Shown: piece by piece, positions 1 through 64,000 of the stretch
Layout of the letters: each line of letters starts with the position of its first letter
How positions within the stretch are numbered: position 1 is the stretch's first letter
NCBI GenBank assembly: GCA_948144175.1
Contig: CANXME010000034.1
Span: 1 to 64,000 of the forward strand
Origin: Closterium sp. NIES-65
Taxonomy: Eukaryota; Streptophyta; Zygnematophyceae; Desmidiales; Closteriaceae
Direction of reading: 5' to 3'
Length of the DNA stretch: 64,000 nt
Program-made: the position numbers and the translations under genes
The notes under the pieces: model-generated
Databases searched by the model: none
What the model was told of the DNA's origin: nothing
The model's input: only the letters and a program-made list of their open reading frames with translations

Positions 1-643
1 TTTGACCTCACGAGGGCATGACGCTATACTCGTGTGATCGACAAGTTCTCCAAAATGGGTCACTTCATACCAGCAAAGTGGCCACGGCTACAGCTGAAGC
101 AACTGCTCGTCTCTTCTTCGGACCGCATCATCACCATCCACGGCATCCCCGCTACACTCATCTCAGACTGAGACCCAAAATTCACCAGTAAGTTCTGGAA
201 GGAGCTCATGGGACTGTTGGAGACAAAGCTTGCAATGCCTTCAGCATACCACCCCCAGACTGATGAATAGACAGAGCGAATCAATCAGTGGTTGAACAGT
301 TACTGCGCACAGCTTGCAAAGACGACGTCAGCCACTGGGACACATAGTTACCGACCCTAGAGTTCGCTTACAACAATGCGTCACATGCGACCACAGGGAA
401 AACTCCTTTCTTCCTGTGTTATGGACGGGAACCACTCACACCACAGCAGCCAACCACACCGGCACACGTCCAAGCCGCACATGACTTTGTCATGGTCTGT
501 TCGAGACGCTTCGCGACCCGCGGAACCTTCGCGTAACACCTGGTTACGGGGCCTTGTGTCGAGCCTATATATAGCCTTGTGTTGTACCCACGTGATCATT
601 CAATTCACATTCTCTTTTCTGAGCTCGATCCTAGATCCTCACA
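1..643 (+). mobile_element. Ty3/gypsy family G, copy G1: integrase and LTR remnant
   Basis: The first ~490 bases encode the core of a Ty3/gypsy integrase on the + strand; recognisable pieces are GIPATLIS followed by the D of the second catalytic motif, FTSKFWKEL, and the SAYHPQTD region. The same stretch recurs at about 63490-64000 and, on the other strand, at 800-1430. From about 491 the sequence becomes an LTR that matches the one ending at 43085, sharing the TATATATA box and the terminal GATCCTAGATCCTCACA. The element enters from outside the window; only its 3' part is seen and it is broken in a few places. The LTR is shortened at its start. It abuts copy G2, which runs in the opposite direction, at 644. 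Confidence 0.8.
566..573 (+). promoter_or_regulatory. TATA box in family-G LTR (copy G1)
   Basis: TATATATA lies inside GAGCCTATATATAGCC, about 70 bp before the LTR end at 643. The same box stands at the same place in the second family-G LTR (42997-43004), so it is a conserved part of the LTR and probably its RNA polymerase II promoter. Function is inferred. Confidence 0.6.
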
Positions 644-2226
644 GCTTTTGTCCCTGGAACTGTTTGTTGAGGTCCTTGTAGGGCTTTAGTCGCTGAACAT
701 GGAAAGCGTTGTGAAGCTTTGAAGTTGTAGGTAAGCGCAAGCGGAATGTTACTGGTGTCACCTGTGCCTCAACGTGAAAAGGACCACTGAAGCTAGGCCT
801 GAGGTTGGATGGTAGGTGAGAAAAGTTTAAGTTGCGTTTGTCGAAAAGCACATGTTTTCCAAAAGCTTGGTATGATGCTATCGATCAGCATACTGCTATT
901 GGGAGGTCTCCATCGTGGTGAGGCATCGCCGAGTCTTCTCCCATAGCTGCTGCATGGTGGTGATGAAGTCATGTGCGGCTTGGATGTGTGCCGGTGTGGT
1001 TGGCTGCTGTGGTGTGAGTGGTTCGCGTCCGTAATACAGGAAGAAAGGAGATTTCCCTGTGGCCACATGTGACGCGTTGTTGTAAGCAAACTCAAGTGTC
1101 GCTTACTATGAATCCAAGTGGCTGACGTTGTCTTTGCAAGCGGTGCGCGGTAACTGTTCAAACACCTGATTGAGTCGCTCTGTCTATCCGTCAGTCTAGG
1201 GATGGTAGGCTTAAGACATGGCAAGCTTTGTCCCCAACAAATCCATGAGTTCCCTCCAAGCCTTACTAGTGAACTTAGGGTCTCTGTCTGAGATGAGTGT
1301 AGCGGGGATGCCGTGAATGGTGATGATGAGGTCGAAAAAGAGGCACGCAGGTGCTTCAGGTGTAGCCGTTGCGTTGGTCAGAATGAAGTGTCCCATCTTA
1401 GAGAACTTGTCGATCACCACCAGTATACCGTCATGCCCTCGTGAGGTCGAAGATAGCCTAGTGATGAAGTCTAGGTTGAGAACTTGCCGTGGCTGCCCCG
1501 GTAGGGAAAGAGGCTGAAGTAACCCTGCATTTCTTTACTTGCTACTCTTCATCCGCTAGCACGTGTCGTATGAGGTGACGAACTGCTGTACGTCTGCTGC
1601 CATCCCGGGGCCAGTAGTAATACTTTGCTATCCCTGCTAACGTCTTGTTGCTCCCAAAATGCCCCGCCTACTGTTTGTCGTGAAACTCCTCCAGCAGAAT
1701 CTGTCGGAGCGGGGCATAGCTTGGGACCCAGATCTTTCGTGAACTCTACCTTACAGCATAAGTTTCTCTGCTGTAGCGATCTCTGCATTTACGTAGTATC
1801 CATGTTGGAATGGGCCCTTGAGCAGAGGGTTCATCCCGTTGAGCTGGATGCCTGCTACATCTCCGGGCGGCTCAACGCGTCTGCTTTGTTGTGTAGCCCG
1901 GGCTTGTAGATGATGTCGTAGTGGAAGTGAGATTCTGAGAAGTCCACCCACCGCACCTGTCGTTGTGAGAGCGTCGGCTGCAACATAAGGTATTCGAGAC
2001 GGTAGTGATCAGTGTAGACTGTAGTATTGGCTTCTTCTAGGTAACACCTCCACGCCTTGAAGGCTGTCACTAATGCTAAGGCTTCCATGTCATGGATTGG
2101 GTAATTCAGTTTTGCTCCGTGTAGCTTCTTACTGAGGTATGCGATGGGCTGCAAACCGCGTCCATGATCCTGCGTAAGTACAATCTCCAACCGTCTGGTC
2201 GCTAGTGTCTCCTTCCACCACGTAGT
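644..2226 (-). mobile_element. Ty3/gypsy family G, copy G2, pol 3' part
   Basis: Read on the minus strand this is RNase H followed by integrase. RNase H (about 1855-2226) shows QDHGRGLQPIAYLSKKLHG, YTDHYRLEYL and the end YKPGLHNKADALSRP. The integrase zinc region lies around 1540-1850 and the core at 1211-1430 (MGHFI, GIPATLISDRDPKFTSK). The integrase C-terminal part is at 640-850 (SGPFHV, KLHNAFHVQRLKPYK). The copy is broken in several places. The RNase H is cut at 2226 by the LTR of copia-A copy A1. A gag piece of what is probably the same element reappears beyond A1 at 16882-17500, with protease and RT missing between. Confidence 0.8.
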
Positions 2227-2345
2227 TGTGAAAATAAGAACAAGGAATGAATGAACTAGCAGCACGATGGGTACAAGTAGGAAACCCTAATTCTACTGTA
2301 ACCCATAAGGAGTGCCCCACTACAGCTTACAATATGGTTCTGACA
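2227..2345 (-). repeat. 3' LTR of copia-A copy A1
   Basis: About 119 bp, ending TTCTGACA on the + strand, directly before the polypurine tract complement. It carries GAATGAATGAACTAGCA and GGGTACAAGTAGG, the sequence type of the A2 and A3 LTRs. It is unlike the LTR at the other end of the same copy (16753-16881). Confidence 0.75.
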
Positions 2346-3178
2346 CACCCCCATAGGCAAAGTGGGGGACAAGCAAGAGAACAATGCAGTTCAAGCTCAG
2401 GGTGGATCACAACGTCACCACATATTCTGAGCACAAGTTCAAGGCCACAAGGCCAGTTCACATGCAAGATTATAAATCAAGGTGAACAAGCAAGACAGTG
2501 ATCTCAACCTAACAAGGGTAGCATGCAAGTGCAGGTATATATAGATCACAGTACAAGCAAAGTCAAGAGGTAAGCAAGTGAGGCCCGGTAGGCACAAGAC
2601 CTAGCATAGTACAGAAATGCTGATGATCACAAGGCTGAAGTGCATTGGTAAAGATATCAGCAGTGTTGGCCCGAGAGGCCACATAAGCAAGACGAAGCTG
2701 ACACGCTGCTGCAACTCTCGAGAAAGAAAGTAGCGTAGAGCAATGTGCTTCGTTCTGTGCTCCTGACACAAGGCCAGCATGGCCTTGTTGTGGACATGCA
2801 GAACTGGAGGAGAACGAGGCGCCTCTCCCAAGTCGGTCAGGAGGTGGTGAGCCAGCGTAACTCCTGTGCAGCCATGGCCCCAGCGTAGATCTCAGCCTCA
2901 CAGCTGGAGCTGAGAACAGAGGACGAGCGGGTAGACCGCCACGAAACAGAGCCGGAACCAAGGCTGAATGTGTAACCCTGTGACGAACGCTGCGTAGCCA
3001 AGTCGTCAACCCAAGAAGCGGTCTGCGTGACTAGAGAGGACAACTCGAGCGCGTCCTCCAAGCACGAGCCCCATGCTCGACGTACTGCACAGGTAGCGCA
3101 ACACCCTCTTAGCTGCAGCCATGTGCTCTGGCCGGTGTCTCCCAGGAGCTACATAGCAAGCCAAGATTCTAAGAGGGT

Positions 3179-3183
3179 ATGCC
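3179..3183. repeat. Target-site duplication ATGCC, left (A2)
   Basis: ATGCC directly before the A2 LTR start is repeated directly after the other A2 LTR at 10434-10438. It marks A2 as a secondary insertion into A1. Confidence 0.85.
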
Positions 3184-3308
3184 TGTTAAGAATGAGGAAT
3201 GAATGAACTAGCAAGGAGGTGGGTACAAGTAGGAAAACCTAGAAATGTTGTACCCCATATAGTCTACCCCACTACAGCCTACACAGACCATAGCATATAA
3301 GTTTGACA
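3184..3308 (-). repeat. 3' LTR of copia-A copy A2
   Basis: 125 bp ending AAGTTTGACA, next to the polypurine complement CACCCCAATAGG. The very short LTR length of roughly 120-128 bp is shared by all family-A copies here. Confidence 0.85.
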
Positions 3309-3505
3309 CACCCCAATAGGAAAAGTGGGGGAGAACAAGTGGTCACAAGACCAGTCAAGCAAAGCAAAGCAAGCTCAAGGTGGATCATAACCTCACCACA
3401 CAATCCGAGCACAAGAGCAAGGCCAAAAGGCCAGTTCACATGCAAGAATATATATCAAGGTAAATAGGCAAGTGCAGGTATAGAAAGATCACAGTACAAG
3501 CAAGG

Positions 3506-5030
3506 TCAAGAAGTAAGCAAGTGAGGCCAAGTAGGCACAAGACCTAGCATCATACAGATTTGCTGATGATCACCAGGCGGAAGTGCCTTGGTAAAGATAT
3601 CAGCAGTGTTGGCCTCAGAGGCCATGTAAGCAAGGCGCAGCTGACCACGCTGCTGCAGCTCACGAGCAAGGAAGTAACAAAGAGCAATAGGCTTCGTTCT
3701 GTGTTCCAGTCTGTGCTCCCGACACAAGGCCAGCATGGCCTTGTTGTCTATGTACAGAACTGGAGGAGAACGAGGCGGCTCTCCTAGGTCAGTCAGCAGG
3801 TAGGTGAGCCAGCGTAGCTCCTGTGCAGCCATGGCCCCCGCGTAGATCTCAGCCTCACAGCTGGAGCCGAGAACAGAAGACGAGCGGGTAGATCGCCACG
3901 AAACAGAGGCGGAGCCAAGGCTGAAGGTGTAACCCTGTGACGACCGCTGCGTAGCCTGGTCGTCAGCCCAAGAAGCGTCTGCGTAACCTGTGAGGACCAC
4001 TCGACGTCGCCCTCCAAGCACTAGCCCCATGCCCGACGTACTGCACAAGTAGCGCAACACCCTCTTCGCTGCAGCCATGTGCTCTGGTCGGTGTCTCCCA
4101 GGAGCAACATAGCGTGCCAAGATGCTAAGAGGGTATGCAAGGTCAGGTCGTGTGCAGGTCATCAGGTACATGAGGCAGCCAACAAGCTCTGGGTACGGGC
4201 CACTCGGCTCTACGGACTCATGCGAAGGCAGAGCTGAGAGCGAGTGGCGAGTAGACAGAGGAGTGGCCTGAGGCGAGGAGTACGTGAAGTCGAAGCGCTG
4301 AAGGACCTGCTGCACCATGTGTGACAGAGTCAGGGTAATGGTGCGCTGTGCTCTGTCCCGGGTGATCTGCAAGCCAAGGTAGCTGCGTAGTTCACCTAGG
4401 TCTTTGCACGTGTGTCTCTTCTGCAGCTCGGACTTCATGTGGGCAAGTCCAGCAGTGTCAGCAGTGGCAAAGACCAAGTCCTCGACGTACATGAGGATGT
4501 AGAACGGCGGCAGAGAAATGTCGGTGCGCAAAAACAGCGACGGGTCGGCAGTAGAAGGAGCAAACCCAAGAGCCGCAAGCGTAGTCCTCAGTGTGTCGTG
4601 CCACTCACGGGGCGCCTGGCGGAGACCGTAGACTGGCCGCCGGAGGCTCCACTGGGTACAAGGGGGAAACGACCCAATGAAGCCAGGTGGGCGGCGCAGC
4701 CAGATCTCCTCGTGCAGGCTGCTTTGCAGGAAAGCTGTGCTGAAGTCAAGAGAGTGAAGCTGGTAGTCACGCTGAGCGGCTATGTGCAGCAGCACACGAA
4801 GAGTGGTCATCTTCGGGGTGGGAGAGAAGGTCTGAAAGTAGTCAACTCCTTGCCGCTAACTGAAGCCTCGAGCCACGTAACGCGCCTTGAAGACAGGTGG
4901 AGAACCCGGGGGCCGCTTTACCGTGAAAATCCACATGCCACTGACGATGTTCGCCCCAGGTGGGGGAACCTAGTCGACGTAGGTGCCTGTGGACTTCCAA
5001 GAAGCCATCTCTGCGTCCATGGCTGACTGC
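3506..5030 (-). pseudogene. Copia-A A2 reverse transcriptase and RNase H
   Basis: A long open stretch (3506-4810, 434 residues) covers most of the copia reverse transcriptase and RNase H; the RT N-terminus extends upstream to about 5030. RT words are LHSLDFSTAFLQ, SLRRPVYGLRQAPREWHDTL, the catalytic YVxD region near FATADTA, DLGELRSYLGLQITRD and PELVGCLMYLMTCTRPDL. RNase H words are YADASWADDQATQRSSQGYT, CEAEIYAGAMAAQELRW, the LYIDNKAMLAL acidic motif and ASEANTADIFTKALPPGDHQ. The family makes cDNA from element RNA in cytoplasmic particles. It is the best-preserved pol part of this copy. Confidence 0.88.
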
Positions 5031-5309
5031 CACTTTGAGGAGTAGGGACCCTCGATCGCCTCAGCGTACGATCGAGGAGTCGGGATGTCTGGTGCATCCG
5101 GGTCTCCCCTAGGGGCAATCAGCGTGGACATGAGATGAGGCAAAGCAGCAGCAAAACACTGGAACTCCTCCTGCCTGTCTTCAAGGACGTCCGTGCTAAG
5201 AGCACACTCACCCCCGACGGACGGAGGACAGACGGACTCAGACTCAGCAACAAGACTAACAGAGTAATCGAGACGACAGCGAGCAGCAAAGTCGACAAGC
5301 TCAGCAACT

Positions 5310-6400
5310 AGGGCAGACGCAGCAGTGGACTCAAAAGTAGGGTCAGTGACAACAGTAACCAGGAGACGCGTGGCGGTAGGACTGGCAGCACGAAGAGAGT
5401 CAGACTCCGGGTCAGCAAGAACAGGAAGAGAGGACTCTGGAGGAGACGGCAACGGGACACGCAGAGGAGCAGTGGAAGGACGCAATGCCATCTGGTTTGT
5501 GCCCGAGAACCGCAGGAGGACGCGGACACTAGTGTGAGCAGCACAAACAGGCGACGCAGGACGAGACGCAGGCTCACGACGCTCAGCAAGACCTCCTGTA
5601 GGACCAGAGAAGGAGCAGGTAGGGGGTAGGCGTGCTGTAAGTGTGACCGCGACTGAACAGGCTGTGGACACTCTAAGGGAGGAGCACGACCAATAGAGGG
5701 CGGGAGACCAAGAACCTGCTCAAGGAGCGGAACAAAGTACGGCCAGAGCCACGCAGCGCCTTCAGAACTAGCAGGGACAGCACGAGTACCCTCAGCGGCA
5801 GCACCAGCGCCAGCAGCACCTCCAGCTCCAACAGCACCCTCAGACGCACCAGCGCCAGCAGAACCACCAGCGCCAACACCCTCAGCAGCTCCAGCAGCAC
5901 CAACGACAACAGGACCGGCAGCTCCAGTACCGCCGAATCTCCAGCAATACCTCCAGCAGGACCAACTCCAGCAGCCCCAGCAGCACCCCCCAGTCTCAGC
6001 ACCTCCAGTACCTCCAGTACGAACACCATCGGGACCAGCAGCAACAGTAGTACCTCCAGCTGCAGCAGCACGGCTCCAGCGCCGGGCAAACCACTCGCGC
6101 AGCTCCTGCGGAGAAAGTAGCTTCCGCCTTGACGAAGCACCTCGAGAGGCCACACGAGCAGACCCAGCACCCCCAGGCTCCGCACCCCCAGGCTCAGCAC
6201 CCCCAGGCTCAGCACCCCCAGACTCAGCACCCCCAGGCTCAGCACCCCCAGACTCAGCACCCCCAGGCTCAGCACCCCCAGACTCAGCACCCCCAGGCTC
6301 CGCACACCTAGGCTCAGCACCTCTAGACCCGGCTCCCGCAGGCTCAGCACCTCTTGCAGCACCAGAGTCAACAGCTACCTTGGCAGGCTCGACTTCATCT
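5310..6400 (-). pseudogene. Copia-A A2 integrase-RT linker, low complexity
   Basis: Between the integrase and RT lies a long low-complexity spacer made of Gly-Ala-Glu-Pro/Ser repeats (GGAEPGGAESGGAEP), then a Gly/Ala-rich tract, then a proline-rich stretch with RPYF or similar before RT. It replaces the usual copia linker and is much longer than in Tnt1-type elements. Similar linkers of differing length are in A1, A3, A5 and A6. Frames are shifted relative to one another, so this copy is broken here. A function as a flexible tether is a guess. Confidence 0.7.
6160..6335 (-). repeat. 15-bp coding minisatellite (GGAEP repeat)
   Basis: About eleven head-to-tail copies of a 15-bp unit (CCCAGGCTCAGCACC on the + strand, GGTGCTGAGCCTGGG on the coding strand), encoding Gly-Gly-Ala-Glu-Pro/Ser. 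The unit length is a multiple of three, so copy-number changes keep the frame. Equivalent arrays are at 12560-12760, 21950-22130, 51780-51950 and 57660-57880. Confidence 0.85.
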
Positions 6401-7640
6401 ACCTGGGACACACCTGACGGGGCAGGACCCTGAGTGGGGAGGGGGTGTACCGGGGGAGGACCTGGCGCAAGGAAGAGCGGCGGCGGGGGGAGGGGCGCAG
6501 TGCGGTAGGGGAAGAGATGGTAGTAAGGCACCGACTCGTCAAACGTGACGTCCTGAGAGGACAGAACACGACGCGAGGTGGGGTGGTAAAACTGCCAACC
6601 AGGCGCGTCAGGGGGGAAGCCAAGGAAGACGCAGGGAACAGCACGGGGGGATAGCTTGTCCACAGACAAGTCGTGGACAAACGCCCGAGATCCCCAGACC
6701 CGAAACGCAGATGCATCGCCAACCTTCCCCGTCCACCGCAAGGTGGGGGAGGTCTCTGGCAAGGAGACCCGGGGCTGAAGGTTGAGCTGATGCGCTGCGT
6801 ACTGAACCGCAAACGGCCACAAAAAATGGGGAGCAGCCGCATGGATCATGGACGTACGAGCGACGTCCATGACTATGCCAATGCGGCTCTCAGCAATCCC
6901 ATTTTGCTGTGGAGAGGCCGGAAGCGTGAAGGTCTGGCGGATGCCCTGTGCACGACAGAAGGCTCCCAGACGGGCAGAGGAATACTCCCCGCCTCTGTCA
7001 GAGTGCAAACGCAGAACAGGAAAGTCCGAGCCGAAACTCTCTCTGAGCTGGAGACGAGCTGCGCGGATCCAGCCGATCAACACCTCAGCAACGTCACCCT
7101 TGCTGCGCAAGGGGAACACCGTGGTGTGACGCGAGTAGTCGTCAACATCCAATAGGAAGTAACGCTCGTGACCCTAGCGACGGACGCGGGCGGGGCCCCA
7201 CACGTCCATGTGAAGAGTCTGCAGCGGAGCCTCTGTCGGAGGAAACTCGGAGGAGTGAGGGGCGGCGCGCTGTCGCCCCTCGACGCAGGGGACGCAGGTA
7301 GGGGCAGGCCCCGGAGGTAGGGGAGGGAGGGACCGGGGGAGACCAGAGACAAGGACACGGGAGGCCATGCCTTAGAGACGAGGCAAAGAGGGGTGACCAA
7401 GGCGGTGGTGCCAGAGGAGAGTCTGGTGGGACAGGAGACGACACGAGCAGGGCGCAGACTCAGGACCAGACCTGGACGCTGCAGCAAACACCTGACTCGA
7501 CGCAGCTACCTGACCAGACTCAGCAACCGGAGGAGACTCAGTGGTCAGTGTGTACAGGCTCGACCTCGGCTGACGGGTAAACGTGGCCAAGTGTCGGCCC
7601 GTCCGAGCACACGTGCAATGGGTCACCCGCTGACTCACAA
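6400..7640 (-). pseudogene. Copia-A A2 integrase
   Basis: The integrase N-terminal zinc region is seen as SHQTLLWHHRLGHPSLPRL (about 7370-7440) with CVPCVEGRQRAAP after it. The core has DVWGPARV, VDDYSRHTTVFPLRSKGD, LRLHSDRGGEYSS (second Asp) and SPQQNGIAE (Glu of the DDE triad), then VFLGFPPDAPGWQFYHPTSR and the VLSSQDVTFDESVPYY region at the C-terminal end. The role in the family is insertion of cDNA into the chromosome. The copy is broken at several points. Confidence 0.85.
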
Positions 7641-8060
7641 GAGTGAACTGGTCAACCCCCCTATCCTATAGATCAGCTCCACTCACCAATTTTGTAGAGA
7701 ACTAGGGGAGGTAGAGACCTGACAAGGTGCCAGAGGGGGCTGCCGGGCACGGTAAGACAGTGCAGAAGCTAGCAAGGACAGGACCCCCAAAGGGGTCCGC
7801 TAGGGAGACAGCAACCGGCCGACTAAGCGGCGTAAGCGTGGTGCGGTCTCGAAAGAAGGAGCGGGAAGCACCCGAGTCAAGGGTGAAGGTGTGTAAGGCC
7901 TGAGCCGACATGGTACCTGAGAGAGCAGACTCACAAGCACCTGGGGCTGCAGACGCACTAGCACCTAGAGCAGCAGCCTCAATGCCCGGGTCAGGCGGAA
8001 CACACAGGTAGTAGTCACCCTCATCACTAGTAGACATGGCAGCAAGAATTGCATCATAAT
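7640..8060 (-). pseudogene. Copia-A A2 protease
   Basis: The aspartic protease active site FTLDSGASRSFFRD is present, followed by PLSRPVAVSLADP and the C-terminal LSGLYLP. Upstream is the family-typical YLCVPPDPGIEAAALGA stretch with Ala/Gly-rich repeats. In copia elements this enzyme cuts the Gag-Pol polyprotein. Confidence 0.8.
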
Positions 8061-8154
8061 CAAGATCAAAGATAGAAACCCCCGCCCTAGACAGCTCTCT
8101 CCAGCGAGGGTTCTCAGTGGCGTCAGGAAACTGGTGACGCCAAGCGTCCGTCAG

Positions 8155-9360
8155 GCGGCCGAATCAGCGCTGGGTGGAGTGCGGGCCCCCGCACTGCTCA
8201 CCACTGCGGTCGCCGGTACGGAGGACGTAGGTGCAGGGACCAGTACCCCCACCTCGCTGACGCCCAGCGTACCTCTCACGAAGCTGCAAGGGGAACGGGG
8301 TCTCACGACTGCAATGCTGCTGCTGGCACGGACCACCACCGGAGCCACTCCTTTGTGCAGAGCCGTGACCAGCTCCACCGCTGCCTCCGCCGTTTCCGCC
8401 ACCTCCGCCGCCTCCGCCACCTCCGCCGCCTCCGCTCCCTCCGCCACCGCTGCCGCCTCCTCCGCCTCCACTACTGCCACCGACACCTCCTCCCCCGCCA
8501 CCACTCCCACCACCACCCCCACCCCCACCACTGCCTCCACCACCACCCACACCGCCCCCGCCAGCCCCTCCAGCGCCCTTGCCCCCCTTGCCCTTGCCGG
8601 TGCGGCGTCTCTTGCTAGGGGCAGACGCAGCGCCGACCAACTCGAAACCAACGAGGTTGGCCGCAGTAGCAGAAGCAACAGAGGGCAAGAGGGGGGAGGG
8701 GGAACACCTCTCAAAGACAGGGGTGCGAGGGTCACCACGAGAGGCTCCTACAGCGACTATGCTCTTCTCTACTGTTAGAGGAGGTCAACGGTGAGTGTGG
8801 TGGGGCAAACAGAGAGGAAGTGGTCCCTCACTAAGCGAAGGGAGTCAGGGAGCCGGATGACTATGTAGTAGAGGGTGATGTATATGGGGGGGGGGGGGGT
8901 TCTTGGCACAAAACTCAGCAGGAAGCGCAGCGCGGTAGCGAGTGTCACTAGTGCGGAGGTGCGTAATGAGGTCTGCGACTGTGGGAAAGGCAGCAAGGTC
9001 AGGGAACAGGTACGGCAGCAGAAGGCGGCTAAGCGCAGCAATGGCAAGGGAGGAGTAGCGTGCAACTACAGCATCGTACAAGGTCTAAGCACTCTTGTAC
9101 TGGCTAAGGTGCGCACGCTCAGAGGTCGGTAAGTGGCTACGCACAGCAAGACGGGCAGCACCATCGCGTTTGGCCCACTGTGAGCGAACAGTGCTGTAAG
9201 CGGTAGCAGGCGGGGCAAGAGAGGCACTAGAGGTGAGATCGAACAGGGAGAGTCCGCCCGCCCTATCGCACTGTAGGAACAGCTGGAGGTCATCGACCGA
9301 GACCTCAAAGTCAACAGCACGACCCTCAGCATCAAAGGTAAGGACACTGGGGGTAGCCAT
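8155..9360 (-). pseudogene. Copia-A A2 gag
   Basis: Starts at the ATG at 9360 with MATPSVLTFDAEGRAVDFEV, followed by LQLFLQ and FDLTSSASLAPP. It continues through HFSQYKSAKTLYDAVVARYS, TSDTRYRAALPAEFCAKN and the SVCPTTLTVDLL region, then a polyglycine tract (about 8430-8590). The C-terminal zinc motif CTYVLRTGD...EQCGGPHSTQR lies near 8160-8240. The same start and order are in A1, A3 and A6, which fixes the start. The N-terminal part is a UBN2/retrotran-type capsid domain in general appearance. The frame is broken more than once. Confidence 0.85.
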
Positions 9361-9419
9361 GACTGCAGTGGCCTAGCAGGGAGTGATCTCGCTTGTCCGA
9401 GTAAGTAGGGCGGGGGCGC

Positions 9420-10240
9420 GCCGGTAGGAACAGTAGCGGCTCGACTGCAGGGCGGCTCGGCGGCTCGACTGCTGGGCGGCTCGGCGGCTCGGCGGCTCGG
9501 CTGCTGGGCGGCTCGGCTGCTAGGCGGCTCGGCGGCTCGGCTGTTGGGCGACTCGGCGGCTCGAATGCTGGGCGGCTCGGCGGCTCGGCTGCTGGGCGGC
9601 TCGGTGGCTCGGCTTCTGGGTGGTTTGGCTGCTCAGCTGCTGGGCTGCTCAACGGTGAAGGGGCCGGTAGAGGCGGCGACGGAGCCGGTAGAGGCAGCAA
9701 TGGGGCCGTTAGGGGCGGCGATGGGGCCGCTAAGGGCGGCGAGGTGGCCGCGAAGGGCGGCGACGGGGCCTCCAGAGGCGGCAATGGGGCTGCTAGGGGC
9801 GGCGACGGGGCCGCAGAGGGGCCACAAGGGGCCTAGAGGGGCGGCGACGAGGCCGCGAAGGGGCCGTAAGGGGCCTAGAGGGGGCGGCGACGGGGCCGCA
9901 AGTGGCGGCGACGGGGCCGCAAAGGGGCCGCAAGGGGCCTAGTGAGGCGGCAACGGGGCCACTAGGGGCGGCAACTGGGCCATGAAGGGGCCGCGAGGGG
10001 CCTATAGGGGCGGCGACGGGGCCTAGAGCGGCGGCGACGGGGCCGTGAAGGGGCCGCAAGGGGCCTAGAGCGGCGGCGACGGGGCCTAAAGCGGCAACGA
10101 CGGGGCCGTGAAGGGGCCGCGAGTGGCCTAGAGGGGCGGCGACGGGGTCGCTAAGGACGGCGACGGGGCCGCTAAGGGTGGCGCGAGGGGCCTCTAGGAG
10201 GGCGCGACGTGAGGGCGGCCTACGGGGCACGCCTCGGGCA
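9420..10240 (-). repeat. GC-rich leader array of A2
   Basis: The stretch between gag and the primer-binding site has no gene. It holds two kinds of degenerate tandem repeat: a CGGCTCGGCGG type near gag (about 9440-9650) and a GGGGCGGCGACGGGGCCGC type beyond it (about 9660-10200). The first kind recurs in the leaders of A1, A3 and A6. The second has near relatives in A1 and A3, while A6 has a variant. Position implies the 5' untranslated leader of the genomic RNA; a packaging or structural role is a guess. Confidence 0.8.
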
Positions 10241-10297
10241 AGAAAAAAATATCGAGTTAGGTGGTGGGCCCTGAGAAGCGTTCCCACAAGGGAACTT

Positions 10298-10308
10298 GCT
10301 CTATACCA
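10298..10308 (-). other. Primer-binding site of copia-A A2
   Basis: GCTCTATACCA on the + strand, i.e. TGGTATAGAGC on the coding strand, two bases inside the LTR. It is conserved in A1 (16742-16752) and A3 (18010). It resembles the initiator-Met site TGGTATCAGAGC with the C missing; the exact primer tRNA is uncertain. Confidence 0.6.
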
Positions 10309-10310
10309 TG

Positions 10311-10433
10311 TGAAGAATGAGGAATGAATGAACTAGCAAGCAGGTGGGTACAAGTAGGAAAATCTAGAAATGTTGTACCCCATATAGTCTACCCCACTAC
10401 AGCCTACACAGACTATAACATATAAGTTTGACA
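10311..10433 (-). repeat. 5' LTR of copia-A copy A2
   Basis: 123 bp, TGAAGAATGAGG...AAGTTTGACA on the + strand. It matches 3184-3308 with only a few differences and is followed at once by the ATGCC target duplication. Confidence 0.88.
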
Positions 10434-10438
10434 ATGCC
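10434..10438. repeat. Target-site duplication ATGCC, right (A2)
   Basis: Partner of 3179-3183. The A1 sequence resumes directly after it. Confidence 0.85.
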
Positions 10439-11320
10439 AAGTCAGGTCGAGTGTAGGTTATCAGGTACATGAGGCAGCCAACAAGGTCTGCGTACGGGCC
10501 ACTCGGCTCTACGGACTCATCCGAAGGCAGAGCTGAGAGCGAGTGGCGAGTAGACAGAGGAGTGGCCTGAGGCGAGGAGTACGTGAAGTTGAAGCGCTGA
10601 AGGACCTGTTGCACCATGTGTGACTGAGTCAAGGTAATGGTGCTCCGTGCTCTGTCCCGGGTGATCTGCAAGCCAAGATAGCTGCGCAGCTCACCCAGGT
10701 CAGTGCACGTGTGTCTTTTCTGCAGCTTCGACTTTACGTGGGCCAGTACAGCAGTGTCAGCAGTAGCAAAAACCAAGTCGTCGACGTACACGAGGATGTG
10801 GAACGGCGGCATAGTACTGTTGGTGCGGAGAAACAGCGACGGGTCAGCAGTAGAAGGAGCAAACCAAAGAGCCGCAAGCATAGTCCTCAATGTGTCGTGC
10901 CACTCGCGGGGCGCCTGGCGGAGACCGTAGACTGGCCGCCGGAGGCTCCACAGGGTACCACGAGGAAACGACCCAGTGAAGCCAGGTGGGCGGTGCAGCC
11001 AGATCTCCTCGTGCAGGCTGCCCTGTAGGAAGGCAGTGCTGAAGTCAAGAGAGTGAAGCTCTTATTCACGCTGAGCAGCAACATGCACCAGAACCCAAAG
11101 AGTGGTCATCTTCGGGGTCGAGAAGGTCTGGAAGAAGTCAACTCTCTATCGCTGACTAAAGCCTCGAGCAATGTAACGCGCCTTGAAGACAAGCGGAGAG
11201 CCCGGCGGCCGCTTCACCCTGAAAATCCACATGCCACTGACGATGTTCACCCCAGGAGGGGGAACCTCGTCGACGTACGTGCCTGTGGACTTCCAGGATG
11301 CCATCTCTGCGTCCATCGCT
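10439..11320 (-). pseudogene. Copia-A A1 reverse transcriptase
   Basis: Clear copia RT words: LVYVDDLVFATADTAVLAHV (YVDD active site), KRHTCTDLGELRSYLGLQI, PSDESVEPSGPYADLVGCL and LYLIT/YTRPDLA-like end close to the A2 insertion point. The N-terminal part (WHDTL, SLRRPVYGL, FTGSF) is read further right. Broken. Confidence 0.8.
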
Positions 11321-11329
11321 GTCTGCCAC

Positions 11330-12990
11330 TAAGAGGAGTACTCACCCGCGATCGCCTCAGCGTAAGAGCACGGGGTCGGGATGTCTGGTGCATCCGGGTC
11401 TCCCTCAGGTTCAATCAGCATGGACGCGAGATGAGGTACAGCGGCTGCAAAGCACTCAAAGTCCAACTGCACGTCCTCAAGGACGTCTCTGCCAGGGGCA
11501 CACTCACCCCCGACAGACGGAGGACAAAAATACTCAGACCCAGCAAGAAGACTCGCGGCGTAGTCTAGACGACAGTGAGCAGCAAAGTCGACAAGCTCAG
11601 CAACTAAGGCAGATGCAGCAGTGGATTCAAAGGTAGGGCCTGTGAAAACAGTGGCCAGGAGGCGCGTGATAGTAAGACTAGCAGCACGGAGGGAGTCAGA
11701 CTCCGGGTCAGAAAGGGCAGGAAGAGAGGACACAGGAGGAGACGGCAGAGGGACACGCTGCGGAGCAGTGGAAGGACGCAAAGCCATTCGGTGCATGCCA
11801 AAAACAAGAGGAGGACGCTAACGCAAACCACGACGACTAGTGCTTGCAGCATGAACAGGAGAGGCAGGACGAGACGCAGGCTCATGACGCTCAGCCAGAC
11901 CTCCAGTCGGACCACTGTAAGGAGAAGGAGCAGACAGTGGGGAGGCTGGCTGCAACTATGACTGCGACTTGTTAGGCGGTGGACACTCTAAGAAAGGAAC
12001 AGGACCAGTAGAAGGCGGAAGACCAAGAACCTGCTGAAGGAGCGGAACATAGTACGGCCACGGCCGCGCAGCGCCTCCAGAACCAGCAGGGATAGCACTA
12101 GCACCCCTAGCGGGAGCTCCAACTCCAGCAGCACCACCAGCTCCAGCAACACCTCCAACTGCTCTAGTAGCGCTAGCTCCAGCACCCACAGGAGCACCGG
12201 CTCCAGCAGCACCTCCTGCTCTAGCACCTCCAGCAGCTCCAGCTCCAGCAAGACCACCAGAAGACTAGTAGCTCCAGCTCTAGTACCTCCATCAGCAGCT
12301 GCTCTAGCAGCACCGCCAGCTCCAGCACCTCCAGCAGCTCCAGCTCCAGCAGCACCACCAGGCCCAGCAGCTCCAATACCTCCAGTACGAGCACCTCCGG
12401 GACCTGTGGCTCTAGAACCCCCAACAGCTCTAGCACCAGCAGAACCTCCAGCGCCCGTAGCACCACCAACTTCAGCAGCAAGGCTCCAGCGCTGAGCAAA
12501 TCACTCGCGCAGCTGCTGTGGAGAGAGTGGCTCCCGACGGGACGAAGCGCCCGAAGGACCGCCAGGCTCTGTACCTCCAGACTCCACACGCGCAAGCTCA
12601 GCACCCTCAGGCTCCGCATCCCCTGACTCAGCAACCTGAGGCTCAACACCCCCAGACTCAGCACCCTCAGGCTCAGCACCCCCATACTCAGCACCACCAG
12701 GCTCCGCACGCTCAGGCTCAGCACCCCCAGACCCGGTACCCACAGGATCAACACCCCTTGCAGCACCAGAGTCAACAGCTACCTTGACACGCTTGACTGC
12801 GTCTACCTGGGACACACCTGAGGGGGCAGGTCCCTGAGGAGGGAGGGGGTCTACTTGGGGAGCACCTGGAGCGAGGAAGAGCGACGGGGGGGGGGAGGGG
12901 GGCAGTGCGGTAGGGGAAGAGACGGTAGGAAGGAACCGACTCGTCAAACGTGACATCCTCAGACGACAGAATACGGCGCGAGGTGGGGTG
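11330..12990 (-). pseudogene. Copia-A A1 linker region with repeats
   Basis: Corresponds to the integrase-RT linker: SPRSYAEAI-type region and SFESTAASALVAELVDFAA, then Ala/Gly-rich low complexity (about 12080-12480) and Gly-Ala-Glu-Pro repeats (about 12560-12760). The repeats are less regular than in A2 and A3, as expected for an older copy. No independent gene is seen. Confidence 0.7.
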
Positions 12991-14000
12991 GTAAAACTGC
13001 CAACCAAGCGCGTCAGGGGGGAAGCCAAGGAAGACGCAAGGAACATTACGGGAGGACAGCTTGTCCGCAGACAAGTGACGGACAAAATCTCGAGATCTCC
13101 AGACACGGAACGCAGACGCATCGCCAACCTTCCCCGTCCACCGCATAGTAGGTGTGGTCTCCGTCATGGAGACCCAAGGCTGGAGGTTGATCTCATGCGC
13201 CGCGTGATCTCCGCGAACGGCCACAAAAAATGGGGAGCAGCCACATGGATCATGGACGTACGAGCGACGTCCATGACCATGCCAATGCGGCGCTCAGCAA
13301 TCCCATTTTGCTGTGGAGAGGCCAAAAGCGTGAACGTCTCGCGGATGCCCTCCGCACGACAGAAGGCTCGCAAAAGGTCGGAGGAAAACTCTCCACCTCT
13401 GTCGGAGTGCAGACGCAGAACAGGAAGGTCCGAGCCAAAACTCTCGCTGAGCTGGCGACGCGCTGCACGGATCCAGTCGATCAGCACCTCAGTGACCTCA
13501 CCCTTGCAGCGCAAGGGGAAGACTGTGGTGTAACGCGAGTAGCCGTCAACAATGAGCAGAAAGTAGCGCTCGTGACCCTGTCTACGGACGCGGGCTAGGC
13601 CTCACACGTCCATGTGAAGAGTCTGCAAGGGAGCCTGCGTCGGAGGGAACACGGAGGATTGAGGAGCAGCGCGCTGCCGCCCCTCGATGCAAGGAACGCA
13701 GGTAGGGGCAGGTCCCCGGGGGAGGGGAGGGAGGGACCGGGGAAGACTAGTGACAAGGACATGGGAGGCCATGCCTTGGAGACGAGGCAGGGAGGGGTGA
13801 CCAAGGCGGTGGTGCCAGAGTAGAGTCTGGTGAGACAGGAGGTGACACGAGCAGGGGGCAGATTCAGGACCAGACCGGGACGCTGCAGCAAACACCTGAC
13901 CCAACGCGGCTACCTGACCAGACTCAGCAACCGGAGGAGACATGGTAGTCAGGGTGTACAGCCTCGACCCTGGCTGACGGGTGAACGTGGCCAGGTGCCG
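12990..14000 (-). pseudogene. Copia-A A1 integrase
   Basis: Core words LRLHSDRGGEFSSDLLRAFC and SPQQNGIAERRIGMVMDVAR are present at about 13164-13514, with the C-terminal VFLGFPPDALGWQFYHPTSR near 12980-13060. The zinc region SHQTLLWHHRLGHPSLPRL lies around 13770-13860. Broken. Confidence 0.8.
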
Positions 14001-14480
14001 GCCCGTCGGAGTACACGAACAGTGGGTCACCGGCTGACCTCCAGGAGTGAACTGGTCAACCCACGCGTCCTGAAGGTCAGCTCCACTCACCAAGTTTGTG
14101 GAGAGCGAGGGGAGGTGGAGGCCAGAAAGAGAGCCAGACAGGACTGCCGAACACGGTAGAACCATGGAGGAGTGTGCAAGGACAGGACCCCCAGAGGGGT
14201 CTGCCAGGGAGACTGCCACTGGCCGACTAAGCGGCGTAAGCGTGGTGCGGTCTCAAAAAAAGGAGCGGGAAGCACACGAGTCAAGGGTGAAGGTGTGGGT
14301 GGCCGGACCCAACGTGGTACCTGAGAGCGCAGACTCACCAGCACCTAGGGCAGCAGGCTCACTGGCACCTAGAGCAGCGGCCTCACCAGGACCTAGAGCA
14401 GGAGCCTCAATGCCCGGGTCAGGCGGAAAGCACCGGTAACAGTCACCGTCATCACTAATAGTCACAGCATACATCGCAGC
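14000..14480 (-). pseudogene. Copia-A A1 protease
   Basis: The PDPGIEAPALG stretch, a degenerate FTLDS-type active-site region near 14270-14300, then RPVAVSLADPSGGPVLA-like sequence and LSGLHLPSLSTNLVSGADL. Family position between gag and integrase matches A2 and A3. Confidence 0.7.
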
Positions 14481-14579
14481 AAGAATAGCATCATAGTCAA
14501 GATCAAAGATCTGAACACCCGCCCTAAGCAGCTCGCCCCAGCGAGGGATCTCAGTAGCGTCAGGGAACTGATGACGCCA

Positions 14580-15816
14580 AGCGTCCGTCAGGCAGCCGAA
14601 GCAGCGCTGGGTGGAGTGCGGACCCCCACACTGCTCACCCGCGCGGTCGTTGGTACGTAGAACGTAGGTACAGGGGCCAGCACCCCCACCCCGCTGACGA
14701 GCAGTGTACCACTCACGAAGCTGCTAGGGGGAAGGGGTCTCACGAGTGCGCTGCTGCTGCTGCTGCTGCTGGCGCTCACCACCACCGGAGCCGACCCTCT
14801 GCGTAGCGCCGCCCCGACCAGCTCCACCTCCGCCGCCGCTACCTCCACCACCGCCTCCACCTCCGCCACCTCCGCCCGCACCGCCACCACCGCCGCCTCC
14901 TCCGCCTCCACTGCCGCCACTAGCGCCCCCACCCCCGCCACCACTCCCACCGCCACCCCCACCCCCTCCGCCGCAACCACCGCCGCCTCCACCGCCCCCG
15001 CCAGCTCCTCCAGCGCCCTTGCCCCCCTTGCCCTTGCTTGAGCGGCGTCTCTCGCTAGGGGCAGACGCCATGCCGACCGGCTCAAGACCAACGAGGTCGG
15101 CCGCAGCAGTAGAGGCAACAGAGCGCAAGAGGGGGGAGGGGGAGTACCCCTCAAAGACAGGGGTACGAGGGTCACCACGAGAAGCTCCTACAGCGACTAT
15201 GCTCTTCTCTGCTGCTAGGAGGCGCTCCTCGAGGAGGTCAACGGTGAGAGTGGTGGGGCAAACAGAGAGGAAGTGGTCCCTGACCGAGCGAAGGGTGTCA
15301 GGGAGCCGGGTGACTATGTAGTAGAGGGTGATGTACATAGGGGGGGGGGGGGGGGTTCTTGGCGCAGAACTCAGCGGGAAGCGCAGCGCGGTAGCGAATG
15401 TCACTAGTGCAAAGGTGTGTAATGAGGTTAGCGACTGTGGGAAAAGCGGCGAGGTTAGGGAAGAGGAACGGTAGTATGAGGCGGCTAAGAGCAGCAAGGG
15501 CAGGGGAAGAGTAGCGTGCAACTACAGCGTCGTACAAGGTCTTAGCACTCTTGTACTGACTAAAATGCCCGCGCTCAGCGGTCGGTAAGTGGCGGCGCAC
15601 AGCAAGGCGGGCAGCAGCATCGCGCGTGGCCCCCTGTGAGCGAACAGTGGCGTCAGCATCAGCTGCAGGGGCAGGAGAGGCATTAGAAGTGAGGTCAAAC
15701 AAGGAGAGACGGTCTGCATTATCGCACTGTAGGAAAAGCTGCAGATCATCTACCCACACCTCAAAGTCAACAGCCCGACCCTCAGCATCAAAGGTGAGAA
15801 CACTCGGGGTGGCCAT
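14580..15816 (-). pseudogene. Copia-A A1 gag
   Basis: Starts with MATPSVLTFDAEGRAVDFEV at 15816 and continues to about 15298 in one frame through NADRLSLFDLTSNASPAP, AERGHFSQYKSAKTLYDAVV and TSDIRYRAALPAEFCAKNPP. After it come SVCPTTLTVDLLEERLLAAE, a long polyglycine tract (about 14830-15010) and a QQQQQQ stretch. The zinc motif region follows at 14590-14700. The polyglycine tract is the longest in the window. Confidence 0.85.
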
Positions 15817-15939
15817 GACAGCAGTAGACAGGCAGTGAGCACAGCGGGGTAGGGCAGTGCAGTGGCAGAGGCGTTGAGCTTACCAAGCAAGTGAGGCGGT
15901 CCGGGGCAAGCCGGCAGGGACAGGGCCGCTAGTGCAGTG

Positions 15940-16640
15940 ACAGCGGCGTCTCGGCTGCGGCGGCCCGGCGGCTCAGCAGCTCGCCTGCAGTGCGGCTCGG
16001 CGGCTCGGCGGCTAAGGCGGCTCGACGGCTCGGCGTCAAAGGCGGCTGGGCGGCTCAGCGGCTCGACAGCGAAGGCGGCTCGGCGGGTCCGTGAATGGCG
16101 GCGTCGTTGCCGCGAAGGAGCGGCGACGGGGCCGCTGAAGGGCGGCGACGAGGCCGCTGAAAGGGCGGCGATGGGGCCACGGAAAGGGGCGGCGACGGGG
16201 CCGCTGAAGGGCGGCGACGGGGCCGCTAAAGGGCGGCGACAAAGCCGCTAAGAGGCGGCGACGGGGCCGCTGAAAGGGCGGCGACGGGGCCGCTGAAGGG
16301 CGGCGACGGGGCTGCTGAATGGGCGGCGACGGGGCCGTTGAAAAGGGCGGCGACGGGGCCGCTGAAAGGGCGGCGACAAGGCCGCTGAAAGGGCGGCGAT
16401 GGGGCCGTTGAAAGGGGGAGGCGGCGACGGGGCCACGGATGGACGGTGACGGGGCCGGAAGGGGCGGCGACGGGGCCGTCAAGGGCGGCAACGAGGCCGG
16501 TAGGGGCGGCGACGAGGCCGCTAAGGGCGGCGCGACGGGCCGCTAAGGAGGGCGCGACGGGGCCGCTAAGGAGTGCGCAACGGGGCCGCTAAGGAGGGCG
16601 CGACGGGGCCGCTAAGGAGGGCGCGACGGGCCGCTAAGGG
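15940..16640 (-). repeat. GC-rich leader array of A1
   Basis: Degenerate repeats of GGGCGGCGACGGGGCCGCTGAA (about 16120-16500) and CTAAGGAGGGCGCGACGGGG (about 16530-16640), preceded toward gag by CGGCTCGGCGG units. No gene. Same position as the arrays of A2, A3 and A6 but a distinct dominant unit. Confidence 0.8.
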
Positions 16641-16752
16641 CAGAACACTAGGCGCGCCTTGGGCAGGGGACAACGCGCGCCCCGGGAAGGAAAAAAAATT
16701 CGATCTTGGTGGGCCCTAGGAAAGTTCCCACTAAAGAACCTGCTCTATACCA

Positions 16753-16881
16753 TGAGAAACTTAGAACGAGAATGAATTGACTAAGGAATGAAAGTGATAC
16801 AAATGTGAAACCCTAGAATTGTGTACCCCTTAGTATCTAACCCGCTACAGCCTACACAGGCTAGATCATATAAGTTTGACA
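16753..16881 (-). repeat. 5' LTR of copia-A copy A1
   Basis: 129 bp, TGAGAAACTTAGAACGAG...AAGTTTGACA, with the primer-site complement TGCTCTATACCA just before it. It carries GACTAAGGAATGAAAGTGATACAA, the type of the A5 and A6 LTRs, not that of its own 3' LTR. Confidence 0.8.
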
Positions 16882-17500
16882 CATGCCACCATTTGGCTTG
16901 TTGCGTCGTGTTCTGTAGTAGCTATTGTTCAACGCGTCGAACTGTTCGATCAGTGCTGCCCGAAACTGCGTCCACGTCCCTTTGCCTTGGACAAATTTGT
17001 TCTTGATCCACTCTAGAGCTGGGCCACGTAGCAGTGTTGCTGCGAACCGTATGCGCATCGCGTCTTGGGTAGGGGTCATGCATCCAACGGCTTCGAAGTA
17101 ATTTTCGAGCTCAGCTACGAATCGACAAACGTCGCTCCCTTTAACTATACGATCAAACGCCTCCGTAGCCTCGGCTTCACTGCTTCGAGGTTAACTATAG
17201 CTGCTGCCGTTGTCGCAGATTAAATTTTCGGTGTCGTCGCCGTCATTGTTGTTGCTTCTACGGCTACCGATTGGTTCGCAAGGAGTTTTTTGAGTCCTCG
17301 GAGCGCCGCACGTATCTGCTCATGCTCGGCACCTAACTCCGCGATTTTCCGTACAAAACTATCTCTCTTTCTCTCGATTTGGCGATCTACAGGAAGATGT
17401 GCGACGAAACTAAATGAATTCTAGGTGCTGGTCGACTTACTGCGAGACGATTTGACTGTAGAATCGACAAGCTCAATTTCTATACGTCGCGCAATTCTCC
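16882..17500 (-). mobile_element. Ty3/gypsy family G, copy G2, gag piece
   Basis: Minus-strand gag fragment with RIRFAATLLRGPALEWIKN and FRAALIEQFDALN. The same RLAATLLRG core opens the G3 gag at 52302. It is cut at 16882 by the A1 5' LTR. Orientation and family fit it being the 5' part of the copy whose pol end lies at 644-2226. Upstream (17080-17500) the coding signal fades; I see only degraded gag or 5' leader. Confidence 0.65.
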
Positions 17501-17681
17501 TGTCGGATCCTCACCACTCCCTTCTACCTTTGCAGTCCTTGCTCCTTCGGCTTCCTTCCTCTCTCCCAGTACCACCTTCTCCTAGTATCACTCCTGCTCT
17601 CGTGCCTCCCTCCCTCCCCTTTTCACTAGTGCTCTCGTGCTTCCCTCCCTCCCCTTGTCACTAGTGCTCTTGATGCACTCA
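17501..17681 (-). repeat. Solo LTR of the methyltransferase-bearing element family
   Basis: TGTCGGATCCTCACC...TTGATGCACTCA, 181 bp, flanked by CTCC on both sides (17497-17500 and 17682-17685), a plausible 4-bp target duplication. It matches 25620-25870 end to end except that it has about two fewer units of a 35-bp internal repeat. TG...CA ends and the shared boundaries argue that this is one LTR unit. An alternative is a shared fragment of a longer LTR. Confidence 0.6.
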
Positions 17682-17685
17682 CTCC

Positions 17686-17879
17686 GATGAGCACTGGCTC
17701 CCTCACATAACTCTATCTCCACAACCTACTAATTACACCATGGCTTGTGATATCTCCTTCTAACCACTACTTGCTTCATCAAGTGCAAGAATGTCGTGTA
17801 GTGAAGGAACATACAAGCATTGAGGCTAGCTCTGTAAGAATCCACCTGTTCTACCAGATCTGTCACCACCAGGAGTCCT
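17686..17879. other. Unassigned DNA left of A3
   Basis: About 200 bp with no repeat partner or coding signal that I can see. It continued directly into 25120-25619 before A3 inserted. It could be host DNA or a family-G leader. Confidence 0.4.
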
Positions 17880-18007
17880 TGTCAAACTCATATGCTATAG
17901 TCTGTGTAGGCTGTAGTGGGGTAGACAATATGGGGTACAACACTTATAGGTTTTCCTACTTGTACCCACCTGCTTTCTAGTTCATTCATTCCTTCCTGAT
18001 TTCTTCA
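17880..18007 (+). repeat. 5' LTR of copia-A copy A3
   Basis: 128 bp, TGTCAAACTCATATGC...CATTCCTTCCTGATTTCTTCA. It is followed two bases later by the primer site TGGTATAGAGCAGGTTCCC. Confidence 0.88.
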
Positions 18008-18009
18008 CC

Positions 18010-18024
18010 TGGTATAGAGCAGGT
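18010..18024 (+). other. Primer-binding site of copia-A A3
   Basis: TGGTATAGAGCAGGT, two bases after the LTR. Conserved in all family-A copies that keep their 5' end. Resembles the initiator-Met primer site of plant elements; identity of the tRNA is not certain. Confidence 0.6.
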
Positions 18025-18099
18025 TCCCTAGTGGGAACGCTTCTCAGGGCCCACCACTAATTTTTTTTTCCTGACCGGAGCGCGAGTCGCCCCTGCCCG

Positions 18100-18900
18100 A
18101 GGCGCGCCCCGTTGGCCGCCCTCACGTCGCCTCTCACGGCCCCCTCGCGCCACCCTTAGCGGCCCCGTTGCCACCCCTTACGGCCCCGTCGCCGTCCTTT
18201 GCGGCCCCGTCGCCGCCCCCTCTAGGCCCCTCGCGGCCCCTTCGCGGCCCCGTCGCCGCCCCTAGCGGCCCCGTTGCCGCCCCTAGCGGCCCCGTCGCCG
18301 CCCTTCGAGGCCCCTCTCGGCCCTTTTGCGGCCCTGTCCCCGCCCCTAGCGGCCCTGTCGCTGCCTCTAGCGGCCCCGTCGCCGCCCCTATCGGCCCCCA
18401 CGCCGCCCCGATCGACCCCGTCGCCGCCTCTAGCGGCCCCATAGCCGCTCCTACCGGCCCCGTCGCCGCCCTTTGAGGCCCCTCGCGACTCCTTCGCGAC
18501 CCCGTCGCCGCCCCTAGCGGCCCCGTCGCAGCCCTTCGAGGCCCCTCTCGGCCCCTTTGCGGCCCCGTCGCCGCCCCTATCAGTCCCGTCGCCGCTCCTA
18601 GCGGCCCCGTCGCCAACCCTATCAGCCCCGTCGCCGCCCGTAGCGGCCCCGTCGCCGCCCTTCACGCCCCCCCCCCTTCAGCTGCCAAGCGGCCAAACCA
18701 CGGAGCCGCCGAGCCGCCCAGCCGTGGAGCCGCCCAGCAGCCGCGCCACCCAGCAGCCGAGCCGCCAAGCTGCCGAGCCGCCCAACAGCCGAGCCGCCCA
18801 GTAGCCGAGCCGCCCAACAGCCGGGCCGCCCAGCAGCCGAGCCGCCGAGCTGCCGAGCGGCCGAGCCGCCGTCGAGCCGCTACTGTGCCTACCAGCCCGC
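18100..18900 (+). repeat. GC-rich leader array of A3
   Basis: About 800 bp without a gene: repeats of GGCCCCGTCGCCGCCCCTAGC (about 18150-18660) followed by CCGAGCCGCCCAGCAG-type repeats (about 18690-18880) up to the gag start region. The two zones are in the same order as in A2. Confidence 0.82.
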
Positions 18901-18955
18901 ACCGGCCCTTCCTACCCGAACTGGTGAGAGCACTCCCTGTTAGACCACTGCTGTC

Positions 18956-20210
18956 ATGGCTACCCCCAGTGTCCTTACCTTCGATGCTGAGGGTCGTGCT
19001 GTTGACTTTGAGGTCTGGGTCGATGACCTCCAGCTCTTCCTACAGCGCAATAGGGCAGACGGACTCTCCTTGTTTGATCTCACCTCTAGTGCCTCTCCTG
19101 CCCCGCCTGCTACTGCTTACAGCACTGTTTGCTCACAGTGGGCCACACGCGATGCTGCTGCCCGTATTGCTGTGCGTCGCCACTTACCGACCGCTGAGCG
19201 TGCGCACTTTAGTCAGTACAAGAGTGCTAAGACCTTGTACGACGCTGTAGTTGCACGCTAATCTTCCCCTGCCACTCCTGCTCTTAGCCGCCTCACGCTG
19301 CCGTACCTGTTCCCTGACCTTGCTGCCTTTCCCACAGGCGCTGACCTCATTACGCACCTTCGCACTAGTGACACTCGCTACCGCGCTGCGCTTCCTGCTG
19401 AGTTCTGTGCAAAGAACCCTCCCCCCATGTACATCACCCTCTACTACATAGTCACCTGACTCCCTGACTCCCTTCGCTTAGTCAGGGACCACTTCCTCTC
19501 TGTTTTCCCCACCACACTCACCGTTGACCTCCTCGAGGAGCGCCTCCTAGCAGAAGAGAAAGCATAGTCGTTGTAGGAGCCTCTCTTGGTGACCCTCGTA
19601 CCCCCGTCTTTGAGGGGTGTTCCCCCTCCCCCCTCTTGCCCGCTGTTGCTTCTGCAGCTGCGGCCGACCTCGTTGGTTTTGAGTCGGTCGGTGCTGCGTC
19701 TGCCCCTAGCGGGAGACGCCGCACAGGCAAGAGCAAGGGGGGCAAGGGCGCTTGAGGGGCTGGCGGGGTCGGTGGAGGTGGCGGTGGAGGCAGTGGAGGG
19801 GGTGGGGGTGGTGGTGGGAATGGTGGAGGGGGTGGAAGTGTCGGTGGCAGCAGTGGAGGCGGAGGAGGCGGCGGCGGTGGCGGTGGGAGCGGAGGCGGCG
19901 TAGGCGGCGGCGGTGGCGGCGGCGGTGGAACTGGTCGCGGCTCTGCACAGAGGAGTGGCTCCGGTGGTGGTCAACGCTAGCAGCAGCAGCGCACTCGTGA
20001 GACCCCGTCACCCCAGCAGCTTCGTGAGTGGTACGCTGCGCGTCAGCGAGGTGGGGGTACTGGTCCCTGTACCTACGTCCTCTGTATCGGAGACCGCGCT
20101 GGTGAGCAGTGCGGGGGCTCACACTCCACCCAGCGCTGCTTCGGCCGCCTAACGGACGCTTGGCGTCACAAGTTCCCTGACGCCCTTGAGATCCCTCGCT
20201 ACGGAGAGCT
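18956..20210 (+). pseudogene. Copia-A A3 gag
   Basis: ATG at 18956 opens MATPSVLTFDAEGRAVDFEV, then WVDDLQLFLQ, GLSLFDLTSSASPAPP, AERAHFSQYKSAKTLYDAVV. Later come the RYRAALPAEFCAKNPP region, the LTVDLLEERLLAE-like helix, a polyglycine tract (about 19755-19930), and the CTYV...GEQCGG...H...C zinc motif near 20060-20140. This copy and A2 agree on the start. Broken in a few places. Confidence 0.87.
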
Positions 20211-20269
20211 GTCTAGGGCGGGGGTTGCTATCTTTGATCTTGACCATGATGCTATTCTTGCTGCCATGT

Positions 20270-20650
20270 ATGCTGTGTGTGCTAGTGATGAGGGTGACTG
20301 TTACCTGTGTGTTCCGCTTGGCCGGGGCATTGAGGCTGCTGCTCTAGGTGCTGGTGAGGCTGCTGCTCTAGGTGCTAGTGCGTCTGCTGCCCCAGGTGCT
20401 GGTGAGTATGCTCTCTCAGGTACAACGTCGGCTTAGGCCTTACACACCTTCACCCTTGACTCGGGTGCTTCCCGCTCCTTCTTTCGAGACCACACCACGC
20501 TTACGCCGCTTAGTCGGCCGGTTGCGGTCTCCCTGGCGGACCCCTCCGGGGGTCCTGTCTTTGCTCGCTTCTCCACTGTCTTACCGTTTCCGGCAGCCCC
20601 CTCTAGCAACCTGTCAGGTCTCTACCTCCCCTCGTTCCCTACAAACTCGG
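20270..20650 (+). pseudogene. Copia-A A3 protease
   Basis: MYAVCASDEGDCYLCVPL leads into Ala-rich repeats with GAGEAAALGASASAAPGAG, then the active site TFTLDSGASRSFFRD near 20450-20490 and LSRPVAVSLADPSGGPV. Position between gag and integrase is that of all copia elements. Confidence 0.82.
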
Positions 20651-21870
20651 TGAGTGGTGCTGACCTACACGATGGGGGGCTTGACCAGTTCACTCCTGCG
20701 AGTCAGCGGGTGACCCACTGCACGTGTGCTTGGAGGAGCCGACACTTGGCCACGTTTACCCGTTGGCCGGGGTCAAGCCTGTACACACTGACTATTGAGT
20801 CTCCTCCGGTTGCTGAGTCTGGTCAGGTAGCTGCGTCGAGTCTGGTGTTTGCTGCAGCGTCTAGGTCTGGTCCTGAGTCTACGCCCTGCTCGTGTCGTTT
20901 GCTGTCCCACCAGACTCTCCTTTGGCACCACCGCCTTGGTCACCCCTCCCTGCCTCGTCTCCGAGGCATGGCCTCCCATGTTCTTGTCTCTGGTCTTCCC
21001 CGGTCCCTACCTCCCCTACCTGGGTCCTCTGCGTCGAAGGGCGACAGCGCGCCGCCCTCCACTCCTCCGAGTTTCCTCCGACAGAGGCTCCGCTGCAGAC
21101 TCTTCACATGGACGTGTGGGGCCCCGCCCGCGTCCGTGGCCAGGATCACGAGCGTTACTTCTTGTTGGTGGTTGACGACTACTCGCGTTACACCACGGTG
21201 TTCCCCTTGCGCAGCAAGGGTGATGTCACTGAGGTGTTGATGGACTGGATCCGCGCAGCTCGTCTCCAGATCAGAGAGGGTTTCGGCTCGGACTTTCCTG
21301 TTCTGTGTCTGCACTCTGACAGAGGCGGGGAGTTTTCCTGTGGCCGTCTGGGAGCCTTCTGTCGTGCACAGGGCATCCGCCAGACCTTCACGCTTCCGGC
21401 CTCTCCACAGCAAAATGGGATTGCTGAGCGCCGCATTGGCATGGTCATGGACGTTGCTCGTACGTCCATGTTCCATGCGGCTGCTCCCCATTTTCTGTGG
21501 CCGTTTGCGGTTCAGTACGCAGCGCATCAGCTCAACCTTCAGCCCAGGGTCTCCTTGCCAGAGACCTCCCCCACCTTGCGATGGACGGGGAAGGTTGGCA
21601 ATGCATCTGCGTTTCGGGTCTGGGGATCTTGGGCATTTGTCCGCGACTTGTCTGCGGACAAGTTGTCCCCCCGTGCTGTTCCCTGCGTTTTCCTTGGCTT
21701 CCCCCCTGACGCGCCTGGTTGGCAATTTTACCACCCCGCCTTGCGCCGTGTTTTGTCCTCCCAGGACATCACCTTTGACGAGTCGGTGCCTTACTACCGT
21801 CTCTTCCCCTACCGCACTGCGCCCCTCCCCCCGCCGCCGCTCTTCCTTGCGCAAGGTCCTCCCCCGGTAG
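20650..21870 (+). pseudogene. Copia-A A3 integrase
   Basis: Zinc region SHQTLLWHHRLGHPSLPRL near 20905-20970 with CVEGRQRAALHSSEFPP later. Core: LHMDVWGPARV (first Asp), LVVDDYSRYTTVFPLRSKGD, CLHSDRGGEFSCG (second Asp), SPQQNGIAERRIGMVMDVAR (Glu). C-terminal: FVRDLSADKLSPRAVPCVFL, PDAPGWQFYHP and ITFDESVPYYRLFPYRTAPL. The frame stays open from 20892 to 22463, the longest integrase-linker frame of the family here. Confidence 0.88.
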
Positions 21871-21879
21871 GTGTGTCCA

Positions 21880-23280
21880 AGGTAGACGCAGTTGAGCCTG
21901 TCGAGGTAGCTGTTGACTCTAGTGCTGCTAGGGGAGCTGAGCCTGCGTGTGCCGGGTCAGGGGGTGCTGAGCCTGGGGGTGCGGAGCCTGGGAGTGCTGA
22001 GTCTGGGGGTGTAGAGCTTGGGGGTGCTGAGCCTGGCGGTGCTGAGCCTGGGGGTGCTGAGTCTGGGGGTGCTGAGTCTGGGGGTGCTGAGCCTGGTGGT
22101 GCGGAGCCTGGAGGTGCGGAGCTTGGGGGTGCTGGGTCTGCTTCGTCGAGGCGGGAGCTACTCTCTCCGAAGGAGCTGCGCGATTGGTTTGCCCGCCGCT
22201 GGAGCCGTGCTGCAAGAGCTGGAGGTACTACTTTTGCTCCTGGTCCTGTAGGTGCTCGTACTGGAAGTACTGGAGCTGCTGGGACTGGGGGTGCTGCTGG
22301 GGCTGCTGGAGTTAGTCCTGCAGGAGGTACTGCTGGAGCTACTGGCGGTGCTGGAGCTGACGGTCGTGCTGGAGTTCGTGCTATTGGAGCTGTTGGAGTT
22401 GGAGCTGCTGGGTGTGTTCGCGCTGGTGGTTCTGCTGGCGCTGGTGCTTCTGAGGGTGCTTGAGTTGGCGCTGTTGGAGCTGGAGGTGCTGCTGGCGCTG
22501 GTACTGCCGCTGGGGGTACTGGTGCTCTCCCTTCTTGTTCTGGAGGCGCTGCGCGGCCGAGGCCGTAATTTGTTCCGCTCCTTGAGCAGGTTCTTGGTCT
22601 CCCGCCCTCTATTGGTCCTGCTCCTCCCTTAGAGTGTCCATAGCCTGTCCAGTTACGGTCACAGTTCCAGCCAGCCTCCCCCCTACCAGCTCCTTCTCCC
22701 TACACTGGTCCTACTGGAGGTCTTGCTGAGCGTTGTGAGCCTACGTCTCGTCCTGCGTTGCCTATTCATGCTGCTCGCACTAGTGGTCGTTCTCCGCGTC
22801 CGCGTCCTCCTACGGTCCCCGGCACACACCAGATGGCACTGCGTCCTTCCACTACTCCTCTGCGTGTCTCGTTGCCGTCTCCTCCAGAGTCCTCTCTTCC
22901 TACTCTTGCTAACCTGGAGTCTGACTCTCTTCGTGCTGTCTGTCCTCCTGTCACGCGTCTCCTGGCTACTCTTGTCACTGACCCTTCTTTTTAGTCCACT
23001 ACTGCGTCTGCCTTAGTTGCTGAGCTTGTTGACTTTGCTGCTCGCTGTCGTCTAGACTACGCTGCTAGTCTTGTTGCTGAGTCTGAGTTTGTCTGTCCTC
23101 CGTCCGTCGGGGGTGAGTGTGCTCTTAGCGCGGACGTCCTTGAGGACAGGCAGGAGGAGTTCTAGTGTTTTGCTGCTGCTTTGCCTCATCTTGTGTCCAC
23201 GGTGATTGCCCCTGAGGGAGACCCGGATGCACCAGACATCCTGACTCCTCGATCGTACGCTCAGGCAATCGCAGTCAGCC
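21880..23280 (+). pseudogene. Copia-A A3 linker with GGAEP repeats
   Basis: SKVDAVEPVEVAVDSSAARG leads into GGAEPGGAEPGSAESGG repeats (21950-22130), the conserved SSRRELLSPKELRDWFARRW helix, a Gly/Ala-rich zone (22210-22540) and a Pro-rich zone. Then follow SFESTAASALVAELVDFAA-like and CPPSVGGECAL sequences shared with other copies. The conserved islands between repeats argue that the linker is translated as part of the polyprotein. Confidence 0.75.
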
Positions 23281-24794
23281 ATGGACGCAGAGATGGCTTC
23301 CTGGAAGTCCACAGGCACCTACGTTGACGAGGTTCCCCCACCTGGGGCGAACATCGTCACTGGCATGTGGATTTTCAGGGTGAAGCGGCCGCCAGGTTCT
23401 TCGCCTGTCTTCAAGGCGCAATACGTGGCTCGAGGCTTCAGTCATCGGCAGGGAGTTGACTACTTTCAGACCTTCTCTCCCACCCCGAAGATGACCACTC
23501 TTCTGGTGGTGCTGCACATAGCCGCTCAGCGTGACTACCAGCTTCACTCTCTTGACTTCAGCACAGCTTTCCTGCAGGGCAGCCAGCACGAGAAGATCTG
23601 GCTGCGCCGCCCACGTGGCTTCACTGGGTCGTTTCCTACTGGTACCCAGTGGAGCCTCCGGCGGCCAGTCTACGGTCTCCGCCAGGCGCCCCGTGAGTGG
23701 CACGACACACTGAGGACTACACTTGCGGCTCTTGGGTTTGCTCTGTCTACTGCCAACCCGTCGCTGTTTGTGCGCACCGACACCTCTTTGCCGCCGTTCT
23801 ACATCCTCGTGTACGTCGACGACTTGGTCTTTGCCACTGCTGATACTGCTGGACTCGCCCACGTGAAGTCCGAGCTGCAGAAGAGACACACGTGCACAGA
23901 CCTGGGTGAACTGCGCACCTACCTTGGCTTGGAGATCACCCGGGACAGAGCACAGCGCACCATTACCCTGACTCAGTCACACATGGTGCAGCAGGTCCTT
24001 TAGCGCTTCGACTTCACGTACTCCTCGCCTCAGGCCACTCCTCTGTCTACTCGCCTCTCGCTCTCAGCTCTGCCTTCGCATGAGTCCGTAGAGCCGAGTG
24101 GCCCGTACCCAGAGCTTGTTGGCTGCCTCATGTACCTGATGACCTACACACGACCTGACCTAGCATACCCTCTTAGCATCTTGGCACGCTATGTTGATCC
24201 TGGGAGACACCGACCAGAGCACATGGCTGCAGCGAAGAGGGTGTTGCGCTACTTGTGCAGTACGTCGGGCATGGGGCTAGTGCTTGGAGGGCGACGTCCA
24301 GTGGTCCTCATAGGTCACGCAGACGCTTCTTGGGCTGACGACCAGGCTACGCAGTGGTCTTCACAGGGTTACACCTTCAGCCTTGGCTCCGGCTCTGTTT
24401 CGTGGCGATCTACCCGCTTGTCTTCTGTTCTAGGCCCCAGCTGTGAGGCTGAGATCTACGCGGGGGCCATGGCTGCACAAGAGCTACGCTGGCTCACCTA
24501 CCTGCTGACTGACCTAGGAGAGCCGTCCTGTCTCCTCCAGCTCTATACGTAGACAACAAGGCCATGCTGGCCTTGTGTCGGGAGCACAGACTTGAGCACA
24601 GAATGAAGCATATTGCTCTTCGCTGCTTCCTTGCTCGTGAGCTGCAGCAGCGTGGTCAGCTGCGCCTTGCTTACGTGGCCTCTGAGGCCAACACTGCTGA
24701 TATCTTTACCAAGGCACTTCCGCCTTGTAATCATCAGCGCTTCTGTACGATGCTAGGTCTTGTGCCTACTTGGCCTCACTTGCTCACTTCTTGA
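23281..24794 (+). pseudogene. Copia-A A3 reverse transcriptase and RNase H
   Basis: RT: MDAEMASWKSTGTYVDEVPP, GANIVTGMWIFRVKRPPGS, YVARGFSHRQGVDYFQTFSP, LHSLDFSTAFLQGS, YGLRQAPREWHDTLRTTLAA, LVYVDDLVFATADTA and DLGELRTYLGLEITRD. RNase H (24130-24794): GHADASWADDQATQWSSQGY, SWRSTRLSSVLGPSCEAEIY, MAAQELRWLTYLLTDLGE and VASEANTADIFTKALPP, ending LVPTWPHLLTS. The C-terminal end at 24794 is the same as in A2, which fixes the stop. Broken in a few places. Confidence 0.88.
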
Positions 24795-24991
24795 CCTTGC
24801 TTGTACTGTGATCTTTCTATACCTGCACTTGCTTGTTTACCTTTATATATGATCTTGCATGTGAACTGGCCTTGTGGCCTTGCTCTTGTGCTCGGACTAT
24901 GTGGTGACGTTGTGATCCACCCTGAGCTTGCTTTGCTTTGCTTGACTGGTCTTGTGACCTCTTGTTCTCCCCCACTTTGACTATGGGGGTG

Positions 24992-25119
24992 TGTGAAACT
25001 CATATGCTATAGTCTGTGTAGGCTGTAGTGGGGTAGACAATATGGGGTACAACACTTTTAGGTTTTCCTACTTGTACCCACCTGCTTTCTAGTTCATTCA
25101 TTCCTTCCTCATTTCTTCA
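24992..25119 (+). repeat. 3' LTR of copia-A copy A3
   Basis: 128 bp, three differences from 17880-18007. Preceded by CCCCCACTTTGACTATGGGGGTG, the polypurine tract also found before the N1 right LTR. Confidence 0.88.
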
Positions 25120-25619
25120 TAGTCCTCTCCCTCCCTAGTCTTCTCGCTAGCAGCTATTGCTACTTTTGAGAAGATAGACATCCCTGCTGCCTTTTGCCAC
25201 TGTCACCCGCCTCTAGCTACCTTGTCTCCAGCTGGGACTGCCAGATCCAGCTGGCTTCTGGGAGCTTGCCTGCACACACACGGAAACAAACACACATTCA
25301 AACGAACACTCATCCAAGTGCCTGTGGTAACCGCCCTGCCTCCGCTGCCACTGCCCTGTGCTGTAATTCGCACTTGAGTCCACGTCCTTCTCACGCCTGT
25401 CCCGCCCTGCCTGCTTCCCATGCCTTCCCCGACCCTTCGCTTCGGCAGACATCCCCAACCCCCAAGTCTCTCAAGCTCCCTTCCCTACCCCAACCGCCGC
25501 TTGACCCTTCGCTCCTCATCCTTGGCACTGCCTGGCTCACTATTTACAATATGTACACTTTGTACATTCCACCCTTGCTCTCCTTGCCTTACTCTTCACA
25601 TACATATAAATGTGACAGC
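25120..25619. other. Unassigned DNA between A3 and element M
   Basis: About 500 bp, C-rich on the + strand, with a CACACACACGG run near 25271 and a short AT-rich zone (25540-25615). No coding signal in either strand that stands up. It was contiguous with 17686-17879 before A3 landed. It may be the only host DNA in the window, or a part of M or G2 that I cannot place. Confidence 0.4.
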
Positions 25620-25870
25620 TGTCGGATCCTCACCACTCCCTTCTGCCTTTGCAGTCCTTGCTCCTTAGGCTTCCTCCCTCTCTCCCAGTACCACCTTCTC
25701 CTAGTATCACTCTTGCTCTCGTGCTTCCCTCCCTCCCTTTGTCATTGGTGCTCTCGTGCTTCCCTCCCTCCCCTTGTCACCCGTGCTCTCGTGCTTCCCT
25801 CCCTCCCCTTGTCACTGGTGCTCTCGTGCTTCCCTCCCTCCCCTTGTCACTGGTGCTCTTGATGCACTCA
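25620..25870 (-). repeat. 3' LTR of element M
   Basis: TGTCGGATCC...GATGCACTCA, 251 bp. Its right edge adjoins a purine tract on the coding strand (CATGGGAGGGGGCAGGAG), as expected for a 3' LTR. It shares both edges with the solo copy at 17501-17681. Boundaries are inferred from these two facts. Confidence 0.6.
25715..25861. repeat. 35-bp minisatellite inside the M LTR
   Basis: Unit GCTCTCGTGCTTCCCTCCCT continuing with CCCCTTGTCACTGGT. Units start at 25715, 25750, 25785, 25820 and partly 25855. The solo LTR has only about two units (17595 and 17631). Confidence 0.85.
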
Positions 25871-25979
25871 CTCCTGCCCCCTCCCATGACCAGCTACTGC
25901 TGTCCTCGCCCTGGTCATGGGACCAGCATATGCCTGCGCCTTCTTAGCCTTCCTAGCCACGTTAGTCACATGATCCATG

Positions 25980-27250
25980 ACTCGCTTGCCTCCCTCCTCT
26001 AGCACCAATACTCCTGATTCCCGCACCTCCTTCACAGTCCACCTCTACTGGGACACGCTGAGGTCCAATCCATCCTTCTTTGCTCGCCGCACATACACTT
26101 CCTGCCCCACGTCCACTCTTTGCTCTCCTCCTTGCATCTTCTCCAGCTGTCGCTGGCAATAGCGGTGAATGTCCCGTAGCTTTTCCACCTTCAGGTTCTC
26201 CATTGCGGCCGGCAGCATCTTCTTGAGGTATACAGTGCGCGCATCTGCCAGCGCCACCCACTTCTCTGCTGTCCCTGCTGAGACGCTCTCGGTGAGCAGC
26301 CTGGGTGCTCACCCAGGCAGTATCGGCTGCTTCCCAAACAGTAAGTAGTAGGGCGACACATCCTTGAGGGCCGCCTGCTTGCTGAACCTGTACCCAGGGC
26401 AACTTCTTGTCCCAGTCCCCCTTGTGTGCCTCTCCATACACTCTCAGGCCCTTCTTCACTGTCTGAACCAATCTCTCAGTCAGCCCATCAGCCTGTGGGT
26501 GGTATCGCGAGGTGGTGCGGTGCTAGATCCCGTTGGAGGCCAGCAGCTCCTCGAATTCTCCCTGCAACTCTGTCCCCTGATCCGTTAGTACCTCTCCGCA
26601 TGCCCCACATCGCGTCAGCACCATTTCCTTGAGCGCCTCCGCCACTGCTGCTGCGGTCTTGCTCACCAGTGCTCGTGCCTCTGCCCACTTGCTCACATGC
26701 TTGATCATGAGCACAGTGTACCTCCTTCCCCTCTTGGACACCGGAAGCTCCCCTGCTATGTCTAGTGACCAGCGGTACCCTAGCTCCACGATCGCCAACG
26801 GCTGCAGCTCCGCTCGACTCCTCAGCAATGTTGCCTTCTTCCTGCAACAGAGTTCGCACTTCTCCACCCACTCCTTCACCTCCTTCCTCATTCCTGCCCA
26901 CCACCAGGCGGTATGCAGCAGCTGTACTGTGCGCAGCGGGCCGAAGTGCCCCATCTTGTCGTGCACCTCCTTGATGATCGCTGCTCGCTCCGCTGGCTCT
27001 GGCACTCGCTTCCACCCCTCCTTCGTCCGTAACTGCACCTGCCCCTGGTACCACCTGTAGTGTTGCCCCCTTGCCCTGGCTTTGCTTCTTGCTCCCCCAT
27101 CCTCACCTGTCTCCCCCTTGATCCAAGCGAGGGTCTCCTCATCTTGCCACACGTCCGCCGCCTTTCCCCTTGGTTCTCCTTCTGCCCCCTTTTCCTTGAC
27201 CATTGCTGTCAAGGCCGCGGCTGGCTGCTCCTTCTCTGGATCACCTTGCT
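25980..27250 (-). pseudogene. Element M integrase
   Basis: The HHCC zinc domain is visible (EVHDKMGHFG, then LLHTAWWWAG and KCELCCRKKA, about 26830-26980). The core has RWSLDIAGELPVSK and VLMIKHVSKWAEARAL, then VLTDQGTELQGEFEELL. The C-terminal region (26045-26260) has LKVEKLRDIHRYCQRQLEKM and GQEVYVRRAK, like the SH3-type tail of Ty3 integrases. No chromodomain was recognised. Broken. Confidence 0.82.
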
Positions 27251-27329
27251 CTTTCTCTCTGGGGGGGTTGCGCGAGAGCCCATATACGTGTTGCATGGTC
27301 TTGCCAGGGCGATTCTTCACTATGAAATT

Positions 27330-27707
27330 TTACTCTTGCAGCTTCATTGCCCATCGCGCGTTCCGCCCTGTCAGCACTTGGTTCTGCATTAGCCACAGTA
27401 AGGGCTGATGATCTGTCACCAATGTGAAGTGCCTCCCTTGTAGGTACACCCGAAAGTGCCCCACCACCCAAACTGCCACCAGTCCTTCTCCCTCGTAGGA
27501 TGAGTAGTTAGCCTCTGCAGGGTTGCATGTCTTGCTAGCAAATGCCACCACCTTTTCCTGCCTTGCCTCCATCTGACTCAGCACTGCCCCCATTCCCACG
27601 CTGCTCCAATCTGTGTATAGCACAAAGGGTGTCTTCCTGTCTGGCAGTTTCAGCACTGCTCCCGCCTTCACCGCCTCCATCAGCCCCTTCAGTGCCGCTT
27701 CCTGCAC
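27330..27707 (-). pseudogene. Element M RNase H
   Basis: Ty3-type RNase H: PFVLYTDWSSVGMGAVLSQM with the first catalytic Asp, KVVAFASKTCNPAEANYSSY, EGEGLVAVWVVGHFRVYLQG and FTLVTDHQPLLWLMQ. It follows RT directly, as in all Ty3/gypsy elements. Confidence 0.87.
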
Positions 27708-27716
27708 CTCCTCCCA

Positions 27717-28868
27717 CTACCATTTCTGATCCTCTCTCAGCAGCTTGTTCAGCGGCGCCGCTTGCTTGCTGAAGTCAGGAATGAACTTCCTGTAGTAGTT
27801 CAAAAACCCTAGTAGTGCTCTCAGCCCACTCCTATCCTTCGGGCGCTCCACCCTATCCAGCACCTTGACCTTCACCTTCTGTATGCTCAGCTCTCCCCTG
27901 GCCACTTCAAACCCCAGGTAGGCCACGCTGCTATGTCCGAAGCGGCACTTGCCTAGATGACACGTTAGTCCTGCCGCCTGAATGGCTGCCAATGTAGTTT
28001 CAATGTCCTCCACATGCTTCTCGTTGTCCGCACTAAAGATGATGACATCATCTATATAGCAGGCCGCTCCCTTCACCTCCCTCTGCACCGTTTCCATCAC
28101 CCTCTGAAAGACTGCTGAGGCATTCCTCAATTTGAACGGCATGAAGTTCCATTCATAGAGTCCGTCCGGGCCGTAAAATGCCGTCTTCTTCTTGTCCTCT
28201 TCTGCTATTGGGATTTGATTAAAGCCCTGCCTTAGGTCCAGCGTTGAGAACACCCAGCTACCGTGCAGCTGGTCGAATATCTCCTCCGCCATGGGCATCG
28301 GGTAGCGGTCTGTGGCTGTTACTTTGTTTGAATCCTGGTAATCCCCACACATCCTCCTAGACAGCACCATTCCCATTAGGTCTGTTCTCGCGGCCACCAC
28401 AGTCGCTGCTGCGTAGTCTGACGCCGACCTGCGAATTAATCCCGCGGCCAACAGTTCTTGACATTTTGCCGTGCACACCTCTATATCCTGCGGGCTCATC
28501 CTCCTCCGCCTCTGATACACCGGTACTTCGCTCGTCAGCGGCAGGCGCATGGTGCTCATCGTGCACTTCCCCAGTTCTTGTAGGTTATGAGCAAAGACGT
28601 TCGCGTATTGCCTTAGCACTGCCTCCACTTTTATCGCCGCTGTCCCTTGTAGGGCCGCACCGATGTTCCATGTGTGATGCCTCTCCTCCCCTCCTGCTGC
28701 TTCCTGCCCTCCTCTCGCTGCTGCTGCTCGGGGTGTTGGTCCACCGTCTCTGTCCGCCTGCTCGCCTCCTACCTCTTCTCTCTCTAGGGCCTCGTTCGAG
28801 TCTGCTGCCTGCCTCTCCTCATTCTCATTCAGCAGCGCCACGTATGCTCTGCTCGGGCCCAAGAACAC
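27717..28868 (-). pseudogene. Element M reverse transcriptase
   Basis: An open stretch of 383 residues. Positions: SEVPVYQRRRRMSPQDIEVC (about 120), YAAATVVAARTDLMG (about 165), DRYPMPMAEEIFDQLHGSWV and FSTLDLRQGFNQIPIAEEDK (about 200-230), FMPFKLRNASAVFQRVMETV, ACYIDDVIIFSADNEKHVED with the YIDD active site (about 285), then YLGFEVARGELSIQKVKV and LRALLGFLNYYRKFIPDFSK. The N-terminal 100 residues are acidic and not recognised. Confidence 0.9.
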
Positions 28869-29262
28869 TTTGTCGGTGTCTGAAATCTATCTCTCTGTAG
28901 GATCCTCCATGCCCTCACTGTCCCAGTCCATTTCTGGTTTCCCCCCACTCCTCTGATTCCTCTTCTTCCTCTCCTTGATCTGGATAACTTCCTGGGATTC
29001 CGTTCCTATCATCCAACACCCTGTCCATTCTCTTCTCTTGCGGTACTTCCCTTCACCTCTCTTCCCATGCCTCCTCCTCTAGGTGTGCCAACAGTATCTT
29101 GGACTCCTGCCTCTTTATCTCATCCTGCTCCATCCTTGGGTCGGCCCTCTCCGCATGATCCCTTCTCCTCTCCAGGCGCTGCTTCTCTAGGTGTCAGTTC
29201 ATCACTCCTACTAGCCAGTGCAGCGCGTTGAGATCCATAGCGTTGCCTAGTGCTCTCCTGCG
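28869..29262 (-). other. Spacer between methyltransferase and RT in element M
   Basis: About 390 bp in the pol region that I cannot assign to a domain. It is rich in Glu/Arg codons on the minus strand. It is probably translated linker; no motif seen. Confidence 0.5.
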
Positions 29263-30168
29263 CTATCGCTCAGTCACCTCGCTACTCGCCATGGCTCCTG
29301 CCATAAATCCCATTGCTAGCTTGCGTTCCAAAGCTGTTGGTTCCTCCCAAACTCCCTTCAGTCTGTCAAACACCATCCCTGGACCTTCTCTGCCGTCTTC
29401 TATCTTGAACCCCCTTGCCTGCTCATGCGCCACCAGCGTGGGCCATGCCTGTCGAGGCTTCCCCACCCTATTGCACGGGAATTGTGTCTCATGATCAGGA
29501 TGCCTCACCGGCGCCGGGATTCTTGCCAGTTCCAGAATGTCCTGCACCAGGCGCGCGCGCGGCCGTTCCATCAGTGAGAGTCCGTACTACAGCGCCGCCT
29601 CTGTTACGACGTTTTGCCAATACCTGCACGGCCTGTGCGCCCTGCTACTGTTCTGCGCCGCATCCCACGCCACTCCTGCCCCCAGCTCTGCCCTGATCTC
29701 TTCTTCTGCACTCTTCACATCTTCCCGCATATCGTCCCGCGTGTCCACGTTTTCTACTATGTATGCCACTTCTCCCTGTTTCCTCTTGACCATCTTCAGT
29801 ATGCGTACTAATTCCCTGAACAGTCCGCTTCTAGGGTCCTCCATCCCTCTTCCTTGCCCGGCCCTGGACAGGCCTTGGCATTCCCACCCAGCTATCACTA
29901 GATCCACGTGCCCCCAGTGTGCCAACGCATCCTCCTTCACATCCTCTACCCGATGGCATACCCATTCAGCCCCTTTCTGCACGGCAGTCGCATACAGCTG
30001 TAAGGGGTACCTCTCCTCCAGTTTCTTGATGTGATGCCACGCCATGCGGTCTGCTGCCTCATCGTTCTCTACGTAGATATATTTTGCTACCCTTAGTCCC
30101 GCCTTTAGCACTGCCTTCAGCCCGGTGCAGATGCCCGCAAACAAATCCAGCAGTACTATTGGCCTCTG
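29263..30168 (-). pseudogene. C5 cytosine DNA methyltransferase domain inside element M
   Basis: The stretch 29587-30468 starts with the end of the retropepsin and then, from about its residue 100, shows C5-methyltransferase motifs in the usual order. Motif I: VLLDLFAGICTGLKAVLKAG (AdoMet binding). Motif II-like: IYVENDEAADRMAWHHI. Motif IV: HVDLVIAGWECQGLSRAG, with the catalytic Cys in ECQG. Motif VI: AYIVENVD, with the Glu of ENV. Motif VIII-like: NSSRAHRPCRYWQNV. The segment 29263-29571 has RQAWPTLVAHEQARGF and EPTALERKLAMGFMAGAMAS, like the C-terminal part of DNMT3/DRM-type enzymes. The region is interrupted at least once. The enzyme class moves a methyl group from AdoMet to cytosine C5 in DNA. 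The subclass is my inference from the motif VIII and C-terminal words; phage-type or host-derived origins are both possible. Confidence 0.82.
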
Positions 30169-30419
30169 GAGCACGCTCCCATCTAAGTGCAGTTCCTTCA
30201 GTGGCTTGCTTTCTCCCCACTGCTGACGGTACCTGTCTCTATGCCTCCGCTCTTCATCCAGTTCTTCCCAGCTGAGTATCCCTAGCTCCTCTTCTACTGT
30301 CCGAACCTCCGCCTGGTACGCCTCTCGGGGTTCTCGTTGGATGAATCTGACGGGCAGCTCTGCCACTGGCCTGCTCTTCTCCCAATATTCCACTCGGTAT
30401 GTAAGTCTCTCTTCCCACA

Positions 30420-30775
30420 TGCATATGGTGGCGCCAATGCTGTACAGGAACTCCACTCCCAATAACAAGTCCTAATCCTCAGAGGGCGAAACTCCGCACT
30501 ACAGCTTCACCGAACATTCCTCTGGGCTTCCCTGCCACATGAAGAGCTTCACCGTACTCCTGGTCTTTGGCATCCACTTCGTACCTCCTCCCTCTGCTGT
30601 CATCAACAGCAACCCTTCTTCGATCTGCCGCTCGGGGCGGTCCACCTGCAGCTGCTGCGCGAGCCTCCTCCCAATCAACACTGGATGCGCCCCGGTGTCT
30701 ATGATTGCTTGCTTTACTGAAACGCCTCCCGCTGTTAAGTACCCCTTTTCTGCCACTAGTACCGATGCTGCATAG
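30420..30775 (-). pseudogene. Element M retropepsin
   Basis: AIIDTGAHPVLIGRRLAQQL carries the DTG active site of a clan AA protease, with LSYAASVLVAEKGYL before it. The C-terminal LLGVEFLYSIGATI, an ILG/LLG-type flap-end motif, lies at about 30430-30470 just before the methyltransferase. Confidence 0.8.
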
Positions 30776-30839
30776 CTGAGGCGCTCCAGTGGATGGCGGA
30801 GCGGGGGATGCAAGTCCTCCTCTGTTTCTGCCCTTCTCC

Positions 30840-31982
30840 TAGGGCCCAATTCCCTCCGTGCCTCCACGCGCGGCCTCAGGTTCCGCTCCCGTGTCCTCAA
30901 TCCCAACTCCTCCTGGTCCCTCGCCGGCCACGCCAGCGATGAGACAGAAGTCTTCCTCACTGCTCTCCTCTTCCTCTTCCCTCGCCACCATGACAGGCTT
31001 CCTCTCACTACCCGCCTCGCGTCCTTCTAGCTGTGCCCGTAACCTCTCAATCTCCGCCTTCATCTCCGCCATCTCACCTCTCTCACGCTTCTCTCCCCGC
31101 CCTTCTCCTCTTTGCGAGTAGCACTCCCGTTCAGCGTGTCCCCTTCTCCCACACTTCCCGCACACCGGCGCCTCCGGAAAGTCACCCCTCTGATGATCTT
31201 CTTGTCCGCAGATTGAGCACGCGGGAGGGTTCCGGCAGTCTCGCCTCAGGTGCCCTACCTGCCCGCAGTTGTGACACTTGCAAGGGTCACCCGAGCCTCT
31301 TGGCGGCCTCTCTCTTTCCACTGGAGCTGCACTCCATGCTGGCCTCCTCCGCTCTGCCGTCCGCTCCGCCGTGCGCTCCACTTCAAACAACCTTCTCCCC
31401 GTTTCCACTCTCTTCGCCATTTCGTACGCCACGCTAAACGTTGCTCTGGCTCTCATCTCGAAGATCTTCACTTGCACGTCCCTCTGTAACTCGTAGTTGA
31501 GGCTGTTCAGGAACTTGCTGACGAGGCGACCCTGGTCCACGCAGTTCATGTCTTCGGCTAGTTCCACGAGCCGTCCGTAGTAGGCCAACAGGGACTCTCC
31601 CGCCCTTCGCTTGAATTCGCGGAATTCGACCACTCGCTCCGGTGTCTGCAGCGGGAACTGCTCTCGCAGTATCTCCAAGAAGCACTTGGTGGGGACTCTC
31701 TCTCTCGGTCTAGCCTAAGCCGCCTAATCCAGTAGCTCCCACCTGCAGATGCTGTAGTAAGTTTCGGCCTCTCCCGTCAACGTGTTCGCCAATCCCCGAA
31801 AGAATTCATCCGCATCTAGACGATCGCGTTCCCATCGTGCCCGCAAATTCTCTAGCTGCATCAAGTAGTCCTTCAAGGATGGACCGCGTTGGACTTCTCC
31901 TGAAAAGCGCTCCGACACCTCCACTTTTGGGAGCATGGTGTAGCGCCAACGCAACAACGCTGCGTCGTCCTCAAAGCCTTGC
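30840..31982 (-). pseudogene. Element M gag with three zinc knuckles
   Basis: A retrotrans_gag domain: VSERFSGEVQRGPSLKDYLM, then FRGLANTLTGEAETYY (about 31740-31900), REQFPLQTPERVVEFREFKR, ESLLAYYGRLVELAEDMN and FLNSLNYELQRDVQVKIFEM. Three zinc knuckles follow (about 31110-31280): CHNCGQVGHLRRDC, a second starting CSICGQEDHQ, and CGKCGRRGHAERECY. A coiled stretch AEMKAEIERLRAQLEGR comes next, then an acidic tail. Three knuckles is more than the usual one or two. The start of gag is lost at the copia-C junction. Confidence 0.87.
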
Positions 31983-31999
31983 CATGATGCGCTGCGCCG

Positions 32000-33479
32000 G
32001 AACTGCCCCTCACTCCTCTTTTCCGCTTGACTTGCTACTGCGGTGTCGCCATGACTCCTCCATAGACGAAAACGTAGCCGCCCGTGCTTGTCCGATTCTG
32101 TTTATCGCCACCGTCGTCGGCATCTGCATAGCCGACCAAACACAGCGACTCTGGTCCGCCGCCAAACTCCAGAGCCGCGTCACGGGTTTCAGCGAGGTAG
32201 TGCAGACAGTGATCGACTTCACGCCAGTGGTTGTCGCTCCGCACTGTCAGGCCGAATCCGAGCTTGCTGCAAGCGAAAGCAATGTCAGGCCTCGTCGTGG
32301 TGGCCGCGAACTGCAGCGAGCCGACCTTTTGCTGGTACTCTACTTCCTCGCGCGACTGAAACTCCTTGTCGTCGAACAACAGCTCTGCGTAGGCGTTGAC
32401 GGAAAACGGCGTCTTCGGCACTCGCCCCGTCTGCTCCTCGTCGATGAAACGTCGTCGCAGCTTGTCGACTTAGACTTGCTAGTGAAGCCACAACTTCCTC
32501 GCAGGACGGTCACGCACGATCTCCAGCCCCAGATACTTCTCGACTGGGCTGATTTCGCGCAACTCAAAGGCGGCCTCCAGCAGCTCCTTCAGCATCGCAG
32601 TGCTGCTGCTTGCGGCGAGCAGGTCGTCGACGTAGACGAGCACCCAGCACGCCACTCCGTTGTCGCCAACCTTGAAGTAAAGCGCTTCGTCTACCTAGCT
32701 CTTGCTCCAACCAGCGCGGATCATCACCACGTCGAGAGCCGAGTACCACAACAGCGGACTCTGCTTCAAGCCGTAAAAGCTCTTCAGCAGCTTGCAGACA
32801 CGACCGAGGTCGTCGTTGTAGTAGTCAGGCTGGTACATGTAGAGGACGCGATCGAGCTTGCTCTACAGAAACGCATTTTCATGTCCATCTGCATCAAGTG
32901 CAATTCAAGGACGGCTACAATGCTATGGAAGATCCGCAGAGTTACGTAGCTCCCCACCGGCGCGTACGTCTCGTCGTAATCTGCACTGTAGACCTGCGTG
33001 AAACCTTTTACGACCAAGCGGGCCTTCTTGCGGGCGACCGTGTCGTCGACGTGGTACTTCGTCGCGAGCACCCAGCAGTTCTTCATGATGTTGACACCGT
33101 GCAGACGCTCAACTAGCTCCCACGTCCCGTTAGAGACGAGACTCTTGATTTCCTCCTCCATGGCCGCTTTCACCGCCTTGCCCTTCCAGCTTGCCAACGC
33201 CTCTTTCACCGTCATGTTGGCGATGTCCCAGCGATGCTCTGGGTTGTCGTTCATGTCGGAGTCGAGCTCGGGGAGATCAACGTCGTCCTCTGCGTCATCG
33301 AGCAGAGTGCTGTAAGGCGTCGGTGGCAGAAAAGCGTAGAAGCTCAGCTTCTCCGGGGGCTTGCCGATGTTGGGGCGGGCAGACTGTCGTGGCTGCGCCT
33401 TTTCGACCGCGATCTCTACTATGTCGCTGTCGTTGAACAGCTCCCCTTCATCGCCACCGGTCGCACTGACGACTTCCAC
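32000..33479 (-). pseudogene. Copia-C reverse transcriptase and RNase H
   Basis: RT N-terminus: EALASWKGKAVKAAMEEEIK, SNGTWELVERLHGVNIMKNC, KARLVVKGFTQVYSADYDET and YAPVGSYVTLRIFHSIVAV. Further left come the palm region, the QKVGSLQFAATTTRPDIAFA motif and RNase H words LVGYADADDGGDKQNRTSTG. Related to plant Tnt1-like copia by general motif wording. Broken. Confidence 0.8.
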
Positions 33480-34122
33480 AACGACGAGTCGCCGTCGAAC
33501 TACTCCCCTGTCGGCAGCTCCTCTACCGACTGCTCCCCAAGGATCGGCTTCTCTGTCAACGGCTCACCTGAAGCTAGCTCCTCTGCCGATGGCTCCTCCG
33601 CAGTCTGCTTCGGTGCCTCTGCCAGCTGCTTCGCTAAAGTCGGCTTCGATACCGACAGCTCCCTTGTCGTCTGTCGCTTCCCATCGCCGACCTTCTCGGC
33701 ATCACGTCGGCCACCGGCGATGCAACCGGTCGGCGCCGCAGGTAACGAACCAAGTCTCCCCTCATCGCCGGTGACCGACGAGGCATAACAGGAGGAGGGA
33801 GTGGGACTTCCTCTACGTCCTCGTCATCAGGCTCGTCAACGTCGGCGAGCAGCGGAGGCATCTTGGCGGAGGAATCCAGCGGCGGGGAAGACAGCGTTCT
33901 CGTCAACGTCGGCCCATACTCTGCCTTCCACATCTCTAGCAACAAGGTCTCGTAGAAGATTATTTCGACCGTTGTGATGATTTTATTGTCCGTCAAGTCG
34001 AGCACCTCCCAGCCCTTGCTCTCCAGCGACACGCCTAGGTGGAGACCCCAACGGGCTTTCGGTGCCAACTTCCCGCCGCGCTGCTGCTCGGGGACCATGG
34101 ACTGCACCATGCAGCCCCACAC

Positions 34123-35380
34123 TCATGCCAGCGTCAAATCCGGCGTCGTCCCCTTTGGCAGAGAAGCCCGTTCGAGGCAGTTGCGCACCCAGATGGCTTG
34201 TCGCAGAGCGAGGTGCCACCAGTGATGCTTCACGCCCATGTGCAGAAGCATCGTATTCACGGCCTCAACCACTGTGCGCATCTCCCGCTCGGCCACCCCG
34301 TTCTGCAGCGGAGTGTAGGGGCACGTCAGATTGTGGATGATTCCCTTGTCCTTGACGAGGTCGGTGAAGGCTTGACTGAGGAACTCCCCTTTGCTGTCCG
34401 AACGCAACTTCTTCACCGTCTTCGACATCTGCCGCTCCAGACGTCTGTCACCGTCTCCTTCAGCCATTTTTCGAAGACGACCAGCACGTCGCTTTTCTTC
34501 GCGATCGGCCAAACCCACACGTAGCGAGTCTTCCTGTCCTTCCGCAGAAGAAAATAGAGGCTGCCATCGTTGGCAGCCACTCGAAATGGCCCGCAGAGAT
34601 CGACGTGCATGACACCGAGGGCGTTCTCCGCTTCAACACATTTGTCGGGAAAGGTGTGCCGCGCCAACTTGCCGCCGACGCAGGAGGCACATGGCAGATC
34701 AGATGCGGTCGACTTCTTGATGTCCAGAGCGGCGACGACCTCATGTTTCGCTGAGCTCTTGATCGTCTCAACGCCGACGTGCGCAAGCCTTGCGTGCAAC
34801 ATGTCCGGGGTCAACTTCGTTGCAGACGTGATTGTCTGCAGAGCCACAACCTCTGTCGAAGTCGTCGTGGATTTCGTTGAGCAGGGGCGCAGGTCGGTGC
34901 AGAGTACTCTGCCGGAGTAGCGTGCTCGACCAAGGACACCAGCACCATCTCTCTGCCGTCGTCCTGTAACTTCACGCCGTTCTCCTTGAGTTGGCCAGCA
35001 GACAGCAGGTTCGCGTGCACACTCGGAACGTAGAGTACGTCGGGGTTAAGGACCTGCTTCCCAGCCTCCCCTTGCAGAGCAACGGTGCCTCTGCCTTCGC
35101 CGCTCTGAAGTGCCCCGTTGAAGCCGCGGACGTGGAATACATCGCCGCTCGGCTGCATGTTGACGAAGGCCTCCTTCATCCCCACCAAATGGTGGGAGCA
35201 GCCGCTGTCGAGCAGCACAATGGTTGGATTGGCCTGCACAGCAGCAGCAACCGCCTTGAAGTCTTCGCCAGCCTCCAGCGCCAGCGAGATCGTCGCCTCC
35301 ACCACGCTGACCATAGAGCACGAAGCCTCCTCGCCACGAGCGTTGCCGCCACAGGAGTCCGCATTTTTTGTCGAAGACAT
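34123..35380 (-). pseudogene. Copia-C protease and integrase
   Basis: Protease: TIVLLDSGCSHHLVGMKEAF and NPDVLYVPSVHANLLSAGQL. Integrase zinc region: MLHARLAHVGVETIKSSAKH with LPCASCVGGKLARHTF. Core: VMHVDLCGPFRVAANDGSLY, FLLRKDRKTRYVWVWPIAKK, KLRSDSKGEFLSQAF and TPLQNGVAEREMRTVVEAVN, which give the three acidic residues. Broken. Confidence 0.85.
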
Positions 35381-35512
35381 CTTCGACAGCTGCTTCTCCT
35401 TGCGTGGCTGGTTGTCTTGACGACGACGTCCACCATCACACTTTCTGCGGTTCGCGTCCCGGTCGTCGTCAGACTCGTCTCGGTCAGGGCAATCGTACGA
35501 GAGGTGGTCGGG

Positions 35513-36474
35513 AGCGAAGAGTAATGTGCTTCGTTCTATGCTCCAGTCTGTGCTCCCGACACAAGGCTAGCATGGCCTTGTTGTCTACGTACAGAACAGG
35601 AGGAGAACGAGGCGGCTCTCCTAGGTCAGTCAGCAGGTAGGTGAGCCAGCGTATCTCCTGTGCAGCCATGGCCCCCGCGTAGATCTCAGCCTCACAGCTG
35701 GAGCCGAGAACAGAAGACGAGCGGGTAGACCGCCACGAGACAGAGCCGGAACCAAGGCTGAAGGTGTAACCTTATAACGACCGCTGCGTAGCCTGGTCGT
35801 CAGCCCAAGAATGCCGCGTGACCTGTAAGGACCACTGAATGCCGCCCTCCAAGAACTAGCCCCATGCCCGACGTACTGCACAAGTAGCGCAACACCCTCT
35901 TCGCTGCAGCCATGTGCTCTGGTCGGTGTCTCCCAGGAGCAACATAGCGTGCCAAGATGCTAAGAGGGTATGCAAGGTCAGGTCGAGTGCAGGTCATCAG
36001 GTACATGAGGCAGCCAACAAGCTCTGGGTACGGGCCACTCGGCTCTACGGACTCATCCGAAGGCAGAGCTGAGAGCGAGTGGCGAGTAGACAAAGGAGTG
36101 GCCTGAGGCGAGGAGTACATGAAGTCAAAGCGCTGAAGGACCTGCTGCACCATGTGTGACTGAGTCAGGGTAATGGTGCGCTGTGCTCTGTCCCGGGTGA
36201 TCTGCAAGCCAAGGTAGTTGCGCAGTTCACCCAGGTCTGTGCACGTGTGTCTCTTCTGCAGCTCGGACTTCACGTGGGCGAGTCCAGCAGTGTCAGTAGT
36301 GGCAAAGACCAGGTCGTCGACGTACACGAGGATGTAGAACGGCGGCAAAGAGGTGTTGGTGCGCAGAAACAGCGACGGGTCGGCAGTAGAAGGAGCAAAC
36401 CCAAGAGCCGCAAGTGTAGTCCTCAGTGTGTCGTGCCACTCACGGGGCGCCTGGTGGAGACCGTAGACTGGCCG
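35513..36474 (-). mobile_element. Copia-A copy A4, RT/RNase H fragment
   Basis: Starts abruptly within RNase H (HRLEHRTKHITL, MAAQEIRWLTYLLTDLGE) and runs through RT: LGELRNYLGLQITRDRAQRT, LVYVDDLVFATTDTAGLAHV, PVYGLHQAPREWHDTLRTTL. It stops at 36474, where the chromovirus H LTR begins. No LTR. High similarity to A2 and A3 in this part. Confidence 0.85.
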
Positions 36475-36478
36475 ACTA

Positions 36479-36929
36479 TGAACATTTTTACTGTTAGTAA
36501 AAATGAGTTTCAGGTTCATTTTCCTTTCTGAATCGAATTCTCCTAGGGAGTACAATTTCCGAAATTACCTGATTGGTCGAAATTTGCTATTTCGTAATTG
36601 GGCAAAATTCGCGCAAATTGCGAATTTCGGAGCCAAGGTATTCTGGTCGACCATGTAAGGAATTTTCTCGAATTCCTTTTCAGGGTTGATTGCTTCGCGT
36701 ACAACCTGATTTTTGGAGTTCGCACGTTCGGCCGATTTCAACGCTGCCGAGGCTCCTTGCGTCGCCTTCGGCATTTCCATCGCCAAACCTGCACCCAACC
36801 TTGCTTGTCCGAGGTTTCCTCCTAGCTAGGCTAGCCCTACATTAGTCTGTGCATTCATTGTATTCGCAGTTCATTCCGTCACAGCCTCGTTATTCGTTTA
36901 CCTGCGCACTCTCTTTACAACTCATAACA
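36479..36929 (+). repeat. 5' LTR of chromovirus H
   Basis: About 450 bp, AT-richer than its surroundings, with GAATTTCGG/CCGAAATT-type inverted words. It ends ACTCATAACA just before the primer site. The left edge is uncertain by a few bases because the partner LTR is missing. Confidence 0.6.
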
Positions 36930-36931
36930 CC

Positions 36932-36943
36932 TGGTATCAGAGC
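36932..36943 (+). other. Primer-binding site of chromovirus H
   Basis: TGGTATCAGAGC, the standard initiator tRNA-Met primer site of plant LTR retrotransposons, two bases after the LTR end. Confidence 0.85.
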
Positions 36944-37129
36944 TACTTTCCTAGTTCACCCTGCTTTTCGAGGGTATTTTGGTGGCACGAGTGTGGTTGG
37001 TTTAGTGACTACACGACGGTTGGTTGTAGGGATTGTTAATTCAATCTTGCCCGACTTCGATAGTTCGTGTTTTCACTTGCCGGGAGGCCACGGGTACCCG
37101 ACTGCCCACCAGACGTAGTGCAAGGCACA

Positions 37130-38100
37130 TGGATCAGGAGGCTATTAACTGGCTGATGGCGCAAGTGGCAGAAATGAAACAGGGCATGGAATCATTAATG
37201 GCGGAAGTGACAACGTTATGGGAGGAAAACGCCGAGCTATGCCAAACGCGAGGTGAAGCGCGTCAGGATTCGCTTGTGGACGAAGGCGAGGGCAACAGTC
37301 AAGCGATGAGCAATCTGCTGGATGCGCTCACACGTAACTTTGAAGAAGAAGATAGGCAGGGAGCGGAAGCAGCGCCTGTTGCAGTGACGACGATCAAGAT
37401 AAAGCCCGTCAACCCGCCCCCGTTTAATCTTACGGACAAGACGGTTACGGTAAAAGGGTGGCTGTTCGGGGTCGAAGTCTTTTTCACTGCAGCCGGAGTT
37501 AATGACGACGTCACGCGTATTAATTACGCGGTTTCGCTTCTTCGAGGTGCAGCGCTTGAATGGTGGCGCCGAACCTTGGAAACAGGGACGTCGATAGGTG
37601 TGACATATGCGGCAGACGGGACCTCTACAGTGGTTAATCAAGTGGCAGGACCAATCTTTGGTGTGACCAAGATACGCACGTGGAAGGAGTGGGGCGCAGC
37701 CTTACGGAATCGCTTTGAGCACTTATCCGCCTCAGAACAAGCTCGCATGAAGCAGCGTGCATGGTCATAGATGGCTTTTGTCCAAGACTACACTGCGTCA
37801 TTTATGGGCTTCGCCGACCAAATCGATGACATGTCGGAAGCAGAGCGGTTGGATAAGTACGTCAGCGGCCTTAAATATGAGATACAGTTTGAGGTCCGCC
37901 GAAGCCGCTCGACATCGTTCCTCGAAGCAGTGCGCGAGAGCAGCTTCCAGGGATGGGAGAATCTTTCGTGGCCAGACCCATCGGGCCACAATCAACGCCG
38001 TCCATACACCCGACCGCCCTCCTAAGGGTCCGTGTTTTTGGTGTGGGAAGGTGGGTCACTACAGGAAAGACTGCCAGGAGAAAATGCCGCTGACAGAGGA
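37130..38100 (+). pseudogene. Chromovirus H gag
   Basis: MDQEAINWLMAQVAEMKQGM opens at 37130 with a coiled-coil-like start. Then come PPFNLTDKTVTVKGWLFGVE, NYAVSLLRGAALEWWRR, EWGAALRNRFEHLSASEQAR (retrotrans_gag core), YVSGLKYEIQFEVRRS, and a single zinc knuckle CFWCGKVGHYRKDCQEKM at about 38028-38085. Broken. Confidence 0.87.
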
Positions 38101-38259
38101 CGACAGGAAGGAGCAGGGAAATGGGAAGAGTCAGTAATTAGCGGGCCCTTTACTGACTGTGCTCCATCGCCCAAACACCATCATCCCCACCGAGTCGTGG
38201 TTCTGATTCATGCAATCGATCGCACTCGGCCGAATAACGGGGATACACATGTGGATCAC

Positions 38260-38550
38260 CCAGTGCTGGTCGCTGGCAAGGTGTTCAAAAATAATTTGAA
38301 AATGTTCGTCGACGGAGGGGCAAGCCATAGCCTCTTCAATTTGGCGAGCGCAAAAAGATGCAAGCTGCAACTTGACAGGTGTCTGCCCAAAATCGATGCA
38401 CGCCTCGTGGATGGGACGCCTCTGGCGATAACGGAAGAAACACAGACGGTCAGGATCGACTGCGGCGACGATTTCGGCTTCAGCATGAAGTTTCTCGCGA
38501 CAACATTGGACGGCTGCGACGTGTTGCTGGGACGTGATTGGCTGCAATGA
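38260..38550 (+). pseudogene. Chromovirus H retropepsin
   Basis: MFVDGGASHSLFNLASAKRC is the active-site region, DARLVDGTPLAITEETQTVR follows, and CDVLLGRDWLQ is the C-terminal ILGxDWL-type motif. Confidence 0.82.
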
Positions 38551-38799
38551 CACAACCCCGTCATCGACTGGACAACGGGATCGTGCAGCATCAGCAAGCA
38601 CGAGGGGCTAATTCGGCTTCCTGCATGGACACCTGACTACATCCAAGCCCCGTGCGTCAAAGCCATCACTATAGCTCGCCACTTCAACAAGGGCACGCAG
38701 CTGTTTGCTGTCTGCTTACGCGAGTTGGCAGTCGACACCGACGGAAAGGACATTGAGAAGTTGTGTGCAGCTGTACCTCCGGATATAGCGGAGCTGATT

Positions 38800-39483
38800 T
38801 GACAGTACCCCGACATTTTCCCGGACGACCTGCCACCTGGGCTGCCACCCGAGAGACCCGAAGACCATAAAATCCAGCTGCAGCCTGGCGCGCAACCAAC
38901 TGTTCGGACACAGTGGCGGTTGACCCAGCCGGAACTCGAGGAGCTGTGTTGACAAATTGACACACTGTTGGAGAAAGGGTTCATTCGGGCGAGCACCTCC
39001 CTGTTCGCGGCACCGATCCTGTTCACTCCGAAGAAGGACGGTGGGCTTCGCATGTGCATCGATTATCGCGCGTTGAACTGGGTGACCATCAAGTCTCGCT
39101 ACCCAATCCCACGCACCGTCGACCTTCTTGACCAGCTTCGCAGCGCTCGCTACTTCTCGAAAATCGACTTACGTGGCGGTTACCACCAGATTCGGGTCTT
39201 CGCCGACGATAGTCACAAAATCGCGTTTCGCACACGCTACGGGAGTTACGAATTCACGGTGATGCCTTTCGGCCTCACGAACGCGCCTTCCACATTTCAA
39301 CTGACCATGAACAGGGTTTTTCAGGATCTTATAGACCATTGCGTCATCGTCTATTTTGACGATATCCTCATTTTTAGCAAAACAAGAGAGCAGCACCTCC
39401 GTGACCTGGATGCAGTGTTTAAGCGGCTGCAGGAGAACCGACTCATCACCAAGGGTTCTAAGTGCGAGTTTTTTAAGCAGGAG
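38800..39483 (+). pseudogene. Chromovirus H reverse transcriptase, 5' part
   Basis: [100 protein letters not shown] and IVYFDDILIFSKT (YFDD active site) are all in order. It ends at KCEFFKQE where N1 is inserted. Confidence 0.9.
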
Positions 39484-40902
39484 TGTCAGAATGTTATTAT
39501 CTAGCCTGTAGTGGGGTGATCTGTAGTGGGTAAAACCCAACTAGGGTTTGCTATATGTATCCCCATTGCTGCTAGTGAGAACCTCCTTTGCCTAAACTTA
39601 CACTTACCTACCTAGGACCTACCTAGCTGTGGCTCCTCACTATAGCTACTATTCTCACATGGAATCAGAGCGCTTACGCACCTGGCCTGTGGGCCCACAT
39701 GCTGCCGCTGCCCTACTCTGTGTCGCGCGCCCCGTGGCGCGCGACCTTCAATTTTTCATCCCGCCGCGCGCCCCGAGCGCGCGGCGGTTTTCTGCTCGCC
39801 GTGCGCCCCGAGGCGCGCGGCGGTTTCCTACCGTCGAGGAGCCCGCGCGCTCCCCGCTTGTTCGTCGCGGCGCCCTGAGGAGCTCGCGCGCGCCCCGCCT
39901 GTTCGTTGCGGCGCCCTGGGGAGCCTGCGAGCGCCCCGCCCGTCCGTCGCGGCGCCCTGGGGAGCCCGCGCGGCCCCCACCCTGCTCGTCGCGGCGCCTT
40001 GGGGAGCACGCGCGGCCCCCGCCCGTTCGTCGCGGCGCCCTGGGGAGCCCACGCGCGCCCCGCCTGTCTGTCGCGGTGCCCTAGGGAGCCGCGCGCGCGC
40101 CCCCTCTGCCCGCCCGCCGCGGCGCCCCGGGGAGCCACACACGCCACCCTCCTCCCCTCGTCCCGCCCGTCCGTTTTGGCACCCTGGGGGTCGCGAGCCG
40201 TCCCCCCTCGTAGTCCCCCGCGCTCCTGCCCCTATCCCACCCGTTTTAGGGTTTGGTGGTGGAAAGTGTGGGGATGGCGGTTGTGGGGGTGTTGATTGTG
40301 TTCGCCGTCCCCAACTCCTCCGCCTCCTTTGTCTCCCACTGCTGCAGCTGTCGCTGAGGGGGGTGGATGTGTGGGAGCCTGGGGTTTAGGGTTTAAGGGG
40401 GGTGCCGTGGGAGTGGACCTAGGGTTTGACCAGGGGGTGTGTGTCGAGGGTGTGGGGCAGTTGGAGGAGGTTGTGTGAAGGTAGGTGTCGTGTTGCCTGC
40501 AGCGCCTGTAGTCCGTCGCCCTTGCTTCGGTAGCCAGTGAGCCTGTTGCACCAGTCGCCAGTGGGTCCGTTGCTCCTGCCGCTCGTCTATAGCCGCGGAG
40601 CCAGTCACTCTAGTAGTCCGTCGCCCTTGCTTCGGTAGCCACTAAGTCAGCCGCTCCTGTGCCCGTGCCTCTGCAGCTTTAGTCGTTGCCTCCCATCTTC
40701 TCTCCCTCCACAGTTCCTCCTCCTCCTCACTTGCCCGCTGTGACTAACTCTAGCTTTGCTTAGTATCGTGAACTCCTGCTCTATGCCTGCTTGCTCGTTG
40801 TACTGATTACACCCCACTTTGGCTATGGGGGTGTGTCAGAATGTTATTATCTAGCCTGTAGTGGGGTGATCTGTAGCAGGTTTCAACCCAACTAGGGTTT
40901 GC
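39484..40902 (+). mobile_element. Non-autonomous LTR element N1
   Basis: Left LTR 39484-39657 (TGTCAGAATGTTATTATC...ATTCTCA), primer site TGGAATCAGAGC (39660-39671), a GC-rich interior with no gag or pol, a polypurine tract CACTTTGGCTATGGGGGTG, and a right LTR beginning at 40834 and cut short at about 40902. The polypurine tract and the LTR word CCTGTAGTGGGGT closely match copia-A. It therefore looks like a gene-less (TRIM/LARD-like) relative that would depend on copia-A enzymes. Inserted in the chromovirus H RT. No target duplication is seen because the right end is lost. Confidence 0.75.
39850..40140. repeat. 41-bp tandem repeat in N1
   Basis: GCGGCGCCCTGGGGAGCC recurs at 39867, 39908, 39949, 39991, 40032, 40073 and 40119, i.e. 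about every 41 bp for seven units. The intervening bases are C-rich and less conserved. Confidence 0.85.
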
Positions 40903-41110
40903 AAAAATCAAGACCAAACAGGAGTGGAAGTCCCCGACGAATGTCACGGAACTCCAGAGTTTTCTCGGATTCGTGAATTACGTCAGGCAGTTTTTCTGGA
41001 ATATGGCGAGGATAACCGGCCCGCTGACCGACCTGCTGCACAAGGACAGGAATTTTGTGTGGGGGGAGGAGGCAGAAGCGGCTTTCTAGGAACTCAAGAA
41101 TTTTCTGGTT

Positions 41111-41560
41111 TCCCCTCCTGTGCTGCGCATCGCCGACCCATCGAAACCGTTCGAAGCTGTCACCGACGCCTCAGATTTCACCATCAGAGCTGTGCTACTC
41201 CAAGATTTCGGGAACGGGTTGCAGCCGATAGCTTACGAATCACGCAAGCCGCAGGCGGCTGAACGCAACTACCCGATCCACGACAAGGAGATGCTCGCCA
41301 TCATACATGCGTTTAAATCATGGCGATGCTACCTGGTGGGCGCCGACGTCACTGTTCACACAGATCACAAGTCCCTACAGTACCTACGAGCCCAACCCAA
41401 CCTCAACCCACGACAGATTCGGTGGCTGGACTACATAGAGAGCCACTTCACCTACCGCATCACGTACAAAAAGGGGGCGAATAACATCGCCGTCGCACTG
41501 ACCCTACCGACAGTACAATCCGCTGCAGTACTCATCACCCACTCATAACTTCTCCGGACA
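41111..41560 (+). pseudogene. Chromovirus H RNase H
   Basis: PFEAVTDASDFTIRAVLLQD (first Asp), GLQPIAYESRKPQAAERNYP, IHDKEMLAIIHAFKSWRCYL, VHTDHKSLQYLRAQPNLNPR and RITYKKGANNIAVAL. Ty3-type RNase H. Confidence 0.9.
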
Positions 41561-41639
41561 CTTCCGGGTTGATAAAACCCAGAAACTACTGCACCGTCAA
41601 TACTATTGGCATGATTCCTCTAACAACAGGCAGCGCTAT

Positions 41640-42776
41640 GTGTCCTCATGCAAGGTGTGCCAAGCAATGAAATCAACACGTCAGCGACCAGCTGGACTGC
41701 TGCAACCCCTCGAGCCACCCGAACGAACGTGGCAGCAAGTGACGATGGATTTCGTCACAGGGATGCCAGCTGAGCCGTCCGGCAACAACGCTATTCTCGT
41801 CGTCGTCGATCGCTTCACGAAAATGACGCACTTTGCACCATGCCAAACGACAATCACAGCCAAAGAAACTGCGCGCCTCTTCATCTCAACGGTCGTGCGA
41901 CTACACGGCATCCCTTCGGCGATTATCAGCGACCGAGATCCAAAGTTCACATCAAAGTTCTGGAAGGAGACATGGGCGCAATACGGCACGAAGCTACAGT
42001 TCTCATCGGCATATCACCCACAGACAGACGGTCAAACCGAGCGGACCAATCAGACCATGGAGCAGATGATCAGGACAAACTGCCCCGACCTTGCCCGCTG
42101 GGAAGACTCCCTCGCAATGTTGGAGTTCGCTTTCAACAACGCACCGTCTAGCACGACTAATCACTCCCCGTTTTTTCTGAATTACGAGATGGACCCGACA
42201 GTTCCTACGCCAACCACTCTCGACAAACCGGTCCCGAGGTCACAGACTTTCATGACGGAACTTCAGGAAGTCCGAGAAAAGGCCGCTGACGCAATTCGCA
42301 AGGCGAATATTACTTCCCGCAAATACACCGACCTTCTATGTCGGGAACTCATCTTGACCACTGGGCAACTAGTGCTACTTGACACGAAGAACCTGCACCT
42401 GCCCGGTCCGTCAAAACAACGGCCACGATTTTGTGGACCTTTCAAGATTATCAAGATGGTGACACTTGTCACCGCGAAGCTGTTGCTACCCAACGACTGG
42501 CGCATTCACGACGCCTTCCATGTCAGCCTTCTTCGCAAGTTCGTGCCAGCCACGACCGACTTCGCACGACAGCAAGCTTCCCCGACGGCACGACCTGTTC
42601 CGGAGCCGACTCTCGACCCATCAAGGATTTTGGCACATCGTGTCCGCATTGACGCAGCTGGCCGACACGTGGATTTTCTAATCCGCTGGACAGACCGCAC
42701 CAGTGATGTGAGAGTACGACGGCTTATGCCAGCTATGCTTGCTTGCCTTTACTTTATCATGCTATTTCTAGCATAG
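41640..42776 (+). pseudogene. Chromovirus H integrase with chromodomain
   Basis: Open for 378 residues. It begins at SSCKVCQAMKSTRQRPAGLL (end of the zinc domain), then WQQVTMDFVTGMPA (first Asp), VVVDRFTKMTHFAPC, GIPSAIISDRDPKFTSKFWK (second Asp) and SSAYHPQTDGQTERTNQTME (Glu). Then come LEFAFNNAPSSTTNHSPFFL, the GPFKIIKMV and IHDAFHVSLLRKFVP module, and PSRILAHRVRIDAAGRHVDF followed by LIRWTD, which reads as a chromodomain. Such domains steer insertion to methylated-histone chromatin in known chromoviruses. Confidence 0.9.
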
Positions 42777-42996
42777 GATAATCATATGCATGCATGAATT
42801 CCTTGATTTCCTAGGCTAGGTGCTTTCCTATATTTTATTATAGTTATAGCACCGAGCTAGGTTGCATGCACCGAATTCTGGCCTTTTCGGTTGCCACCGA
42901 ATTGCCTTCTACCGAATTCGGTAAGGATCCGTTCGGGACGCTATGCGGCCCGCAGAACCTTCGCATAACACCTGGTTACGGGGCCTTGTGTCGAGC

Positions 42997-43004
42997 CTAT
43001 ATAT
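42997..43004 (+). promoter_or_regulatory. TATA box in family-G LTR (copy G3)
   Basis: TATATATA in the same context as 566-573, about 80 bp before the LTR end. Confidence 0.6.
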
Positions 43005-43087
43005 AGCCTCGTGTTGTACCCAGGTGATCATTCAATTCGACTCAATTCTCATTCTCATTTCTGAGCTCGATCCTAGATCCTCACACT

Positions 43088-43100
43088 TGGTAATCAGAGC
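43088..43100 (+). other. Primer-binding site of family-G copy G3
   Basis: TGGTAATCAGAGC, two bases after the LTR end. It is an initiator-Met type site. Confidence 0.7.
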
Positions 43101-43209
43101 CCGTTTACACGCGAAGTTCTTTCGACCGCTAAAACCCAGTCTTCAAAAACCGCGGGGGCGACGCTGTCAAACATAGATTTTGGATACGTAAAACCGGTTC
43201 CGAGTTTTT

Positions 43210-43327
43210 TGAGAAGAAACGAGAATGAATGACTAAGGAATGAAAGTGATACAAGTATGCAACCCTTTGCATTGTGTACCCCATATAGGCTACCCCACTA
43301 CAGCTTACACAACATTATAATTTGACA
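43210..43327 (-). repeat. 3' LTR of copia-A copy A5
   Basis: 118 bp, TGAGAAGAAACGAG...AATTTGACA. It is very close to the A6 5' LTR (62537-62657) and distinct from the A2/A3 type. Confidence 0.82.
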
Positions 43328-43637
43328 CACCCCCATAGGCAGAGTGGGGGAGAACAAGGGGTCACAAGACCAGTCAAGCAAAGCAAAGCAAGCTCACGGT
43401 GGATCACAAAGTCATCACACATTCCGAGCACAAGTTCAAGGCCACAAGGCCAGCTCACATGCAGGAGTACATATATACATAAAAGGCTAGACAAGCAAGA
43501 GCAGGTGTAAATATATGTAACAGTACAAGCAAGGTCAAGAGGTGAGCAAGTGAGGCAAGGCAGGCACAAGACCAAGCTGAGTACAGAAGCGCTCATGATC
43601 ACAAGGCGCAAGTGCCTTGGTGAAGATATCAGCAGTG

Positions 43638-43642
43638 TTGGC
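43638..43642. repeat. Target-site duplication TTGGC, left (copia-B)
   Basis: TTGGC precedes the copia-B left LTR and recurs at 49304-49308 right after the other LTR. Removing copia-B restores the copia-A sequence GTGTTGGCCTCAGAGGCCAC. Confidence 0.92.
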
Positions 43643-44152
43643 TGATGGAAAGCAAGCGAATCTGGAGAGCGTACAAGAGATTAAGTCCGCCGACTTCGAC
43701 GGAACATTGCGTGCAGCTCACGTAACCTTAAACTATTAGCAGGTATGCGTTAGAAAGGTCTTAATCTCTAATTTCCAGAATGGTAACGCACGATGCCAAC
43801 AAAGATCTAGGCTGATCACTATCGCGATCTAAGTGCGACGGTGTATCCTGGCGGAATTACTAGGCAGCCATGGATTAGTTCAAGAAAGTGGCTTTAGCAA
43901 GAGTTCAGATCTGAAAAGTGACGAGTTTTTCAAACCCTACCAGCCCAACCCTCGCCCTAAAACAATCCCCAGCAACCCAAAGTGCTAAACTAGCAACACC
44001 AAAGGTGTTGTAGTGAATAGCAAAGGTTTGTTGGTGCTTGTTGGGTGTGAGATCAATACCAGCCCGCAACAAGTCTAAGCACCACATTTTGCCCAAACCC
44101 TTAGCCCACAACTAGCTAGAGCAAAATACCAGAACCACCTACACAATCAACA
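43643..44152 (-). repeat. 3' LTR of copia-B
   Basis: TGATGGAAAGC...CAATCAACA, 510 bp. Matches the right LTR over its whole length. Confidence 0.93.
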
Positions 44153-44202
44153 CTCCCCCTTGCTTGTGCTGGAGGTGGCAGAACACCACTGGGCAAAATC
44201 CT

Positions 44203-47200
44203 TCACTTCACTCCCCCTTGCCCAGGGAAGGGCGCCATCCACAGCATGAGGTCGTCAATGCAGAGAAGCACCAGTCCTCCCACATCCTGCTCAGGCACCA
44301 TGCTGACATGGGGCTGCATCCCCATCAAGGACATGCACACACCATGCCGCTCAAAAAGGAGGGGTTTGGTGAGTATATCTGCTGCTTGACGGTTGGTGGG
44401 GCACCACCGGAGGATCAGCTTGCCGCACGCCACCATCTCCCTGATGAAATGCCACCGAGCCTGCATGTGCTTGGTGCGGCCATGCAAGCATGCATTCTCT
44501 GCAAGGGCAATGGCAGACTGATTGTCCACAAATACAGGCACACCACCAGCAAACTCATGCCCAAACTCCCCAAACAAACGCTTCAGCCACACACCCTCCT
44601 GAATGCACTGACACAGACTGATGTACTCACTCTCAGTGGTGGACAATGCAACCACCGGCTGCCTCTTGCTTTGCCAAGAGATGGCTGCACCATTGAGGCA
44701 ATATACATAGCCGGTGTGACTCTTGCGATCAGCTGAATCTCCAGCATAATCAGCATCACTAAAGCCCACCAACTCGACCTGAGGCTTGCTGTGTGCGGGG
44801 TAGAAGATACCTGACTTGACACAACCTTTCAAGTACCTTAGCACTCTCTTAGCAGCCTGCAGGTGAAATGCCTTGGGACAAGACACAACCTTGGACAGCT
44901 GTGACACTGCATAAGCAATCTGCGGCTGTGTGGTCGTGCTTGCATACATGAGAGACCCCAGAATGTTTTGATAGAGCCGGACCAGCTCATCTCGCAGCAA
45001 GGGCTCCTCAGCATGTGCATGCACGTCGAACCCTGTAGGGAGAGGGGTACGCACGGGGTTAGCCTCAGGAAGGCCAAAGGACTCAAGCATGTTGAGAATG
45101 TACCTCTCTTGATGAATCAAGATGCCACTCTCATCACGCTCAATCTGCACCCCCAAATAGTAATTAGCCTCCCCCAAGTCCTTCATGCGGAAACGAGAGG
45201 ACAAGAGACCCTTCACCTCGTCCAGCAAGACCATGCTCGAAGATATGAGCAGAATGTCATCCACATAGAGGTAGAGGGACAGCCGGCCCTCATGCCTCAC
45301 CAAGTGGTACAAGGCGGGGTCACACTCCGACCTCTCAAACCCAAAATCCATCAGCGCCTCGTCAAACTTGAGGTACCACTGCCTTGGAGCTTGCTTTAGC
45401 CCATAGATTGATTTCCTGAGTCGGCAAACTCTGCCGGACCCATCATCAAAACCAGGGGGCTGCCTCATGTACAGCTCCTCCTTCAAGACCCCATGAAGAT
45501 AGGCAGTGGTCACATCCATGTGATGGATGTGAAACCCTGAGGATGCTGCCATCCCAAGGGAATCTCTCAGGGTGGTAGGTTTAGCCACTGGGGTATATAC
45601 CTGGTCATAGTGAACGCCTCGTGTTTGAGTGTTCCCCATGGCCACCAACCTGGACTTAGGCCTCTCAATACTCCCATCAGCCATGTGCTTATACTTCCAC
45701 ACCCACTGACACCTCAAGACCTCCATTCCAGGTGGCACACAAGCTGGATCAACCAGCTCAAAAGACTCGTTCATCCTATGAGACTCAAGCTCCGCACGCA
45801 TGGACTCGACCCACTCAGGACGGGACAAGGCCTCCTTGACCGACTTGGGCTCATGCACCTGACCCATGAGACAGAAATCAAGCCCAAGCTCACCCCCCTC
45901 AGCATCCACAAACATGCACTCCTCCGAGTCATGCACCTCATGATCATGCATGCAAGCATACTGTGCACTTGGTGTGAACCTTTCAGGTGGCCGGGAGATG
46001 CGTGTGGTGCGGCGCAGAGGTGAAGCCTCCCCCTGCTCCAAACTTTGCAGCTTCTCTTTCCAAGTCACTCTCTTCATGGGGGACCGTGGTGACTTAGACA
46101 GCTGCTGCTGCAGTAGTTGCTGCCACCTACCCACATGAACGGGCGGTGTATGCTCCTGTGGTGGCTGCTGCGGCTTCTCTTGTTGCTGCTGCTGCTCCTG
46201 TGGCTGCTCCGGGTCATGGGCTGGTGTGTTAGAGCCAGCAGTTGGTGACTCCTCATGGTGAGGTGCAGCTGCCTTTTGTTCCTCTTGCTGCTCCTCTACC
46301 TCCTCTCTAGGGTCCTCCCACGCCCCTTCAAAGATGGAAGAGGTGTAGGGATCCTGAAGGGAGTTCCCAACTGTACTAACACCATGCTCTTTCCACCCCT
46401 TATAGCTCAGCCCCTCGTGGAAAACCACATCCCTGCTTTCCACCACCCGCTGATCCGCCACACTCCACAACATCCAAGCGTTGCTCCTCTCCGACACCCC
46501 AAGAAAAATGCCCCATTGTGCCTTAGGATCCAGTTTCCTCCGTTGCTGGTCGGGCACTTTGTACTGCGCCATGCACCCCCTATGGTCCAGCTGCGCATGA
46601 GCAAGCATGGCTCGGGCAAGGTCAATGAGGGTCCGGTTAAGCCGCTCCGCTGCCCCATTTTGCTGTGGCGTGTAGGCAACTGAAAGCTGGTGGGTGATGC
46701 CCTTGTCTTCAAGGAAAGACTCCAGATCCTTCCCCATGTACTCCCCACCCCGATCAGACCTTAGTATCTTCACCTTCGCCCCGGCTTCCCTCTCCGCATA
46801 GCGTATCCAACGTTTGAAGACCTTGGCCACCTCATCCTTGGTTTTCACCAAGGTAACCCAACTTAGGCGGCTGAAGTCATCCAAGAAGGTGATGAAGTAT
46901 TTGCTGCCCTTCTCCCTATCCGGTGTTTGCATGGGGCCACACACATCCGTGTGCACCAACTCAAGAGGTGCGGAGGCTCGAGTGGTGGAGGTAGGGAAAG
47001 AGGTCCTTGGCAGCTTCCCGGTCGTGCAATCAGGGCACTTGCTTGGCTGCCCACCACCCTCCTTGATCTCCACACCCTTCAGCTCCCCCTTCTTCACACA
47101 CTCCACAAGTTGCTGCCTTCCTGCATGCCCCATGCGTAGGGGCAGCAAATCTGCCATCACCTGCTCCACGTCCCTCCAACGGCTGCTACAAGCGGCTTCC

Positions 47201-47865
47201 TCGGCTTCAACTCCATGTGCCCTCTCCACCTGAGGCACACAAACTGGAACAAGGTATAGGCCCTTCTCTAATTTGGCCTCCATCACCACAGCTCCACCCT
47301 TGCGAACCATGCCACCTTCCATGGTGAAGGTGCATATGTATTCTTGCCTCGCAATTTGAGAGCATGAGAGAAGGTTGGCTGCCAAATCAGGAACATGAAG
47401 CACACCCTTCACATTCAGCACCTCCCCCTCCTTCCCCATGACGGTGATGGTGCCGATGCCGATTGCTTGCAGCGTATCTCCGCTCCCCACAATCACATTT
47501 CTAGAGTTAGGTGGGAGGGAGTGATAGGTGGTGAAGAGGTCGCACCGAGGTACCATTCCACAGGTTGCCCCAGAGTCTAGAATGAGCTGATTGGTGTCAG
47601 CCAACACACGACCAGCAAGCGCCGTCTCCTTCTCCAAGGATAAGAAGGAGAAGCCATCATCCGATACGTCCTCTTTTCCCTTCTTATTCTCGTTTGCCGC
47701 CGTTGCTGCCGATTTCTCTTTGCTGCCCTTCTTGTTCCATGCTCCATTCTTCATCCTCCTCTCCACCCACTCAGGCCTAGTGACAGGTGGAGCCTCTCCT
47801 GGGTACCCTTGAGGCTCCAACACTCCTTCCAAGAATGCTTCCGGTTGCATCCAGGGACGAGGCAC
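44203..47865 (-). CDS. Copia-B pol (protease, integrase, RT, RNase H)
   Basis: An open frame of 1220 residues, read as the pol part of a Gag-Pol polyprotein. Protease: LILDSGATCGMVPRCDLFTT (about residue 90) and VLHVPDLAANLLSCSQI. Integrase: RMGHAGRQQLVECVKKGELK with CPDCTTGKLP (zinc region), LVHTDVCGPMQ, FITFLDDFSRLSWVTLVKTK, ILRSDRGGEYMGKDLES and TPQQNGAAERLNRTLIDLAR. Linker: Gln/Pro-rich (about residues 540-600). RT: VWKYKHMADGSIERPKSRLV, HHMDVTTAYLHGVLKEELYM, SIYGLKQAPRQWYLKFDEAL and LYLYVDDILLISSS (YVDD). RNase H: LVGFSDADYAGDSADRKSHT, ALSTTESEYISLCQCIQEGV, VFVDNQSAIALAEN and RQAADILTKPL. The first codon of the open frame is GTG, so translation must come from upstream gag. Tnt1-like in organisation. 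Confidence 0.92.
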   Translation of the reverse strand: MPRPWMQPEAFLEGVLEPQGYPGEAPPVTRPEWVERRMKNGAWNKKGSKEKSAATAANENKKGKEDVSDDGFSFLSLEKETALAGRVLADTNQLILDSGATCGMVPRCDLFTTYHSLPPNSRNVIVGSGDTLQAIGIGTITVMGKEGEVLNVKGVLHVPDLAANLLSCSQIARQEYICTFTMEGGMVRKGGAVVMEAKLEKGLYLVPVCVPQVERAHGVEAEEAACSSRWRDVEQVMADLLPLRMGHAGRQQLVECVKKGELKGVEIKEGGGQPSKCPDCTTGKLPRTSFPTSTTRASAPLELVHTDVCGPMQTPDREKGSKYFITFLDDFSRLSWVTLVKTKDEVAKVFKRWIRYAEREAGAKVKILRSDRGGEYMGKDLESFLEDKGITHQLSVAYTPQQNGAAERLNRTLIDLARAMLAHAQLDHRGCMAQYKVPDQQRRKLDPKAQWGIFLGVSERSNAWMLWSVADQRVVESRDVVFHEGLSYKGWKEHGVSTVGNSLQDPYTSSIFEGAWEDPREEVEEQQEEQKAAAPHHEESPTAGSNTPAHDPEQPQEQQQQQEKPQQPPQEHTPPVHVGRWQQLLQQQLSKSPRSPMKRVTWKEKLQSLEQGEASPLRRTTRISRPPERFTPSAQYACMHDHEVHDSEECMFVDAEGGELGLDFCLMGQVHEPKSVKEALSRPEWVESMRAELESHRMNESFELVDPACVPPGMEVLRCQWVWKYKHMADGSIERPKSRLVAMGNTQTRGVHYDQVYTPVAKPTTLRDSLGMAASSGFHIHHMDVTTAYLHGVLKEELYMRQPPGFDDGSGRVCRLRKSIYGLKQAPRQWYLKFDEALMDFGFERSECDPALYHLVRHEGRLSLYLYVDDILLISSSMVLLDEVKGLLSSRFRMKDLGEANYYLGVQIERDESGILIHQERYILNMLESFGLPEANPVRTPLPTGFDVHAHAEEPLLRDELVRLYQNILGSLMYASTTTQPQIAYAVSQLSKVVSCPKAFHLQAAKRVLRYLKGCVKSGIFYPAHSKPQVELVGFSDADYAGDSADRKSHTGYVYCLNGAAISWQSKRQPVVALSTTESEYISLCQCIQEGVWLKRLFGEFGHEFAGGVPVFVDNQSAIALAENACLHGRTKHMQARWHFIREMVACGKLILRWCPTNRQAADILTKPLLFERHGVCMSLMGMQPHVSMVPEQDVGGLVLLCIDDLMLWMAPFPGQGGVK

Positions 47866-47869
47866 TTGT

Positions 47870-48737
47870 CGAGCTCCTTCTTCTTCCCCCCACCTCCTTG
47901 CCGCTGCTGGTATTTTTTGGAGGCAGCCCTATCCCCTGCCCCCATTCCCCCTTCAACTATTCTACCAGCATCCCGTTTACGAGCCTCTTTAGAGACCAAC
48001 ACCTCCCATATCCAGGCCTTGGTCCATTTCTATTGCTCAAGGTGAAGGTACTGCAGTAGGGCCTCGTTCACCTCTTGGTCCAGCCCCTGGAGTGCGGTGT
48101 AGATGATCTCCTTCTCATCTTCAGTGTAGTTCAACTCCTCTAAGGCTCTCACATACTCATCCACCCTCTGGAGATACTGCACCATGGTCTCTCCATCGCC
48201 ATAGTTGCGTTCCATGGTGTAGAACCGCTTCCTCCAGGTGAGTATGCTTAGCAACCCCTTTTGCAAATGTCGATCTTGAACTCTCTTCCATGCTAGTGCA
48301 GCTGCTCCTTGCTTGCCCTTCAGGTCAATCAGCATCTTTAGGAGCTCTAAATGGCCTTCCAAGGCCCAACACAGGTACTGGAACGCTTGCTTGTCCTTGC
48401 GGTCCCATGCTTCCTGTGCCTTAAGAAGCTCCTCCGCACTAAGCCGTTGCCTTCCGATTCGCGATGCTGCTGATCCACCTCCACTTCCCTCAGTTATGGA
48501 TGAGCTAGAGGCTCCCCCAGCGCCTTCTCCCACTTAGCTAGAGACTCCAGTAGATGCCTTTCCTTCATCAGCTTCAGGTCTTCGCTCCGATCCCTCCAAA
48601 ACGCCTTCTAGGTCTTTGATACCTAGCCAAAGCGTAAACTGGAACCGCCATAGCGAAAAATCCGAGCCAGTGAACCTAGGAGGGCCATCTAATTTCTGGG
48701 CCATGACCAACCCTAGATCTGGAGGTCCTTCAACCAA
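47870..48737 (-). pseudogene. Copia-B gag
   Basis: MAQKLDGPPRFTGSDFSLWR opens the typical copia gag start (YSLWRFQFTLWL-like). Then SAEELLKAQEAWDRKDKQAF, YLCWALEGHLELLKMLIDLK, GETMVQYLQRVDEYVRALEE and YTALQGLDQEVNEALLQ belong to the UBN2-type domain. A Lys/Gly-rich stretch leads to a zinc knuckle CLVPGCNRKHSWKECW at about 47835-47880. It is read in more than one frame here. Confidence 0.85.
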
Positions 48738-48779
48738 TTCGAAATATGATGAAAAGAGGGAATGTCGCAGGCCTAACCA

Positions 48780-48791
48780 GCTCTGATGCCA
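48780..48791 (-). other. Primer-binding site of copia-B
   Basis: GCTCTGATGCCA on the + strand, TGGCATCAGAGC on the coding strand: an initiator-Met site with one difference. Confidence 0.8.
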
Positions 48792-48792
48792 C

Positions 48793-49303
48793 TGATGGAA
48801 AGCGAGCGAATCTGGAGAGCGTACAAGAGATTAAGTCCGCCGACTTCAACGGAACATTGCGTGCAGCTCACGTAACCTTAAACTATTAGAAGGTACGCGT
48901 TAGAAAGGTCTTAATCTCTACTTTCCAGAATGGTAACGCACGCTTTCAACAAAGATCTAGGCCGATCACTATCGCGATCTAAGTGCGACGGTGTATCCTG
49001 GCGGAATTACTAGGCAGCCATGGATTAGTTCAAAAAAAGTGGCTTTAGCAAGAGTTCAGATCTGAAAAGTGACGAGTTGTTCAAACCCTACCAACCCAAC
49101 CCTCGCCCTACAACAATCCCCAACAACCCAAAGTGCTAAACTAGCAACACCAAAGGTGTTGTAGTGAATAGCAAAGGTTTGTTGGTACTTGTTGGGAGCG
49201 AGATCAATACCAGCCCGCAACAAGTCTAGCCACCTTATTTTGCCCAAACCCTTAGCCCACAACCAGCTAGAGAAAAATACAACAACCACCTACACAATCA
49301 ACA
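48793..49303 (-). repeat. 5' LTR of copia-B
   Basis: 511 bp. About two dozen differences from 43643-44152 by eye. Confidence 0.93.
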
Positions 49304-49830
49304 TTGGCCTCAGAGGCCACGTACGCAAGACGCAGCTGACCACGCTGCTGCAGCTCACGAGCAAGGAAGTAGCGAAGAGCAATGTGCTTTGTTCTGTGCT
49401 CCTATCTCTGCTCTCAACACAAGGCAAGCATGGCCTTGTTGCCTACATATAGCACTGGAGGAGAACGAGGCACCTCTCCAAAGTCAAACAGCAGGTAGGT
49501 GAGTCAGCAAAGCTCCTATGCAGCCATGGCCCCGGCGTAGATCTCAGCCTCACAACTGGAGCCGAGAACAGAAGACGAGCGGGTAGCCCGCCACGAAACA
49601 GAGCCGGAACCAAGACTGAAGGTGGAACCCTATAACGACCGCTGCGTAGCCTGGTCGTCCGCCCAAGAAGCGACTGCGTGCCCACTAAGGACCACTGGAC
49701 TCCGCCCTCCAAGCACAAGTCCCATGCCCGACGTACTGCACAAGTAGCGCACCACCCTCTTCGCTGCAGCCATGTGCTCCGGTCAGTGTCTCCCAGGAGC
49801 AACATAGCGTGCGAGAATGCTAAGAGGGTA

Positions 49831-50815
49831 TGCAAGGTCAGGTCGAGTGCAGGTTATCCGGTACATGAGGCAGCCAACAAGCTCTGGGTACGAGCCACTC
49901 GACTCTACGGACTCATCCGAAGGCAGAGCTGAGAGCGAGTGGCGAGTAGGCAGAGGAGTGGCCTAAGGCGAGGAGTACGTGAAGCCGAAGCGCTGAAGGA
50001 CCTGCTGCACCATGTGTGACTGAGTCAGGGTAATGGTGCGGCGTGCTCTGTCCCGGGTGATCTGCAAGCCAAGGTAGCTGCGCAGTTCATCCAGGTCTGT
50101 GCACGTGTGTCTCTTCTGCAGTTCGGACTTCACGTGAGTGAGTCCAGCAGTGTCAGCTGTGGTCAAGACCAAGTCGTTGACGTATACGAGGATGTAGAAC
50201 GGCGGCAAAGAAGTGTCGGTGCGTAGAAACAGCGACGGGTCGGCAGTAGAGGAAGCAAACCCAAGAGCGCGAGCATAGTCCTCAATGTGTCGTGCCACTC
50301 ACGCGGTGCCTGGCGAAGACCGTAGACTGGCCGCCGGAGGCTCTGCTGGGTGCCAGGAGGGAAAGTCCCAGTGAAGTCAGGTGGGCGGCGCAGTCAGATC
50401 TCCTCATGCAGGCTGCCCTGCAAGAAAGCAGTGCTGAAGTCAAGAGAGTGAAGCTCGTAGTTGCGCTGAGCGGCTATGTGCAGCAGCACCCGAAGAGTGG
50501 CCATCTTCGGGGTGGGAGAGAAGGTCTGCAAGTAGTCAACTCCCTGCCGCTGGCTGAAGCCACGAGCCACGTACCGCGCCTTGAAGACATGCTTGACAAT
50601 GTTCGCCTTAAGCGGGGGAACCTCGTCAATGTAGGTGCCTGTGGACTTCCAGGAAGCCATCTCTGCGTCCATAGCTGCCTGCCACTGAGAGGAGTAGGGA
50701 CCTTCTATCGCCTCCGCATAAGAGCGCAGAGTTGGGATGTCAAATGCATCCAGGTCTCCCTCAGGGGTAAGCAGTACGGACACGAGATGAGGTGAAGCAG
50801 AAGCTAGACACAAGA
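49831..50815 (-). pseudogene. Copia-A A5 reverse transcriptase
   Basis: MDAEMASWKSTGTYIDEVPP, YVARGFSQRQGVDYLQTFSP, LHSLDFSTAFLQGSLHEEI, ILVYVNDLVLTTADTAGL and the LDELRSYLGLQITRDRARRT region, in the order seen in A2 and A3. Upstream SPHLVSVLLTPEGDLDAFDI belongs to the linker end. Confidence 0.82.
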
Positions 50816-50822
50816 ACTCCTC

Positions 50823-52020
50823 CTACCTGTCCTCAAGGACGTCCGTGCCAAAGGCACACTCACCCCCGACGGACGGAGGACAGACAGACTCAGACTCAGC
50901 GACAAGACTAGCAGCGTAGTCAAGACGACAGCGAGCAGCAAAGTCGACGAGCTCAGCAACTAGGGCAGACGCAGCAGTGGACTCAAAAGAAGGGTCAGTG
51001 ACAACAGTAGCAAGGAGACGCGTGACAGTAGGACTGGCAGTACGAAGAGAGTCCGACTCAGGGTCGGCCAGAGCAGGAAGAGAGGACTTTAGGAGGAGAA
51101 GGTAAAGGGGCACGCAGTGGAGCAGTGGACGGACGTAGAGACATCCCGTGCGTGCCAGGGACAGGAGGAGGATGCCGACGCGAACCGCAACCACTAGTGC
51201 GAGCAGCACGGACAGGCAACGCAGGGCGAGACGCAGGCTTACGACGCTCAGCAAGACCTCCAGTGGGACCAGTGTAGGGAGACGGAGCAGGCAGTGGGGA
51301 GGTCGGCCGTAACTGTAGCTGTGACTTGTCAGGCAGTGGACACTCTAAGGGAGGAGGAGGACCAGTAGAAGGTGGGAGACCAAGAATCTGATGAAGGAGT
51401 GGAACGAAGTACGGCCGAGGCCGCGCGGCGACTCCAGTCACAGCAGGGACAGAACCAGTACTCCCAGCCGCAGCACCAGCGCCAGTAGCACATCCTGCTC
51501 TAGTACCTCCAGCAGCTCCAGCAGCACCTTCTGCACCGACAGCAGTAGCCTCAGCGACAACACCCTCACTAACTCCAGCTCCAGAAGTACCCGCAGGCCC
51601 AGCAGCTCCAGTACTCCCAGTACGAGCACCTTCGGGACCCTCGGCACCAGTACCCTCAGCAGTCGAAGAACCTCCAGCTCCCGTAGCCCGCCTCCTGCGC
51701 CGGGCAAACCACTCACGCAGCTCCTGTGGAGAGAGTGGCTCCCGGCGAGACGAAGCACCTGAAGGACCGCCAGACACAGCACTAGCAGGCGCAGCTCCCA
51801 CAGGCTCCGCACCCCCAGGCTCAGCACCTCCAGGCTCAGCACCCCCAGGCTCCGCACCCCCAGGCTCAGCACCTCCAAGCGTAGCACCCCTAGGCTCAGC
51901 ACCCCCACAGTCAGCACCCAAAGAGTCAGCACCCCCAGGCTCAGCACCCTCAGTAGCACCAGAGTCACCAGTGACCTCGACAGGCTCGACTGCGTCTACC
52001 TAGGACACACCTGAAGGGGA
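50823..52020 (-). pseudogene. Copia-A A5 linker with GGAEP repeats
   Basis: GGAEPGGAEPGGAEP-type repeats (51780-51950), SSRREPLSPQELREWFARRR, a Gly/Ala zone (51430-51700), RPRPYFVPLLHQILGLPPST and a Pro-rich end, then SFESTAASALVAELVDFAA and CPPSVGGECAF. The same conserved islands as A3. Confidence 0.78.
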
Positions 52021-52501
52021 CGGACCCTGAGGAGGAAGGGGGTCTACCGGAGGGGGACCTGGGACAAGGAAGAGCGGCGGAGGGGGGAGGGACGGAGTGC
52101 GGTAGGGGAAGAGGCGGTAGTAGGGGACCGACTCGTCAAACGTGACGTCCTGGGAGGACAGAACACTGCGAGAGGTAGGGTGGTAGAACTGCCACCCTGG
52201 CGCGTCAGGGGGGAAACCCAGGAAGACGCAAGGAGCACCACGAGGGGACAGGTTGTCCGCAGACAAGTCGCGGACAAACGCCCAAGATCCCCAGACACGG
52301 ATTCGGCTCGCAGCGACACTGTTACGTGGACCGGCTCTCGAATAGATTTACTACACCGACGTAGCCCGTGGGGAGAAAACGTGGCAGTAGTTTTGGGCAG
52401 ATTTAATCGAGCGTTTCGAACCAATTAATACAACCTACATGGCGCGGTAGTAGAAACACCGACACAAGCAATACAGTAGTGTAACACAGTATACCCTGCA
52501 G

Positions 52502-52894
52502 ATGGAGTTTCTGTTCAACCGCATCACCGACCTGACCGAAGGCGAAAAAATCCAGGCGTACACCGAAGGGTTAAAAATGGAGATTCGGCGGCAGGTGATT
52601 GCGGTGAATTACAACATCTATAGAAACATCGTGCGTGCTGCCGAGCGATACGACGCACTGACTCAAGGTCAACCCGAAACACAGCGCTTCACGCCGAACT
52701 GTACATACGTCACGGAGCGATCAGCACCCCCCACGTTTGCCGAACCGATGGATATTGACAAATACGACGCCAAGCAGCACCCGACAAAATGCGAGTTTTG
52801 CGGCGCAGCAGGACATCAGTTTTTGTTGTGCTACAAAATGAAGAAAGCACGTGCGACACTCCAGGACGGAAACAGTGGAGCACCCCCGAAGTAA
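52502..52894 (+). pseudogene. Family-G G3 gag, C-terminal part
   Basis: MEFLFNRITDLTEGEKIQAY, TEGLKMEIRRQVIAVN and YRNIVRAAERYDALTQGQPE are the end of a retrotrans_gag domain. DIDKYDAKQHPTKCEFCGAA is the run-in to the single zinc knuckle. Confidence 0.82.
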
Positions 52895-53560
52895 AAAAAC
52901 GGGAATCGCCACTAGCCGCGGATCGACCTGGCGATCGCGTAAAGATCCGAAAAGCAAGAAAAGGCGACGACGTGGCGACTTCGGAGCGGGTGAAAAAAGG
53001 AGAAAATGATGGCGCGAATTTAAAACGTCACGAACGGCCGGCATCAGGGGAAATCGCTGAGGCGAATGGAGGCTCCGCGAAAAAAGACTCTGCACCGACC
53101 GGGAAACTCCACCCGAACACCCACGAAAGTAAGAATTCGTTAAAAGTATCCTATAAAGATGCTCTAACGAAGAATATTGCTTCTCGTGGTTTACAAGCCC
53201 TCAAAAAATTCAGGGGAGGTCTAGAGGCCAAGAAAAAGCCTTTAGAAATATTTCAGGTACCTGAGAAGTTGGGCAAAGTACTACAGAGCGTAGAAAAGGG
53301 TCGTGCGTTCCGTGGAATTAATATTCTCTCCCCGCATCATAGTGTTAAGGCTCCCCGTTGCCCACACGTGAAGCCTACACAGCTGCCAAGGCTTAGAGGA
53401 GACATCCACGCTCAGGAGAAATTATACAAGCCTCGGAAAAATCCTCTTACCCCCCCGGTGAAGTTGGAAAGCGCTGAGTCAGGTATAAGAAAAAGGGAAG
53501 GTATTAAGTTTGATGGACCCTATGATCCTATTAACGAGACCCTCTTTGGCTACTCAACGC
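52895..53560 (+). other. Basic spacer between gag and protease in G3
   Basis: About 650 bp coding for a Lys/Arg/Glu-rich stretch with no recognised domain (RVKIRKARKGDDVATSERVK; AKKKPLEIFQVPEKLGKVLQ). It reads in one frame into the protease and is probably part of the polyprotein. Confidence 0.55.
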
Positions 53561-54059
53561 AGCAGAAACCACTACTCCTTGAGGTGTTATGCAATGGGCG
53601 ACGCCTCCAGGCACTGGTGGACAGCGGTGCATCTCACTCGGTGTGAGACCGCGGAGCATTGGAGAAAATTGGAGAAAAGGCGGAAGAGACCCAGTTTTCA
53701 GCAACCATGGTGGACGGTACGAAGCTTCCTATTCACGACGAAGCATCAATGCAGCTGCATATAGGTGCGTTGAGGTGGAAGCCGAAGCTACCTGTCACCA
53801 ACATCAAAGGATTAGATTTTATCTTGGGACGAGATTTCCTGAAGCGGTTCAACCCCGAGATCGATTGGGTCAACAGCAAGGTGTGCATCTACAACAACGG
53901 GAAGCGGATAGCACTGCCAAGCTGGACGGATACAGGGAACGTTCCTGAAACGACACTGGCACGGTTCGAACAGACTGTGAACGAGAGTAACACGGGTTAC
54001 CTAGAACAGGTTATGGCAGCAGCATACGAGGAGAAGCCGAGTTCTGAGCTACCTACGGT

Positions 54060-54783
54060 AGTAAAGGAGGTCTTGGAGCAATACAAGGATATAATGCCCG
54101 ACGACCTACCTGCACGCGTACCTCCAGCACGCACCCACGAGCACGAGATCGTGGAGGAACCAGGTGCGAAACCTGTCTCACGTGCACCATACCGACTGAG
54201 TCCGACTGAACTGACTGACATGAAGAAACAGATAGAGTATCTACTGGACAGACAACTGATCCGCCCATCCACCTCTCCCTACAGTGCACAAGTTCTCTTC
54301 ACTCCAAAACGAGACGGCAGTTTGCGGATGTGCATCGACTACCGCGCACTGAACAAACAGACAGTTAAAAACAAGTACCCCATTCCGCGAATCGACGACT
54401 TACTGGACCAACTATGTGGTGCAAAAGTCTTCTCGAAGCTGGACCAACGGTCGGGCTACTGGCAGATCAAGATGGCGGACAACTCGATCCACAAGACGGC
54501 GTTCCGTACCAGATACGGCTCCTAGGAATACTTGGTGATGTCGTTCGGACTCTGCAACGCACCACCAACGTTTCAAGCGGAGCTGAATCACATCTTACGA
54601 CCCCTGTTGGCCGAGTGCATGGTGGTGTACCTGGACGACATTCTCATCTACTCCAAGAACACAAAGGAGCACGTGGAGCATCTATGGAAGGTGTTCGAGA
54701 TCCTACGGAAAAACAAGTTCTACGTGAACCTGTCGAAGAGCGACTTCGCCCTGAAGAAGGTGCAGTTTCTCGGGCACATGGTG
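54060..54783 (+). pseudogene. Family-G G3 reverse transcriptase
   Basis: [98 protein letters not shown] and MVVYLDDILIYSKNTKEHVE (YLDD active site), ending KSDFALKKVQFLGHMV. Typical Ty3/gypsy RT. One or more breaks. Confidence 0.88.
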
Positions 54784-54784
54784 A

Positions 54785-55670
54785 GAAGAGGGTATGCAAG
54801 GTGAGGTTGTGTGCAGGTCATCAGGTACATGAGGCAGCCAACAAGCTCTGGGTACGGGCCACTCGACTCTACGGACTCATCCGAAGGCAGAGTTGAGAGC
54901 AAGTGGCGAGTAGGCAGAGGAGTGGCCTGAGGCAAGGAGTACGTGAAGCCGAAGCGCTGAAGGACCTGCTGCACCATGTGTGACTGAGTCACGGTAATGG
55001 TGCGGCGTGCTCTGTCCCGGGTGATCTGCAAGCCAAGGTAGCTGCGCAGCTCACCCAGGTCTGTGCACGTGTGTCTCTTCTGCAGCTCGGACTTCACGTA
55101 GGCGAGTCCACCAGTGTCAGCAGTGGCAAAGACCAAGTCGTCGACGTACACGAGGATGTAGAACGGCGGCAAAGAGGTGTCGGTGCGCAGAAACAGCGAC
55201 AGGTCGGAAGTAGAGGGAGCAAACCCAAGAGCCGCAAGTGTAGTCCTTAGTGTGTGGTGCCACTCACGCGGTGCCTGGCGGAGACCATAGACTGGCTGCC
55301 GGAGGCTCCACTAGGTGCTAGGAGGAAAAGTCCCAGTGAAGCCAGATGGGCGGCGCAGCCAGATCTCCTCGTGCAGGCTACCCTACAAGAAAGCAGTGCT
55401 GAAGTCAAGAGAGTGAAGCTCGTAGTCGCGCTAAGCGGCTATGTGCAGCAGCACCCGAAAAGTGGTCATCTTCGGGGTGGGCGAGAAGGTCTGAAAGTAG
55501 TCAGCTCCCTGCCGCTGACTGAAGCCACGAGCCACGTACCGCGCCTTGAAGACAGGTGGAGAACCTGGCGGCCGCTTCACCTTGAAGATCGACCTGCCAC
55601 TGACGATGTTCGCCCCAGGTGGAGGAACCGCGTCAACATAGGTTCCTGTGCATTTCTAGGAAGCCATCTC
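54785..55670 (-). pseudogene. Copia-A A6 reverse transcriptase
   Basis: LVYVDDLVFATADTGGLAYV (YVDD), KRHTCTDLGELRSYLGLQIT, SLPQATPLPTRHLLSTLPSD and PYPELVGCLMYLMTCTQPHL. The N-terminal half lies at 55200-55670 in other frames. Cut off at the left by the junction with G3. Confidence 0.82.
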
Positions 55671-55910
55671 TGCATCCATAGCTGCCTGCCACTGAGAGGA
55701 GTAGGGACCCTCTACGGCCTCCGCGTAAGAGGGCGGAGTCGGGATGTCAAGTGCATCCGGGTCTCCCTCAGGGGTAAGCTGTACGAACACGAGATGAGGT
55801 GAAGCAGCAGCGGGACACTGGAACTCCTCCTGCCAGTCCTCAAGGACGTCCGTGCCAAGGGCACACTCACCCCCGACGGACGGAGGACAGACAGACTCAG
55901 ACTCAGCGAC

Positions 55911-55915
55911 AAGAC
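55911..55915. repeat. Target-site duplication AAGAC, left
   Basis: AAGAC before 55916 and again at 56745-56749. Joining across the insertion restores the copia-A sequence GCGACAAGACTAGCAGCGTAG seen at 50900. Confidence 0.88.
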
Positions 55916-56744
55916 TGTTGGTGCAACCCTACGGTTTGCACTCGGCTTGTTGTCCGTGTGCGTCCATGTGTGTGTGTATGGAATGGTATGAGGGCATGGG
56001 ATAATATATATTTCATGCTTATAATTTTGTGTGAATGTTGAGTCATGATGTCGAGTGTGTGTGTCGAGTCAATAGCGAGTTATCGCTAGACGCGTGTTAC
56101 GTGGTCGTTTGTGTCTCGCACGCGATTTCTATTTTGTCGTGCGCGGTTTCTATTTTGTCCTGGGTCGAACGTTTGGCGTGTCGTAGGTGTGTGTAGAAGA
56201 CCCATCAAGAACTCAAGGATGAGTTTGTGATGAAGAGCCCGACCCTTGGTGTCAAGCCTCAAGTGATTTCGAAGCTCGCCAAAAGGGTACACTTCAAGAT
56301 ATTGAAGATAGTTACATTGCTTTGTGTAGTGTAACATTTCACTTGGTGTAGGCCCTAGTGAAGGGCAGTTTCGAGACCCTTCGTGGTTGGGGACAGTGTG
56401 GCACTGTTCCACATCACTGTACCTCGGCTCTTTAAGTTTGAAGGAGCTGGGAGTCATTCCCAACTCGTAACTCTTCATATCTCTTCCTATTTTGTGTTCT
56501 AAGACTAAAGTGGCTGCCATAGTGCCGTTCGTTCAAACCGGCAATGTGTCGTCAATACTTAGTGAAATTGTGCGATCTAAATTGCCTATTGTAGGCTACA
56601 ATTTGACGCTCCAGATCCAAGTTGAATCAGGTCATTTTAAGTTGTGACCCGAACGCTATGAACGTTTGAAGCCGCTTTGTAGAAATCCGGCTGTGCACTC
56701 TATCTTTCGTTTTAGGCACATTGGAGCCTATTGTGACTATAACA
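55916..56744. mobile_element. Solo LTR of an unknown LTR retrotransposon
   Basis: 829 bp beginning TGTTGGTGCAACCC and ending GACTATAACA, flanked by a perfect 5-bp duplication AAGAC. TG...CA ends, the duplication and the lack of any gene inside fit a solo LTR left by recombination. It is clearly AT-richer than the surrounding copia. It has no relative elsewhere in the window. A 144-residue open stretch on the minus strand (56086-56520) has no recognisable motif and I do not call it a gene. Orientation unknown. Confidence 0.75.
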
Positions 56745-57990
56745 AAGACTAGCAGCGTAGTCTAGACGACAGCGAGCAGCAAAGTCAACGAGCTCAGCAA
56801 CTAGGGCAGACGCAGCAGTGGACTCAAAAGAAGGGTCAGTGACGACAGTAGTAAGGAGACGCGTGACAAAAGGACTGGCAGCACGAAGAGAGTCCGACTC
56901 CGGGTCGGCAAGAGCAGGAAGAGAAGACTCAGTAGGAGAAGGCAAAGGGGCACGCAGAGGAGCAGTGGACGGACGCAGAGACATCCGATGCGTGCCAAGG
57001 ACAGGAGGAGGACGCTGACGCGAACTGCGACCACTAGTGCGAGCAGCACGAACAGGTGACGCAGGCTCACGACGCTCAGCAAGACCTCCAGTAGGACCAG
57101 TGTAGGGAGACGGAGCAGGCAGTGGGGAGGCCGGCTGTAACTGTAACTGCAACGGGATAGGCTGTGGACACTCTAAGGGAGGAGGAGGACCAGTAGAAGA
57201 CGGGAGACCAAGAACCTGCTGAAGGAGCGGAACGAAGTACGGCCAAGGCCGCGCGGCGACTCCAGACAAAGTAGGGACAGCACCAGCACCCCCAGTGGCA
57301 ACACCAGCACCAGTAGCACCTCCAGCTCCAGTACCTTCAGCAGCACCAGTAGGACCCCCAGCAGGACCGCCTCCAGGACCAACTGCAGTAGCCTCTGCGC
57401 CAACACCTGCAGCAGCTCCAGCTCCTGAAGTACCCGCAGGCCCAGCAGCTCCAGTACTCCCAGTACGAGCACCTCTGAGACCCGTGGCACCAGCTCCCTC
57501 AGCAGCAACAGAACCTCCAGTACCCGCACCACCTCCAGCTCCTGCAGCTCGCCTCCAGCGCCCGGCAAACCACTCACGCAGCTCCTGTCGAGAGAGTGGC
57601 TCTCGGCAAGACGAAGCTCCCGGAGAACCGCCAGGCACAGCACCAGCAGGCCCAGCTCCCTCAGGCTCCGCACCCCTAGGCTCAGTACCTCGACGCATAG
57701 CACCCCCAAACTCAGCACCCCCGGGCTCAGCACCCCCACGCGTAGCACCCCCAGGCTCAGCACCCGCAGACTCAGCACCCCCAGTAGTAGCACCCTCAGG
57801 CTCAGCACCCCCAGGCGTAGCACCCACACACTCAGCACCCCCAGAGTCAGCACCCCCAGGCTCAGCACCCTCAGTAGCACCAGAGTCACCAGTAACCTCG
57901 ACAAGCTCGACAGCGTCTACCTGGGACACACCTGAAGAGGCAGGACCCTGAGGGGGGAGGGGGTCTACCGGGGGGGGGACTTGGCACAAG
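56745..57990 (-). pseudogene. Copia-A A6 linker with GGAEP-like repeats
   Basis: SQVDAVELVEVTGDSGATEG, then irregular GGAEP/GGATPGGAE repeats (57660-57880), SCREPLSRQELREWFAGRWR, a Gly/Ala zone (57280-57560), RPWPYFVPLLQQVLGLPSST and SFESTAASALVAELVDFAA. In this copy the repeat units are the least uniform. Confidence 0.78.
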
Positions 57991-57999
57991 GAAGAGCGA

Positions 58000-59110
58000 T
58001 GGCGGGGGGAGGGACGGAGTGCGGTAGGGGAAGAGGCGGTAGTAGGGGACCGACTCGTCAAACGTGACGTCCTGGGAGGACAGAACACGATGAGAGGTGG
58101 GGTGGTAGAACTGCCACCCTGGCGCGTCAGGGGGGAAGCCAAGGAAGACGCAAGGAGCAGTACGAGGGGACAGCTTGTCCGCACACAAGTCGCGGACAAA
58201 CGCCCGAGATCCCCAGACACGGAACGCGGACGCATCGCCTACCTTCCCCGTCCACAGCAAAGCTGGGGAGGTCTACGGCATGGAGACCCTGGGGTGAAGG
58301 TTGATCTGATGCGCCGCGTACCGAACCGCAAACGGCCACATAAAATGGGGTGCAGCCGCATGCATCATGGACGTACGGGCGACGTCCATGACCATGCCAA
58401 TGCGGCGCTCAGCAATCCCATTTTGCTGTGGAGAGTCCGGAAGCGTAAAGGTCTGGCGGATGTCTCGCGCACGACAGTAGGCTCGAAGAAGGCCAGAGGA
58501 GAACTCTCCGCCTCGGTCAAAGTGCAGACGCAGAACAGGAAAGTCCGAGCCGAAACTCTTCCTGAGCTGGAGACGGGCTGCGCGGATCCAGTCGATCAAC
58601 ACCTCAGCGACATCACCCTTGCTGCGCAAGGGGAAGACTGTGGTATAACGCGAGTAGTCGTCAACCACCATCAGGAAGTAGCGCTCATGACCCTGTCCAC
58701 GGACGCGGGCCGGGCCCCACACGTCCATGTGAAGCGTCTGCAGCGAGGCCTCTATCGGGGGAATCTGAGAGGAGTGAGGGGCAGCCCGCAGCCGCCCCTC
58801 GACACATGGGACGCAGGTGGGGCCAGGCCTCGGAGGAAGGGGAGGGAGGGACCGGGGAAGACCAGAGACAAAGACACGGGAGGCCATGCCTCGGAGACGA
58901 GGCAGGGAGGGGTGACCAAGGCGGTGGTGCCAGAGGAGAGTCTCGTGAGACAGGAGGCGACACGAGCAGGGGGCAGACTCAGGACCAGACCTGGACCCTG
59001 CAGCAAACACTTGACCCGACTCAGCTACCTGACCAGACGCAGGGACAGAAGGAGACTCAGTGGTCAGGGTGTACAGGCTTGACCCCGGCCGACGCGTAAA
59101 CGTGGCCAGG
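58000..59110 (-). pseudogene. Copia-A A6 integrase
   Basis: SHETLLWHHRLGHPSLPRLR and CVPCVEGRLRAAPHSS (zinc region), LHMDVWGPARVRGQGHERYF (first Asp), VVDDYSRYTTVFPLRSKGDV, FPVLRLHFDRGGEFSSGLLR (second Asp), SPQQNGIAERRIGMVMDVAR (Glu) and the C-terminal FLGFPPDAPGWQFYHPTS. Open for 323 residues from 59244 to 58273, the best integrase core of the family on this strand. Confidence 0.88.
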
Positions 59111-59344
59111 TGCCGGCCTGTGCGAGCGTACGAGCAGTGAGTCACCCGCTGACTCGCAGGAGTAAACTGGTGAACCCCCGCATCCTGTAGGTCAGCACCA
59201 CTCACCAAGTTGGTAGAGAACGAGGGCAGGTAAAGACCAGACAAGGTGTCAGAGGGGGCCGCCGGACACGAAAGGACAGTGGAGAAGTGAGAGAGGACAG
59301 GACCCCCAGAGGGGTCTGCCAGGGAGACTGCAACCGGCCGACCA

Positions 59345-60440
59345 AGCGGCGTGAGTGTGGTGGGGTCCCGAAAGAAAGAGCGAGAAGCTCCAGAGTCAAG
59401 GGTGAAGGCGAGGGAGGCCGAAGCCGACGTAGTATATGAGAGCGTAGACTCACCAGTACCTGAGGACTTAGACGCACTAGCACCTAGAGCAGCAGCGTCA
59501 CAGGCACCTAAGGCAGCAGCCTCATTAGTACCTAGAGCAGCAGTCCCAATGCCCGGATCAGGCGGTAAGAGTCACCCTCATCACTAATAGACACAGCATA
59601 CATGGCAGAAAGAAAAGCATCAAAATCAAGATCATAGATAGCAACTCCCGCCCTAGACAGCTCGCCCCAGGGAGGGATCTATGTGACCTCCAGGAACTGG
59701 CGACGCCACGCGTCCGTCAGGCGGCTAAAGCAGCGCTGGGTGGGGTGCGCACCCCCGCACTGCTCACCCGCACGGTCGCCGGTGTGCATGACGTAGGTGC
59801 ACAGACCAAAACCCCCACCCCGATGGCGTGCAGTGTACCACTCACGGAGCTGCTGAGGGGACAGGGTCTCACGACCGCGCTGCTGCTGCTGGCGCTGGGT
59901 GGTGCGGTCTCGAAAGAAGGAGCGAGAAGCCCCTGAGTCAAGTGTGAAGGTGAGGGAGGCCGAAGCCGACGCGGTACCTGCAAGCGCAGACTCACCAGCA
60001 CCTAAGGACGCAGACGCCTTGGCACATAGAGCAGCAGCCTCACTCGCACCTAGAGCAGCACCCTCACCAGTACCTAGAGCAGCAGTCCCAATGCCCGGGT
60101 CGAGCGGGAAACACCGGTAACAGTCACCCTTATCACTAATACACACAGCATACATGGCAGAAAGGATAGCATCAAAATCAATATCATAGATGGCAACGCC
60201 CGCCCCAGATAGCTCGTCCTAGCGAGGGATCTCTGTGGCCTCAGGGAACTGGTGACGCCACGCGTCCGTCAGGCGGCCAAAGCAGCGGTGGGTGGGGTGC
60301 GCACCCCCACACTGCTCACCCGCACGGTCGCCGTTGCGCAGGACGTAGGTGCACGAACCAAAGCCCCCACCCCGCTGGCGTGCAGTGTACCACTCACAGA
60401 GCTTCTGAGGGGACAAGGTCTCACGACCGCGCTGCTGCTG
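59345..60440 (-). pseudogene. Copia-A A6 protease region with internal duplication
   Basis: Two copies of the segment from the Gag zinc motif to the protease active site lie in tandem, offset by about 542-552 bp. One runs from about 60440 to 59891 and one from about 59890 to 59345. Each has RETLSPQxLxEWYTAR, the zinc motif ending AGEQCGGAHP, a DPGIGTAALG stretch and the LTFTLDSGASRSFF active site. The duplication joint is at a short QQQQ-encoding CTG repeat (59881-59892). No other copy in the window has it. Confidence 0.78.
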
Positions 60441-61513
60441 CTGGCGCGGACCACCACCGGAGCCACTCCTCTGCGTAGACCCGCGACCAGCTGCACCGCC
60501 AACCCCGCCGCCTCCGCCGCCTCCGCTACTACCGCCGCCTCCGCCGCCTCCTCCACCGCCACCACCTTCGCCACCTCCGCTCCCACCGCCACCGCCACCG
60601 CCGCCTCCGCCTCCACTGCCGCCACCGACACCTCCACCCCCACCTCCACTCCCACCGCCACCCCAACTCCCCCCGCCGCCTCCACCTCCACCTCCACCGC
60701 CCCCGCTCGCTCCTCCAGCGCCCCTGCCCCCCTTGCCCCTGCTAGAGCTGCGTCTCCCGCTAGAGGCAGACGCCGCACCGGCAGACTCAAGACCAAGGAG
60801 GTCGGCCGCAGCAGCAGAGGATACAGAGGGCAGAAGGGGGGAGGGGGAACACCCCTCAAAGATGGGGGTGCGCGGGTCACCACGAGAGGCCCCTATAGCG
60901 ACTATGCTCTTCTCGGCCGCTAGGAGGGACTTCTCGAGGAGGTCAACAGTGAGAGTGGTGGGACAGACTGAGAGGAAGTGATCCCTGACTACGCGAAGGG
61001 AGTCAGGGAGGCGAGTGACTATGTAGTAGAGAGTGATGTACATGGGGGGGGGGTTCTTGGCGCACAAGTCAGCAGGAAGCGCAGCGCGGTAGCGAGTGTC
61101 ACTAGTGCGGAGGTGCGAAATGAGGTCAGAGACTGTGGGAAAGGCAGCAAGGTCAGAGAAGAGGTACGGTAGCATGAGACGGCTCAGTGCAGCAGTGGCA
61201 GGGGAGGAGTAGCGTGCAACTACAGCGTCGTACAAGGTCTTAGCACTCTTGTACTGACTAAAGTGCGCACGCTCAGAGGTAGGGAGGTGGTGACGCACAG
61301 CAAGACGTGCAGAAGCATCGCGCGAGGCCCACTGTGAGCAAACAGTGGCGTCAGCATCAGCAGCAGGAGCAGGCGAGGCACCAGAGGTGAGGTCAAAGAG
61401 GGAGAGACCGTCTGCCCTATCGACTGTAAGAACAGCTGCAGGTCATCTACCCAGACGTCAAAGTCAATGGCTCGACCCTCGGCGTCGAAAGCGAAGACAC
61501 TAGGGGTAGCCAT
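60219..61513 (-). pseudogene. Copia-A A6 gag
   Basis: ATG at 61513 opens MATPSVFAFDAEGRAIDFDV. Then SERAHFSQYKSAKTLYDAVV, YSSPATAALSRLMLPYLFSD, TSDTRYRAALPADLCAKNPP, PPMYITLYYIVTRLPDSLRV, LTVDLLEKSLLAAEKSIVAI and FEGCSPSPLLPSV follow. Next come a polyglycine tract (about 60490-60710) and CTYVLRNGD...GEQCGGAHPTHRC. Open for 359 residues from 61298, which shows the whole layout of gag including the polyglycine tract in one frame. Confidence 0.9.
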
Positions 61514-61584
61514 GACAACAGTAGACTAGCCGCGCTAACTGTAGAGCAGGGGCAGTATAGTGACAAAGGCGCTGCGCTCACCAG

Positions 61585-62440
61585 ACAGGGCGGTTCGGGC
61601 AGCTCGGGCGGCTCGGCAGCAACTGTGGCTCGGCGGCACCCGCGGCTCGGCTCCTTAGCTCCTCAGGCGGCTCGGGCGGCTCGGGCGGGGTGGGCGGCTC
61701 GGGCGGCTCGGGTGGCTCGGGCGGCTCGGGTGGCTCGAGCGACTCGGGCGGCTCGGGCGGAATGGGCGGCTCGGGCTGCTGAGCGGCGCGGGCTGCTCGG
61801 CTGCGTAGGCGGTTCAGGCGGGGCCGTAGGTAGGGCGACGGGGCCGGGTCGAAGGTAGGGCGACGGGGCCGGTGCTCATCTAGGGCGACGGGGCCGGGAC
61901 CGTGGCGCAGGTAGGGCGACGGGGCCTGGTCGAAGGTAGGGCGACGGGGCCGGGGCCGGGCCGTAGGTAGGGTGACGGGGCCGGGGCCGAGCCGTAGGTA
62001 GGGCGACGGGGCCGGGTCGAAGGTAGGGCGACGGGGCTGGGCCGTAGGTAGGGCGACGGTACCGGGGCCGGGCTGTAGGTAGGGGGACGGGGCCGGGTCG
62101 GCGGTAGGGCAACGGGGCCGGTGCGCAGGTAGGGCGACGGGGCCGGGGTCGCAAGCGGGGCGACGGGGCGGGGGCCGGGGCGCAGGTAGGGCGACAGGGC
62201 TAGGGCCGGGGCCGCAGGTATGGCGACGGGGCCAGGGTCGCAAGAGGGGGGCGACGGGGCCGGGGTCGCAGGTAGGGCGACGGGGCCGGGGCGCAGGTAG
62301 GGCGTTGGGGCCGGGGCGCAAGTAGGGCGACGGACCGAGGCGCACGTAGGGCGACGGGGCCGCTAGGGCGACGGATCAGGGGCCGCTAAGGCGGCGCGAC
62401 TTGGCCGCTAGGGCGGCTCGACGAAGTCAGAGAAGGGAGC
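61585..62440 (-). repeat. GC-rich leader array of A6
   Basis: CGGGCGGCTCGGGTGG-type repeats near gag (61590-61790), then GGTAGGGCGACGGGGCCGGG units (about 61830-62340), each about 18-45 bp apart. The second unit differs from the GGCGGCGACGGGGCCGC unit of A1-A3. No gene. Confidence 0.82.
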
Positions 62441-62536
62441 GCGACTCGGGCAGAGCGCGCTACGGGCAGGAAAAAAAAAACTTTCGACTTGGTGGGCCCT
62501 AGGCACAGTTCCCACGAGGGAACCTGCTCGATACCA

Positions 62537-62657
62537 TGAGAAAACTGAAACGAGAATGAATGACTAAGGAATGAAAGTGATACAAGTATGCAACCCTAGC
62601 ATTGTGTACCCCATACAGGCTACCTCGCTACAGCCTACACAACATTATAATTTGACA
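62537..62657 (-). repeat. 5' LTR of copia-A copy A6
   Basis: 121 bp, TGAGAAAACTGAAACGAG...AATTTGACA, with the primer-site complement TGCTCGATACCA at 62525-62536. Nearly the same as the A5 LTR. Confidence 0.85.
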
Positions 62658-64000
62658 GCAGCTACAGACAGCATTGACTACAGCGCCAGTACTCAACTTG
62701 CCGGATCCAGACAAGGACTACGTGGTGGAAGCATACGCTAGTGACCAAGCAGTCGGAGCAGTACTGATGCAGGATCACGGACGCGGTTTGCAGCCCATCG
62801 CCTACCTCAGTAAGAAGCTACACGGAGCAGAACTAAACTACCCCATCCATGACAAGGAAGCCTTAGCGATAGTCATAGCCTTCAAGCCGTGGAGGTATTA
62901 CCTAGAGGGAGCCAAGACTACAGTCTATAATGACCACTGCAGTTTCAAATACCTGAAGTTGCAGCCGGCGCTCTCACGACGACAAGTGCGGTGGGTGGAC
63001 TTCCTGGAAACTCACTTCCACTACGACATCGTCTACAAGCCCGGGCTATACAACAAGGCAGACGCGTTGAGCCGCCCCGGACATGTAGCAGGCATCCGGC
63101 TCGACGGGATGAACCCTCTGCTCAAGGGTCTATTCCAACATGGGTACTCCGTGGACGCAGAGATCGCTACAGCACAGACCAAGAAGCTATTACAGTGGGA
63201 GAAAGACTTAGCTGTAAGGAAGGGTTCAGGAAAGATTTGGGTACCGAATTACGCCCCGCTACGGCAGATCCTATTGGAGGAGTTTCACGACGTACCATAC
63301 GCGGGACATTTCGGGAGCAACAAACGTTAGCAGGGATAGCAAAGTATTACTACTGGCCCGGGATGGCAGCAGACGTGCAGCAGTTCGTCACCTCTTGCGA
63401 CATGTGCCAGCGGATGAAGAGTAGCAAGCAGAAAAAAGCAGGGTTACTTCAGCCTCTACCCGTACCGGAGCAGCCATGGCAGGACGTTAGCCTCGACTTC
63501 ATCACCGGACTTCCTTCGACCTCACGTGGGCACGCTTCCATCCTCGTAATCATCGATAAGTTCTCCAAAGTGGGTCATTTCATACCGACCAACGCCACAA
63601 CTACAGCTGAAGCAACTGCTCGCCTCTTCTTCAACCGCATCATCACCATCCACGGCATCCCCGCTACACTCATCTCAGACAGAGACCCAAAATTCACCAG
63701 TAAGTTCTGGAAGGAGCTCATGGGACTGTTGGGGACAAAGCTTGCAATGTCTTCAGCATACCACCCCCAGACTGACGGACAGACAGAGCGACTCAATCAA
63801 GTGGTTGAACAGTTACTGCGCACAGCTTGCAAGGACGACGTGAGCCACTAGGACACACAGTTACCGACCCTAGAGTTCGCTTACAACAACGCATCACATG
63901 CGGCCACAGGGAAAACTCCTTTCTTCCTGTGTTACGGACGGGAACCACTCATACCACAGCAGCCAACTACATCGGCACACGTCCAAGCCGCACATGACTT
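62658..64000 (+). mobile_element. Ty3/gypsy family G, copy G3: RNase H and integrase
   Basis: RNase H: LQTALTTAPVLNLPDPDKDY, VVEAYASDQAVGAVLMQDHG, IHDKEALAIVIAFKPWRYYL, YKPGLYNKADALSRPGH (to about 63085). Integrase: the zinc region (RTIRGTFREQQTLAGIAKYY, SCDMCQRMKSSKQKKAGLLQ), DVSLDFITGLPSTSRG (first Asp), VIIDKFSKVGHFIPTNATTT, IPATLISDRDPKFTSKFWKE (second Asp) and SSAYHPQTDGQTERLNQVVE (Glu). It runs off the right edge of the window. About 200 bp of the RT connection is missing between 54783 and 62658. One or two breaks. Confidence 0.87.

Follow-up and report, generated by a model that had tools for sequence, protein, structure and literature searches.

A Ty3/Gypsy retrotransposon family of Closterium carries a DNMT3-type methyltransferase between split repeats and seems to integrate from DNA circles

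The window, a stretch of 64,000 nucleotides from the zygnematophycean alga Closterium sp. NIES-65, carries on its minus strand a relic, one decayed member of a large Ty3/Gypsy family. The polyprotein of the family has the order Gag-protease-DNMT3-type methyltransferase-reverse transcriptase (RT)-RNase H-DDE integrase. In the relic a gag remnant with CCHC knuckles, its 5' part missing, lies at 30980..32002 (tblastn of residues 104-440 of the intact L039 polyprotein, 63%; Pfam zf-CCHC at 9.4e-8 in ORF 30839-31714). The retropepsin-like aspartic protease at 30499..31026 matches Asp_protease_2 at 1.3e-4 and 23 bits, slightly below the cut-off of 24.3, and its position is homologous to that of the protease of intact copies. 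The DNMT3-type C5 methyltransferase domain, with in-frame stops and ECQ in motif IV, occupies 29194..30168. It is followed by the RT at 27717..28886 (RVT_1, 3.2e-27) and an RNase H region at 27332..27716, located by tblastn of L039 residues 1171-1954, which covered 28745-26391 at 64%; RT_RNaseH was found by Pfam in the L039 polyprotein. An H2C2 and DDE integrase core lies at 26523..27329 (Integrase_H2C2, 1.3e-17; rve, 7.1e-8) and the C-terminal part of the integrase at 25799..26434 (tblastn of L039 residues 1941-2147, 54%). All of these are on the minus strand, and the collinear CCHC gag, protease, RT, H2C2 and rve domains bear out the original prediction that the methyltransferase lies between protease and RT of a Ty3/gypsy element on the same strand.

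The 3' side of the relic consists of split repeats, also on the minus strand. A polypurine-tract-like GGGAGGGGGCA at 25875..25885 adjoins repeat B1 on its upstream side, and the same or a similar tract precedes B1 in other copies. B1 extends over 25620..25874 with limits set by eye (25619-25789 matches 17500-17670 at 93.6%). Units of a 35-bp tandem repeat lie within B1 at 25698-25872. At the B1/A2 junction the palindrome GACAGCTGTC, our proposed integrase cleavage site, is found at 25614..25623; it occurs once in the window and stands at the same place in other copies. Repeat A2 begins with TGTC at the palindrome, and its first part (25120..25617) is separated from its second (17686..17879, assigned by position between the nested element and B2) by a plus-strand copia-type element at 17880..25119. 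This element is bounded by a 128-bp direct repeat (17880-18007 and 24992-25119, 97.7%), with copia-like ORFs between, recognised by eye. Repeat B2 at 17501..17685 forms the 3' end of the relic, and its terminal GACA was read directly. The window copy thus retains B1-A2-B2 of the split-repeat set; the matching repeat A1 and the 5' gag end were looked for in the window and not found. A second Gypsy element lies at 37030-42776, in which no methyltransferase was noticed and no terminal repeats were found.

The C5-methyltransferase motifs I, IV, VI, VIII and X are collinear in one minus-strand frame (30150-29227) between protease and RT. Motif I is at 30121-30150, motif IV (AGWECQG) at 29872-29892, motif VI (IVENVD) at 29743-29760 and a motif VIII-like AHRPCRYWQN at 29611-29640. 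These four had been claimed for this region, and all were found there in a single frame. A motif X-like RRRALGNAMDLN at 29227-29262 lies just below 29263, the lower limit of the original prediction. The Pfam model of C5 methyltransferases likewise recognised the 294-aa open frame 29587-30471 (PF00145, 4.1e-9, 36.7 bits, cut-off 22). The methyltransferase frame is interrupted by stops at 29587-29589, 29263-29265 and 29194-29196. The window copy is therefore unable to make the whole enzyme and is dead. These stops, the split repeats and the circle signature described below were absent from the original prediction.

The tail of the domain had been called DNMT3/DRM-like. DRM enzymes have a rearranged motif order. 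A DRM type was rejected because motif I precedes IV, VI, VIII and X in one frame and the DRM profile (2e-7) is weaker than that of DNMT3A, the best family profile (1.1e-17). Only the DNMT3 half of the description therefore stands, and the fold of P0014 is in keeping with a DNMT3-type methyltransferase.

The coding pattern for GWECQG gave 681 matches in the Closterium sp. NIES-65 genome and 1 in a reversed control. Other copies also carry the domain in one open polyprotein. It is neither a chance match nor a one-off insertion, the case that would have refuted the original prediction. Raw copy counts are inflated by redundancy, since near-duplicate contigs exist: contig C93 is 99.75-99.8% identical to the window contig C34 at both places compared (in one, C93:56000-58000 corresponds to window 58088-60088 at 99.75%). 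PF00145 scored 123 places among 901 candidates in the same genome. On contigs up to C428, the range covered by the 100 ECQ places listed, 24/26 PF00145 places have the ECQ pattern when the two lists are compared. Of the two exceptions, the copy on C332 reads GWVCQG, and the one on C170 is a GGPPCQG exon from a different methyltransferase. The PCQ form had 2 genome matches, neither of them a methyltransferase. The C332 copy (L056, C332:1316200-1319300) has an unrelated N-terminal stretch and a 644-aa open frame, and is a chimera or possibly a domesticated gene. The C170 piece (L057, C170:1358900-1362000) is exon-like and contains GGPPCQGVSGFNRFRN; it probably belongs to a host CMT/DNMT1-type methyltransferase.

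A host or viral methyltransferase gene could also have come to lie within a Gypsy element by chance, and the broken frame of the window copy, though nothing further, would fit this. Intact copies, further Closterium strains and P0046 all have the methyltransferase at the same polyprotein place, which refutes chance placement and makes its probability negligible.

Proline in motif IV is replaced by glutamate in all 23 tree rows that come from the window, its own genome or Closterium, and also in P0041 and P0046. P0001 of strain NIES-54 has serine there (GWSCQG) and C332 has valine, suggesting that this residue tolerates change away from proline. The glutamate codons in 35 distinct contexts comprise 14 GAA and 21 GAG; since both are used, the residue is kept and not merely the DNA. 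Glutamate before the catalytic cysteine is unusual, being found in 0/49 viral enzymes inspected. The substitution could mean altered or lost catalysis. The methyltransferase may on this account be an inactive structural or nucleic-acid-binding passenger, ECQ being the mark of its lost catalysis, as the glutamate in those 23 tree rows and the serine and valine variants would allow. Against this, the open copies retain the catalytic cysteine, the ENV glutamate, the motif VIII arginine and the SAM-site motifs. The whole domain is open in 23/41 loci examined (L001-L041), some of which are duplicates of one place. Median dN/dS, also at odds with a passenger, was 0.072 over the 19 usable of 253 pairs (dS 0.05-1.5), with 17/19 below 0.2 and the other two at 0.381 and 0.384; the pairs are not independent, and the choice of open frames biases the ratio downward. 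Judged by Ka/Ks < 0.2 the methyltransferase is under purifying selection, which suggests that the enzyme matters to the element. We consider a passenger unlikely, though not strongly so.

The arrangement of the repeats was read in better preserved copies. L041 has a 1924-aa frame within A1-ORF-B1-A2-B2, its A copies being 99.5% and its B copies 98.5% identical. L040 shares the order A-ORF-B-A-B, which additional families show with sequences of their own, and split repeats are present in most copies whose ends were read. The L039 and L040 polyproteins contain RT, RNase H, H2C2 and rve by Pfam and combine the Gypsy set (protease, RT, RNase H, DDE integrase) with the C5 methyltransferase in the same frame. 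The tyrosine recombinase PF00589 was not found in either at E <= 0.001. Elements start with TGTC and end with GACA. Both ends were seen in 23 independent insertions. Of these, 22 have an exact 4-bp target duplication (CTGG, ACTC, TACC, GAGG, CATC, GTCA, GCAT, TGAA, GTAG, TGCC, AGTT, ATAC, CCAC, ACGC, TCTC, AACA, TTGG, GGTC, CTCA, AGAC, CGCT and AGTC), and in the other, C2199, 3/4 bases agree. Contig copies with the same flanks (C1639/C2251; C2276 with C1703/C1690; C1801/C2199) were counted once. DIRS/PAT elements are not known to make a target-site duplication. By class the 23 insertions comprise 16 A-ORF-B-A-B, 3 A-ORF-B, 3 A-B and 1 A-A'-ORF-B, with C2314 and C2122 classed from repeat spacing. 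Either 1-LTR circles or a later B1-B2 recombination could account for the A-ORF-B form. The solo A-B units (C1720, C1976, C595) have exact target duplications and keep the A|B joint, and are the counterpart of solo LTRs.

The TG..CA ends and 4-bp duplications resemble the outcome of ordinary Gypsy integration. Together with the solo A-B units, they would fit an ordinary LTR retrotransposon with A-B LTRs that was rearranged by recombination or deletion after insertion. Such an origin is very improbable. The same arrangement occurs in 16 independent insertions from several families, the outer ends are A and B with no identical LTR repeated at both ends, and the copies read included no AB-ORF-AB element. 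Furthermore, the polypurine tract directly precedes B1, and not A, in the copies read for it.

The two internal junctions behave differently. The B1/A2 junction is constant and consists of a 10-bp palindrome, GACA-GC-TGTC, which is exact in 16 copies (window, L040, L041, C62, C1532, C298, C343, C1523, C2075, C802, C2100, C542, C1690, C2144, C2292 and C2165). One base is changed in C430, and C334 has a repeat pair in the right stretch with no exact palindrome. The A2/B2 joint, in contrast, varies between insertions. In 14 insertions of the L041 group, where the joint edges were set by eye and some were taken from related copies, the edge is exact in 4/14 (L041, C2100, C2199, C1976) and has 1 additional nucleotide in 2/14 (C2075, C430). 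C2314 has lost 2 nt, and C802 has lost 8 nt at a 7-bp microhomology. In C1154 the joint includes GGGGGCA from the polypurine tract and one further G. C1690 combines a shortened B with about 274 nt of leader, and the second C321 place combines one with about 68 nt. Filler of about 17-19 nt is present in C1720 and of about 22 nt in C595. Two copies that are 99.81% identical differ by 1 nt at the joint. C1728, with the exact duplication GCAT, reads A, then a leader stretch of 7 to 12 nt, then A' (starting at 131), ORF and B; its left LTR lost B together with nucleotides 1-130 of A at the joint, and hence the palindrome. The A/B scars appear to resemble those of end-joined 2-LTR circles.

A templated replication model has been proposed for PAT/DIRS elements. 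Applied here, the RNA would run from A1 to B2, B1-A2 would be the template that completes the ends, and the A2/B2 joint would be copied like any other sequence. The order A1-ORF-B1-A2-B2 is that of PAT, Ngaro and VIPER (PMC6681497), and L041 and C2100 have an identical joint, as copying would predict. Sharply different joints within one group (C1690, the second C321 place, C1154, C1720, C595, C802) argue against templating, as does a joint that differs, by 1 nt only, between the 99.81% identical copies. The C1728 order would also be unexpected, and the element has a DDE integrase with target duplications in place of a tyrosine recombinase. Templated replication is thus improbable as the general explanation, although templating could also be a source of the 6/14 L041-group scars that are exact or have 1 additional nucleotide.

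We favor integration from a DNA circle. RT would act in LTR fashion between the polypurine tract where B starts and a putative primer site where A ends, as the tract position and repeat edges suggest. With the tract ahead of B and a repeat edge behind A, the cDNA would have B.A repeats, the RT-made LTR, at both ends. End-joining of the two cDNA ends would then produce a 2-LTR circle and leave the A|B scar, which differs between insertions. The DDE integrase would cleave the palindrome GACA.GC.TGTC between B and A, a step suggested by the element ends, the constant palindrome and the duplications. If both strands of GACAGCTGTC were cut 3' of CA, the ends would have 2-nt overhangs resembling retroviral ends after processing. 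The opened circle would be inserted with a 4-bp target duplication, yielding A-ORF-B-A-B if the palindrome of the left repeat is cut and A-B-A-ORF-B if that of the right repeat is cut. C1728 has the alternative order predicted for cutting of the other palindrome. Several observations weigh against the cycle. Were both palindromes of the circle open to cutting, A-B-A-ORF-B and A-ORF-B-A-B should be about equally common, yet among independent insertions with a palindrome-bearing left LTR the former was found in 0 and the latter in 16. These 16, which have two A and two B copies each, would all derive from the left palindrome, so that something favors the left LTR. On inspection by eye no tRNA-type primer site was recognised after the 5' repeat, and no TGG start was seen. 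The C334 repeat pair has no exact palindrome.

The putative enzyme would most likely methylate the element's own DNA, for which the circle is the obvious substrate, and a methylated circle would resemble host DNA or be shielded before insertion. Methylation of own DNA before insertion has been proposed for published elements (PMC5890265), and it would be the simplest role in Closterium. The same paper reports that the nearest published methyltransferase gave no methylation in yeast, a result its authors called inconclusive. The cycle as a whole, from B.A cDNA through an end-joined 2-LTR circle and DDE cleavage at the palindrome to a self-directed methyltransferase, is in our judgment probably correct. 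A broader reading is tentative and somewhat doubtful. The end-joined 2-LTR circle may be the obligate integration substrate, the ends of RT and integrase being mutually permuted, with the DDE integrase opening a built-in palindrome and the captured methyltransferase acting on the circle. Where LTR-like retroelements have captured a methyltransferase (DIRS with Dam; SymbioDIRS, KnitGypsy and the Closterium family with DNMT3), the capture would then track a circular DNA stage and not RT lineage or integrase type. P0042 (1417 aa), a polyprotein that is DIRS-like by eye, has a DNMT3-like C5 methyltransferase and a Dam-type adenine methyltransferase (PF05869, 6.5e-12).

Retrovirology has long asked whether a 2-LTR circle can be integrated, and the joint scars of Closterium insertions make the question testable. 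The family has hundreds of copies, some with near-identical repeats, and carries the known range of retrotransposon-borne DNMT3 beyond Klebsormidium into the class of algae that is sister to the land plants. An insertion cycle that seemingly passes through a DNA circle gives a concrete hint at the reason these elements have retained a methyltransferase. The combination of DNMT3, a Gypsy element and DIRS-like repeats has already been described in K. nitens (PMC5890265). What seems new is the apparent mode of integration, from closed DNA circles. The literature, mostly at the level of hit listings, yielded no account of the Closterium family or its ECQ signature, and none in which DDE integration occurs together with split repeats, target duplications and joint scars.

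The closest known system is KnitGypsy-Dnmt3 of K. nitens (de Mendoza et al. 2018, PMC5890265, consulted in part), also from a streptophyte alga. It shares the Gypsy domain set, a DNMT3-type domain in the Pol frame, DIRS-like repeats and purifying selection on the methyltransferase. These likenesses support the proposal that the Closterium element belongs to, or closely parallels, the DNMT3-carrying retrotransposons of streptophyte algae, as the original prediction had it. K. nitens has fewer copies than Symbiodinium according to that text, whereas Closterium has hundreds. In the sections of PMC5890265 that were consulted, nothing was found on how the domains of the K. nitens element are ordered, on its motif IV residue, or on a palindrome, target duplications or joint scars. 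The sequence searches with the Closterium family brought up no entry named Klebsormidium. SymbioDIRS-Dnmt3 of Symbiodinium likewise has a DNMT3-type methyltransferase in Pol and A-coding-B-A-B repeats, but uses a tyrosine recombinase where the Closterium element has a DDE integrase, and DIRS and Gypsy elements are only distantly related (PMC5890265, in the part seen). PAT, Ngaro and VIPER, which share the repeat order, also have a tyrosine recombinase (PMC6681497, in part), unlike the Closterium element with its DDE integrase, TG..CA ends, 4-bp duplications and variable A/B scar. Ordinary Ty3/Gypsy elements have identical LTRs at both ends, whereas here the ends are A and B. The catalytic domains of animal DNMT3A/3B are about 18-20% identical to the Closterium methyltransferase and have proline before the catalytic cysteine, in contrast to the glutamate of an enzyme embedded in a retroelement polyprotein. 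Foamy virus and HIV-1 integrases cut the palindromic junction of 2-LTR circles (PMC1180852 and PMC1905944, as far as seen), which the Closterium DDE integrase may also do. In these viruses the palindrome is the LTR-LTR junction, whereas in Closterium it lies inside the presumed RT-made repeat unit, so that the ends made by RT would differ from those made by integrase.
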